NCBI GenBank assembly: GCA_951230915.1
Contig: OX579635.1
Location: forward strand, 14,012,001 to 14,076,000
DNA: 64,000 bases
Reading direction: 5' to 3'
Source: Antitrichia curtipendula
Taxonomy: Eukaryota > Streptophyta > Bryopsida > Hypnales > Leucodontaceae
The notes beneath the pieces were generated by a model. The model was not told the origin of the DNA and did not search any database. It saw only the letters and a list, made by a program, of their open reading frames with translations. This document shows, piece after piece, positions 1 through 64,000 of this stretch. The translations under genes were made by a program, and so were the position numbers. Every line of letters starts with the position of its first letter. Position 1 is the first letter of the stretch.

Positions 1-2
1 CC

Positions 3-1620
3 GAGCTGAGGCAGCCGATGTATTATTACGTCCAGTTGAATGGGATTTCAGTCGGAGGGGTGGGGTTGAGTATCGATCCGAGTGTGTTCAGTGTTGTGCC
101 GGGGACGGGAAAGGAGGGGTGATTTTGGACTCGGGAACGCCGTTTACGATGCTCAACATGCCTGCATTTAACGCTGTCGTACAGGTACAAACAAACCAGA
201 AACCTCAGTCTCTTATTTTCATTTGGAAGTTCAAAACGTTTAAACTCTTCCCAGACAAATCTTTTTACCGAAGGCAATACATATAATTCATGTGATTTAG
301 CAAATGATAGATGTTGTAATAAACATTTTCCAAGATGATAGGGATGACGTACGTTTGCCCTTCTGGTCCCAATTAAATGTACTGAAGTCGGCACGTTCAA
401 TACCATTAAATCGGCACCAAAACTTGTAAGGTGGAAGCACCCAAAACCGTCACTTTAAGGAATTCAGCATACTTGGAGGCATCATTTCAAAAAAATAAAA
501 AAATTCTGATGTTAGCGAGAGAAAATCATGAATTTTCCAAAAACAAATTAGATTTTTCGGATGTCATATGTAATTTCTATGATTTTTTGAAGTTGCGGGT
601 CTCTAGACCACTGGATCTGTCCTATAGGTGCACCCAAAACTGAACCCTAAAACTGAACCCTGCGGAAATCAGCTCTTAAGCCAGTCAGATATTGATAAGT
701 GTCCTTCAAATATGTTAGCCAATTAAAGCCAAGCATTTGGCTGACGGATTAACTAAAGTCTAGGGACATAATTGGGTGAGTCTAGGGTCCATGACAAGGT
801 ACAGGGACGGGAATGGGTGTTTTCACCTTAACTGAACGTTACGTTCATGTGCACAAAGCTCTAAAACCCAGGTCTAGATATATAGAGAGACACGTTTGAG
901 GTTGTTCGTCCTGAGAAGTACGTGTACGTCAAAGTAGTGGACCTCCGCCAAATTATCGAACTTGATCGATGTTTCGAGTTTTAAGACTGGTATTAATTAA
1001 TCCCCGGCCCCTTTAATTTGTGTCTACTAGCTACATATATTTCTGAGTCGCTAAAATCCTGTGCTGAATGTAGCCACATTAGCTAGAAAACACTGATTTC
1101 TTTCGGTTTGCGTCCCGGTTTGTGTTCCACATTTCCAATCTGAAATTGGTTTGTAGACCTAGCTGGACGCTTTCGAGGAGCTCCTCCAATTGAACCAGCG
1201 AATGTAATTCTAGCTCTACGTTCGGAGTTTTCGTTTCCTTGCACAGATTTTCTTTCAATTGGTACTTGCCATGCAAGTCGAGCGATCCATGCACAGCTTG
1301 TGTACGTACGTCGTATTAAACTTGGCTTTAATTGAACTGTTGGTGACGATGGTAGTATGCCAGGCGTACCGAGGCGTGAGATCGGTGATCGATAGCACCC
1401 CCGACGGCATGGACTTGTGCTGAGCGTCGAATCCTGCCCCTCCAGCCATGGTGCTCCATTTCCAAGGCGCCGACCTGGTTTTGCAGGCGGAGCATTTGTT
1501 GCTGGAGCGGGGCCAGGGCGTGGTGTGCTTGGCCATGGTGGGCACCAACTGATTCGGGGATGTTGATTTTCAACTTTGTGCATGTGGGTTCAAAGTTATG
1601 GACTTGGTAATTGCAAAGCA
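3..1620 (+). pseudogene. Nepenthesin-like aspartic protease pseudogene (3' part)
   Basis: Two coding stretches on the plus strand read as a plant A1 aspartic protease. Positions 3-184 give a YYYVQLNGISVGG segment and then the second catalytic Asp in DSGTPFT, followed by a plausible donor (CAG|GTACAA). After an interval of about 1.15 kb, positions 1355-1552 read YRGVRSV, then GMDLC, and a core ending in AMVLHFQGADLVL and CLAMVGTN, as expected near the C terminus of this family. It is broken in three places: a one-base frame change near 100-118 just before the DSGT motif, an in-frame TGA at 1421-1423, and an in-frame TGA at 1550-1552. The 5' part with the first catalytic Asp lies outside the window. 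I read it as a decayed gene; a sequencing error could explain one break but not all three. The interval 185-1354 holds nothing else I recognise. Confidence 0.75.
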
Positions 1621-1878
1621 GGCCAAGTTATCAAAAAGAATAGTCGGTTAGGATCTACCGAGGCATGGGCAGTGAGGTTGGTACTGACTTGCGATTATTT
1701 TTGATGACTTGGCATACTTTGCAATTATCGGATATAATCTCAATGCAGAAGAGATGAGCTGTTTGACTTCTTTGATTGCTTATCCAAACGAAACATGTTA
1801 CAATGGCAAAACTCTCCTACATTGAGCTTATGTTAGGTGGTTCTGCACTCACTAACTTAATACTAGTTGGTTGATGGT

Positions 1879-2194
1879 GGCCAATTTCATTAAAATGGCA
1901 GTATTCCGTTAGCTTGGCACTTTTAACAGTTCAGACCGTGCACTCTGAAATGGTTGAAATCTATACCTGTCTTAGATGTTCAAAATTTATATCAGTCTTA
2001 GATATCTGAAATCTATAAAAGTACAAGAATTTTCAAATTGGGCGATTTGAAATCAAATTTTGTCGTAGATTTTTGAAATCTAGAAAAGTCCTAGATTTCT
2101 GAAATCTATAACTGTCCTAGATGTCACTTTCATGGTTCAGAGTGGGCACTCTGAAAATGGCACACGGAATACCGCCATTTTAACGAAATTGCCC
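1879..2194. mobile_element. hAT-like MITE with 8-bp duplication
   Basis: The two ends form an inverted repeat of about 30 bp: GGCCAATTTCATTAAAATGG at the left pairs with the reverse complement of the right end, which reads GGGCAATTTCGTTAAAATGG. The flanks TTGATGGT (1871-1878) and ATGATGGT (2195-2202) match at 7 of 8 positions, the duplication length typical of hAT elements. There is no coding capacity. The superfamily is inferred from duplication length only. Confidence 0.6.
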
Positions 2195-4574
2195 ATGATG
2201 GTAGTAGAGATTCCTCTCAGATTTCTCTCATTGTCATACCACCATGTTGAAAATTTGCACAAACAAGCAATGAACATTATTAGTCTTAATCTACCTCTCC
2301 TTAACCAATCGAAACATATCACAACAACAAAACTCTCCTACATTGAGATTATGGATTTATGGGTTCTATTCACAACTTTATGTTTTGTACCTTTGTGATT
2401 GTTATGTACCTTTGTGGTATGAATCCTTTTACTACTTAATATTACATAGTAGAGTGTCTTTGGGGTTTGTGCAAAAAATGGTAGTTTATTTCACAAGTGT
2501 ATGCAGCGAAAAGAAATAGCAAAGACACACCATGGTCTCATACATGAGGTAGGATGGACCATTGTTGTCCCTCTGGTTGTTGCACCCTAAGACTGTGGAA
2601 TAATAAATGAACATTTTGCCATGTATACAAACGTCATAGTCATAGTAGTGCTCGTTGGATTCAAAAAATGATGATTTTTCAACTCAATTCCAACCCTCTC
2701 AAGTCTCAAGGCTCAACTTCATGATATTGGAACCTTCCAATTAAGTCGGCTGCCTTCAAACTTAAATCCACGCGAGTCCTAGTTTTTAGATCATTACGGA
2801 GTTGAAATTTCAAATTTTGGAGCTTTGAGTCGTGCGAGTATAAAGAAACTGACGTTTAGTATGCTACATCTTTGATTTCATCTTTGAATTAGCCTTCTTG
2901 ATGCAAGGCTATAAAAGACAATTTCTATACTTCTTGCTCAGCAACAAATTTCATTCATGAGCTCTTCAGGCTTTCTGATTACTAAGAAATTAACTCATAG
3001 TTTGACAAAACACTGTCAAACTGTTCACAGAATGTGTTTCTGCCATTCTTGAGTAAGCTAGTGGCATGGCAGTTTTGAAGAACAATGGCAACTTGGAGTT
3101 ATTCAGAGCAAAATCAAGTTGTCTTATGAAGGCAAATCAAGAAAAAATTAAGCTCTGAGATACTCTCACATGCTAAGACAACTAATGCTTCATTCATTTG
3201 AGGATGAGGAGCTCGATCTTACAACAGGAAGGAGCAGTTGCAACACATCGTCAATCGGCATTTTGCAATGGTTTCGTAGCAGTTCCGTACTGAACTAGAA
3301 ACTTATGATCTATTCAGTGCGAACCATTACAAAAGTGCTGCCCAAACTTGTTTGCAAAAGTTTTTGGGCGCGGAACCAATGCATACTTATGCCTAAATTT
3401 GTTGCCCAAACTATTGCAATCTCAAATAGTTTGCAAGCAAGCACATTGCTTAGTGTTGCTTTGCTACTAAGCCATTGCAAAGTTGTTCATAGATTTTCGA
3501 CGACCGTTACAAAACCACGACAAAAAACTGTCGCAATTCATGTCAGCCTTCCGTACTGGTGTACATTACGTGGTCAAATTGATCTCAACTTTTGCAAAAG
3601 GTGTTCTTTTCCCCTTTCATGCCATTCAAAAGGTTCTCGACAAGGGGACTCTTGAGTAATGTTATGCTCAAACATGAACCCTATTTCCACTACTAGTAGT
3701 GGCTGTCGTCTGCTGATTCAGTGGGCTGTTAGAAGCTCAAATTCTGGTGCAGCGGATATCCACAGGCACTATTCCTCTGCTTCGACAAAGTTATTTGGAT
3801 GCTTTTTTTTTCAATTTTGGAAGGACTGCAAGAAGGGAATGTACATATTGTTTTTTGGCCTCTCCCAAACTGTCCTGTGATTGTTAGTATGCATTCTTGA
3901 ACAGACTCTTCACTCACACCAGCTTTTGGGAAATGCATGTAGTTTTTTATCTTTCTTCATTTGAAGTCCTTTATCAAAACCCATCTCCTCTGCTCGTAAA
4001 GAGTTTTCATTAATGAAAGTCACTAGTGGAAACATGGTCTGCGTAGACTAAGGAAATGAACACAAGAAGACCCACCAAGGCAATGCAGAATACTCTCAAC
4101 AAATTTTATTTCTCAGTCAAGAGTGCTCTTGCACTTCCTCATGTAAGCCCTTCCAACACTAAAAAAAATTAAGAACTTCAATGCAGAAGAGGCAGATAAT
4201 ATGAATGCAGAAGTAATGATAAGAGTGGTAAGGTTTGTACACATACAAGCAGCACTTGAACGTGGTTTCTAATACTGGACCTCCTTAATTTTTTTTCAGT
4301 CTTAGAAAGACAATTCCAACATAACTTAGCATGCATGTTTTGGACATCGTATGAATAAGCTAGAGATTGTCAAAGTGTCAAATACAGGTGCATCTAAATT
4401 CCAACCCTAGATTCTGATGTTCAATCCACAATTGTAAATTTCAGACAAGAATCTAGAGGGGTCAATTTTTGTTTTAAGGGCTATAGCAATTAGGTGCAGT
4501 TACCATCTTGTTCTGCCAATGGGAAAAACAATTTAAAAAAATAGGTTGCATTGCGCATGATAAGAGGACAACAA

Positions 4575-4634
4575 ATACTTCCTATGTTTCTGAAAAATGA
4601 CCCGTGTTTCCTTTGTTTTAGAAACAGGAGGTAG
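4575..4634. mobile_element. Short Stowaway-like MITE relic
   Basis: The ends TA-CTTCCTATGTTTCTGAAAA and TTTTAGAAACAGGAGG-TA are inverted copies resembling the CTCCCTC-type tip of Stowaway elements with a TA target. Only about 60 bp remains, so it is either an internally deleted copy or a chance palindrome. Confidence 0.35.
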
Positions 4635-6164
4635 TCTGTACAAATCAAAAGGAGAGACTGAAACTGTTGGATAGTCCTTCACTGGCACAATTCAGGATTT
4701 TTGAGTTTGCTTTTGTGATTGTTTTTGTTCTTTTCCCTTGGCCGTTGTGGTGGCTGAGGTGGTTTTGTATTTTCATTTCTCTCAGCACGGGTGGTCCCTT
4801 CATTGGTTTTAAAATTTCAAAATTTCAAAAAAAAAAAAATCCGTATCACATATATTCAGAATGTAAGTGAAAATTGCCAGGTCACTTATACTCCTCAGAG
4901 TATAAGAGAGGTGGGTGTTTTAAGGGCTGGCCAGAGGGAATTTATCTCATTTTTTAACCTCGACAAGTTTTGATTGGATTCACTTAGAAATCGTACCTCA
5001 AGATGGCTCTCTGATTGCTTCAAGGCAAATTTGAAGGTCCGTTTCAACAATTAGAAATCACCTCCTACATCAACAGCCTCTGCTGCAAACCCCATCGCTT
5101 TTCATTCCATAAAATAACAACAAAAATGAGGCCAACTTGTCTACTAACATTAGATCATTTTTTAGCCTAGCCTCTGATGAGTGCGAAGCAACAAAGGTCC
5201 GGATCTCCGGAATGAAAAACAACGGGGTTTGTTGTAGTGACACAAAAACGTTGTTGATAACACTAACCCGTGCTTCCAAACTTTGACTTGTTACTAAACA
5301 TTGTCCAAAGGAACAACGTTGTCAAACATGTTTGCAGAAATCCATGCGTGTTTGCTCAAGCATGTTCACTACTACAAATTGGAGGGTTTAGAAACGTTCA
5401 TTTTTGCAGTTGCAGTCAGAAAATTGTAATGATCAACCTCATTACTAGAACTCAATGAATTGTAAACCCAACACAATTTCTGGGTAATAAAAGAACTGCA
5501 ATGTAAGAGCACACAAACAACATCCTAATCTGCATGCAAGGATAAAAGAGTACCCCAAACCGCCACTATTTTGCTACTGTGCCTAGTTACTGCTACTAGA
5601 TTGGTCAAATTTTCCTACTTTCTTGTTGTTGGCAAGTGAAAGGAGGTTCTAATGCACCAAAGAATGTGACATTTGGATATTGTATGCAAAAGTTACAAAG
5701 GGTCAAAGTTTTTCTGATAGCTTGTTCTAAAATTGTTTCTTCAACATATGTACATATTGATTTTGGAGATGCACATAGTGATGATGGCAGTTTTAGGCAA
5801 GGTGCAATTATGCATGTACCCACTTGACATTTGCCTCAATGAATTAATGTATGGGGAGATCTAGTTGTTAGTAAAAATCAGCCGAGTGAAATTTGTAAAT
5901 TACCGTCTGAATTTTGATGTTTTGGTCGTATAACCAGACAAAAAAACTAGGAGTATAGGAAGTGCACCACTTCTAAAAAAAATGATGATTTTTTGTCCTT
6001 TTTTCATCAAAAACAAACATATTTTAAGTGGCCTACGCAAGCTTCCATTAGTTCCCACATGACTAGTCCAACGGTATAGCCAACATTAACTTCAAAGTAG
6101 TGAAAAATATTCAACTATTGTCTCACAAAGCTTATGATGACAATAATTGTGAGTGCTTAGAGAT

Positions 6165-6367
6165 GAGAAGACAAGCTCTTTACACAAGTTGGGTGGTAGG
6201 AGGTAAAACAACCCATGTATGATATGTAAATTAGGATTAGTAAAAGCTCATCTATTCATAGTTGAGTAAAAAGCAGGAATTGTGTTCAAGTAGAATTTCA
6301 AACCTTATTTAGACATAATAGAATATTTTTTTTCAAAAAACTTTTATCCTCAAGTGCTCCAACGTCC
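6165..6367. repeat. Foldback-family copy, left fragment, split by the 14-kb element
   Basis: The segment with 'gggtggtaggaggtaaaac' and 'gcaggaattgtgttcaag' matches the left arm of the foldback element at 36821-38345. The matching right part resumes after the 14-kb element (20361-20900). The 14-kb element therefore inserted into an older copy of this repeat. Confidence 0.5.
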
Positions 6368-6378
6368 ATATCCTAGAC
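6368..6378. repeat. Target-site duplication, left copy
   Basis: ATATCCTAGAC, identical to 20350-20360 in the same orientation and directly abutting the inverted-repeat ends of the element. Nine to eleven bp is the usual duplication size of Mutator-like elements. The last C may belong to the element instead, giving 10 bp. Confidence 0.9.
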
Positions 6379-6440
6379 AACGACGCTAGCGTGTGAGCGT
6401 GGAGCGGCGAGCTTGTGAGCTGCGACCGTGGAGCTTGTGA
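6379..6440 (+). repeat. Left terminal inverted repeat with TGTGAGC array
   Basis: AACGACGCTAGCGTGTGAGC followed by repeated GCTTGTGAGC-type units. It pairs imperfectly with the right end (20300-20349). Repeated short motifs at element ends are typical transposase-binding sites; that role is inferred here. Confidence 0.75.
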
Positions 6441-7353
6441 GCCTAGAGCCCCCCCCAAAAAATATTTCACTTTTTGAGGCCCAATTTTTCTTTCCAAATT
6501 TTTTTACTTTAAAAAGTGGAAATTTTACTATTTATAGTAAAATTCAGGACCTATGACCGCGGCACCTATAACCGTGCAGGCAGTTTATTTCAAAAGGTTT
6601 AAGGTGCCAAAAGTAGAATTTGAATGTGTTTAAAACTTGAACTTCACTCTGCAGTTCACCACTAAGTTCACGCACTACAATTGTGCTGAATACTGAATTA
6701 TTAAATTTTTATGGAACAGAACAAACCTAAATTGAGGTAATCATCACAGTAGCAAAGGTGAGTATTACATGGCCTCCACTTTAGCTGTTGTGGATGAACA
6801 CTTAATACGAGACTTATCATAGAGACCTTGTTCAATAGCTGAATTTGGGGCCTCATTGGATTTGGAATACGCATAGTCACATAGAAGTCTCATAGAGCAC
6901 TCTTCAATGTAATCCAAGGGGAAGGAATGACTACTGGTCGAAAAAAATAAAATGCAGTATAGGTGTCCCTCCACCCCCCAAAAGAAGGGGAAAAAAATGG
7001 GAAAAAAATAGGAAAAAAAAATGAAAAAAAAAATGAAAAAAAAATGGCAAAACAAGTTGGAAAAAAATGGAAAAAAATGAAAAATAAAAAAATTAAAGAT
7101 TAAAAAAGTAGGAAACAGGGAAAAAATGGGAAACCGAAATGGTAATGAAAGTATATTTGTGCATGACAAGTCGCAAATGTACTTCAAGGGTTTAGGTACC
7201 TTCTTCATTCAAAACATTTGGCTAATAAGGCACACTCCCATATGTCATGAAAATAGAAATTTTTTAAATTCCGAATGATTCAAATCATTTCAATCGTATA
7301 TAATGTAAAATTAATACCATACGAATTAAGTACATAGAAAAATGTACACATCT
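6441..7353. other. Left subterminal region of the 14-kb element
   Basis: Non-coding DNA downstream of the transposase. It holds a C-run (6450-6458), a subterminal inverted-repeat arm CCTATGACCGCGG (6550-6562), and an A-rich simple repeat made of 'aaaaaaatgg' variants (about 6970-7130). An open frame on the minus strand through the A-rich tract is a low-complexity artefact. Confidence 0.6.
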
Positions 7354-10300
7354 CTACTCTGGAACGGTGATGATCTCTGCTCGAAGTAGAAGAAGCTTCA
7401 ATTCGTTGAAGCTATAACTCGGTGCATGAATGAATTTGTCATCGTGGATGTCCATTTTGCAGAAGTACCTGTATAGGTAGTACAAGTGTTTGCAATTGAC
7501 ATATTGCTGACGACCTCCAATAGCTGACACAACCATATTCGCAAAGTCCGGACATGTACAGGTGGGGAACATACCCACTGTAACTCGATAGACACATCTT
7601 TTATGCTCAGCCCCCGTTTCAAGCGACACTATCGCACCTAAGCCCGGGAAAGGAAGCAAGGTCACTTCTAGTATTTGTCCTTTCACGTTCCCAGCACTCT
7701 CCCACTTGTTGCGATGTTCTGGAGTTGGTGCATTTGGAAGTCGGCGTATGGATCGGTTGTTCCTCACCGTTGGATATACATCTGCATTATCTGGCGGCGG
7801 CTGGTCATATAGAACACTCTCGAATATCTTTGACATTTTAAAGAGACGACGCGGTGACAATGTAGGTTGCTCTTGCAGACCGAATCCCACGTGCTGCAAC
7901 AACAGAGTCTCCTCCCGACTTAGGTTTGTATCTATCAAGACAGGCCATACCTCGGGCACCTCGGGCCAATCAAGAACCCACTTTCGCTTGTTTCCTTTGA
8001 CACATCGTTCATTGTCATCCCCACAGAACCAGAAGTCTGCGACTACCACCCGCTTACTCCCGTAATCTTCCTTTCTTCCATGATACGTGGGAGTTGGGGT
8101 TCCCTTCCATCCTCTAGCAATTCTAGCAGTGCACTTCAGATTTGATCCACGTTGTTGCGCTTGACATTTTGCGTTAGATTTGTGGCTGATTCTGGCAATG
8201 TGCCACTTTGATGTGTCGTAGTCACTTTCAAATGCAACCGTAACATGTCGTGATGGCTGTACCTCAGGCTGTTTTCCTTTGTCCTCGGAAGACTCTACTG
8301 AAACCGCAGTGGACCTTGTTCGAACACGAGGTTGAGAAAAATTGACCTTGTCCGGACAATGTGAGTCTCCTTCATCTCCAATGGGGACGTCCAACTTCCT
8401 CTTCGTACTTCCAAATATTTCTTCTCCTTCCAAATGTGGTATTCGGGTTCCAACTCCCTCGGCTCCAGGTAATGTGTTCAGTGCTTCTGCCATTTTTTGG
8501 GGGTCTCCGCTTCGTCTTGCAGCTCTCAACTTCAACTCCCCTTTTGATGGACCCGATCCACTTGCATGGCCTTTTAAGTAAGCACGGTAGTTTGTCATTT
8601 GCATCCACGCACGGATACTATCATTGCAGGTGGCGTCAAACAAATTATTTCCTCTATTTCCGGACATTTGAAGCCACTTGTTGTGAACTGTCTCTGACAA
8701 ATTGCATGACGGCATGTCCGCCATCTCTTCCAAATTCAAATCCTAATAATTCATCCACAAAATGAATATGTCATACGGTCATAGAATACCTTATGTAATA
8801 ATCCCACAAATTTGCATAAGTCATGGTAATTCACAAATCCTTTCATTGAACCAAATCATGTAGACCATCAAAACAAATTTTACAAAACATTTCTGTCTAT
8901 TTGAACAAAAGTAGACAAAAGGAAATGTAGGAAATTCGAATTGAACATGATCTTACCATTTGCATGAAGCCCCCCCACTGGCGATACCTGAAATGCCAAA
9001 ATGCAAGCCAGTGGTCTAAGTGATGAAGCGCATCTTCTGTGGCAGCTCCTGATGATAACCACCACGACCGAATAGCAAGGTAACGTGTCTCCGCCTCGTC
9101 CAGAGTCTTTGCATCTTTGTATTGTTTGCATAATGTATTGTGATGCTGTTGGAATGCTTCCTTGATGTACTTCTGTGTGTGTTTTAGAAGAGAAGTACTC
9201 CAATGCAATAAGCATGTCCTCTCCCGATTTTCCATTTTCTTGTCTGCAGAACCACTTCCGTAGACAATGCGGACCGCATTCCAATTAGCCATGGCGCTAT
9301 CCGCCATGAATCCCTTGAAATTTGGATGATCTACTCCATGTTTTGACATGACCGCGTTCAAGCATCTCCAGAATTGTACTTGGATCTCGGTATCTTCAGA
9401 TTGCATATCGCACGTTGATATGGTCATCACCTTCTTGTACTGCGAGTCGTACACGTGGCACGCCATCGTGGTCCATTCCTTCACGCGCTTCACATGGTCG
9501 AACATCATCCACGCATTCTCAAGATTCCCTCCGGATTGCATGCGTCTCACCAGGTCCACTCCACTTCTCGGTCCTTCAGTGAGCATCTTGAAAATATACA
9601 CCTTCTCTTTCCCTTGGCCAGGGAAGACGCTGTCATGTATGAACTCAAACTTCGACTCTTTCTTCATGGTCATTATGTTGTCGATGACCCCTCCTCAGTT
9701 GTTTGATCGAAATGAAGATATGACGTTCCGTATATTAGGACTGCTCAAGTACTGGAAACGGTCCATGACTTCCTCCAACTCCTTCCCCTTCAACATCTCC
9801 TTGTCTCCCTCTCCGTTGTGAAAGAGATAGCTGGTCAGGAACTCTTTGCTTGCGGATAGAGCAATTGCAGAGTTGGTTGCCTTTGGCGTCTTGGTTACTT
9901 GCTCTGCAATAAGTCCACATATTTCCTCTGTAGAATCTCTGTACATGCCCTTTGCAACAGGATGAGCATGATTTCCAAAGTGAACTGCGGCTCTACTCAT
10001 TTTTGGGTTGTCACTATAGCAGTAGTACATCCTACCAGTGCAAGTTTCCAGACATGAAGGTGCAATCTTGCAGACCTTGCAAACTAGAGTGCAATCTTTA
10101 GGTGAAGCGCTCCTAACTGGAAATGGGAAGGTTGTATAACCGCTCCACTTTGTCTCATTGCGTTTAGAAGACCTCTTCAAATAATCATAATCAGGATTCT
10201 CACAGACAAGATGACCCGCGCAATAAGACTTACGGAACCTCAGATTGTCGGAGTTGTGAATGTTCGTGGTCAATACCTTGCACCATGGGTGTCCATCGTA

Positions 10301-11110
10301 CCGCCTGTCCATTCCTTCCAAGTTCCTAGCCGCCGACGAAGACGGACATGAGCGACATGCAGGCAGTTCGAAGATGACATCCCCGTTGAATATCAGTGGC
10401 AGAAATTGTACTCGGTGATGCTTTATAGTGTTTAGATCCATTGTCGACAATTCGTTCCTAGAGCGATGCATACTGGCAAGCCTCCTCAAGCACTCCATTA
10501 TGCTCACACGGTCGACTACATTTGGATGAAATGGAGGGCGAGTCACTAGTGACTGCGCTGGACAATTTGACGGGGTGACAGACACTGACTTCGAAAGCTC
10601 AACATCTTCCGATGTAGTTTGGATAGAGCATGTTTGCTTCCAAAGCGTTAAGTCAGGTGACTCTCCTTCTGATTCACTAGACAACTCTATGATAGTATCA
10701 AGTTTCTCAACCTTAACTTTACGTAGAAGAGCACCTTCTAAAAATCTCGAAATTAAATCCGGCTGAGGACCAGGTGAAATAGAATGGGTGACATATGGCA
10801 TATCCATTGTCGACGAATCTGACTGACGACTTCTAATCTCAGTTGAAGCAGCTAGTAAAGATAGAGGAAGGCCATACGCTCTGTAGTTTCCAGAAGCAAG
10901 GTACCAATAATCACCTTCTGCTGACCTCACGACAGGAATAGACTGCTGTAATTCACCTGAATCTAACTTCCTCTCTTCTTCAACATAGATGGAAGTTTCC
11001 AGAAATCTAAAACGGACGTGAAGTAGGTGACTCATGACACGAGCATGTCCTCCGTCATCCACTGGGAAAACCAGGGGAACTTCGTGGCCATCCACTCGAA
11101 TGGAAGCCAT
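7354..11110 (-). CDS. Mutator-like transposase (GCM/WRKY-like finger, DDE core, SWIM finger), one in-frame stop
   Basis: Two exons, 11110-8957 and 8742-7354, joined over a 214-bp intron (ATG|GTAAGA ... ATTAG|GAT), give about 1,180 codons. ATG at 11110 (MASIRVDG) is the first good start. Regions: a SUMO-interacting-like patch TIIELSSESEGE (139-150); a Cys/His-rich GCM/WRKY-like region (about 268-388) with WCKVL, VCKVC and HFGNHAHPV; a DDE transposase core (about 520-715) with candidate Asp 538, Asp 604 (FMADSAMANWNAV), and the CxxH motif of Mutator-like enzymes at 633-636 (CLLHW); and a SWIM zinc finger CxC...CxH (Cys1113, Cys1115, Cys1135, His1137). The third acidic catalytic residue was not assigned. 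Codon 472 (9697-9695) is TGA, in the same frame on both sides, so the present copy would make a 471-aa N-terminal protein without readthrough. The product would bind the element ends and catalyse excision and insertion in the nucleus. It is divergent from the plus-strand genes. Confidence 0.85.
8743..8956 (-). other. Intron of the transposase gene
   Basis: GTAAGA donor and TTATTAG acceptor on the minus strand. Removal joins FRYRQWGGFMQM to DLNLEEMADMPSC in phase 0. Stops in the intron confirm it is not coding. Confidence 0.75.
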
Positions 11111-11713
11111 AGTGTAGAGTATGTACAAAGAGAGGAATGGAAGCAAACAAAGTCTCCCCTTAATGGAAAATGATAAGCAAAGAACTATTGTGAATCAGAG
11201 TAGTCTAGAGGATTCTCCTACCGGAAAAATAGAAAGAACCTCGCATGATGGAAGCAAATAGTGGAATATTTACTAATCACTTATAGGAAAGCTGTCACAC
11301 TGCGTGTCAATCACAAATTTAACGCCGTCATCTGGCAATTAAATAAGTGCATAGTGAATGTAGGGGCGCGTTTAATAATTCCGCACCGCCTCCATATTTC
11401 GGACACTTCATTATTACACTACAATTGACAGGAAAAGCTAATTCAGAGTTTGCTAATGAAGATGTTGGTGAACACTATTCAAATTTGACGGCACATTCAT
11501 GACTGAAATTGATAGCTGTCACTCTTTTCAAATTCAAAAGAGAGCTACAAGAGTGAGCCTACTCTGGGCTGTGCTGTCTGTGCCTATGTGCAGAAGGCTT
11601 TCAAAGAGCACAAAAGTCATATGCACTTACCGGGATCGCAATCTTAGTCCCATTCTAGTTGTGTACCGTTTGCTTTGCCAAGTGAGAGTTAGGGAGAGGT
11701 AAGGTTTGACCAC

Positions 11714-12019
11714 ATGCACTCAGGCAACCACATCTCTCTTTGTAATGCTTCAGAGCGTCCCAAGCATCGTATGAGGCGTATATCTTTGTATTTCTCGTCT
11801 TCCAAAGCTCTTAGGAGATCTAGGATGACTCGACCCAAAAGAGTAGTGTCTAAAGCGAGTCAGCATTCAGACGGGAACTTGAAGAAAGTCCTTTCCTATG
11901 GAGGAGGTGATACGGGCCCAGAGGAGGCCGTTGGAACTCAGATGCATGATATTGGGCAAGGAATATCGGAGGATATCACAAGCATTCAACATCACTCAGA
12001 AGATGAGGGAGTTGTACAG
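11714..12019 (+). CDS. Possible small exon, basic N-terminal then acidic
   Basis: An ATG-initiated frame of 102 codons runs to a reasonable donor (CAG|GTTAGC at 12020) in phase 0. It contains a basic stretch (RRSRMTRPKRVVSK) followed by an acidic part (HHSEDEGVVQ). The phase would allow splicing to the exon at 14908, making it an alternative first exon of the accessory gene, but I see no independent proof. I do not recognise the protein; it may also be non-coding. Confidence 0.25.
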
Positions 12020-12439
12020 GTTAGCAATTTCAAGTACAATTTGTTCTCATGCATGGAAAGCCTAAATATCATTTCAATGTAACGTGGAAAGCAGATCAGG
12101 GCGGTTGGCAGCTTCAGTTACCAAAGGTCATTCTTCGTCATTTCGCTGATCTTCTAAATCATTCTAGAGGGTAGTCCACTTGCAATTTTACAAATCACCT
12201 AATGAAACAAGTAATGAGGTAAATCCAAGGCGAATGTATGTTACTGCATGCCCGAGGAAGTCCAGATTCAGTACTAAAGTCATGACTGTTGGTTTAGCCG
12301 CCATTTTTAGCGCTGGGAATTTCGAAATTTTATCGTGACTTCTCGTGAGTACCGGCCATTCACTCGGTTGATGAGAAAGGCAGTGATATCTGCTGAACTC
12401 GGCGGTATCCCCAAACTAAGCGGAGACAGTTGAGAAACG

Positions 12440-13020
12440 AAAGTATCCACCGATGTTCCCGCTGCACTCTCTTCCATTTCGGCAATGGGCGAGGGTTTCG
12501 ATCATTGGGAGAACTGGTGACGAGCGCAGTGAGTGAATCAGCCACCGAAAGGGCTGTGTTTTGCTTGCATTCCAGCATTGGCTTGGGGGTTCGGTCATTG
12601 AGAGAACTGCTGACGAGTGCGGTGAGTGAACCCGCCAGCGAAAGGGCTGTGTCTTGCTTCCATTCCGGCATTGGCTTGACAGCGCGGTCATTGAGAGAAC
12701 TGGTGACAGCGCGGTGAGTGAATCGCCACCCAAAGTCTGTGTCTTGCTTGCATTTCGGCACTGGCGAGGGTTTCGGTCATTGAGAGAACTGGTGAGAGCG
12801 CGGTGAGTGAGTCGCCACCGAAAGGGCTGTGTCTTGCTTCCATTTCGGCACTGGCGAGGATTTTGGTCATTGAGAGAACTGGTGACAACGCGGTGAGTGA
12901 ATCGCCACCGAAAGGGCTGTGTCTTGCTTCCATTTCAGCACTGGCGAGGGGAGCGGTCATTGAGAAAACTGGTGACCAGCGCGGTGAGGGTATCCGCCAC
13001 CGAAAGGGCTATTTCTTCGC
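12440..13020. repeat. Tandem repeat, 89-93 bp unit, about six copies
   Basis: The landmark TCATTGRGAGAACTG recurs at 12502, 12595, 12688, 12777, 12867 and 12957 (spacing 93, 93, 89, 90, 90). Each unit also carries CCGAAAGGGCTGTGTCTTGC and a CACTGGCGAGG-like stretch. Open frames through it on both strands are by-products of the periodicity. Confidence 0.85.
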
Positions 13021-13126
13021 ATGGTCCGCGTCTGCGTCCGCATGGTCTGCATCGGTTTTCTCTTTCAGTTTAGAGTTTAGGTTTTCTTGTAGTCGGTCTC
13101 TAAATCCAGACCCAGTCGTTCCATGG

Positions 13127-13144
13127 TTTAGGGTTTAGGGTTTA
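13127..13144 (+). promoter_or_regulatory. Telobox-like TTTAGGG repeats
   Basis: TTTAGGGTTTAGGGTTTA is two and a half plant telomere repeats, 57 bp upstream of the ATG at 13201. Teloboxes are known promoter elements in plants and can recruit telobox-binding factors; activity here is inferred. Confidence 0.5.
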
Positions 13145-13200
13145 CAAAGGTTCGTAACTGAATCACCCTAGCTGTGCAGCAAAACCACAAAATCACAACG

Positions 13201-15360
13201 ATGAGGAAACTCCGGAGCCGAGTTCGAGACACGACCAGCCCGCCGGGGGAGACCCTCACCCCATCGCGGCGCCGTCCGACATCAACCACTCAGGAGCAGG
13301 TAAGTCCAAACGGAAATCCATTTACTCGATTCAACATGGTCATCGGCGTGTGTTCATGGCCACTTTCCCTTTCAATATGTTCATCGATCCCACAAAAAAA
13401 AAAATTCAGTCCCGCTGCGGCCTGTCACCCTCCCCGTACCGAAAACGGGGGTAGCTCGCGCCACCCCCGTTTTCGGTACGGGGAGGATGACCGCCATAGC
13501 GGGATTGATTTTTTTTTCTCGGGATGGCTTCGGTTGTCAAGGCAGTTCTGCTTCCGTGACAAAGAGGAATCGATTTTTGTTTTCTCGAAACCAATTGAGT
13601 GGTCGGGTCTAGCTAGTGGCCGTGACCATGGCAGCAGCGGGTCAGAATTTTGTTTTCTCGAAATGAATTGATTGGTCGGGTCTAGCTAGTGGTCGTGACC
13701 ATGGCAGCAGCGGGTTAGGAATTTGTTTTCTCGAAACCAATTGACTGGTACTGTCATGGCGGTCGCTGTGTCCAAGACAGCAGCAGGACAGAGCTTTTGT
13801 CTCTCGGGACCCCTTGTGGCTGTCAAGGCAGATTCTGCTTCCGTGACACAGTGGGACAGATTGATGGTTGCACTAGTCGGTCCCTCTCCGTGAACCAGAA
13901 AGAGGGGTAGCGTGAGCTACCCCCCAGACCCCCTTTGGACCCGACAGGGGTCTGCGGGGTAGCTCACGCTACCCCTCTTTCTGGTTCACGGAGAGGGACT
14001 GCCTTCTACAAGGCTATTTCTTATAATCCTACGGGGTATCTCACCGGGTTTCATCCAATTGGGCCATAACCCTTGCACAATCCCCACTCACTAGATAGAG
14101 TTAATACGCATTTGTTATCACATTACATTAAAATGATCATGCTTGTCTCGGGTGTTGAGCAACACCCATATTGGATAGCTCACCATAGAGATTTAATCTC
14201 TGTGTGGGAAACACAGCTGACAATTTCAACACATCGTTTTTTGGTAAATCCGCATTGCTGCATCTTGTGAAATCCATCCGTTTACTGTTCACTTTGCCAT
14301 TAGAGCATGCAGTACGTGTCAGTGAACCAAAAAGAGGGGTAGCGTGAGCTACCCCCAAACCTTTGTCGGGTCCGACGGGGGGTACGGGGATTACTCACGC
14401 TACTCCTCTTTTTGGTTCACTGACAGGGACTGTATGCTTGAAGGCCTTCAAAAAGTGTCGAGTTACTTTTATTCTTCCTTTCTTGGTGATGGTCAAAGTG
14501 CTTCATCATCCAAGTTGCACGACCATAATTAAGTAATCAAGAACACACTTTAAGAGAGTTAGCAATTTTGCTTGAAGAATTGAAATGTAGAATCTCTCGT
14601 CGTCCCAATTTTGAGGGTAGCGTGAGCTACCCTCATGACCCCCGTCAGACCCGACGGGGGTCGTGGAACTTGGTCGTTAAAGCATTCGAAGTAGACATTT
14701 CAAATCTGAAAGGGGTATGCTTTTCAAATGTCCATCTATGTTTAATCTAATATGCACTTGTCGTGAATATAATCCTAATTGTATTTCTAAGAGTTTTAAT
14801 TATGATTTTGAATTTCTCTTAAATCATTATTGTGTCCTCTTAATAAGCATTCTCATATTACTAGTTTCTTGGTTTTATTGATACAGTTTACATTGTGTGT
14901 TGTTTAGATGGAGGTAAATGAAGGTCCCAGAGGTCAGGGATCTTTATCCGATGCTGAGACTTTGACTGTGACGGCCCTTGACATGGCGGGACCATCCTTA
15001 CCATTGACTCCGATGGGTGCTAGCATTGAGGTGCCAGAGGAGTCCATTGCAAATGAGAATTTGGACTTCGTAAGCCTCGATGACATCTTGGATGCGTGTG
15101 ACCGTGCCTGTGACTATGTGGAGCAGCCACATGAAAGCCATGTTAGTGGAGAGAGGACCCGAAAGAGGAATCCCGTGTTGTCCTCTGGGAGCTCCAGCAC
15201 GGAATATAGGTCTAGATGTCACTCTTCAGTCTCAGTTTCTAGTCCTCCTTTTCAGGAGTTTTGTGACTGTGCTTGCAGTCACAATTTGGGCAAGCACGAT
15301 GTGGTTATTATTCACCTGAGTTCTGACTCAGATGATGATGTTGATGTTGATTCCATTTAG
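13201..15360 (+). CDS. Small acidic accessory protein of the 14-kb element
   Basis: Proposed exons 13201-13299 and 14908-15360, joined in phase 0 (GAGCAG|GTAAGT ... TTGTTTAG|ATG), giving 183 aa and a TAG stop at 15358-15360. The first exon is Arg-rich (MRKLRSRVRD). The second is Ser/Asp-rich and ends with HDVVIIHLSSDSDDDVDVD, a hydrophobic core followed by Ser/Asp as in SUMO-interacting motifs. If the first exon is not used, translation could start at ATG 14908 (150 aa). I do not recognise the family. The proposed intron holds the palindromic hairpins. Its position just upstream of the ParB-methyltransferase gene, in the same orientation, suggests joint expression. It could also be a 5' part of that gene separated by stop codons. 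Confidence 0.5.
13393..13519. repeat. Palindromic hairpin H1
   Basis: Long imperfect inverted repeat centred near 13456. The core arm CCTCCCCGTACCGAAAAC is followed by GGGGGT and then its complement. The outer arms (AGTCCCGCTG / TAGCGGGATT) extend the pairing to roughly 60 bp per side. Confidence 0.8.
13579..13800. repeat. 73-bp tandem repeat, three units
   Basis: GTTTTCTCGAAA starts at 13579, 13652 and 13725, exactly 73 bp apart. Shared internal text includes GGTCGGGTCTAGCTAGTGG and ACCATGGCAGCAGCGGGT. The third unit is diverged. A further direct repeat (GTCAAGGCAG..TCTGCTTCCGTGACA) brackets the array, near 13535-13562 and 13820-13850. Confidence 0.8.
13880..13999. repeat. Palindromic hairpin H2 with two GGTAGCGTGAGCTACC boxes
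   Basis: Nearly perfect inverted repeat with about 53-bp arms (GTCCCTCTCCGTGAACC at the outer edge). Each arm contains the 16-bp near-palindrome GGTAGC-GTGA-GCTACC (13906-13921, and as reverse complement at 13958-13973). Confidence 0.9.
14305..14437. repeat. Palindromic hairpin H3 with one intact box
   Basis: Inverted repeat of about 60-bp arms with GTCAGTGAACC on the outside. It carries GGTAGCGTGAGCTACC at 14338-14353 and a degenerate copy in the other arm (ATTACTCACGCTACTC). It is related in sequence to H2. Confidence 0.85.
14613..14662. repeat. Palindromic site H4 with one intact box
   Basis: GAGGGTAGCGTGAGCTACCCTC (the 16-bp box at 14616-14631), immediately followed by a second hairpin GACCCCCGTC..GACGGGGGTC (14637-14662). 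Confidence 0.8.
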
Positions 15361-15639
15361 GTGGAATTCATATAATTTGTTAGTGATATCACTTGTACGT
15401 TTTGATTTTTTATCTGTGTTTCATTGACATCTGTCATATTTCATACGTGAACTAGCACAGCATATTCCATGCATTTCATTATGAATTGTCTGACTTTATG
15501 ATTTTCGTGGACGTCCATTATTTCGCAGATGGAAGAGTCACCTATTAGTCGGACCTAGGCTGAGAGACATACGGTGACACCACCTACTGATGATTTGACA
15601 CAGCCAGAGATTGGAGGTGACGATGGTGAGGATTTGGCT
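15361..15639 (+). promoter_or_regulatory. Spacer and 5' leader of the ParB-methyltransferase gene
   Basis: After the accessory-gene stop, an intron-like stretch ends in TTATTTCGCAG, followed by ATG at 15529. This ATG is in frame with the downstream gene but meets TAG after nine codons (15556-15558). The next in-frame ATG is 15640. The leader therefore contains either a short upstream frame or a nonsense mutation removing the original N terminus. Confidence 0.5.
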
Positions 15640-18600
15640 ATGGATGTTGTGGATGATGACGAGGAGGCCAAAGAATTGCTTGAGGATGAGCTTCAGAGAT
15701 GGCAGAAGGTGGACTCGGTGTCTACCATTGCGAGTTTGAGGATGAAGCCAGAGAAACTCTCCCGACTGCGCATTCCACTATGCAGACTTGTGTCCATGCC
15801 AATGGTGAGGCCAACGCTTGCATCCGACCTCGTCAAACTAGAACAGGAGTTCATCTTTGGGTACCGAGAAGGCGCAGCGGTGTTCTACGCGTCCATAACC
15901 AATGAGGCTGGTGAGAGCTCGGACTTCACGGAGGAGGAGATGAACGGATGGGATACATGGTGGAAGAAAGCGAATCTGGATTTCAAGAAATATCTTGAGT
16001 CGGTTCCAGAGCTTCTGTTCATGAAGAACTTGAAGTTCTTCGTCTGCGATGGGAATCATCGCCTTCAAGCTTGGATGAATCCCATTTCCAGGCTACATAC
16101 GGCGAACCCGCTATTTCACTTTGCAATTGACAGTATTATCTTGGATACGAAGGGGAGAACCGAATTGGTCATGCAGGTGATGCATGATGTAAACAAGTAA
16201 GCATTATTGCTTCTTATGTTGTATATATATCCTCTATTGATCAATTATTTAGGAGTATGTGTTATTACGTACATGATTCACGTCACTAAACTTTTACATT
16301 CCATTTCATATCAACAGAGGACTCTCACGTGAAGTCCAATCTTGTGCACACTCTTCACCGCGTGCAGAAGTACGGTCTTCTCTCCTTGGAGCGATTTAAG
16401 GAGATGTTAAGGCCTTTGGAGAGGCAACGGTGTGTTGCCCAGGCCGCGGGGAGGAAGACGTGGTATTCTATGCCCGTGGAAGTGTTTACGACATTTCTAT
16501 TCCGGGTGAGCTTCTCTGATGGTCTGGGATCTAATATTGAGTACTTCCACCTTGAACTTCTTTACAATAGTGGCCTTTATTTGTTGAAATGGTTGTTGAT
16601 AACATGTATTTGCAGCAAGAGATTGCACAGGCATCGGATGCTGCAGTGCGAAAATACAACGAGGGCACACCGATTGAGGAGAAATCGGTAGAGGGAGTTG
16701 CGAATGCCATGAGATTGGGAGCGAAGGAGAGAGCCTCAAAGTTGCAGGTGAAAATGGGGAAGTTGATTGCGGTTGCAAACCCAGCTCATGGTCCCGGATT
16801 TCTAGAAGAGGTGAGAAGTAATTGCTAACCATCAATGTTAACAGTTCTTGTAATTGGATTTTATGTTCGGTTGTTCACTTGAGAAGTTTCGATTTCGCAG
16901 AGAAGCAGTGGACCACAAATGAGGTCCCCGAAATGACCCTGGAGAAGCTACAGATGATTGCAACTTGCAATACAACGGCAGCACAGAAGTTGAAACTTCT
17001 GAAGTGGTGGAATTCCTCCATGCCCTCTCGAGATGCGAGACGGTTCCCAGCAAAGCCTGTTTCAGAGGAGAAACTGTTGCCATTCCTCAACAAGTTTGTC
17101 TGGTGGGCAGGGGTAAGTTCATTTATGAGTTTTTATTAAACTATTAGCATATCTGGATTGATTTTTTAATTGATTTGGTTTGCCATTTTCAGTACTTATT
17201 TACTTCCAAAGCACTCAAATGGAACTTATTTATTGTTGATGCCACAGATTGAGAATGGTGCTTCGGAGTATTTCGAAAATATTGCCAAGAAAGACAACCT
17301 CCAGGTCAACATGGCAACCCCGCTTGAGCCAGAGACACTCGCCGAGTACATTGAAGGGTGGAGGAGGAAAATTTGGGATCACGGGTTTGGTCCCGTGATG
17401 AAGGGAGCAAATGCATTCAAGAAGTCAGACTCCTTCTCGAGTTATGACGGATCAAAGCTTGCTATTCAACGAGTTATTTTCCGGTATGACTTTCACAGCC
17501 TACATATTCCTCTTACTTTGATCAATGCGAGTGTCACACTAGCAATATGTTCTAGGTACATGTGACTATTCTCTAATATAGTATCCACATACGTATTTCT
17601 TAATTACATGAAGTCGAAAATATATAGAGGGATGATTGGATATTATAATCCTTTATAATTTAATGTAGGTTGAGTTCCAACTGTATTCTTCATCTCATGC
17701 TTATGTAGCAGTATTAAAATGGGAATGGGAATGACTATTTGTTCGGCATGCCTAATGTTCTGTCTCTGTTTGTGTTTATTGCAGTTACTTGAAGCATGAG
17801 CTTCTAGTTAAGGCTGCAATTGCTCGGGAGGATCTTCTTCCGTTCTTGTCTACTTGGCTGGACCGCAGTTCCAAAGAGTGCATGTACACCCAAAGCCAGC
17901 TTCAGACGTTTACGACAGCTCATCTGACAGGAGGAGGGTGGTATTTGGATTGTCACGTAACATTCACTCATCCTCTAGAGGCAGACCTTCGGAAGTCACT
18001 TGATGGAATTGGAGTGATTGACTTGGAGGTTGCAAAGTTTGCTGACCTCAGTGACCAAAAGAGGAGGAGGGCCATTGCGAGGAGGATTACTTCAGACAAG
18101 AAGAAAGAGACAACTCTGGAAGACATCATAGCAAACAGGGAGAAGAAAGAGGCGGACCGCTTGGCAAAGTTGGCTGAGAAAGAGAAGGAGGCGGAGTTGG
18201 AGGGGAAGGGAAAGAGCAAAGGGAAGAAGAAGGTGGATGGAGGTGGCGAAGTGCCTGCAACTTCAACGGTGGACCAGGGCTCGGCTATGCAAGCTGGATC
18301 TGGTAGACGGCTGAAGAGGAAGGCGGTATTGTCTGAGGTGACAACGGACTTGGTCACGCAAGGGACGGATGTCATTGTGATTGGTGATGATGGTGAGGTC
18401 AACTCCGAGGAGTTGATCTTGAACATCTCCATTGTGGATGTCATGGATAATGTGGATGCAGAAACGGCGACATGCTACAGTGAGGTCATGGAGTTCATTA
18501 AGAAGGTAAGGTATTAGTATTTCAAATTTTGTAATTCGGTATTGCAATGATGAACTTGAACACTGTATACTTGTACAATTATTGATTGATTATTCATTCA

Positions 18601-20020
18601 TTAATTAGAGGAAATTTGTTTTGTAGTCATCGGCAGGAAAAGCACGCACACACGGCGGCATTGTGAGCCGTGCGCCACTAGTGGATCTTATTTTTTTCGA
18701 CTGCCAAGAGAATTTGCCCGTGCCGGACGTCTCATTTCCAGCAAATGCAGTGCCTACATGGAACTCAGACCCGGAGTACGATGACATTCAGCAGGCATTT
18801 CTTTTTGCAAAGGACCATTTGCAAGACCATGGCTGCATGGTAGTATTCCACTCGTACTGCGCAGATTCAAAAGGCGTCATTAAGGGTTTATGTGTCACAT
18901 ACCCGACGCTGGTGGTGAAGAAAGAGTGGCTGGACATTAACCGTGTGCACTTGACCTCCCCATTGGATGAAAGCACTACGGTATGATTTTTGAATTAATG
19001 CTCGTTTGGTAAGTATTTGGCATTAGTGATGAAACTTCTTAATTTCTGACAATTTTTTGGTTTTCGTGATTGCAGACTCTGAAGTTTGGAATCACCCTTT
19101 TGGTGAAGGACCTTGGGGCAAATGGAAAATCGAAGTTCTCTTATATGCGCACAAAGTCTATGCAGAAGGCGAAAGTAGACCTCGCAAGGGACGACATGCT
19201 CATTAACTACACGACGGAGGAGACCATGTTGATGAACGAGAAAATACCATGGCGGGGGGCTCGCGAGAAGGACCCTAGATTCTTTCAGTTCTTGATAGAA
19301 GGGACTACCAGTGAAGGAGATTTAGTGGTTGACTGCACAGCATCGACTGGTAAGTTTTGAATTCAATGATGTTGCAGTTCATTTGTTTATCATATTGTCG
19401 AATCATATCATTTACATGATTTCGAATCATTTCATTTACATTCTTCATCGCAGGTGCATCCATTACAGCTTGTCGCGGCACAGGCCGCCACATTGTGGCT
19501 TTGGAGGAGGACAAAGATATTTTTAACGTCCTCCTTTTGCCCATGAAGAAGAGCACTCCGGTTGTAGTGACAGCGGAAGTGACAGAACCGCCAGCACCGG
19601 TTGAGGCCTCCCAAGATCCGGACGCCATGACGGTGGTGCCCCGGAAGTTTGCTCGGAAGAATAGAGCCAGTAAGTAAGTTTCTTCATTTATAAATATTTT
19701 GTGAATGCATGGTGCTTTTTTCTCTATGAGTCTAACATTGTGTCATTTGTGTTTGCAGTCGTGAGGGATTGATGCCGACAGTTTCTTTGTTGAAGAAACG
19801 TAGACTTCTCATTAGTCCAGAGAAGTCTTTTCATCTTCCGGTGTATGCCAAGAAGATGGCATTGTCATTTGCGGATTTCGGTTGCTCAATTCCAAAGCCC
19901 CGTAAACCTTCTTACGCTAGAAATGTTTTAGAGTTTATTGATGGATCAGCATCTGAGGGTAGAGAGACATTAGATTCATCTACGAACGAGGATTCTGAGA
20001 CTGAGTCCACTGCCACTTAG
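15640..20020 (+). CDS. ParB-like domain fused to a DNA methyltransferase-like domain (transposon cargo)
   Basis: Ten exons: 15640-16176, 16320-16505, 16616-16810, 16903-17112, 17248-17483, 17785-18505, 18627-18980, 19076-19349, 19454-19673, 19759-20020. All introns are GT-AG and every join keeps frame, giving 1,064 aa. The acceptors of exons 2 and 4 are CAGAG, so an alternative AG two bases upstream could break the frame. Residues 40-180 are ParB/sulfiredoxin-like, with DGNHRLQAW (DGNHR 137-141). A long helical middle follows, then a Lys/Glu-rich coil (542-605) and a SUMO-interacting-like patch DVIVIGDDGE (650-659). The C-terminal half resembles beta-class N6/N4 methyltransferases: motif IV-like VDLIFFDCQEN (714-724) precedes motif I-like GDLVVDCTASTGAS (894-908). 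The usual (D/N/S)PP(Y/F/W) reads DCQE and motif I lacks the first Gly, so cofactor binding is plausible but catalysis doubtful. ParB-methyltransferase fusions are known from bacteria and phages. The tail (979-1064) is Ser/Thr/Glu-rich. Likely nuclear. Confidence 0.75.
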
Positions 20021-20349
20021 ACTCATGAGATTGACATATCTTATGAGTTGAACTATTGTGTATTGATTTTCATTATGATTGGATTTGTGTGTTTTATGGC
20101 TACATTTTGGACGTCATTTCTATCCTTTTATTCTTCTGGAATGCGTGATTTCAATTCAATTGATATGAATTAGTGATTGACATAACTAAATTGAAAAGGA
20201 TTTCTAAGTAACATAAACTTCCAATATTTTCACTCACATTTATGAGAATTTCTAATTACCTACGTCCACGGTCATAGGGCCCGGCAGAAAAATTTCTCCG
20301 AAATAAATTCCCGCTCACAGGCTCACAGGCTCACATGCTAGCAACCGTG
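20021..20349. repeat. Right subterminal region and terminal inverted repeat
   Basis: AT-rich 3' flank of the methyltransferase gene, then the inverted-repeat arm CCACGGTCATAGG (20266-20278), pairing with 6550-6562. It ends in three GCTCACA units and ATGCTAGCAACCGTG, the counterpart of the left tip. Confidence 0.8.
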
Positions 20350-20360
20350 ATATCCTAGAC
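20350..20360. repeat. Target-site duplication, right copy
   Basis: ATATCCTAGAC, identical to 6368-6378. Confidence 0.9.
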
Positions 20361-23300
20361 AATTAATGGAGGGCTTGTAGGCATTATGTAGTCCATTTAA
20401 CTTCTCATTCATCCAATTTAATACTTGAATGTTGAAAAAACAACCTCTCTTAATGACCAAATTCATGAAATTCCAAAAAATAATATTTTTGCACAAAGAT
20501 ATGAGCAAAAAAATTTCAAGATTCAAAAAAGGATCCATGAGTTTAAGGATTAAACTAAATTAATGTGGGAAATCAAGATATTTTTCATCTCCAAAATTTG
20601 TTTGTGATTTCAAGCCTCCAATCAAAAGATATGGACAAAGTTCAAAGAGGGGTTGGAAGGGACATTTTTTTTGACATTTTCAAATATCCTATGTGAACTT
20701 TGTCCATATGTAACATTTCTTTGAAGGCTCAAAATCACAAATGGTTTTTTGGAGATGAAATTTAGCTTGATTTTATAACTTTTTTTAGTTCAAAGATTTT
20801 GAAAAAAATAAATCTAATATGTCAAAATGAGGTCTAAAATTTTACTTGAGCACAATTTTTACATTTTGACAATGAGTAATTAGGCTCTCTTCTTCAAGTT
20901 ATCCCATATCCTTTGAAGATTCATTACAAACAATGGATTTCATTATAAAAACAACCTCTAAATTCTCCACTCACACTAATTGGCAATGAAGAAATTCCTT
21001 TTTTTACCATGAAAAAAATTCTTGATGGTAGTCGATCAAATGATAGATTGGTATCTAACTCAATTGATTGTAATTGGATTGTTTAGATTTTTGACAAACC
21101 ATATTTACAATTATTGATAGCTCTGACTCTTTGGTCCTAGAATTAGTAGAAAAATTTGGCACTTTTTTTTAATTAATTTAAGCTAAATTTGTTATCCAGG
21201 TATGGTAGTGTGCAAATAAACTACCTTCAACTTAGGAATTGAATTGAATTGTATTTTATTTGTTGATTTTTTAACCGACTGTTTTTGCAAACTTTAGGAA
21301 AATGACTAGAATGCCAAAAAATATTAGGTTATTTATTGGATTAAATAACTAAGCTTGGGCAACAACCAAATGACCATAGAGAACTACCAAATGACATGTG
21401 AAAAGAACGGCAAAAAGCTAAGCCATCTTGTAAACTCTCCGTTTATTGGAGTTCATACACTATAAGCTCTTTGACAATGGCACTTCAAAGTATAGTTTCA
21501 TTCAAACTCCAATTTTAAGGGATCCAGTCACTTTCTCAATGTGCCCATTAAATAATATGGATCAACTAGAAATCATTTTATTTAAAATGTAGGATATGAT
21601 TTCATCACAAGTGTAATCAAGTACAAGAATCCACCTAAATTTATTCTTAGAGGGTGGTTTGAAGAGATTGTTATAATGAAGAAAAACAATGAATTGATTT
21701 AACCCCTAAATGACTAAAGATTCTACTTTGGGATCTTTGAAAACTTGAAAAGACTCAATTGACTTCTTATTTAGGAATTTAAGCAAGAATTTCTCAAAAT
21801 GGATGCTAATCATCATAATCTACATGTAAAGCTTTGTTTCACATCATTCTAATAAACAATACAAAAATTATAACTTTTTTTTATTTCAATGTCAAAGTAG
21901 GTAGCTAAAAGTTTATTCTAAAAGTATATTTATTCATTTTATGTGATTATATAGATTGATACCTATTCAAATACATTTGAACCATCCAATTTTGAGTAAT
22001 GAGATGAAAGTAATCGAGGAGTTTTATTTTGGAGGCAATGAAAAAAGAAAAAACACACAAAGTTATTTTTTTAATTCAATTTTGAAAATCTTCCCTCCCT
22101 CCCTCCAAAAAAGAAGATGTTAATTGTGTCATATTAGAGCATTCTCACTATTGAGATGAACAATGTTTTATTTCTTATAAAAGTTATTAGAGATATATTT
22201 TTTTCCTTCATCTAGTACCACCTTTTACTTTATAATTTTTTGAACCTCAATAGTCCCAAGAGTCCCTTGGGAACACTCTTGAAGGTTTAGCTAGGTACTT
22301 GTAATCTCAATTTTTGGTAAGATTTTTTTAAAGATAGGAGCTTTTCAAAAATATAATTTTATTTCAATCAGTGCCCAAAACGGTCAAAAGTGGACAACAA
22401 ATAAACAAAAACTTGAAATAATTTTTTAAAGATTTGTTTTTATAGCTTATATGTTAATACCTATGTGGAAAGATTTTATTCATTCCATTTGGATAAGTGA
22501 TGTGAAAGTCATGAAGCTGCTTCTTTTTGCAAGAAATTTTAGGAAACTATTGAAAAAATAATATATTTGATTTGTTTATGAACTCAATTTTAGCAATGTT
22601 ATATACAAAAAAAATGCACATGGTTTAGTTTAGTTTTTATAACAATCTCATAGTTTGTATTAGTGTGTTTCAATTCCATCTTAGAGCTATCAACAATTTA
22701 GTTTTTCCTTTCATCTCATACCTATTCCGGTTTAACAATTTTTTAAAGAATGAAAATCACATGGGGCTCTAATTAATAAATTTACAAGCTCGCAACTCAA
22801 TTCTTCAACATAAAAGAAATTTAATTCACAATGTATACTTCAAAAAATTTAAGTTAGGAGGATTCAAAGCCTTTTAGTCTAGCTAAGCTAGGAGCAAAAA
22901 AACTCATTTTCTTCACTTTAAATACATATATCTTTTTATCGATATAGTCAAAGCTTTTGAAATTTCTTCTAGACCTTCATATACTAATTTAGTGCAAGAT
23001 ACTATGGTTGAAAATGAAAAAAAGAAAAAAAAATGTTTAAAATTTTTGTCGTTTGCATTGGAAATGGCATATTTTTGATGATTTTTTAATGATAAAATGG
23101 CTTTGGAATTTAAGCATTAAAGATTAAAGTTTTTGGATTAAAATTTAATTTTTCACATATTTTCAATCCATTTTCCAACATATCGTCTAAAATGCACAAG
23201 TTATGAGACATTTGTTTTTTTCTATAAATAAATACAGAGACAAAACTTCACCTTTAGAAAGGTTAGAAGAAACTACTTTAGGAAGTTTAGGTACATTGAA

Positions 23301-23927
23301 CTTTCAATCAGTGGGGATTTATACTTTATAGTTTTGGAAGGATGCACTTGAACAAGTTAATTCAAGAATCCTAGGGTTAGATTCATTAAAGAATAGATGT
23401 AGATGAAAATTTTAGCCTTACTTTGGATACAAGTATCCATATTTGGAAGCAATTTTGGGCCTCAAAACACAATACTTAATATTTTAGTAGTCAAATAGTC
23501 AAACAATGAAATTTGAAAGATTATTGTAGCAACTCATGCCATGCATGTTATGCTCTAAAAGCGTTGTAGAAAATATTCAATCATACAACCATACTCAATC
23601 ATTGTACAATCAAGGGATTTATATTTTGTATGAATATTAAAGGATTTTTTAGAATATTCACTAAAATGTTGGCAGTTTTGAATGTTTTAATTTTTTTTAA
23701 ATTGCTAGATGTATTGATCCTTGCCTTAACTTAAAGAATTATAGTACACTTATAGTCATGTTGTGTTTGTGCAAAATTTGTCATAAGTGTCATGGACTAA
23801 ATAATGATTAATTAAGAGCACTGAGGTCCAAAGAGTTTTGGAATAAATGACAAATTATTTTATCTATTCCATTCAAATTTGTGTTCTTATTTAAGAATTA
23901 AGATGACACAAAAAAGATTATGGATTA
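20361..23927. other. AT-rich gene-free region
   Basis: The first 540 bp (to about 20900) contain the remainder of the foldback repeat split by the 14-kb element: an internal palindrome around 'ggacaaagttcaaagaggggttggaagg' and its inverse. The rest is AT-rich with no coding signal. A lone TTAACCCCTAAAT end at about 21708 hints at another decayed TTAA element. Confidence 0.5.
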
Positions 23928-25524
23928 TTATCCCCTAAATGCCCAAGGCTTTTTTTGAGCTTCTATTAATTTGCTCTAAACTGAACACAAAATAAAACAT
24001 TTTAATAAGTTGTATCAATTTTTAAAAATTGTAATTATATAAATTCAAACTAGACTTGTTAGAGATTACATAGGAAAAGGAAACACAACAATATCATTTA
24101 TAGATTGAAAGATTATAATGTTTAATCATATGGGTGTTAAAACTACAAAAAGTGATTTGAAGTCTTTCAATCCTCTTTTCACATTTCAAATCTAAAATGT
24201 TGGTCACCAAAAAAATATGAGGATAAAGGACCTAGCATGCATAACTCTAATCAATTTATGGCTTCTCGGAATCTACTCTACAATTTTTTTTAACCCCTAA
24301 AAGCCCATTGTCCCTTCGGGGGACAAATGCGTTTTTGGGCAGGTACCTACGGGCTGCAATTTTCTCCTGATTTTTTGAAACTTTTTTTGGAGGTAGAAAA
24401 GCTGATTAGTTACGTGGGAATATAATTTTTTTCACAACCGGTGCCCGGTAACAAAAGTTATGACCAAATAAGCTCAAAACAGGGGACGGGGGGCAGCGCG
24501 GGCAGCAAAAAAAAAATTTACTTTTTACTTTTTATTTATTTTTTAGTATTTTTTTCTCATAGATTATATTTTTGTCTATCTGGAAAGCTTTGATTCATTT
24601 CATTTGGATTTGTTATGAGAAAGTTATGGACATTCTTGTTTTTCGGGCAGTTAGAGCATCTTTTTGAAAAAAATAACTTGTAGGATTTATTTCTAAATGC
24701 AATTTTTCAAATTTTTCAATTTTCTTTTTTTGCATGGTTTAGTTTACTTGCTAGAACAATCTCACCATAGGGATTAGTGCATTTTAATTCCATCTAAAAT
24801 ATATGAATACTTTAGATTTTCCTTCTATCTTGTACCTACTTCTCCTTAACAATTTTTTTAATAATGAAAATTATGTTTTTTTGATTTGTTTTTTTTAATT
24901 AGACTCTCAACTCAATTCTACACTATAAAGATTTAAAGCTCAAAACTTTGTAGTGCAAAAATTTTAAGTTAAAAATGTTCAAAGTCAAAAAATCCAGTCC
25001 CACAATGTGCTGAAATTTTATTTTTTTCCACTTTAAACGTAGATATCTTGCAATCTGTGCGGTTAAGAATTCTGAAATTTTTTTCACGCATTCTCATACT
25101 AGTTAGGTGTAAGATCCTACGGGTAGATGTGCAAAAAAAACATTTTTAATTTTTTTTCACTCTTTGCTAAAAAAGTGGCAGTTTTGGGTGTTTTTTGGCA
25201 GAAAAAAGGCCTTGGGCCTTTAGGGGTTAAATGAATTCTAATGTGATTTTTTTCTCCAAGATCTAGTGTATTTGAGGCTCATTACCAAAAGCCTTCAACA
25301 ATACGGAAAAGTTGAGATTGCAATGGACACCCTTGCATAAAATCTTGAATAGAAAAATCAAAATCAATTATTTTCAAAATCGAATTTTCGGTGCTAAGAC
25401 TAAACTTTAAAAAGAATTTTTCAAAAATATAAGCTACTAAAAATGGAAAATTGGTTAGGTTTTATTTAACTTCAAAGTATTGTCAACACCAAAATTTGGT
25501 GCCTAGGGCATTTAGTAGGGTTAT
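23928..25524. mobile_element. piggyBac-like element (family 2) split by a family 1 element
   Basis: The ends are inverted: TTAT-CCCCTAAATGCCCAAGGC and GTGCCTAGGGCATTTAGTAGGG-TTAT. The internal sequence is the reverse complement of the element at 52009-52658. A 941-bp family 1 element (24290-25230) sits inside at a TTAA. Subtracting it leaves about 656 bp, close to the 650 bp of the uninterrupted copy. There is no transposase, so it is non-autonomous. Confidence 0.6.
24290..25230. mobile_element. piggyBac-like MITE, family 1, copy at 24.3 kb
   Basis: TTAA at both borders, with tips CCCCTAAAAGCCC and GGGCCTTTAGGGG inverted to one another. TTAA duplication with a CCC tip is the hallmark of piggyBac-type elements. 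The body shares phrases with copies at 36.9, 50.8, 56.8 and 59.0 kb (for example 'acaagatcctacgg' near the right end). No coding capacity. Confidence 0.65.
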
Positions 25525-27774
25525 TCACTCTTGATGAGCCACTGAGGCAAAGACACAACTGCCTTTGAATATTCGGCATGTCATTGCTGAAAAACAATAA
25601 AAATTGTGAATTATTCTTAAAAAGTAAGAAAGCCTATATTGGGCTCTTGCATTTTTTAAAAAGGCCATTGTAAAGTCAATTCTTTTTTTTTAATAGAGTT
25701 TAGGATAACGTTTGTCACAATACTATAGGTTTCTTGTGTACTAATATATGCCTACTTGACTAAGCCATTATAGAATAATGAGGTGAAATGTGTTTTGGAT
25801 CTCAATTTGGGCAACTAAGGGTTGCTTCACACTATGGCCAACCAAGTCAAGAGGTTGTAGAATTGATTGCCAAACTTTGTTGGAAGTCCAAAGAAATGAG
25901 CAATAAATAGGCAATAAAATATAAGAATTGTAGCCTTCGGCCAACCATAATGAATTTTAAGTTAATGAATTTCTCTGAAATTTAATAGAAAATTTATGGT
26001 AAAAAAAATCAAATATATATTTTTTTCTTCTTATTTTCCGATTTGCCTACAATTTGTCCACATTGAGACCAAAAAATACTAAATTGAATTGACATAACTT
26101 TGTAACCTTGTATACATTTATATGTAATATTCCAATTTTAGGAATAAGAAAAATGCAATTGCAATTGCCTGCCCAAAATTCATACCCCTCCTAAAAGAAA
26201 ACCAATGATTTAGGGGTAAAAACTCATATTTATAATTCTGTTTTATAATTTAGCAAAGTGAGTAATGATAAGCATTACAAGAATTTCAGACCTCAAAGAG
26301 GTCGCGAGTTTCGCACCCCCTTAGTGCAAGTAGGGGAAAAAAAAAAATATTTTTTTTTATTTTTTTGAAATTATGAAAATGATGTGCCACTACTGGTGCC
26401 ACGTCAGATTGGGAAAAAAAATTAAATTTTTTTTTTTCCGTAATTGCATCCAGGGGGGCCAAAATCAGAAACTCTCGACCACTTTGAGGGCTGAAATTTT
26501 TTCTAATGAAATATAAATGACATGGTATGTAAAATGTGAGTCATGAGTAAGATTTTAAATTGAACATCATTCTTGTTATTAGCAAAACTATCAATCTCAA
26601 TTTCTTTACTTGATCTCTTAGAGCTTTCATCTCAAAGTCTCAAGCATTAGATTTCACACAACCCTAATGACAAACATTCAATTGAAGATTATTTGTAGCA
26701 ACATCCAAAATACGCCAACTATAATGCAAATCATTAATCTTGAGTTTCTTTTCAATAGCTAAATCTATAGCTAAAATCAAATTATCCAAATAGAGGAAAA
26801 ATCCAATCATGTGACTTTGAAATTCCATTATATTCATCCTAGCTTCATTTCACCATTTTTGTATGGGTTTCATTCCATCATTCTAGTGATGGCTTCAATT
26901 TTAGTTGTGGCTTCAAAAGCCCCCCATGGTTGCAAGTGGACCCTATATATGTCAATACATAATCCCAAAGGGTCACTCTTTAAATATACTAATCCATTTC
27001 CAATCTAGAGGTCATTATTGGAATTTTAATATTTTATATATATGATTAATTAAAGATACATTTCAAATATATAAAATGACTTTTAAAATATTTTATGCAC
27101 TTACAAAAATTGCCATAGCTATTTGAGGAATTAGATATCCTAAACAAAATTTAGACACATTGTTATATAAGTAACACACTTGAACAAAATAAAAATAGTC
27201 TTTAATTTTAATTAATTTAATCAAATTTATTAATGAAATTTTTTTAATACAAGAAAATTATTTTCAAGATTTCTAATATGCGGAATGAGATTTGTTTTGT
27301 AATTTTCTAATAAAAAATTTGTGAACTTTAAAAATTAATTGAGTAAAATATTATTGTTTAAAATATGGCTCCACACTTTCACATTTTTTATAATTCACTC
27401 TAAAAATCTCCAAAACTTCTGGAAATTTTGAAAAGCATATAAATTATTAACAAATTAATTTTCATGATTTTTGAAGTGAACTATATGAAATTAAACTATT
27501 TGAAGTCATATTTTAGTCAATAATATTTCACTCAATACATTTTGCCTTAGTTACTTGAAATTCTTACTTGTATTTCAACATGTCCAAAATTTGTTATAAA
27601 AATCTAATTTTTCAATTAGTTATGACAATTTTTAAAGTGGATGAATATTTATGAGAGCCACTTCACTAAGGCTTTGGTGCTCTCTATGCTATGAGTGAAG
27701 AATTTGGGTCCCTATTTTTGGGCATAAAACCTCAGCAATGAAAATTTTCACATGGATATTGAAGTTCAAAGAGC
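25525..27774. other. AT-rich gene-free region
   Basis: No gene seen. A palindromic repeat related to the one at 38.8-38.95 kb (phrase 'ctatggccaaccaagtcaagagg') lies near 25835-25900. Otherwise simple AT-rich sequence with A- and T-runs (26335-26440). Confidence 0.4.
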
Positions 27775-28085
27775 AATGACACTAGCATGCGAGCCTACGA
27801 GCCTTGAGCCTAGGTGTAAGTAGGTATCCTACAACTATTGAAGGTGCTTTTAACATACGTATCTGTATCAAAAGTATCTTATAGCCATTGAAAGTACTTA
27901 TAACATAGACATCTATAATATAAATATTCTATAATTATGGAAGGTGCTTATAGTATGGATATCTATAAAATAGATACCTATAATATCGATATCTATAATA
28001 TAGACACCTATAATATAAATATCCTATAGTATAGGCTCTTAGGCTCATGGGCTTAAGATCTTAGGCTCATATACTAGCAGTTACG
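27775..28085. mobile_element. Short non-autonomous relative of the 14-kb element
   Basis: Left end AATGACACTAGCATGCGAGCC and right end GGCTCATATACTAGCAGTTACG match the tips of the 14-kb element in order and spacing. The 311-bp body has repeated 'ctataatatagac' units and no coding capacity. No convincing duplication was found at its borders. Confidence 0.55.
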
Positions 28086-28215
28086 ATGCAGTAAATTATA
28101 CAATAATGTGTCATAACAATGCGATAACTGTTAAATTAACGTGCGAACCCATGAAACAATAGTAACCATACAATAATTGTTGACAAATTGTAGGTTGTAA
28201 ACTTTGTGATGAAGA
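28086..28215. repeat. 130-bp dispersed repeat, copy 1
   Basis: Closely similar to 40548-40677 in the same orientation (shared 'cgaacccatgaaacaa' and 'tgacaaattgtaggttgtaaactttgtgatga'-type text). It abuts the MITE on its left here but not in the other copy. Confidence 0.6.
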
Positions 28216-28240
28216 ACTTGACCACTTGTTGTCAAAATGC

Positions 28241-28700
28241 AAGAATTGTATTCAAAATATAATTTCAGAGTTTTTTTAAAATTAATTTAGACTAAGTTAA
28301 TGTTTAAAATTAAGATATCTTTCATCTTCAAAAATTTGTTTGATATTTCAAGCCTCCAATCCAAAGTTATGGACAAAGTTCATAGAGGGATTGGAAGGAA
28401 TATTTTCTTTGACATTTTCAAACATCCTCTCTGAGCCTTTTTTTAGAGGCTCAAAATCACAAACGGATTTTTAGAATTGAAATTTACATTAATTGAATAC
28501 ATTAATTTAGTTCAAAGTTTTTTGAAAAAAAAAAATTCTAGTATGACTAAAAGAGATCTAAAATTCAATTTTGAACACAATATTTGCTTATGACTTAACT
28601 ACAAGCTGTTAAGATCCTACTAATCCTAATTTATATATCCCACATGGTTTGTTTTACTTACTAATATCCCATTTATATAAAAAAATTGTCTTTTCTTCTC
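28241..28700. repeat. Foldback-family copy, partial
   Basis: Contains the internal palindrome ('ccaatccaaagttatggaca' / 'ccatagttttaga'-type arms) and the right arm ending 'atatcccacatggtttg', as in the 36.8-kb copy. The outer left arm is missing. Confidence 0.5.
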
Positions 28701-29667
28701 TTCTCTCAGTAAGTGACTTTTGAAGCTATATGACATAGTTGCCAAACACATTCAATTTTTTGGAAATTAATGTTGCATTCTTTTAAAATTAATACATTAA
28801 AGTGTCAAAGCTTAATAATTGGTGGGAATATAACAACATGGTCAATCTAAGCCATCAGCTTGCCTATCATTAACATTATTGAGAAGTACTCATGAGCTAT
28901 CAAAGAAGAATTAAGTAAGTGGGAACTTCTAGAATTGGTGAAGTGAGCAGGAATGGGAACTAGGCTTGAACAGAACCTCCCTAGGATCCAATCTCCTAAT
29001 GACGAATTCTCTCTTGATAAAAAAAATTCAATCAATATATTATTGTCTAGGCAATTTACCACTTGCATAGAATTTAGGGGTTTTAATTCACTTTTCATTT
29101 ACTACATTGTAACCAGTACACACTTTCGACGACTATTGAACAATGTCCTCCTAGGATCAAGTCGGGACTAAGCTTACCACTGAGTTGAACCTTTGAATGT
29201 GGAATTCCACCAGGTCTCTTGGATGTGGCTCTTGGAGGGTTTTCTAAATATGTATATCATCAACAATGGTAAAAAAAGTTTAAATAGACAACAAAGTGCT
29301 TATTAATCTTTTTACTACGGAAAGTATGACGTTCAAGCAACAATCCTGAGAAAACATATCGAAGTGCTATGAGAAAAAGAATTTTTAGACAATGTTTTTC
29401 AAAATAAAATCTTTTAGAACTTTCTATGGATCACCTCTTGATACTATAATTGAAGAGTATATTTTTGCATTATTTGTTTGCAATCCAATGATTGGCACAC
29501 ATATACTTCCAACAACTTTCCAACCAAGGACAAATACATGTCTAGTAATTTTGCCACAAGGCAATGACAAAGTATTCTACCTTTCAAATTGTATCCCACA
29601 AAACATCCAATTGCAGTGAAAACAATGCAACAATTACAAAGAGATTGATTGACCAATGTTTGACACC
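28701..29667. other. Gene-free region
   Basis: AT-rich sequence with two short open frames lacking any recognisable feature. Nothing supported. Confidence 0.4.
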
Positions 29668-29882
29668 AACGATGCTAGCATGTGAACACAGAGATGTGAG
29701 CCTCTAAGCCTTGAACCTAAATGTAGATATGTACCTACAACCATTTGAAGGTATTTAAAAAATGTGTACTTATAACATAGGTAAACTATAATATAGGGAC
29801 CTATAACCATAGAAGGAATCCATAATATAGACTTCTAGGCTCATCGGCTTATAGATTGTATGCTCACATGCTAGCACTCACC
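29668..29882. mobile_element. Short non-autonomous relative of the 14-kb element
   Basis: Begins AACGATGCTAGCATGTGAAC and ends TGCTCACATGCTAGCACTCACC. The GCTAGCATGTGA core is nearly identical to the 14-kb element tips. The body resembles the copy at 27.8 kb ('ctataatataggga'). 215 bp, non-coding. Confidence 0.6.
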
Positions 29883-30109
29883 TCCCTCCATTGTACAAAA
29901 TGATAACTTATAAGGTCTATAAAGCAACCCAAATTTGAAAGCATTGTCTTCTTCATATGTCAACACATTGTTTTTTTCAACATACTAATTGCATTTGTCA
30001 GTGTATCAACACTTAAACATATGAAGACTTTTAGAGCCTTCAATAATTCAACTTCAAAATTCATACCTAAATGACACTTCACACCTAGAGGCCAAGTCAA
30101 TTTCCTTTG

Positions 30110-30490
30110 AGTTGATTGCCAAATTTCAACCTTTTAGCCAATCACAAGTAATGAATTCAGCCTTTTATTCAACCACAAGTGAAGAGGTTAATGTTTTGTC
30201 CAGTCGCAAGTAAAGAATTCATCCTTTTATTCGATCACAAGTGAAGAGTTTATTATTTTTTCCCATCACAAGTGAAGATTTCAATCTTGTATTCAATCAC
30301 AAGTGAAGAGTTCATCATTTTATCCCATCACAAGTAAAGATTTCAACCTTTCTCCCAATTACAAGCGAAGAGTTCAACCTTTTTATTCCATTACAAGTGA
30401 AGATTTCAACCTTTTGTCCCAATACAAGTGAAGATTTCAGCCTTTTTGTCCCATCACAAGTGAAGATTTTGGGCCTTTTTCACAACAAAT
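30110..30490. repeat. Minisatellite, about 38-42 bp unit
   Basis: Roughly ten diverged copies of 'tcacaagtgaagagttcaac' followed by 'cttttatcccaa'-like text. Non-coding. Confidence 0.75.
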
Positions 30491-30559
30491 TGACCCAGCC
30501 CCTAGTTGTAAAGCATCACTAATTTCGTCTAGGCCCAAAAAACATGAAACAACATAATA

Positions 30560-31600
30560 TTACGCTTAATTACGCTTACCTCCATTAGTCCATTGGAGCT
30601 TTTCCCTCCTCCCCCGTCCAACTCCCCATTTTGGTTGACAACTCCGTTTCCCGAAGTCAAACTCCCCCCCCCCCCTCCTTGCGAATCAAATCTGGTGGAG
30701 TGGGAAAGTCACTTTTCGGAGCCTTTTGCCTGATTATTGCCCCTGAACGGCTTCCCCATTGGTTCCGTACCTCTTCCCCCGTTGTCTAGTCAGCACAGCA
30801 AGATTGGGTGATTGATGCACCAATCACATCCCGACTCGATCTGCGCCCCCATCATGACCAGAACATGCAGCATTAAACAAGGCTGGGAAGCCCTTCCCTT
30901 ATCCCCCCGGGAGCCAATGAGCGCCAGGCAACCACCCAGCCAGGGAAAGCAGCGCTCCAATTGGGTAGCCTCCAACCACTTGCCAAAGCCCGGCCCGACC
31001 CAGCCCGAATGAGGGGGCCCAACCCAACCAGGGAGGGCCCACCGAAGTAACAGAGTGAATCCCCGAGTGACACCTCGACATGCAGGGAAACGCCAGCCAA
31101 TGAGAAAAAAGCGGGGTGCAGCCAATGCAGCCAATGGGGGGAGACGCGAGATATTTTGCTGGAGCATGATCCGCTGGCCATGCAGAGGCGCCTGTTTGCC
31201 CGGCTATGCATGGAGTGCCTGCGGGCGGGAGGGAGGGAGGGGGAAAGCAGGGGCGGGGAACTGATGAACTGGGCGGAGGAGTTCGTGGTTTGGAACTTGG
31301 TTTCAGATTTGGGGGGGGGGGGGGGGGCGGGGAGGATCTGCATGCCTGGCACTGGGGCTCAGTGGATCTCTTGGGCTCTGCAAAATCTGCGCCAATCACC
31401 GCGTGGTTTCATGGAGGAGGACTACAGGGGAAGTACTTGGCTTCCACGGCTTCCACGGCTTCGGAGTTCGGACCTACCGGGTTCTGCAACTGAAAGGGGG
31501 CAGTGGATTGGGCTAAATTAAGCTGAACCAGGCCTATGGCAGGCAGAGGGGCCGTGGTCGGTTTACCCTGTTGGCATTGTTGAAAATTATGGGTTTGTTT
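30560..31600. other. GC-rich island with CCAAT boxes, possible relic or first exon of a gene
   Basis: A sharp change from AT-rich to GC-rich DNA: poly-C (30664-30677), numerous CCAAT motifs (for example near 30900-31140) as in promoters, and a poly-G run (about 31310-31328). A plus-strand frame from about 31156 reads LEHDPLAMQRRLFARLCMEC before low-complexity Gly/Glu, but I do not recognise it and it runs into poly-G. A promoter plus 5' end of an undetermined gene, or a degraded gene, are both possible. Confidence 0.3.
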
Positions 31601-31654
31601 TTTACTTTTTAATTTACCCCACATAGTAGACAATAGACAAATGGGAGGAAAGGA

Positions 31655-31893
31655 GGCCTGGCCCCCTCGCTCGTCAGTCCTGCACTCCTGCCAAATTCCA
31701 TCCAGGGGTGCATATAAAAAAAAGTCCCCTATTTTGTGCCGCGTAAAATCTATTTTCTACAGCCCCCATAGCTAATTTGGGGCCTCTGATTCCAAATATG
31801 AATTCAGAATTTACAAAAAAAATCATGGATGGAAAATTAAAAAACTCAGGGTTTTCCTAGGGGGACAAGCGAGGGGGTCAGTTCACCCCGGCC
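31655..31893. mobile_element. hAT-like MITE, copy 1 (inverted relative to 36.05 kb)
   Basis: The right tip GTCAGTTCACCCCGGCC matches the left tip of the copy at 36053 inverted. The left tip is partly deleted. AGGAAAGGA (31646-31654) and AGGAAAGGC (31894-31902) flank it, matching 8 of 9. 239 bp, non-coding. Confidence 0.65.
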
Positions 31894-31902
31894 AGGAAAG
31901 GC

Positions 31903-34900
31903 ATAGCATGGGTAACATAACATTGTTAAACAGCTTGCTTGCCTCCCTCCAGATGAAGGTATCATTCCCCCTGTATGCATGGGGGAGATTTGAATTATAA
32001 TCTTGAACATGTGATTGGCTAGATGTAGTAGAGTGTTAGGGCTTGGGTGGCTTCATAGGTACTTTTTGATTGGAGGTCTCTTGATTTTATTATTTTTTTT
32101 TGGGGGGGGGAGGGGGAAAGGGACCTCCCGAGCTCTTTGGTTAATAATGTTTATGAACCAACCTTTTGCCTTTGGAAGAGGGAAAGTATGAATTGTTTAT
32201 AAATTTTTGAAGTGGATTGCTTAATTGGCCCCAAAGAGTCTCTAGACTACCCTAAAACTAATAACAAGTGCATCTGTAATAGACATCTTACTCACCTAAA
32301 ACACTCACAATATTTCCAAAATGCCCACAACATGAAGGCCTTAAACAGTCACTTCCTATGATGAGTTTTGATTCAAAACGTAGAAGTTCCAGTTGCAGTT
32401 ACTAATCACTCCGTTGCCATTATTCAAGACACTGATTATGGCTACTAATTCAACCTAATGTAGCTCAAATTTTATTTATTAAAAAAATTTGACACAAATT
32501 GATGCAAGATTTTAATGGATCATTCCCTAGGTTTTTGTATTGGATGTTTTGCATCACTACTACAAAGCCTAAACTAGATTGAGGAAAAGAAATGTGAAAA
32601 TTTTTAATTTATTATTCCATGCTTGTTATGGATGTAAAACTTGCCTTCTAATTTGGGTCATCAATTTTGTATTTTGTGACCTCTGTTGCCTAATTTGGGA
32701 TTTAGGATTCAAAAATACGAATTCAAAATTTCAAAATTTCATCAAACTCGGTAAATAATTTGTTCATGTGTTTTTCCAAGGTAAATATGTTGAGTGTAGC
32801 TCAGAGTTCTTATCCTCTCCAAGAAGGCTTGTAGTATTAGTATGGTGAAGCCCAAATAGAAGGGAGCAACCAATTTTTTGTTTTTTTGGTTGGTAGAGCA
32901 ACTTGCATCTTGAAATGTATACAAATAAAGAAAAAATGGGTAGAATCATCTACATGTATATGATCATCTATAAAACTATCCATTGTAAGTACTTTACATC
33001 CAAAGTTTGACAAATCTAGTCTTTTTTTGAGTAGGATTTGGCTATTTCATCAAAATTTTCAAACATCTATAGAATAAAATAGGTTGTCTATTTTGTTTGT
33101 TTTGTTTTGTTTGTTTGTTTGTTACGGTGAGATCTCTTAGACCATGCGTCCCTTAGTTGCATTATTGGTATCGTTAAAAAGCTCTCAGCGAGGAGGGGTG
33201 CATGGGCTTTGTTTTGCGACATTTAGACTCACGGCAAAGAAAAATATTGAATTTCAAAGTTTTTATGAGTTAAAAAAAATAGAAAATTACTTCTATTTTA
33301 TATTTAACTATGGCAACAACACATGGCACACTAGTTATTCTTAGTGTTACAAGAAACAATGCCAAAATTAGATAAGATTTTGCCAAAAATTTGCCTACAA
33401 AACTTTGGCTGAAAGGAAGCTTGAGTGCATATGAGTGATGGGATTGTTTGGTAGTCAAAACTAACAATGACCTATTTTTGCTCAGCCATCAATCAATTAT
33501 ATGCATTCATCTACAAAATTATCTAAATTTAATGAATTTGATCTAAACTTTGCAAATCTTTAATTTTTCACAATTCCATTTATTATTCTCCCATTGTTCT
33601 AGTATAAAAGTAGCCAATTCCATAATCAAGTAAGATTTTGACAAAACAATTCGATAAAAAATCCATTCATTTGATTTTCCCTATACTAATGTTTTTTTAT
33701 TGACAAAGTTTAGATAGAACCATATCTGGATTTCAAACTAATTATCATTGCAAACAGAAAACATAGTCGATAAAATTGCTAAGAGCATCTCTAAAAAGAT
33801 CAAGGTTTGTTGAATTTTGTATGAATTTTACTAAGTTTAGATCATTTTATAGATGAAAGCATAAAATTGATGGATAGACGAGCAACAGTAGATAATTCTC
33901 AAATTTTTCCACATTCTATGGGACATGTCAAGTTTAAACGGATTGAAATTTGTTTTCTAATATAGAAAACTAATGAAGTTTGACCAAGTGGAAACATTAT
34001 TTGTCCTTTAATTTTTAAAAGTTCAAGAAATGTACATAGACAATCTCCCTTATATTTTGGAATTATCTTATAAGAAGAAATAACTCCAACTACTTTGTTT
34101 TTTGTTGTCTTTATCTTTATGAAGAGTCTATTAGTCTAGGATTATTTTATGCTCGAGGAGAGATGGAGATTGTTTAATGATTATGTTCATTTAGTTATAA
34201 TTTCAACTTGCTCATGAAAGTGTGTTTTCCAGTTGTTGAGAAGGTGCATTGTTCTTTGGTTTTCTCTACAACTAAAGTCCTCTCATTTATTTCAATCATA
34301 ACACATGCATTTTATGTTGGAACGCATTTAGAAGACCATTGTCCCCAAGATAATGCAATTATAGAGGTTTAAGCGTCCCCTCCATTGAAAGTACTACCAC
34401 CGTCCCAAAATGATCTATTTGTTGGACAAAATGTTCCAAATTAAGGCATAGTATCACATTTTAAAAACCAATTTTGTGCCATATGTAGAGTTTGGTGCAC
34501 TCCTAGCATTTTAGAAACTTTTAGTTCTAAAGCCCTTTTCAAAGTGTAGTTGGAACTATTGAAAAGTAGATTTTGGAGGGCATTTTTAAGGAGCGCCAAT
34601 AGTCAATTAATTGTTGAATATATGATAGGCATTTATTAGGCATTTAATATATGCCTAAGACCATATGTGGTACTTTGCTTCATCCCCTTTGATTGGGCAA
34701 TATTCAAAGAGATGCAAAAAACAAGAATGAATAATGTTGCTTGACCCCTTTAGTCATTTCATTTGTCTTTTGATTGATGATTGCATGAATGGAGGGGGAA
34801 CTACTACTTGGAGTTGTTTTGTTGGTCCCAAACAACAATCAAAAACCAAATCTAACCAATTTGCAACGTCACAAAGTGAAATAGAAAGATCATTTTAGGA

Positions 34901-36044
34901 CAAAAGATTAAGGCTAACAAGAAGATCATTTAGGGATTGAGGGAGTACAAGACAATAATTGAGGAATTATGTGGCAACTAGGGGATTTTTTTAATAGCAA
35001 AATTGGTGCATCAAAAATACCAAAAAATCCAAGAGAATATGATATATTATCCCTTTCTCAATAGTTGAAATCACTAATTGTTACAAAATCATGAGGCCAT
35101 ATCACTCTTTTCTAGATGAACATATCGTAGCTTTTGAGCAACTTAGGCAACTTTTTGCCTACTAATTATTTAAAATACAAAAAATAGTTAGACAATCCCA
35201 AAAATAATATATAAAAATCAAGAAAATATAAAATATAATTGAAATAAGTTAGGCATTCATCCAAGTTCTTACAATTTTTGGATGGTTGCTCCTACTTTCA
35301 TCTAGGGTGTCCGCGTTCACATGAACCTAGCCTTATCTTGACCTCCAAATCCTAAATTCCCTATCTTGTGTACCGCGATTTATTCCATGTGAGAGATTTG
35401 TTTTGTTTGTGAGAGATTGTGCTCTAGAATAGACAAAAAAGACAAGGCAAAAAACTTTGAAATGTACTACATATACAATTCTTAACAAAGAAGAAATGCA
35501 AAATTGTATGGAGCTAGTTGAATTTTTGTGAATTAGGCAATCTCTTTCTTTCTCTACATATAATTTAATTAAATTTTTTTCTAGACCAAACTAAATCAAT
35601 AGTTCTTCAAAAACTTAGGCACGTTTTTCATTATTATTGTTTCTGACTGAGCTGCTAGGAAGCTATGGATGAACAGATGATTTTTCATCCACTTGTTGTA
35701 TGTTTCATCCATAACGATGGATCATTACTCCAATGAAACAAAACAGAACAAAACAAAATAAACAGCTGTCGCACAGCAAGTGCAGATGGAGATTGTAAGG
35801 CAACTTGGCATGAGAGATCCCCTTGAGAAGACTTTTCATGAACCAGGCATCCAAGTGCTACAGTCCTTTTGTCATTGGCCAAAAGAGACTGGCCGGAAAC
35901 AGAGAACCAATGGGAAGTCTGGAATTGGCTTCTAACTTAAATATCTTGAGCCAGCCAATCCACTCCTTCCTTCCTTTCTTCCTTTCCTGTCAGCAAGTTA
36001 ATGTACTGTAGAGGAATTACATTAACTGGACAGCCTTAAGGTAG
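31903..36044. other. AT-rich gene-free region
   Basis: No gene supported. It contains a GTTT microsatellite (33095-33123) and a MITE at 34395-34945. Short open frames have no recognisable content. Confidence 0.4.
34395..34945. mobile_element. Stowaway-like MITE
   Basis: TA-CTACCACCGTCCCAAAATGATC at the left and GATCATTTAGGGATTGAGGGAG-TA at the right are inverted relative to each other. They resemble the CTCCCTCCGTCCC tip of Stowaway elements with a TA duplication. 551 bp, longer than usual for this group, so it may contain another insertion. Confidence 0.55.
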
Positions 36045-36052
36045 CTCTATAG

Positions 36053-36288
36053 GGCCGGGGTGAACTGACCCCCTCGCTCGTACCCCTGGGAAAACCCTGA
36101 AATTTTTTATTTTCCATGCATGAATTTTTTTGCAAATTCTGAATTCATATTTGCAATCAGAGGCCCCAAATTAGCTAGGGAGGGTTTAGAAAGTAGATTT
36201 TACACGGCACAAAATAGGGGGCTTTTTTTTATGTGCACCCCTGGATGGACTTTGGCAGTACGAGCGAGGGGGTCAGTTCACCCTGGCC
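36053..36288. mobile_element. hAT-like MITE, copy 2
   Basis: The tips GGCCGGGGTGAACTGACCCC and GGGGTCAGTTCACCCTGGCC form inverted repeats of about 29 bp. The flanks CTCTATAG (36045-36052) and CTCTACAG (36289-36296) match 7 of 8. 236 bp, body shared with 31655-31893. Confidence 0.75.
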
Positions 36289-36820
36289 CTCTACAGTAGC
36301 CTACTTATAGGTTTTGGAAATGCCTCGTGTGTAGGGGCACTGCACTTCATACTAAGGTAACAAGCTCGAGAATAGTTTGGGCATTAAGAACCGCCCATCT
36401 GTAAAATGTACACGATTTGTACATGCTGTTTTTTCATAGCTTTCACTGATGTATAAATAGTGTACACATCAGGGGTGGACGATTTTCATAACATTCATGA
36501 GCTGTGAGAGGAGCTGCCTTGCCTCTGACGGAATGATGTGGTATATTCCACATCATTCCATCCAAAGGATGAAATGGTGTGGAATATTCCACATCCCACA
36601 TCCAAAGCTAATAAGCCACGCGTCAATAACGTCAGACTTCTACTCAGTGCCAAGGTCATGACTGCACAATCAGGTTACTGGGAAATTGAACACCCCCAAT
36701 TCAGGCAATACAGAAAAAAATAGCTTTAAACCAATCAATTCATCAATGTCAATTATTCCAATGTTTGAATTCCCGCACACTGCTTTGTAACCATTCATAT
36801 TCTGCAATTCGGAATTAGAA

Positions 36821-38345
36821 GACAATTCTTTATGTACATATGGGGTGGTAGGAGGTAGAACTGGGATAAGTATTTTAAAGTTTGTAATTTCTCAACCGCT
36901 TATAGTTAAGTCTAAAGTAGGAATTGTGTTAACCCCTAAAGGACCAAACACTGTTTTTTGACAACATAGCGATTTTGGGCAGCTCACTATGACCAGAATT
37001 TTTCTTTTTTTTCTTTGAAATTTTCACATAAGATGTGCCCGAGGAGTAGCTTTAAGGTCCAACAATTTTCGTAACTTTTGACTACGTGTTAAAAAGTTAT
37101 TGCATGATATGTCATTTTCATTGTTCGGCGGGTTGCCGGGGCAGCAAAAAAAACTTCTTTAAAAATCACTTTTTAAAAAAACTAAAATTTCAAATTGGTT
37201 CTTTAGATTTATATGTACGTGGGAGGCTTTGAATCATTCCATTCCGATCAATGAGTCAAAAGTTATGAGGATTCTTAGTTTGAAGGTAGTTATGGAATCT
37301 CTACTCTAAAATAAACTTTGAAGTCCTTTATTTAACTCGATTTTCAATATTTTTGAAAAAAAATAAAAACATTGGGTGTAGATTGTTTATTACAACATTG
37401 CAATAGTTGGGATTGGCATTTTTCAATTTCATAAATAAATTCTTGACAATTTAGTGCTTTGAATCATTCTCTACCTCTTCCTACTTACTATTTTTTTCCT
37501 ATATGTTGTACAATTCCAAATGATCTGAAATTTTTCAAGCATGTAGCCAACTTGCCTTGAAGAATAAATCCAAAGAGTAACCATCATTTTGGACATTGTT
37601 TCATACAAATGTGACCTTGTGGAGGGCAGCTGCCCGTTTTTTCTCAGGGACAAAAAAAGGGTTTTTGTCAATTCAAACGCTATTATCTTGCAATCCACTT
37701 GGTGGAAAATTCTGAAATTTTTTCCACATCTTCTTAAACAAGTTTACTACAAGATCCTACGGCTACAAGTGTCCAAAAATGTTTTTTTTCTAAAATTTGG
37801 CACTAGTATTAGAAATGGCAGTTCTGGAGCGGTTTTGGTGAAAACATAGTCAAAAACCTTTAGGGGTTAAAACTATAATTTCAGACCTCATTTAGGCATA
37901 GTAAAATAACTTTTTTTTAAATACTTTGAACTAAAATAAGTTGGAGAATCAAGTTAAATTTCATCTTCACAAATCAGTTTGAGATTTTAATCTTCCACTC
38001 AAAAGTTATAGACAAATTTCATAGAGGGGTTTGAAAGGATTTTTTTTTGACATTTTCATACATCCTCTTTGAAATTTGTCCATAACTTTTTAGTGGAAGA
38101 TCTAAATGTAAAACGGATTTTTGGAGATGAAACTTAGCTTGATTCCACAACTTTTTTTAGCTCAATTTTTTTTGAAAAAAGGTATTCCACTATGCCTAAA
38201 TGAGGTCTGAAATTATAATTTTAACACAATTCCTACTTTAAACTTAATTATTAGCGGTGAGAAATTACAAACTCTAAATTACATATCCCACATGGGTTGT
38301 TCTATCTCCTACCACCCCAAGTGTACATAAAGAGATTCTCTTTTC
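36821..38345. mobile_element. Foldback element with a nested piggyBac-like MITE
   Basis: The outer arms are inverted copies (left 'ctttatgtacatatggggtgg'-type start, right its inverse ending 'accaccccaagtgtacataaag'). The centre (37930-38140) is another palindrome, so nearly the whole unit folds on itself. The left arm is interrupted at TTAA by the 942-bp MITE 36929-37870. The uninterrupted right arm shows the original TTAA site. Fragments of the same family occur at 6.2/20.4, 28.2 and 42.9 kb. Confidence 0.7.
36929..37870. mobile_element. piggyBac-like MITE, family 1, copy at 36.9 kb
   Basis: TTAA on both sides; tips CCCCTAAAGGACCAAA and AAAACCTTTAGGGG inverted. Closely similar in body to the copies at 56.8 and 59.0 kb. 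Non-coding. Insertion is proven by the intact TTAA in the opposite arm of the host foldback element. Confidence 0.75.
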
Positions 38346-41034
38346 AATAGAAACAATCAAAATAAATTATTGATGGCAAATGGTTCAAATTCTTTGATAG
38401 AATACTCAATGAATTCTTTGGGTTTTGACAGACCATCTATCTTCATAGTTATTTGTTTGCATATTTTGTCCTAGAATTAGCCAAAAAAATAGATCGTACC
38501 ATAAATGTACTGCCATTGTCTTGGTCCTGAAGCTTACATTAATAATATGTGGATGCATTTCGTGGATGAAGACTTCAGAGAGGCAAAGGCAGCCTCTCTG
38601 AAGGCTCTTGAATGTTATGTTGGAGCCCTATGCCAGTTCAACTTCAAAATTTGATAACTAATTTAAAAAAACTCCAAAAAATATGAAACTATTTAGGTTA
38701 GATGCCAAATTCACTTCTTTTTCAATTAAAATTTACTGAAAAATATTTCAAGAAGTTTCACCTTCCCAAAATTTTAGTTTCACCCCTTAGGTGGGCGATT
38801 TCTAGACCTGTTACCTTATGGTCGACCAAGTCGAGAGGACGTGCCCAAACTATGGTCAAAAGTCCAACAAAATGGGCTCTTTAATAGGCATTTCTTTGGA
38901 CTCTCACCCAGAGTTTGGGCATGACCTCTCAACTTGGTCGGCCATAGTGTGGAGTCTCCAAAGGCCAAATCCATAGTCCAAACCCATATTGTTCAACTTC
39001 TATCCTTTTACAAATAATGAATAACAATTTGGTTTTCATTTTTGGTGGACCCAAACTATGGTCAAGAGTTTGTCAACATATAGTCAATTTTTTACCAGAA
39101 TTGTTAGTTTGGAAGGTGATGGCCTCTCAATTGTGCCGTCTAGTGTGAAGGGTCAAGAAGCCAACATTTCAAGAATTTATGGATTCCTGTAATTTCATTA
39201 GTGGAAATCAACCCTTTGTCGTAGTGTGAAGAGGCCCTTAGTCTTGAAATTGTTACATTTATTTTTTCATTTATTTTTGGGCAGCACAAAAAGCCATCTT
39301 CCTGTCACTAACAAGAGAGCTCAAGATGATTTAAGGTAACTACACCTAATTTCTACCCTATTACTAACAGTGACCTATATAGATTCTTGCCTAAAATGTA
39401 TACCTTCTATTCATAAGAGTCTAGGGTTGATTTGGTGTCCACCTGTGTTCAATATTTTGATAATTCATGATTTATTACTAGTGTGCCTTGTGCCATTTTC
39501 CACAATCAGTAAATTCTAAATCCTTAATCCTATCAAAAAATACTAAAAAATCCATAACCTTCACTCCGTATGTCTAAACACTATGAAAACAAAGTTTGTG
39601 CAACCTTCCTCAATGAGGGCTTAAGATATGGATTCATAATATGTTCAAATAATGTATTTGAAGAGAATCTATAACCTCTTTTGGAAGAGGAAAAATCCAA
39701 AATTGTCATTTTTTAATGCATTGTTCAAAATCTATTTTTTTGTTTAAAAATTTCCAAACAGACAAAAGTGTATTAAACAAGTAAGGCAATGTGTGGATTT
39801 TTTAAAAATCCATTTGACATCGTGGATTGAAAGATTAGAGCGTCTGAAGTTATAACTTTTTTTTTTCATTCCTGCAGAACAAGGTGAGCAGATTTTGAGC
39901 CTTCTTTGGAGTAAAATTTTTGCTCTACCCGAAAATGAGGATTTTGACCATTCAAAAACATATGGTGTTTGGTTCACTCATGAAAAATTTCAAAAACAAA
40001 TATAGAGTCTAACTTATTCTAAATCACCTTGCAATGCAAAGAGGTTAAGTGCATTGGCAATACAATAGTCATTTTTTGATGATTTCTTGTGCAATGAGAA
40101 TTTTTTTAATTTGAAATAAAAATGCTGAAAATTATAGACAAACATTTGGAATATGTGGGAAAATTTTCAAGAACTTTGACTTCACAAATTGCAAGATAAT
40201 AGGGCTTGAAGTTAGAAGAAAATGTTTTTTCTTGAAACCGCCTCGACATAGCTAACAAAGGTTGACTCCTCTTAGAATGTAAGTTGAGAGCTAAATTTTT
40301 GGGGCGTGGGACATTGGTGGGATGCTTACCACCCATTAGATATTTTTTTAGGCCTTTAGAAGATTGTAAGTTCTCGGATTGTGGGGAATGTGGGAACAAC
40401 ACCACATCAGCAGTTTGACATAGTCAAAAGATGGCCACGTCAGATTATATATATTTTTTAAATTTTAAATTAAAATAAATAAAATTTAATTATTTAATAG
40501 TTTGATAGCACTTCAATGGTTTATAATAAAGGGAACAACCTTGAAATGATGCAGTAAATTGTGCAGTAATGCATTGTAAAGATGCGATAACTATTAAATT
40601 AACATACGAACCCATGAAACAACAATAACCACACAGTAACTGTTGACAAATTGTAGGTTGTAAACTTTGTGATGATCTTATGGAGACTTGAGAATTTATT
40701 GGGAGAAGGTATATGTTAGTTCTTTATTATATGGTCTACCTCCTAATGGAGGAATCAAAGATGGAATTCGTTATCTAAGTCCATAAGGCTTAAATAGTTG
40801 AGCTATTTACAGTAGACATTTTATTTACGCCACTCTTTCAAACTGGAGTTATTATTCTTCTTCCGAGAAATGGAAAGAGCAATTGAAATTTTATTGGGTT
40901 TGTCCTTTAGACAAACACTATAGAATTGACTCTTGCATCAACTATGGTTTTTGAAAATGATTTTCCAAATTCTATCTACAACTGCATTTACTCTAAAGAA
41001 TACAATGAGGATTTGGTTAAAGAGGGGACAACTA
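38346..41034. other. Gene-free region with palindromic and dispersed repeats
   Basis: Includes a palindrome at 38813-38957 ('cttatggtcgaccaagtcgagagg' versus 'cctctcaacttggtcggccatag'), a segment 38637-38820 repeated at 45055-45245, and the second copy of the 130-bp repeat (40548-40677). No gene seen. Confidence 0.45.
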
Positions 41035-41546
41035 AGGTAAACCAGCCTATGACAGGCCAACTGTCTAATGCAGACATCTACATATCCCCCCATTACAGTC
41101 CATTTCAGATTTTTGCTTCTACAATTTAATTAGGTTGGTTAGTGGCCCACATTAGTGCATTAGGTGATTGTGATAGAATTAGTAATGACTGTCATAGGAC
41201 ACTTACACATTGTGAGTGTAAACACATCATAAAGAGTTGTTTTTTTATTCCTTTGTGTGATGGCCACATTAAAAATTCTTGTGGTTGTGTTAGGAAATCT
41301 GAAGACTGCATTAGGTGGTAAGATGACCATCATGAAGACATATTTTATTGATTTCAGATAGCCTACAAACTGTTTTGGAAAAATACTTAAGAAATTCATA
41401 ACAAATTCCTACTTTGTCCAAAAACTAAAATTTTAACTGCTTCTTTCATTTCTCAAAGTTGTCTTTGCTAGAAAAAAATCTGATTTTATTTTGCTAATGG
41501 CAACATACCAAATTAGTCATTCTGCCTGTCATAGGCTGGTTTACCT
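41035..41546. mobile_element. TA-flanked MITE (Tc1/mariner-like)
   Basis: AGGTAAACCAGCCTATGACA at the left is inverted at the right (TGTCATAGGCTGGTTTACCT), with TA outside both ends. 512 bp, non-coding. A solo copy of the end is at 44309-44331. The superfamily is inferred only from the TA target. Confidence 0.6.
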
Positions 41547-44036
41547 TAATCAGACTGTCCCACTACTTGGATGCCCTCTCCCTGTCTAATTAATCAGTTG
41601 GAGGGGTGTTTATTTCTTTATTTAAGAAATTATTATTATTTTATCTTATTTTTATATTTTATTTTTCTTGCTTATCATTGATTAAATTTTTTCTTTGTTT
41701 AATTTTTCCACTAACCACTATCAATAAATTAATATTGTTGTTTATCTAAGACAAAGTCTCACACTCACACCATCTTTGTTCTTTTTGACAAAGTATGAAT
41801 TCATTATAAATTCTTGAAGTGTGCTAATCCATTGGGAAATAAGAGTCTTCATACTACTTCAAAATTAACAAAAAGTGTATTCATAATGATCATCTTACTC
41901 ACTGAAAGTAGTTACATTATTTCCTAACATGGTCACAACACAAAGGCCTAAAAGAATCATTTCATATAAGAAATTTACACTCAAAAGGTGAAAGTTCCTA
42001 CCATAGTCATTAATCACTCCATCACCATCATCCAAGACATTGATTGTAGCCACTAATTCAATCTAATGTAGGTCAAATCTCATTTTATTGAAAAAAAGCC
42101 TATAATAGGTTGTATAAGACTGCAACATATCATTCCCTAAGGTGTTTGACATAGGTGGTCTGCATATTAGGTGGATGCATGGTTGGATGGTTCATTTTTG
42201 GCAGAAGACCAAGTCCAACATGTCCTTTATTGTGACTAAAATGTTTGAGAGTGAAATGCTTGCTCTATAAAAAAAACTATATTTTTTTGGATGTTAGCAA
42301 CAAATACACATGTTTTCTAAAACAAGAGCACAAAGATGGAATTGCAACCATAAGAGGCAGAATTGAGTTGGATGTTCCAAAAACCGTTTAGATGTCACAT
42401 GCAAAAGGAGTTGATGTCCTATGCGATGGTAATGTTCTAAGAGACATTAAAAAAACAATCGTGTTCTATACAACGTTCAAGAAAACATAAAATTGCCACA
42501 TTGGCAAGGGGTTTGATTTAACTTTAGGTAAGTTAGTGAAAATTATTGTAGGCTGAGTTAAGACCTTGATCGAATGTGAAAACATAGCAGAAGGGTAGCT
42601 ACATGGCATGTTTAAAAAAAAATTATTTTTAAATTTTTTATCAATTAATTAAAAATAATAATAAATGACACTTGATGTGACATTTGAGTGACATTGCATC
42701 TAACAAGGATGAAGTGGCATGCCACATCAACACAATTTAATGCAATCTAAAAATTTGAATAGTATATTTTTAGACATCAACTAATACATTAGCCAAGACA
42801 TCAATTGAGACATCCATATATTTTTTTGTGATATCAATTGAGAAGTTCAAATCTTCTTTGCGACATCAACTTCGATAATTTTGTAAAATTTGGAAAATTC
42901 ACATATTCCATATGGTTTGTCTTCCCTCCTACCACCCCACTTGTATAGATAATTTGTTTTTTATGTCAATATACACACAATAAGTAGCTTTTCAAGTCAT
43001 GCAATATGAATATCAAATATGGTGTATTGTACATGGTGTATGATGTACAATGTATGGCATATTGAATACAATATATAATATATGGCACATTGTGCATGGT
43101 GCATGTCAAAGTTGTCGTTGCAAAAGGTTTAGACATCGAAGCTAATGTCTCAAAAAAAACATCTCAAAAAACATCTAAACGTCAAGTTGACATCGCAAAA
43201 AATAATATTATAATTCTTCTTGGCATTTAAGTTGATGTTGCTCAAAACAGTATAAATCTTCTCAGACAGCATAATGCCAAGTGCGACGTCAGTTGCCACA
43301 TGTCATCTCCGAGTTGGATGAAAAAATCCCATGTGGCATTGCTCGTCCATGTGGCACTTATGTGGAGGTGACGTGGATGCTACATGGTGCACTTTTGGCT
43401 CCTTTTTTGGACATCAACAGGGACATCCCTGATGTTAGAAAAAATGTATCTACATGTTTTTTAGCTTGTTAAAAAAAAATGGGTTTCTTATAATGTTGGA
43501 AGTGAAATCTACAAGAATCAATTAAAATAAAATCTAAAAGTACCTAGTTCTTCAAGCGCAAGTAGACCTTGAAAATTATTACACTTTAGGAAAAATCATA
43601 GTTGGAAAAAAATAAAGGCTAAGGAAAAAAAACTTCAGAAAATTCAATATTTGAAAAGTCATTAAAAAGTCCCTAGCAAACATATAAAGAAGATCTACAA
43701 TACAACCCATTGATTTCTAAAAACATTAGTTCAAGCTCTATTAGAAATGTAGTATTTATAATTTATTTTGATTAATGCAAAGGAGCTTAAAAAGTGTTTT
43801 TCAACTTTGCTGACAATAGATTTGTCACATCCTATTTTATTTAGAAGTCCCTAGTGCTCACATACAATATTAAAAAAAACAAAAACTCATAAAACTATTG
43901 GGCATCAAAGTCATTATCCTAAACCAAGTTGGTTCATAGGAAAAAAATTGAGGGTGCTTTGTACATCAATTTGGAAATGAGTTGTTTGCAATTTTCAACA
44001 TCGTGACAAAAAATTGAGCCCATCAACCATGAATCC
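41547..44036. other. Gene-free region
   Basis: AT-rich. A foldback-family end lies at about 42886-42960 and low-complexity 'tgtatggtgtat'-type repeats at 43010-43105. No supported gene. Confidence 0.4.
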
Positions 44037-44285
44037 AACAATACTAGTATGTGAGTATGAAAATGCAAGCATGTGAGCTTTGAGTATATATATAAGTAGA
44101 TATACTACAACCATTGAAGGTGCTTATAATGTAAACACCTTATAATGTAACCTATAATATAAGTGTCTATATCATAATTATACTACAATTATAGAAGGTT
44201 TTTATATATAGACCCCTATGAAATAGGTGTGTAGTCTTCTAGGCTCATGTGCTCATGCTCCTAGGCTCACATAATAGTAACCTTT
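44037..44285. mobile_element. Short non-autonomous relative of the 14-kb element
   Basis: Begins AACAATACTAGTATGTGAG and ends GGCTCACATAATAGTAACCTTT, matching the tips of the 14-kb element. Flanks CCATGAATCC (44027-44036) and CTATGCATCC (44286-44295) agree at 8 of 10, a decayed duplication of Mutator-like size. 249 bp, non-coding. Confidence 0.6.
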
Positions 44286-44295
44286 CTATGCATCC

Positions 44296-45480
44296 ACCTT
44301 GTCATAGACTAGTTTACCTTAGATTGTTGCTTTCATGGCTTGTGTATTTTGATAAAAATTTGCCTAGATTGAAGCTTATTTGTACATTTCCTTGGCCAGC
44401 ACAAATTCATTCAAACTAGCATAGCTCACACATTATTGCATGCCTTGCCAAACAATTTGGTTTAAAGTGAGCGTTTAAAGATGCTCTAACCCCGTTCCTC
44501 TTTGGATTTTTACAAATTAGGTGTATTTTGACCTACAACAAGCATAGAGTCCATAAATCAACCAAAATGTGGTCGACTAGTCACTAAAGGGTTAACCCTT
44601 AAGGACGCCAAAGACAATGTGTGTTTGATGGATATTTCTATCTCATTGTAAAAACACAGAATGCACCTATTGGTTCAAAAATTGAAATATTTTTGATTGA
44701 ATACCTATCATTGAAGCGATGTTATTATAGGGTTAACTCTAGAAAGATGGGTTGGTTACCATAATAATTATCTTTTTTGGGTACACTATAGATCATTTTC
44801 TTAAAAAAACCAAGAGCACGCATTGGAGGTCAAATTGTTGTGCAAGACCTTCCTTTTTTTTCAGACAAAATTCAAAGATGAACATTTGCACCTCTATTCC
44901 ACATAGAAGAATTCTTTGTCATCCATTTGACACTTAACGTAGAAGGTTCTAAAAGTGCTTACGCTCTAAAATTGTCTACCTCCTCCAATATAAACTATTT
45001 GTACAAACAATGTACATTTGAGGAAGTGGGTGATTTTAGAGACTTGTTCCATTTCAACTTCAAAAACTCATAACTAACTTTACAAAGCTCCAAAAAAGTA
45101 TGAAATGACTTGTTCTAGATACCAACTCCATTCGTCTTTTAAGGAAAGTTTATTGAAAAGTATTTCAAGAAGTTTCACCTCCCAGAATTTAGGTTTCGGA
45201 TCTTAGATGGGGGGCACTTTATGGACCTCTTACCTTAGTGTCCGCGGCGTACATCTAGGGTTAAGCAATGTTATGGACAACGATAAAATAACAAACTTAT
45301 GAGAGGCTCCCTCCTTATAGCATTGGCGTGCTTTTTGAGTAAGAAAGCTACCCAGACTTCCCCATGATAACTTGCTGTGACTTAACTGAAGCTTACTTCT
45401 GTCTAACCCCTTTCCACGTCGCTCCTGCGCCCATAATAAAGAAAACAAAGAAAAAAGGACCAATGTAACTCAGAGGGATG
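44296..45480. other. Gene-free region upstream of ELF3
   Basis: Contains a solo MITE end (44309-44331), TTAACCCTTAAGGACG at 44592 suggesting a decayed TTAA element, and the repeat shared with 38.6-38.8 kb (45055-45245). No gene seen. Confidence 0.4.
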
Positions 45481-46240
45481 TGGACCTCACAGAAAAATAT
45501 CCCAGTCCCCATCCGTTCACGGATGAGAAAAGTGCAACTGAAACGCAACGAATGACAGCCCACGCTCTCCCACTTCCATCCCACTTCCATATAAAATCTG
45601 CCTTTCCCCCACGTGGACCACGCCCACTGGAAGGATCCAGCCGGTGTCTCCACGAAAAAGTGACGAATGGACGAAAAGTGCACAACTTTCGCGGGCCCTC
45701 GTCGTCCCTCCCCTCCCCGTCTTGGGCTTTCGGCATCCGCCCCTCTCTCTTGGTGGAACCCCAGCGCTCTCACCCCTTCCGGCCAATCCCTTTGCTCCTC
45801 GACATTCTCCGCAACAATCTATGCACTTGTGTCTGTAGCAGGCAGCGCGGCGTGCGCTTTCCGCGGATCCAAACGAGGCATCATTTGGTGCAGGGGCGGC
45901 TCAGAACGCGCGGTTTGTTTACTCTCTGCGTTGCGTAGGGGGTGCTTGGGTGGCTATGAGCACATTTCTGAACTTCGAGTTGCCTTTGAGTTTCGCTTAT
46001 CGATTTTGTACTGTCATGGAGGAAGGGTGAACAGTAGGACGCGAAATTTGCAAGCTGTTGAGAAGGTTCGTGGTGGTGTGTGTTCTTTGCTCGATGCGTG
46101 CGTTCTTTGCCTTGTGTGTGTGTGTGTTGTAGTGTTGGTGTTGTTTGGCGAGACTAAAGCGAGTGAGTGAGGTTCTTAAGTTCTAGTGGTGGAGAACACG
46201 CTGTGGGAGTTCGTCGTCGTCGTCGTCGTCGTCGTCGTTT

Positions 46241-46286
<46 letters not shown>

Positions 46287-46763
46287 AGGTTTCGTTCACT
46301 TCACGGAACGGAGTCGATTCGCTGAGGCTATGTATCTAGGATATAGGGCATAGTGTTAGGTTTTGTGCGTGCGAGGATGTGGAGTGCAGTAAGCGTTTTA
46401 AGTTTGATCTAAGACCCTGCTTTGGTCGACACGGGGTGTGATGTAGTTGGAAGCACAGTGAGCTTTGCTGTGGAATTTTTCTCATGTGAAGGAGCTGCTC
46501 GTCTTCTGGCTCCTCGCCATTCTATTTTTAAAGCTTGTGTCGTGGAAATTGGTACAGGTGCAGACGTGGTGGTGTCGAATTTGTGACAGGTTAGGGATGT
46601 TTTTATGTTTGGCAAAACATGGGATAAGCGAGCCTACGGAGACATCCAGAGGATAGATAGATGGAGTATTTGCTAGAGTAGAACAGGGTCGTGTTGAAGA
46701 CGTTGCTTTTCTATATGAGTATGCTAGATACAGAGATCAAGGATTAGCTATCGCGGCATCATA
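45481..46763 (+). promoter_or_regulatory. Promoter and leader of ELF3
   Basis: GC-rich block directly upstream of the ELF3 ATG. Visible motifs: evening-element-like AAAATATC (45494-45501), TATAAAA (45590-45596), and a G-box CACGTG (45610-45615). Downstream is a leader of about 1.1 kb with a (TCG)n then (TTG)n microsatellite (46210-46287) ending in TTGTAG, so it probably contains an intron. The motif roles are known for plant clock promoters; use here is inferred. Overlapping open frames on both strands are GC-driven artefacts. Confidence 0.45.
46210..46287. repeat. TCG/TTG trinucleotide microsatellite in the ELF3 leader
   Basis: About nine TCG units followed by about fifteen TTG units, uninterrupted. 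Likely length-variable between individuals. Confidence 0.9.
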
Positions 46764-49700
46764 ATGACGGGAGCCAGGGACGGGAGATCTGATGGAAGCA
46801 AGCAGCAGGGCAGTGGACCTGCTCTGTTCCCTCGGCTGCATGTAGCCGAGACCAAGCGGGCCGGACCACGGGGTCCACCGCGCAACAAGATGGCACTGTT
46901 CGAGCAGCTCACGATTCCGTCTCACAAATTCAAACCGTCTCCCATGGCTTTGCCTTCTTCTGGTCGAATTATGAAGAGTCCGGCCATGACCACGCCGATA
47001 TATCTTCCAATTCCTCAGGTATGTTGCCATTGCTGAAGTTTCGCTGCAGGACAGTCTTGTTTTCACGGAAGTTAAGAGAGAGTTTTGGCACACTCAACCC
47101 TCTCAAATGACGCTCTGTAGTTGCACATTTCCTGTAGATGTCGAGCGTCTGTAGTGTTCGGTGCACATCCAATTGTACATCCGCATGTCAAGTCGTGAAC
47201 ACATGTGACAGGAGCCCATTTGTCCCCGAGGTAGTGCAATTAGAGAGGGTTGTCAGCTGTCACATACGACTGAAAGGCGTTGAATTTTGTAAACTGAGTG
47301 CGATGACAGTGTACCGTTTTCTTACTAATGATGGAAGTATCGGTTAATTATTGACTTCATGTATTGTCGTCAACATGTAACTTAATTTGATCTCGGTCAA
47401 GTCCGTCTTATTTCGCATTAGCTCTTATTATTTTGCTGCGATGAGCATTGCCAACCTTGGATTCGCTGATGATCTGTTGAATTATGCTTCCAGAACTCTC
47501 CAGGATTGAACCTGAGTTTTAACCTCACTACTTTTTATGTGCAGGTGTCTGCTGGATCTCATGATAGTGTGTATTCATACGTGCCCATGAACTATATGAA
47601 TCCTACTATGATGCCAACAATGGCATGTATACCCAGTTACTCATATTCGGGACTCTTCAGCGCTGAGGCTACACATTCGATGAACACCAGCGGTAGCAGA
47701 AGCACCATCATGGATGGAGCTGAAGAATCCCCTTTTGTTGGAGGTGCAGTGCCGAAGGCCTTTAGCCACTCGAAATTTCAAGCTCCCTCCAAGCAGGGAA
47801 GAGGGGACGATGACTTTGCAGTGCCCACTTACTCTTCGGTCACACAGTCCAGTGGGCAAACGACGAGGCCCTCGAGTCCCCTTCATTTCCAAAAAGCACC
47901 TCGTGGACAGCGGCCTTCGTCAAGAGATAAGGGGCCTTTAATGCAGAAGCGGTCTCCATTGATTCAGAATAAGTTTATGGAAGTGACTTCATCAGAGAGC
48001 AAGGACAACGGTGTCTGGTCTAGTGCCAGTGGGGAATGCGTGTCTGTTTGTGTCACTGGTAACGAGGGGGATTCGCAAGAAAATGGTCACAGTGAATTGG
48101 AGAGGGTTCCTTCATCTGAGAGTTACCCTGCAACTGTCCCTACTGAAAAAGTTTGTAGAGCAGATAGCTTGAATGGTCCCTCTGAACAGGACATGCACAG
48201 CAATGTCTTTTCGGAAAGCCAAAGTTGGGAGGATTCGGAGCCTTCTCGGCAGGGAAGAGGTAGCAGTCCGGAATCGGGAACTTCCATGTTGGAGAACGCA
48301 CCCGCTGGTTCTGTTCAATTCCAGGATGTTGTTAATGCCTTTGGCCAGCGAGAATTTTGGAAAACCCAAATGATCCTGATCAGGTATTATTTGATTTGTC
48401 CAGTCTCTCGAAGTCTCCTTTGTTGCGAACCTCTACATTCTTCTGTTGAGTAACTTGTTGCTCTAGAAGTGGGTGAAGATTCCTAGTTTGGTAGCGGGAC
48501 TACACTATCACGTACACTATCATTGCTTGCAAGGAAGTACCGACTTCACTGTTTGGTTACTGTTTTTTACGCTTGAACTGTCCTTTTCGAATTTTTAATC
48601 AATCGTGCTATTGCTTGTCCACTGTTTTTTGTGGTGCACATTCTAATATTGAGTACGAATTGACTCTGAGTCGTACCTGTGGCATGTGCAGACAACAGAG
48701 GATTTTTTCTCGACAAGTATTCCAGCTGCACCGTGCCATTGAAGTCCAGCAACTTCTTGCGAAGGCACTTTGTTCCTCTACTAGCATTGACGAAGCACTA
48801 GAAAAAGAGGACGATAACGTGCACATGGCTGAAAGCCCTGTAGCTGAAGTCCCTGAAGTCCCTGAAGTCCCTGAAGCTGGAAGTCCTGTAGCTGAAGTCC
48901 CTGAAGTTCCTTTAGTCGCTGAAGCTCCTCCAGTTCCCGAAGTTGCAGAAAGACACCCAGAAACGAAGGTTTCGAATGAAAACTCAAGGGCATATCTGGA
49001 ACCACCTCATCAACCTGTGCACCCTCTCCCCGTACACGCGCAACAGGCTTTTAATCGAGAAGGTCCTTGGCCGGCACCCCCTTATGCTCCAAATCCATGG
49101 GCAGTTAGAATGGCCTCCTCTTTCATGTATGTACCATATCCAGGACCCTACCCTCCTGGCTATGGGACTTATCCCATGATGGGTGCACCGATGCCCATGT
49201 ATGCTGCCCCTGGAGCTCTGCAGCAGCAGCCTGTGCAGTTTCCAACTTGGCAGCAGCAGCAGTCAGGTATGCCTCTGGTCATGGGTGCTCAAGATCCAAC
49301 TGCAATGGCAGCATGGTATGGTCAACAGGTTCTGGCAGGTGGTCCAGCAGCAGCTGCAATGACCCCAAGCGCGGGCATTGCACCTCCTGCATGTCACCTT
49401 GAACGTCTTACACCATCCGGATCTGGCCAATCAGTCGAAAGCACTTCCCACATTGCAGGTGCTCGTCAAGCTGGCCTAGCTGGAGCACCCTTTGATGCTC
49501 GTCAAGGTGACCTAGCTGAAGCTCCCTTTGATGCTCATCAAGCTGGTCAAGCTGGAGCACTCTTTGATGCTCGTCAAGGTGGCCAAGCTGGAGCACCCTT
49601 TGATGCTCGTCAAGCTCGCCAAGCTGGAGCTCTCTTTGATGCTCGTCAAACTGGCCAAGCTGGAGCTCCCTTTGATGCGCGTCAAGCTGGCCAAGCTGGA

Positions 49701-50342
49701 GCACCCTTTGATGCTCGTCAAGCTCGCCAAGCTGGAGCTCTCTTTGATGCTCGTCAAACTGGCCAAGCTGGAGCTCCCTTTGATGCGCGTCAAGCTGGCC
49801 AAGCTGGAGCTCCCTTTGATGCTCGTCAAGCTGACCGAGATGGAGTTTCCTTTGATGCTCGTCAAACTGGCCAAGATGGAGAGAACTCCAACAAGGGGAG
49901 CTCTGGGGATACTCGTGGTTGGGCAAAAGGCTGGGGTAGGAAGGAAGGACGGTGGGTGCGTGGGGACCGGAGCTTAGTTCACAAGAAAGCAAATGACATT
50001 GCGGATCTTCGTGGAAATGAAGCCAATTGCCAAAACGGTGACACTGCTTGGGAAGGAGGTGATCCTGGTCATGGAGGTTTCCAGTCAACGAACGACTGCC
50101 ACCCCATCGTTGAGCCTGAGGCCAATCTCGAGGGACGTCAGGAAGGGATGACCTCGTTGAAACACATGCGCTCAGAGGGGGCCTTTGAGTCTGGTGCATG
50201 TCGGTGGTTTCCCATTCTCTCGCCTTCCAAGAGACCTATGCATCACAATGGAGTGATTAAGGTTGTACCGCGAGCAGTTTCTGCTACTCCCGAACTCGCA
50301 GCCAATATACTTTTGTCCATCCAAACCGACAGACGGCAGTGA
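46764..50342 (+). CDS. ELF3: EARLY FLOWERING 3 homologue, scaffold of the circadian evening complex
   Basis: Three exons, 46764-47018, 47545-48383 and 48692-50342, with GT-AG introns and consistent phase, give 914 aa (Arabidopsis ELF3 is about 695 aa). Three conserved ELF3 blocks are present: N-terminal FPRLHV and GPRGPPRNKMALFEQL (22-56), a central RQVFQLHRAIEVQQLL helix (371-387), and the C-terminal GVIKVVPR..AANILLSIQTDRR block (885-913). In flowering plants ELF3 bridges ELF4 and the MYB factor LUX and represses clock and growth genes at night. The third exon has a Val-Pro-Glu repeat (about 414-451), a Pro/Gln/Met-rich stretch, and an 11-copy 12-residue repeat FDARQ.GQAGAP (about 620-764) instead of a polyglutamine tract. 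Ortholog call is strong; the complex role is inferred from the family. Confidence 0.92.
49455..49887 (+). repeat. 36-bp coding minisatellite in ELF3
   Basis: Eleven units of 36 bp encoding variants of FDARQAGQAGAP, with Leu/Pro/Ser before the Phe and Gly/Thr/Ala after the Gln. A higher-order block of three units (108 bp) is repeated twice almost exactly (about 49595-49700 and 49703-49808). The antisense strand is also open, only because of the repeat. Confidence 0.9.
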
Positions 50343-50808
50343 GCAAGGCGCCTTGGAGCACTTGAATGAGTTGCTGATCACTGTTTTTGTTTCATGGTGG
50401 ATAGGATCGTCACTGTTCGAGGTAGGATTTTGTTTGTACCCAAATTTGCAGATCCTTCAGTGGGTTGGCAGCTTCCTTCATTTTTCTGTAGTGGCTTGGT
50501 CTCCCCTGTGAAAATTTCCACACTTCATGGTGCCATCCAGGATGAGTCGTGTATGTAAATTAACGACCACTGTTCTCAAGGTTTGGTAGCTATGTTGGCA
50601 AGATTCTTCACCAGTGAACACGTCTTGTTCACGTCGATGTAACTGGAAAATCTTAGGTATTGATCTCCTATGTGATTCTAAACGGCAGGAAATGAAATAT
50701 TATAGACGCCTGGCTGGGCTCTCAAGGTTTTGTGCGCCTGAGTTGCACTGATTAGGAGATGCCATACCTTACGATTCCTGCTCTGTGATTGCAAAGTGGG
50801 CACACCTC
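50343..50808 (+). other. 3' flank and probable 3' untranslated region of ELF3
   Basis: Sequence complexity stays gene-like to about 50790, then a TTAA element begins. No clear polyadenylation signal was picked out. Confidence 0.4.
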
Positions 50809-51396
50809 TTAACCCCTAAAGCCCCGCTTGTTCCCTCGGGGGACAATTTGGGTCCGGGTAGGTTCCTATTGTCTCAATTTGAAGTGAAATTTTTTGAGAT
50901 TTTTTGAGGTTGTGTATCTTTGCAAGAGCTTTGTGGATATATAATTTTTGTTTCAATCGGATGCCGGATGAAAAAGTTATGGCACAATGAGCAAGAAATG
51001 AAGATTATCGGGCAGTCCAAAAAAAATTATAAAAAGTTAAAATAATTTTTTTTGAATTTTTTTCCTAAGCCATTATGTTTTTACCTATACATGAAGTTTT
51101 GATTCATTCTATTTGGACTAGGGATGAGAAAGTTATGGACAATCTTATTTTTTCGGGCAATTTAAGCATCTTCTTGAAAAAAAACTTTTTGTTCAACTTT
51201 GAATGCTAATATCTTCTAATTTGTACGGTCAAATTTGATGAAATTTTTATTACATGATCTCAGACAAGTTTAGTACAAGATCCTATGGTTAAATTCCCCC
51301 CAAAACAAAAAAATTGGTTTCCTTAAATGAATACAGCAGAAGTGGTAGTTTTGAGTGTTTTTTGACAGAAAACACCCTCGAGGCTTTAGGGGTTAA
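50809..51396. mobile_element. piggyBac-like MITE, family 1, copy at 50.8 kb
   Basis: TTAA borders, tips CCCCTAAAGCCCC and GAGGCTTTAGGGG inverted. Shares 'ccctcgggggaca' near the left end with the 24.3-kb copy and 'gtacaagatcctatgg' near the right. 588 bp, non-coding. It lies 467 bp beyond the ELF3 stop. Confidence 0.65.
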
Positions 51397-52008
51397 TTTC
51401 TCTTTTCTCGATGCTCTAACCCCTTCCGGAATGGAATTCTGAATTACCTTTTTCTGCATGGGAGCCTCGGTGACAAATGTTGCATTCCTGCTATAAGGTA
51501 GTCTGCTCTTAAAGCGACCATTTAAGAGCTGATTGCCTTTCAGGGGAAGCTAAAGTCCTCAGAAACAATTTTCAGTAAATTTTCGTAGGAAGAATGGTAG
51601 AATTGGCATCTAACCCAAGTTGTTTCATATTTTTTGGACCTTCTTGGAATTAGTTATGAATTTTCAAAGATTTCTGTCCTAGGCACCTATATGTGGCTAT
51701 AGGTCTTCCAAAACTTGTCCACTTCCAACTTGTAAAGAGGTGAAGAAATCAAGGAGAATGATTGTCTCTCGCAATAAATAATATTTTTTCTTTTATGCAC
51801 TCAATGGTTAAAGTGGTTGATTTACGGACCACTTCAAATCCATTCTAGAGCTAATTATAGGAGTGGTTTGAAGAAGATGGGTGCATTTAGAGCAGACTAC
51901 TTAGTTGCTTCGTAGATGTAGTTTCACTATAGTGACCATCATTGACTTAAACTTAACCTTGTCAGTTGTAGAGCTTTTTTGGTTAGAAAAAGATTATTGA
52001 CATAATGC
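51397..52008. repeat. Dispersed repeat shared with 61.1 kb
   Basis: 'ggtagtctgctcttaaagcgacc', 'gcatctaacccaagttgtttcatattttttgg' (in part) and neighbours recur in the same order at 61090-61280. No gene seen. Confidence 0.5.
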
Positions 52009-52658
52009 TTAACTCCTAAATGCCCAAGGCACCCAATTTGGGTATTCACAAAAACTTTTGAAGTTAAACAAATCTAACTAAGTTGCTATTCTTAGTAGTT
52101 TATATTTTTGAAAAATTCTTTTTGAAGTCTAGTTTTAGCATCAATAATTCGATTTGGAAAATGTTTGATTATAATTTGTGCTACGGTGTCCATTGCAATC
52201 TTGACTTTCTTTAGTGGTGATGGCTCTTGAAAATGAACTTCAAGTACACATTTTAAAATGAACTTTTAATGTAATTTTGGAGAAAAATTACATTAAAAAT
52301 TTATTTAAGAAATTTATAGAATAGATTTTGAGAAGTTATAAATCGATTGAGGTTATGCTTGTTAGGCCCTTTCTCCTTATAATTTTTTGGTGACCAAATT
52401 TTTAGATTTGACATGTGAAAAGAAGATTGAAAGACTTCAAATCACTTTTGCAATTTTAACACCCTCATAATCAAATATTATAATCTTTCAATCCATAAGT
52501 GATATTGTTGTGTTTTTTTTTCCTATATGATATCTAGTTTGAATTTGTATAGTTACAATTCAAAAAAATTGATACAACTTATCGAAATGTTGACTTTTTG
52601 TTCAATTTAAAGCAAATTCCTAGAAACTCAAAAAAGACCTTGGACATTTAGAGGTTGA
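52009..52658. mobile_element. piggyBac-like element, family 2, uninterrupted copy
   Basis: Begins TTAA-CTCCTAAATGCCCAAGGC and ends with the inverted GACCTTGGACATTTAGAGG-TTGA. Reverse complement of the interrupted copy at 23928-25524. About 650 bp, non-coding. Confidence 0.55.
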
Positions 52659-54117
52659 CAAATGTGGGATTATTGAGGATAGAAGAGTCAAAGTGAAAAA
52701 AATACTTGTACCAAATTGGAGAATGAATGATAGACAATGGGTCTGTAAAACATTAGGATGATTCTCTGTTGGTTTTTGCAAGAATTGAGAGTTTCTTCAT
52801 GGTATATATATGTTGACATTGAGTTATGAAAAATGTATAAATTGAGCATATTTGGAGCGCAGAAGTATTCTATAAGGAAACCAAATCATTTTCGACTTTA
52901 ACAATTCAGGATATCTGAAGTGCATGCATGTTCAGTGGAAAAATTCCCCTGTGTGTAGAAATAGAATTTAGAAGGATTCCATAATTTTTCACAATTTTAT
53001 TTCCCAAAACAAAATTACCATGAATTTTCTAAGTGGAAATTGTGTTTGTCCCATTTTGGTCATATAAGGTAGGAGCATCCAATGGCGTCAATGGACAAAA
53101 TGGCATCAGTTTCTACAGGTGGTAGTAATTTTAGCACTTAAATGTAAGTGGACTATAGATGGTTTATTTTTGTTGACCAAAATGATAAGCCAACTACGTT
53201 ATACTTACATTTAAATTGTAGAATCACTGCCTTACCTAGAAAGTGATGCCATTAGGTACATTGACACCATTGGGTGCTTCTACCTTAGGTCATCTTATTT
53301 TTTTATCAAGGGCTAGTTGCAAAATCAAGAGTCCTGTAGTCCAATCATAATACGCCATTCTTGATCACTTACTCACATGGTACTTGCATGGAAATACACC
53401 ACCCGATGTTGCCGAAATGGAGGGGTGATCAAAAATGGTTTGGCTCCCTTAGCAACCTTATAAAAGATTCACTTTAAGGACCTTTGGATTTGATAAACAT
53501 TGCTTTTGTGATCATTTAGAGAAATCAACATTGAAAAATATTCCTTCAATGTGTTTAAATACATGCTTAATATGAGAAATATTGAATATAGGCATACACA
53601 AAATCTTCTATTTGAAATTGTTGTGTTTCTGTTGTGACTAATCATCACTTACATAGGGGTAGTTGAAACCGATGTCTACAATTGAGGATGGAAAAAAGAC
53701 TTGTAAAAAGCACATTGTTGATCATTATACCTTAAAGTATTAAAAACATTTTTATATATGGTATCATACATCATATTTTTATACAACAAACTACTTTCCA
53801 GAAGGTGCCTATCCAATTGTGCCATCTTTGTATTTTCTCCCCCACTAACGTTGTTCAAGATACAAAAGGATGCACCTTTTGTAATTCTTTCAACATATTT
53901 TCAAGTATTATATTCATATCAACAAACATATCCATATATAAATGCACATAATTATTGCATGCAATTGTATTTTCTAAATCTACTTGCTCCAATTCATTCT
54001 CTATCAAATAAATTAGAAACCTCAATTTTCCAACTCACTTCCAATTCTTTTTACATTATGAATTATTTTTGTTTTTCTCTTTGGAAATCAATTTGTGATT
54101 CCATAGGACTTAAAGGA
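52659..54117. other. Gene-free region
   Basis: AT-rich sequence with no supported gene or element end. Confidence 0.4.
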
Positions 54118-54513
54118 TTAACCTCGTAAGGATGCTACGAACAATTTGGATTCTTTGAATGATTTTAGGAGGGGCTATAGGATGAAAAAAACAATTTAGA
54201 GGAGTTGCTTGAGTGCATATTAACTTAATAACATTGAATATTCCTTCATTAGTATATTATTAAATTTTCAAAAGAAAAAGATGTTTAATTTACATATCAC
54301 CCTTATCATTGGTGTATTTTGGCTACTCTTAGCTTTATATTCATGATAAGAATTCTAGCTATAAAAATATATATTTTTAATTTGGGCCCAACAAATGAGA
54401 TGAAGTCTATCAAGTTTAGTATCTATTGCAATTACAAAATCTAGAAAATTCTTAAATTACTTCAATACTTGATTGGAATCTAGACTTTGGACCAATAACC
54501 ATGGATTGTTAAT

Positions 54514-56517
54514 CACTACAAGTAAACGGGTATTTTATGACTGCAAAAATATGACTTAGGATGACTGACGACTAGTTGCAGTCATATTCTTGAAGGCCAA
54601 CACCTTGAGGAAAAATATGAATGCAAAATATGACTGTCAGTCATTTTTGGGCATTCTACTTCACAAGTATACACTATACAACCATTAGGAACACCAAAGT
54701 ACTTTACAGGGAATGTAGGGAACATGTTTGGGGAACGTTAAGCCATATTGTCAATCATATTTCCATGGTAGTGATATTTTTTTTGTTTTGGGTAATCCAA
54801 GAAAAATACGGGCAGTTCAAAAAAAATTGAACAAGCCATTGTTTAAGATTTTGAAATCCTACTTACCTATTTTTTAGGATTTTGAAACCTAGTCACCACT
54901 TTTTTAGGGTTTTGAAATCCTAGCCGCCACTTTTTTAGGGTTTTTGAAACCCTAGCCGCCACTTTTTAGGGTCTTGAAACCTTAGCCGCCACTTCTTTTG
55001 GCCCTTCTTCCTTGCCTTTTATTGTCTCTTAGCTCATACTTGTTATTGCTTCTTATTTTTTGCTTCTTAGTTGTTGTCTTTTGTTGCATCTTAACTTTTC
55101 TTTCTTGTTGCATCTTAACTCTTCTTTCTTGTTGCTTTTTAGTTCTAATCATGCTTCTTGTTTCTTGTTGTTGCATCTAAATTCTTTCTTTCTCTAGCAT
55201 TTTAATTCTTTCTTCTTCTTAGTTTTTGTTTTTAGTTTCCTCTTGTTGTTTTTTAATTCTTGCTTCTTGTTTCTTTTTGTTGCATCTTAACTCTTGTTTT
55301 TTGTTGTTTTTTGTTGTGTCTTAGTTGTTGCTTCTTGTTTCTTATTGTGTCCTAGTTGTTGCTTCTTGTTTCTTATTGTGTCTTAGTTGTTGCTTCTTGT
55401 TTCTTATTGCATCTTAATTTTTGCTTGTTGTTATCTCTTAGTACTTGTCTATTTTTTCTTCTTGTTTTTTCCATCACCATTCTTATTTTTCCTACCCTAA
55501 ACTTGAGCTACATATTTTGTGTTGTTGTAAGCCTTTGAAGGTTGAGCTTTGTTGTTCATTCACTAATAATTAACCTCCCATTTCTTTAATTGTATATGCA
55601 GGCACCAAAAGTTGAAACAAAGTCATTGGAGGCTACTTGCAACCCAATAGAACCATCTTCACATTATTGTAAGGAATATAGGCCTTATTGGATTTTGTGA
55701 ATGATTCATTGTGATATATATGTTTTGTATTGGTGACTAATAAATGTCAATAAAGAGAGTTGTTTTCCTTCTTACATTTTCCTTTTCCAATATGATTATC
55801 TCTTGTATATCTCTAAAATCATATGTATTCATTTTTAACTACATGGAGTCTTTTCCCAAATATGACTTTGTATTTTCCAAAATATGACTGCAATTAGTCA
55901 TAAACTACCAATGACATCCATATGAATTACCACATCAACCAAAATATGACTCATAAGAGTCATATTTCACATTAGTGAAATATGACTCACAAGAGTCATA
56001 TTCCACATCATTCAAAAACATGACTAACAAGAGTCATATTTCACATCTACAAAAAATATGATTGTACAAAGTCATATGCCACATTAGCCAAAATATGACT
56101 AACTGCAGTCATATTCCACGTTAGCCAAAATATGACTGACCGTAGTCATATACCACATTAGCCAAAATATGACTGACCGCAGTCATACTCCACGTCAGCC
56201 AAAAAAATGACTACATGGAGTCACATGCCACGTAGGATTTATTTTTGTTTGCCCAGGCAACTCAAAAAAAAGTCAAGCCCTCAAAGATGGTCAAAGTATA
56301 CGCCTTGTTGGCAAAATATGGCTAATTATGGATAATTATATCCCCCAAAAAATATGACTACCAATATGACTGATGTCCGAAGTGACTCGTTGGTAATGAC
56401 TCATGTCAAGCATGTTGCAATCATCTATAGTGATTTTTGCAGCTAGTCATATTTTTCGATTTTATGACTCATTGCAGTCATATTTTGCAGTCATAAAACA
56501 CTAATTTTGTTGTAGTG
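54514..56517. mobile_element. Non-autonomous CACTA element with AAT duplication
   Basis: Starts CACTACAAG and ends TTGTAGTG, with AAT directly on both sides (54511-54513 and 56518-56520): the 3-bp duplication and CACTA tip of En/Spm-type elements. The inverted ends also share TTTTATGACTGCAAAA. No transposase frame. Contents: a CCGCCACTTTTT-type repeat (54850-54995), a pyrimidine-rich zone of 'ttgttgcttcttgtttctta' repeats (55010-55560), an acceptor-like tgcag followed by a short exon-like stretch (from 55603), and a palindromic ATGACT repeat array. 2,004 bp. Confidence 0.85.
55830..56240. repeat. Palindromic 37-39-bp array inside the CACTA element
   Basis: About nine units of the form TATGACT..AGTCATAT followed by a spacer such as CCACATTAGCCAAAA. 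Arrays of short motifs near CACTA ends are usually transposase-binding sites. Each unit is itself a small inverted repeat. This is not a CRISPR array: spacers are related to each other and repeats are palindromic and diverged. Confidence 0.85.
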
Positions 56518-56847
56518 AATTTTACAGCTTTATAATGATACAAGTCATACAACCTTTGGTTTATACCATGATGTTGAACACTATAGTATTTATCTTTGGT
56601 GAAAATTTCAAAGTTGCTGAGATTATTTTGTATAAATATGAATTTTCTTCACTTTTTTCTCAAAAAATTAATAGTAATTTCAAATTTTCACAATTTGAAG
56701 AAAAAAATTCTATGACTCACATAAGACATGAGATTTCATCTTTGAAAAATAAAAAATAAAATTTCATTCTTATATAGTTGCAAAATGGTAGTAAACGTAG
56801 TGAAGGATTGGAAGAAAATTTGTGGCTATGGGATTGTTCTTTTAGGG

Positions 56848-57715
56848 TTAACCTCTAAACGACCAAACTGCGTTTTTTGGCAACATAGCAATTTTGGGTA
56901 GCTCACTACGAATGGAGTTTTTATTTTTTTCTTTGAAATTTTCACACAACATTTTTCCAAGGAGTAGCTTTAAGGCCCAACAATTTTCATAGCTTTTTGA
57001 CTACACAATTAAAAAGTTATGGTATGATATGTTGTTTTCATTGCTCAGCGGGCAGCCCGGGCAGCAAAAAAAACTTCTTGAAAAATCACTTTTTCTTAAA
57101 AGTAAAATTTGAAATTGGTTCTCTAGATCTGTATATACATCAAAAGCTTTTAATCATTCTATTTAGATTAATGAGATGAAAGATATGGGAGTTTTAGTTT
57201 GTGGATAGTTTGTGAATAGTTATGGATTCTCTACTCTAAAATAAACTTTGAAGTCCTTTATTTAACTCAATTTTCAATATTTTTGAATTTCTTTTTAAGA
57301 GATGGGTGTAAATTGTTTATCACAACATTTCGACCATTGGGATTGGAGTTTTTCAATTCCATAAATAAATTATTAACAATTTGATATTTTGAATCATTTT
57401 ATACTTCTTTCTGCTTACTATTTTTTTTTCCTATATCATCTACAACTCCAAATGATCTGAAATTTTTCAAGCATGTAGCCAACTTGACTTGCAAAATGAG
57501 TCCAAAGAGTAACCACCATTTTGAACATTTGTTTATATAAATATGAACTTTTGAAGTGCAGCTGCCCATTTTTTCTTGGGTTCAAAAAAGGATTTTTGTC
57601 ATGTCAAACATTAATATCTTGCAATCTACATGGTAGAAAATTCTGAAATTTTTTCCACATCTTTTCAAACCATTGTACTACAAAATCCTATAGTTACATG
57701 TGTCCAAAAAAAAAA
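56848..57715. mobile_element. piggyBac-like MITE, family 1, truncated copy
   Basis: Left border TTAA-CCTCTAAACGACC and a body closely similar to 36929-37870 and 58973-59919. The right tip is missing and the sequence passes into another repeat near 57716. Confidence 0.55.
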
Positions 57716-58972
57716 TTTGCACTTTTCTTTGATCTGAATTTTAGCTATAAAAATAATCTTTTTTGAATTTGAGAAAATTGAGCTTATCAAGTCTAGTTTC
57801 TATTCCATTTTCAAAATACAAAGAATCCTAAAATTCAATTTATTATTGCAATTTGAACTTTGGACCAATAACCATGGAGTGTTGATTTTCTAGATTGACA
57901 TGGTAAATTGATTTTCACCAAAATGCTTTATACTATAATGGACACCTATAAAAGAAATTTTCAGATTTTCAGAGCATACTTCATATTTGATACAATTTTT
58001 TTCATTTTTCATTAAAAATTTCAAAGTGATATTTAATTTTTACAAAAATTTGAATTTTTTGTGGCTCAAAGAAATATGTGATTGCAAATAAATATAGAAA
58101 ATCTCATTCATGTATAGTTGCAAGATGGGAGCATACATGTAGGACTTTGATATTTGAAAAAGTAGTTATAGACCCATTCTATCAGGATTAAAATGACATC
58201 TAAGTGAAAGATGCCAATTGTTTAATTATCAATCTAACGGTGTATGTCATGCCATGTAATTCTTATTATGGGAACCAAATAGGTATCTTGTATTTAGGAT
58301 TTTTCACAAACCTTAAGAATAAACCTTAGATTGCCTACATGACCTATTTTGTGTTGCTCTCATCTTTTTCAACTCTAGTATGCCAAATTTCATCCAAAGG
58401 ATTCTTAGGATTTTATCATGCTAATTTTCTTATATTTGAACAATCTAAATTTTCCAATGACCTTTGCAAGTAGCCCCACAAATATCCTACTATTCAAAGT
58501 GTACAAGTATGTTTGTCTTCAAAATTTGCTTTTTTCAAGTCAATAAATGGCCTTTCAAAATGACTTCAAAAAATAAAAAAATTAGAAAGAAATTTATGTC
58601 AAAATTTTAAATTTTGAACTCATATGAATTTCATTTTATTTGTCAAAATCACTAAAATAATACCATATTGAATTGACAATCATTTTTGGAAGAATTCTAA
58701 AATCTTGATTTTAATTTTATATGTAGATATTATTTTGTGAAATTATAAATCTAACGATTAGGATATGATCTATGAATCATTGTTTGCAAATTTTGCTAGA
58801 ATTTCACCACTAAAATATTCTTTTAGTTGAATTTTATATTACATTTTCAAAATTTTCAAAATTTGGATTACTATGAGGTCCTTTTAGAGTTAATTTCCAC
58901 ATCCTATACTTAATTATTGGCATAAACCCTACAATAGTTTATAAGTTATTATGTACTTTATATCAAACATCA
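57716..58972. other. Repeat resembling the CACTA flanks, no gene
   Basis: 57720-58130 is similar to the two flanks of the CACTA element joined together ('ggaccaataaccatgga' at the join), so it approximates the empty site. The remainder is AT-rich without features. Confidence 0.45.
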
Positions 58973-59919
58973 TTAACCCCTAAAGGACCAACATGCATTT
59001 TTTGGCAATATAGAAATTTGGCCAGGTACTTGTGATTGGAGATTTTTATATTTTGGGCTGAAATTTTAATAGAAGTTGTGCACAAAAAATATCTTTCATA
59101 CGCACTAAATTTCATGACATTTGGAAATCTAAGTCAAAAGTTATGGTCTAATATGTTACTTTTTTCCCCGGCCGGGCAGTTTGGACAGATCTGAAAAAAT
59201 CAATTTTTTCAGAAACTAAAATTTGAAATTGGTTTTCTAGAGTTATATATATGTGGAAAGCTTTGAATCATTCCATTTTGACCAATGAGTCTAAAGTTAT
59301 GAGGAATTTTAGTTTGCGGGTAGTTATGGATTTTCTACTCTAAAATAAACTTTGAAGTCCTTCATCTTATTCAATTTTCAATAGTTTTTGAAAAATATAA
59401 AATCATAGGATATAGATTGTTTATTACAACATTTCAACCATTGGGATTGGCATTTTTCAATTCTATAACCAAATTCTTAACATGCCAAATGAAACAATTT
59501 TGTATTTTGAATCATTCTCTACTTCTTTCTACTCACTGTTTTTTTCCTATAGGTTGTACAACTCCAAATGATGTGAAAATTTTCAAGCATGTAGACAACT
59601 TCTCTAGGAAAATGAATCCAAAGAAGCACCACCATTTTGGACATTTTTTCATAGAAAAGTGAGTTTGTGAAGTGCGGCTGCCCATTTTTTTGCACGGCCC
59701 AAAAATGATTTTAATGAATTTTAATGCTTATATCTTGCAATCAACGTGGTGGAAATTTCTGGAATTTTTACCACATGTTTTCAAGTCAGCATAGTACAAG
59801 ATACTACAGTTACATGTGTCAAAGAAAGTTTTTTTCTTCTAAAATTTGGTATTTGTACTAAATATGGAAGTTCTTGAGCGTTTTCGGTGAAAACCTAGTC
59901 CTAGAACTTTAGAAGTTAA
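58973..59919. mobile_element. piggyBac-like MITE, family 1, copy at 59.0 kb
   Basis: TTAA at both borders; left tip CCCCTAAAGGACC, right tip diverged (ACTTTAGAAG). 947 bp, non-coding; same body as the 36.9-kb copy. Confidence 0.6.
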
Positions 59920-61674
59920 ACATGTGAATGGATGTGATTTTTTGAAGACTTTTAGAGTTTTTGTATGAGTAATACTTGTATGTAACATCATATATCATCA
60001 CACCCTAGCAACTATGAATATTGAGATTTCATTTTTTGGTTGACCAAAATTCCTACAATAAAAGGTTAGGCTATATAACCTTTTTTTGTATTACAAAACA
60101 AAACATGACATTAGTATTGGGTATGGAAGACAATCAATTAGTGATGGAAAGATGAGTAGATTGTAATGCCACCCTTTCTAAGTCACAAGAAAATTATTTG
60201 AAATGGTTGGATAGCATAATGAATTTATTAACCAAAATGAGTTACAAATGTGATTATATTATGTTATTTATCCATTAACGCTCTATAGATTCAAATTTTG
60301 AACAATTGGGGAACACAAACATGTCCTAAGCACACAAAATTTTGGTTATTTCATCCATTTAATTATTGTAGATTCTTTAGGTTCTCTATTAATTATATAA
60401 TATAGATTTTTAAGATTTTGCTTTATAGCTATTCTACAACTCAATGAGTCTCGGCAATGAGTACAAGTATGTTTCACATCAAAAAATAACTTTCTAGTTT
60501 AAAACATGACCCCTCAAAATTGGCTTGAATATACAAGTTGAAGAATTTTTAAAAAATCATTGTAATCAAATCTTAACATTTTAACTTGGTGAAAAAATAT
60601 GTTATGGACATTACAAATTGCAATCCCCAAGGAATTTTAGAAAGAATTTTCAATTATTGATTTAAATTTTTATTGATAAATATGGTTTAGTAGGGTACTA
60701 GATCCAAATAGATAGATATATCCAACTAGATATAATCTATAGGTCATATTTTACAACTTTAAAAATAATTATTATTAAAAGATTGTTCTAAATTTATAAT
60801 AAACCTTCACAATTTTATAAATTTGGACTATGTCATAGCCCTTAAGGGATTAAATTTTTGCTTTAAGTGCCACTTCGTTCAAAATAGAGAGAATTGTGAG
60901 TAAATCCCATAGATCTCCTAAGTATATGCTCCTCTATACTCCAAGTCAATGTTGATAGAAATAAATAATCCAAGGGAAAAAATGGGCAGAAAAAGAATCC
61001 AAAAGAAACATTTAGTTCCAATGCTAAATGTTTGGTGCTCTACCTTTGTCTCAAATTAAATCCTTTGTCTCTAGTGGAAAACTAGTGGGAGTATGCAATC
61101 GGCTCTTAAAAGGTAATTTGCTCTTAAAGCAACCTTTTAGGAGTCGATTGCATTTGGAAGGAAGCTAAACTCTTTGAAACAATTTCTAGTAATTTTTGTA
61201 GTAAGAAAAATGGAATGGGCATCTAACCCAAGTTGTTTCATATTTTTTGGACCTTTGCAAAATTAGTTGCAAATTTTTGAAGTTAAAACATAATAGTCAC
61301 TAAAAGCGACCACCTCTTGAAATGTACACTGTTGGTACATTGAAAAAAGCAAAAATGTACCTCTGTGTTAGTGGTCGCTTTTAGAGCAATGTCACTTCCA
61401 ACGTCACAACAATTTTTAGTTGGTCACCGAACCAAAATGTTCTCAATGTTCTCAAAGTTCGGTTTCTATTCAAACGACCTCTGGAGTGGAGATGCCTTAG
61501 GGTTTGGCCAACACTTGCTGCCACATGTTGCATTTGCATGCACCACAGTACTCAAATAACTGCAAATCTCCTATGATCTCGCCTCTAGGCACTTAGCATC
61601 TTCTGCTTGTCTCTATAGAGATTCGATGAAACTGCTTGAGACTCAATCCAGTAAGGTTGAAAAAAGTTACTACG
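59920..61674. other. Gene-free region
   Basis: AT-rich to about 61080. Then a dispersed repeat shared with 51.5 kb (61090-61280) and a small inverted repeat at 61294-61385 ('cactaaaagcgaccac' / 'gtggtcgcttttag'). The sequence becomes more gene-like after about 61360, probably the 5' region of the next gene. Confidence 0.45.
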
Positions 61675-61808
61675 ATGGAGCTGCAAGAAGACTCAGTTTT
61701 CGCCATCTCCGTTGCAGGACAGAAAAGAAGCCTTGCCCCTAATTTCTAAACATTTTGCTTACCGGTTTAGCTGGCCTCTGATACATAGCTGCTCAATCGA
61801 AGGACACA

Positions 61809-62312
61809 ATGGATGTGTTGGAAGTCCCCCTCCTGCTCATCGACAACGAACCAGGAGACGTTGGGTTTCAAGACATTGTTACGCAGTTGCTTGTGAGTCG
61901 ACATTTGAAGAGGGTAGATAGGTTAGGCTCTAGCGAGTTGGTGCAACTTCGGAAGTCCTTCCGGGAAACCTGCGGGAAATGTAAGTTCCACGAGACAAAA
62001 GAGGAGGTGAGAGACCTGGAAGCAGACATGCGTGATCTCCAAGTGGAAACTGTAGAAGGTGATGATCATTGCCTTGTGTGTTATGGTGAAATTAAAGAAG
62101 GTAGAAATGCAGCAACGAACGTGAAAGGTGAGAGGTCACAGTTGTGGGAGGAGTTACAGTTACAGACGAAGTTGCAACTGGGAGACGTAGAATTTGACGA
62201 AGAGAATGGAGAACATGGGGCTAACAATGGGAAACGACGTCCTAGTTGTGGAGTTGTTATATCAAGATTGGACCTAAAGAGGAGAAGAAATGACGTGGTT
62301 GATGTCAATTAG
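61809..62312 (+). CDS. Hypothetical protein, 167 aa
   Basis: Single uninterrupted frame from ATG 61809 to TAG, with balanced composition unlike the surrounding AT-rich DNA. I do not recognise it. Visible: a hydrophobic N terminus (LEVPLLLIDN), two Cys pairs (CGKC near 57-60 and HCLVCYG near 88-94), a Glu/Leu-rich helical middle, and a basic C-terminal patch (LDLKRRRN) that could be a nuclear signal. An upstream ATG at 61675 opens a 24-codon frame in the leader. It is convergent with the glutathione S-transferase-like gene. It could be a terminal exon of a longer gene. Confidence 0.45.
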   Translation: MDVLEVPLLLIDNEPGDVGFQDIVTQLLVSRHLKRVDRLGSSELVQLRKSFRETCGKCKFHETKEEVRDLEADMRDLQVETVEGDDHCLVCYGEIKEGRNAATNVKGERSQLWEELQLQTKLQLGDVEFDEENGEHGANNGKRRPSCGVVISRLDLKRRRNDVVDVN

Positions 62313-62726
62313 AAGCCCCAATATAAATGTATACGTTGTATCGTCGGTGAAAAACATTGTCGTAGGACAGCCGCTGCATATTCAAAATCAGCGGCAGAGA
62401 AAAACATATTGGAATGATCATCAGACCGTTCTAGAGCTTTGGCAGAAGAGAGTGTCTGCCTAGAAATGTCCGTTTAGAACATATCACTTTTGAAGTTCCT
62501 CAAACATAACCACTAATATACCCTCTTTACTTCAGGCCTTTGTCGCTTAGTCTCGTACACTTTCAGAATGTGCTGCATGTACAGAGAAAATAAATGTTAA
62601 GCATGAGAGTGAGCAACCAGCAATTGAAAAGATTCGAGGTCTCTGAAAAAAATGGACAGATCCGTAAACATACAGTTCAAAATGACACACATACTGGGGT
62701 ATCATGATAAGAGGACATAAATAATA
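62313..62726. other. Spacer between convergent genes
   Basis: Probable 3' flanks of both genes. No other feature seen. Confidence 0.4.
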
Positions 62727-62949
62727 ATCCCTCTGTCCCGAAATAAGTGTCCGCAGTTTTGTGGAAAACATTTGATGGCAACTTCATTGACCATTTTATG
62801 AAAAGCATAAATTCAAAAGGTTCCAAATTTATATCACTAGAATAAATGAAACCTAAATAAATTTGAACAAAAAAGGCCTCTATACGACCCACTGACACCT
62901 TAAAAAAACATGAGATCCAAACAGGACACTTATTTCGGGACGGAGGGAG
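62727..62949. mobile_element. Stowaway MITE
   Basis: The right tip is the textbook GACGGAGGGAG-TA and the left is TA-ATCCCTCTGTCCCG. Inverted repeats extend through CCCGAAATAAGTGTCC (about 26 bp). 223 bp. It sits 16 bp past the stop codon of the minus-strand gene, inside its presumed 3' untranslated region. Confidence 0.85.
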
Positions 62950-62965
62950 TAATAGAGAGCCGCCA

Positions 62966-64000
62966 TCAAACAAACTTGGAGAGTTTGGAAATTACTTGGC
63001 CAGCTGATGTCCCTTGAAGACGTTTCATCACGGTGGCCATTTCAGCAGGACACTCATCCGTTTTTGGCATATAAGATCCAATTCTACAAAGTTTGAGAAG
63101 ACAATTAAATAAGGTCAGTGATGTCCCACCATCAGCAAGAAATCTGCCAGTAATGCTGAAAAATTGATACCATTCTTTAATTGATAAGGTCAATTACTAG
63201 AAATTACATTGGTTCAATGTATTGAAACTTATCTGCTAAGGAAATACAACTTACTGAGGAGCAGCAACCATGGAACCACCAAGAGCAGCAAACGTCAAAT
63301 CAGCTGCAGTGAATTTTGATCCACAGATGTAGGGCCGCCCGTCAGCCAACGCACCATCCACCTAATAGAAATGACCAACATCAGAAATTTTCAATAAATA
63401 TTTACAATTCTACAAAACAGTAAATTTCCACAAAGGATTCACTGTCATCTCTATAGAAATCATAAACCAACATAATTCAGATTAAAATCACTTGAAAAAG
63501 CCAAGCCATACCTCCTTGAACATGGTTTCAACAACTTGCAAAGACTGTTCTCTTTTCCCAGGCTTGTCACAGCCAAGACCGTGATATATAAGACGGCGCA
63601 ATACAGGCATCAAAAACCACACTACAACCCTTTCTGTGGTAGAAGCTCCTTGAGATAACAATTTGTAGGTAGATGGATGAAACAGGAGATAGCTGTAGGC
63701 ATATCTCCGCACATGCGGTCCAAGTCGATCGTCAAATTTGGACTCTGCTAAAGCGTCAAGAATCGCATGTCAGAGAAAACCAAAGATCTTGTGATTGAAA
63801 TTCAGAAAAACAGTAGGCAAGAACTCATATTTTGCAGCATTATTAGGTCTGTATCATAACAATTACACTCTTAATTCTAATGGGATGTAAGAGCATTGAA
63901 GCAGAAGAGCAAGTTAGCCCGGTAAAACACACCCCATGACTGCACGAGCTGAAGCTGCTCCGGATCAGTGGGGTATAAACGATCCTCTTCCCCGTCGATC
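62966..64000 (-). CDS. Glutathione S-transferase-like protein, C-terminal part (runs off the window)
   Basis: Four exons on the minus strand: from beyond 64000 to 63933, 63744-63512, 63361-63255, and 63083-62966 (TGA at the low end). All introns are GT-AG and in phase, giving about 175 visible residues. The order is that of a GST alpha-helical C-terminal domain: RLYPTDPEQLQLVQSW (edge of the N-terminal domain), then FDDRLGPHVRRYAYSYLL, then VDGALADGRPYICGSKF and TAADLTFAALGG, then a tail MPKTDECPAEMATVMKRL. The RLGPHVRRYAY and AADLTFAAL motifs resemble a GST-like subfamily common in bacteria more than the usual plant tau or phi classes. The thioredoxin-fold domain with the catalytic residue is outside the window, so activity cannot be judged. 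Confidence 0.8.

Follow-up and report, generated by a model that had tools for sequence, protein, structure and literature searches.

At one locus of the Antitrichia curtipendula genome, a transposase gene stands back to back with a long gene of ten exons, which raises the question of whether this second gene (hereafter the cargo) belongs to the transposon and, if so, what its protein might do there. We use "window" for the whole 64,000-nucleotide stretch of DNA that was analysed (G000:C3:14012001-14076000), and we searched it against the complete genome assembly (400 Mb, 303 contigs). The first-pass annotation had proposed a transposase and a separate ten-exon gene, and both are present, the former on the minus strand and the latter, with exons defined by splice sites, on the plus strand; an accessory open reading frame (ORF) and a repeat-rich stretch between the divergent genes are present as well (Table 1).

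Borders, ends and insertion site of the element

The window contains a complete Mutator-superfamily element of 13,972 bp (6378-20349), which was aligned end to end with a second copy, c7 (pieces L036 and L037), whose cargo exon (C2:16557810) is the one closest to the window's. The aligned stretch runs from 6378 to 20349, with 97% identity on either side of the repeat region, and the c7 flanks (142 and about 770 bases examined) have no match to the window beyond these two positions. The 11-mer ATATCCTAGAC is found in the window with zero mismatches only at 6368-6378 and 20350-20360, and at two more places with one mismatch. What had been described as perfect 11-bp duplications is indeed an identical repeat on both sides, but the target duplication of this copy is 10 bp long (ATATCCTAGA) and the eleventh shared base is the element's own terminal C. 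Duplications of 10 bp also lie on both sides of c7 (GCTACACAAG) and of a more divergent copy, cB (GTCTATAACG; pieces L038 and L039), and their length is thus constant in all three bordered copies, within the range of Mutator-like elements (MULEs; about 8-11 bp). Because the base 3' of the left duplication is C in 3/3 bordered copies, whereas the base 3' of the right duplication is A in c7 and T in cB, we place the border after ten bases and let the element start with CAACGACG.

The two tips are terminal inverted repeats (TIRs) in register, with 16 of 21 positions identical between CAACGACGCTAGCGTGTGAGC and CACGGTTGCTAGCATGTGAGC, which bears out the inverted tips of the first description. The motif TGTGAGC occurs eight times in the whole 13,972-bp element, and six of these occurrences are within about 65 bp of the tips, three per side. 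The inverted tips are short and imperfect, unlike the long TIRs of many MULEs.

A transposase relative has a fold match to ISCth4 (IS256; PDB 6xgx), the likeness to IS256/Mutator transposases being an RNase-H-like DDE core, and ERTC..HW, a candidate for the C-H motif between the second D and the E, is conserved among the relatives. The SWIM zinc finger profile matches at E 0.011, under its curated cut-off. The duplications, the inverted tips and the IS256-related DDE core together support the assignment to the Mutator superfamily. IS256-type elements are bacterial, much smaller and devoid of accessory genes, unlike the element described here.

The insertion itself was traced with a 300-base query in which the two flanks of the window were joined with one target copy and run against the genome. 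This query gave 40 scored places. Two of them are the flanks in the window itself, and each of the remaining 38 crosses the junction without the element at 80-87% identity, hence the insertion target was one copy of a dispersed repeat. Six of the 38 paralogous sites were aligned base by base, and each has a single target sequence (diverged, and in one case with a small insertion) and no element, such that empty sites with one target do exist within the same genome. Two repeat copies inside the window, near 28.3 and 38.0 kb, were considered as an exact empty site and rejected, since they miss more than the element and give a rough site only.

Table 1 Coordinates of the element's features in the window, with strand and the basis of each reading
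Feature	Position	Strand	Basis and remarks
Left target site duplication, ATATCCTAGA (10 bp)	6368..6377	.	Identical to 20350-20359; single target copy in 6/6 aligned paralogous empty sites
Left end, CAACGACGCTAGCGTGTGAGC, TGTGAGC x3 at 22-bp spacing	6378..6440	+	Alignment border; motif positions; genome-wide tip matches
Transposase gene	7354..11110	-	Exon 1 about 11110-8957; exon 2 about 8742-7354, with SWIM-type motif
Tandem array between the divergent genes, 90-bp unit x 6	12471..13017	.	
Probable first exon of the accessory gene (MRKLRSRVRD...TTQEQ)	13201..13299	+	Read by eye; similar frame in c7
Accessory ORF, 150 aa, ending VVIIHLSSDSDDD...	14908..15360	+	tblastn match in 28/30 loci, the window's own included
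Cargo exon 1 (so-called ParB exon)	15529..16196	+	In-frame TAG at 15556-15558 in this copy; 150/150 scored genome places match
Cargo exons 2-4 (family junctions)	16310..17112	+	Window copy lacks the exon-2 acceptor and 4 bp of exon 4, at its start
Cargo exons 5-6 (charged middle part)	17248..18505	+	
Cargo exons 7-9 (methyltransferase-like domain)	18627..19673	+	Motif IV position FFDCQENL; motif I position DCTASTGAS
Cargo exon 10 and stop	19759..20020	+	
Right end, inverted tip and TGTGAGC x3 at 8-bp spacing	20300..20349	-	Alignment border; motif positions; tip alignment
Right target site duplication, ATATCCTAGA	20350..20359	.	11-mer search; empty sites

Family size, gene pairing and selection

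The element is a member of a very large, multi-subfamily Mutator family in this genome. The 21-base left tip, with up to three mismatches, is found at 1,000 genome places (520 + 480) against 2 for a backwards-read control pattern, cargo exon 1 has 1,311 first-look candidates (150 scored, all of which match) and a 265-residue stretch of the transposase has 1,482 (144 scored), all three counts being lower bounds. Among the best 100 of the 1,000 left-tip places, 13 of the 17 exact tips lie 9.3-15.9 kb from a listed cargo exon that is on the expected strand, and 31 of the 83 listed tips with one mismatch have a cargo exon within 25 kb (a distance comparison made without two cargo places on C218). 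The idea that left tips without a listed cargo are short non-autonomous elements was tested at three places. At two of these the last exon of the transposase is matched within 1.5 kb, which speaks against it, whereas L053 (about 850 bp examined) matches the tip alone and may be such an element. In public sequence predictions, 379 of 449 candidates are relatives of a 186-aa part of exon 1 (120 listed). No protein relatives were found with the whole spliced cargo as query, probably since the database holds exon-sized predictions. The scanned viral contigs and plasmids contained no relatives, and the scanned prokaryote genomes gave a single match (31 residues, within an open frame of 79 codons), which we judged to be chance.

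Within the family, the transposase and the cargo travel together. A divergent transposase lies upstream within 30 kb of 106 of the 150 scored cargo exons (102 of them within 15 kb, median 7.2 kb), whereas random placement of the genes gave a mean of 0.8 pairs and a maximum of 5 in 200 trials (with the chromosome lengths of C8 and C218 guessed). The other three possible arrangements of the two genes account for 1, 0 and 1 cases, and, reciprocally, 108 of the 144 scored transposase places have a cargo. The order transposase (-), accessory gene (+), cargo (+) is kept in the divergent copies cB, cC and L042, although in the stretch examined the cargo of cC is visible up to residue 459 only. A cargo-less subfamily was considered as the source of the unpaired transposases; one of the 36 was opened (L042, C4:35236841) and carries both the cargo and the accessory ORF, and therefore the missing pair is, there at least, a limit of the match lists.

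Substitution patterns point in the same direction. For cargo exon 1 (stop-bearing copies excluded), mean dN between subfamilies is 0.155 over 104 pairs with dS near or past saturation, compared to dN 0.106 and dS 0.86 inside the second group (28 pairs) and dN 0.020 and dS 0.058 inside the window's own subfamily (78 pairs). Values outside exon 1 are from the single copy pair c7-cB, with an out-of-frame "coiled exon" comparison (dN 1.06) excluded: the transposase has dN 0.10 and dS 1.07-1.09, the methyltransferase-like exons dN 0.16-0.21 and dS 0.87-1.22, and the accessory ORF dN 0.36 and dS 1.97, the same pair giving dN 0.16 and saturated dS for cargo exon 1. These ratios indicate that the cargo exons are under purifying selection and that the gene set, unlike a passenger, has been retained by selection. 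Since the gene order is kept in divergent copies and selection is purifying, we interpret the cargo as an old element gene and not a captured fragment. The first-pass view that it is no captured host fragment is thereby supported by the genome-wide pairing and the low dN/dS, and the excess of pairs over chance fits a long-term element gene that moves with its transposase. Neither of the refuting outcomes named at first pass, genes that never travel together and a missing empty site, was observed.

The tandem arrays between the divergent genes change fast: c7 has seven copies of the window's 90-bp unit, and the corresponding interval of cB holds an 81-bp array of another kind, with no match to the window's array stretch. 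The accessory protein is acidic, and its C-terminal end is a possible SUMO-interacting motif.

Coding content and damage of the cargo gene

Open cargo copies exist, and the copy in the window is degenerating. With the family splice sites the c7 cargo is open for 1,113 aa, and the window cargo amounts to 1,068 aa if substitute splice sites are used. The TAG in exon 1 of the window lies ten codons past the ATG; among 29 other loci, a stop at the same codon is seen in L024 and L034 and a nearby stop in L019 and L035, with none in the remaining 25. Among the 12 other copies in the correct orientation, 11 have AG as exon-2 acceptor, where the window has AT (16308-16309), and all 12 have four bases at the start of exon 4 that are missing here (minus-strand loci and the misaligned L025 were excluded from this comparison). 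The window's transposase has an in-frame TGA at 9695-9697, at a place where the 29 relatives shown (of 50 aligned) continue in frame. The full-length intact gene of the first-pass annotation is thus contradicted by a stop, a lost acceptor and a 4-bp deletion in the cargo, next to the stop in the transposase.

The C-terminal part of the cargo bears a modest resemblance to methyltransferases. Four of six methyltransferase pieces were aligned (A5; the frame-shifted L045 and L046 were left out and their motif IV was read separately), and all four copies match a PHROG methyltransferase profile (best 1.1e-7), the CcrM profile (best 2.5e-5, the first member being far under the curated cut-off) and Pfam N6_N4_Mtase (best 0.0008, the first member being under the cut-off). 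A profile search of the PDB retrieved DpnA (5hfj) at E 0.0013 and CcrM (6pbd) at E 0.01, followed by unrelated T-cell-receptor chains at E 0.05. The CcrM alignment extends from motif IV through motif I (query positions 16-235) and sets vdliffdcqenl opposite VDLIFADPPYNL, i.e., the DPPY site. The cargo, like CcrM and DpnA, has the beta-class order with motif IV ahead of motif I, together with a family-level similarity that stays under the curated cut-off where one is shown; it differs from both enzymes in having D-x-x-E for DPPY, an altered FxGxG region and a long N-terminal fusion.

Motif IV reads DCQE in the window and c7, DYQE in cB, DCPE in L043, L044 and L046, and DIPE in L045, such that D-x-x-E stands in place of DPPY in all seven copies read, with the Asp kept and Glu replacing the aromatic residue. 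The copy cC is outside these seven, as no methyltransferase exons were found within about 3.6 kb past its last cargo match. In known enzymes the aromatic residue of DPPY contacts the target base. Synonymous change between the subfamilies that share D-x-x-E is near saturation, so this sequence appears to be a fixed trait rather than the decay of one copy, and because it replaces DPPY, methylation is doubtful. Judged from these residues, ordinary amino-methyl transfer by the cargo is unlikely, although the altered motif IV could work on another target; the motif IV Asp and parts of motif I are kept, and therefore cofactor binding may persist, and the change would be compatible with DNA binding as well. 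Of the "methyltransferase" named at first pass, the family resemblance to beta-class adenine methyltransferases stands, whereas the catalytic motif is replaced in every one of the seven copies read.

The "ParB" of the same name is unconfirmed. Exon 1 has the motif F-F-V-C-D-G-N-H-R, in which C, N and H are invariant and D and G nearly so across 29 aligned relatives, and this D-G-N-H-R-like motif is accompanied by no profile match: PHROG and NCBIfam profiles do not match exon 1, and the weak Pfam matches of the 29 members include no ParB family. Aligning exon 1 to one phage ParB region with hhalign gave a probability of 0.4%, and a fold search with the predicted model, which is poor (pLDDT 52), returned nothing at E <= 0.001. 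The methyltransferase part, used as query, matches three phage records over at least 80% of its length, and in two of them the match falls in a gene annotated ParB-like (H1 and H2; 97% coverage of the methyltransferase query, 23% identity, E 0.06), which we take as a lead on the origin of the cargo. Weighing the motif and the two phage genes against the missing profile and fold matches, we consider a true ParB domain in the N-terminal half, and a descent of the cargo from a phage- or bacterial-type ParB-methyltransferase, to be doubtful.

Possible roles of the cargo protein

To our knowledge, plant transposons that fight silencing with proteins of their own are known mainly from the VANDAL elements of Arabidopsis. 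These are MULEs that carry the transposase gene VANA, VANB and the anti-silencing VANC (PMC5735166; PMC13317346). VANC brings about a loss of methylation and binds to short motifs, which in many cases form tandem arrays with strong differences from one related copy to the next (PMC5735166). The element described here resembles the VANDALs in its superfamily, in combining a transposase with accessory genes and in having non-coding tandem arrays that diverge between related copies (PMC5735166; PMC13317346). It differs in its short inverted ends, VANDALs being called non-TIR (PMC5735166; PMC13317346), and in the methyltransferase-like domain of its accessory protein, which we liken to VANC by arrangement and repeat turnover only.

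We give a probability of roughly one half to the reading that the window holds a degenerating Mutator copy whose cargo (about 1,100 aa) does not methylate, binds DNA of the element and aids either its escape from silencing or the assembly of its ends. The changed catalytic residues are hints of such a helper or anti-silencing role. The most likely binding sites of the protein would be the TGTGAGC clusters of the two tips, the fast-changing arrays between the genes, or both, and, once bound, it would help the element to escape host DNA methylation or would assemble its ends for transposition; it would thereby work like VANC (a functional analogy) or like another MULE accessory protein. A more specific and more tentative version is that a methyltransferase-like protein, possibly bacterial or from a phage, was recruited early by plant Mutator elements, lost its catalysis but retained DNA binding and perhaps cofactor binding, and is now a sequence-specific anti-silencing factor that blocks host methylation on its own element. 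If true, the VANC strategy would have been invented independently by a family whose left ends number about a thousand in this genome.

Some transposon accessory genes act in transposition itself and not in silencing, and the maize mudrB is the model for such a protein. A role of the cargo in end assembly is nearly as likely as the VANC-like reading of the layout, and its strict form, in which the cargo serves transposition as a structural component (end pairing or reinsertion) and has no part in silencing, is, in our estimate, improbable. It would suit both the retention of the cargo with the transposase (in the divergent copies opened and at most scored places) and the repetition of TGTGAGC at both tips, but for at least one Mutator-like element, Muta1, excision and reinsertion in yeast are reported to be carried out by the transposase (PMC5225508), and it is the arrays between the genes, not the ends alone, that change fast, as VANC targets do (PMC5735166).

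Somewhat less probable still is an active enzyme: on this reading the cargo would methylate DNA (or RNA) with a changed specificity and mark the element's DNA for the timing of transposition or for host evasion. The profile matches to N6-adenine methyltransferases agree with this, as does the low dN/dS of the methyltransferase-like exons, and the motif IV Asp, the motif-I region and the acidic stretch after GRHIVALE are largely conserved; against it, the aromatic DPPY residue is Glu in every copy read, and the cargo has R-[GA]-[AP]-[RH]-E-K at the place where the compared phage enzymes have HPTQKP-like letters. Passive carriage of a recently captured host gene in the manner of a Pack-MULE, although gene capture is known for Mutator-like elements, is in our view ruled out by the pairing at 106 of 150 scored places across divergent subfamilies and by the low dN/dS.

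Other mobile elements share single traits with this one. Kaonashi elements are likewise MULEs with a conserved acquired domain in many copies, but there the domain is Ulp1 and not methyltransferase-like (PMC13317346). Retrotransposons of dinoflagellates and charophytes also carry a methyltransferase gene, though they differ in being retrotransposons and in encoding C5 cytosine enzymes (PMC5890265). In line with the first-pass annotation, which knew of no described plant element with this gene set, our literature searches (most subscription papers and bioRxiv preprints being outside their scope) gave no description of it among the papers listed and no paper combining "Mutator-like" and "ParB", and a 2026 review of plant gene capture names VANC and Ulp1, with methyltransferase and ParB absent from its main text.

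If the anti-silencing role is true, this would be a second, unrelated-looking three-gene Mutator module from another plant, shared by several subfamilies and based on a methyltransferase-like domain whose active site has changed; it would show that counter-defence evolves repeatedly, and the cargo could provide a natural sequence-targeted epigenome tool. Even if the cargo only helps transposition, it is a conserved gene of the element, and genome annotation could take it for a family of host DNA methylases. Elsewhere in the window, and pointing to a land plant, the frames near 47-50 kb contain what we read as an ELF3-like gene.

Repeats at the insertion site and inside the element

Within the window, the point at which the Mutator-superfamily transposon inserted is flanked and surrounded by an AT-rich, partly palindromic dispersed repeat, and the genome is rich in copies of this target repeat (1,916 first-look candidates in the genome search). 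The probable intron of the element's accessory gene holds three inverted repeats, which match their own reverse complements at 79-92% identity and are possibly nested foldback elements or regulatory hairpins.

Features of the window
Feature	Position	Strand	Basis or location
Dispersed repeat	6164-6340 with 20549-20870; 28271-28701; 37866-38346		
Inverted repeats	13397-13517; 13880-13999; 14304-14438		Self versus reverse complement
Hydrophobic-acidic short stretch VVIIHLSSDSDDD	15300-15360	+	Accessory ORF
Hydrophobic-acidic short stretch TIIELSSESEGE	10660-10720	-	Transposase
Direct repeats (three, ~0.9 kb each)	36928-37871; 56847-57711; 58973-59920		
ELF3-like open frames	47473-50342	+	
Repeat array (unit ~72 bp)	49460-49881		Within ELF3-like region

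Other features of the window

The three direct repeats are related (74-81% identical) and probably represent another mobile element. From the motif QVFQLHRAIEVQQLLA, we take the open frames to resemble a circadian clock gene of the ELF3 type.

SUMO-interacting-like stretches

Both hydrophobic-acidic stretches resemble SUMO-interacting motifs, which is curious given the Ulp1 cargo of other MULEs.
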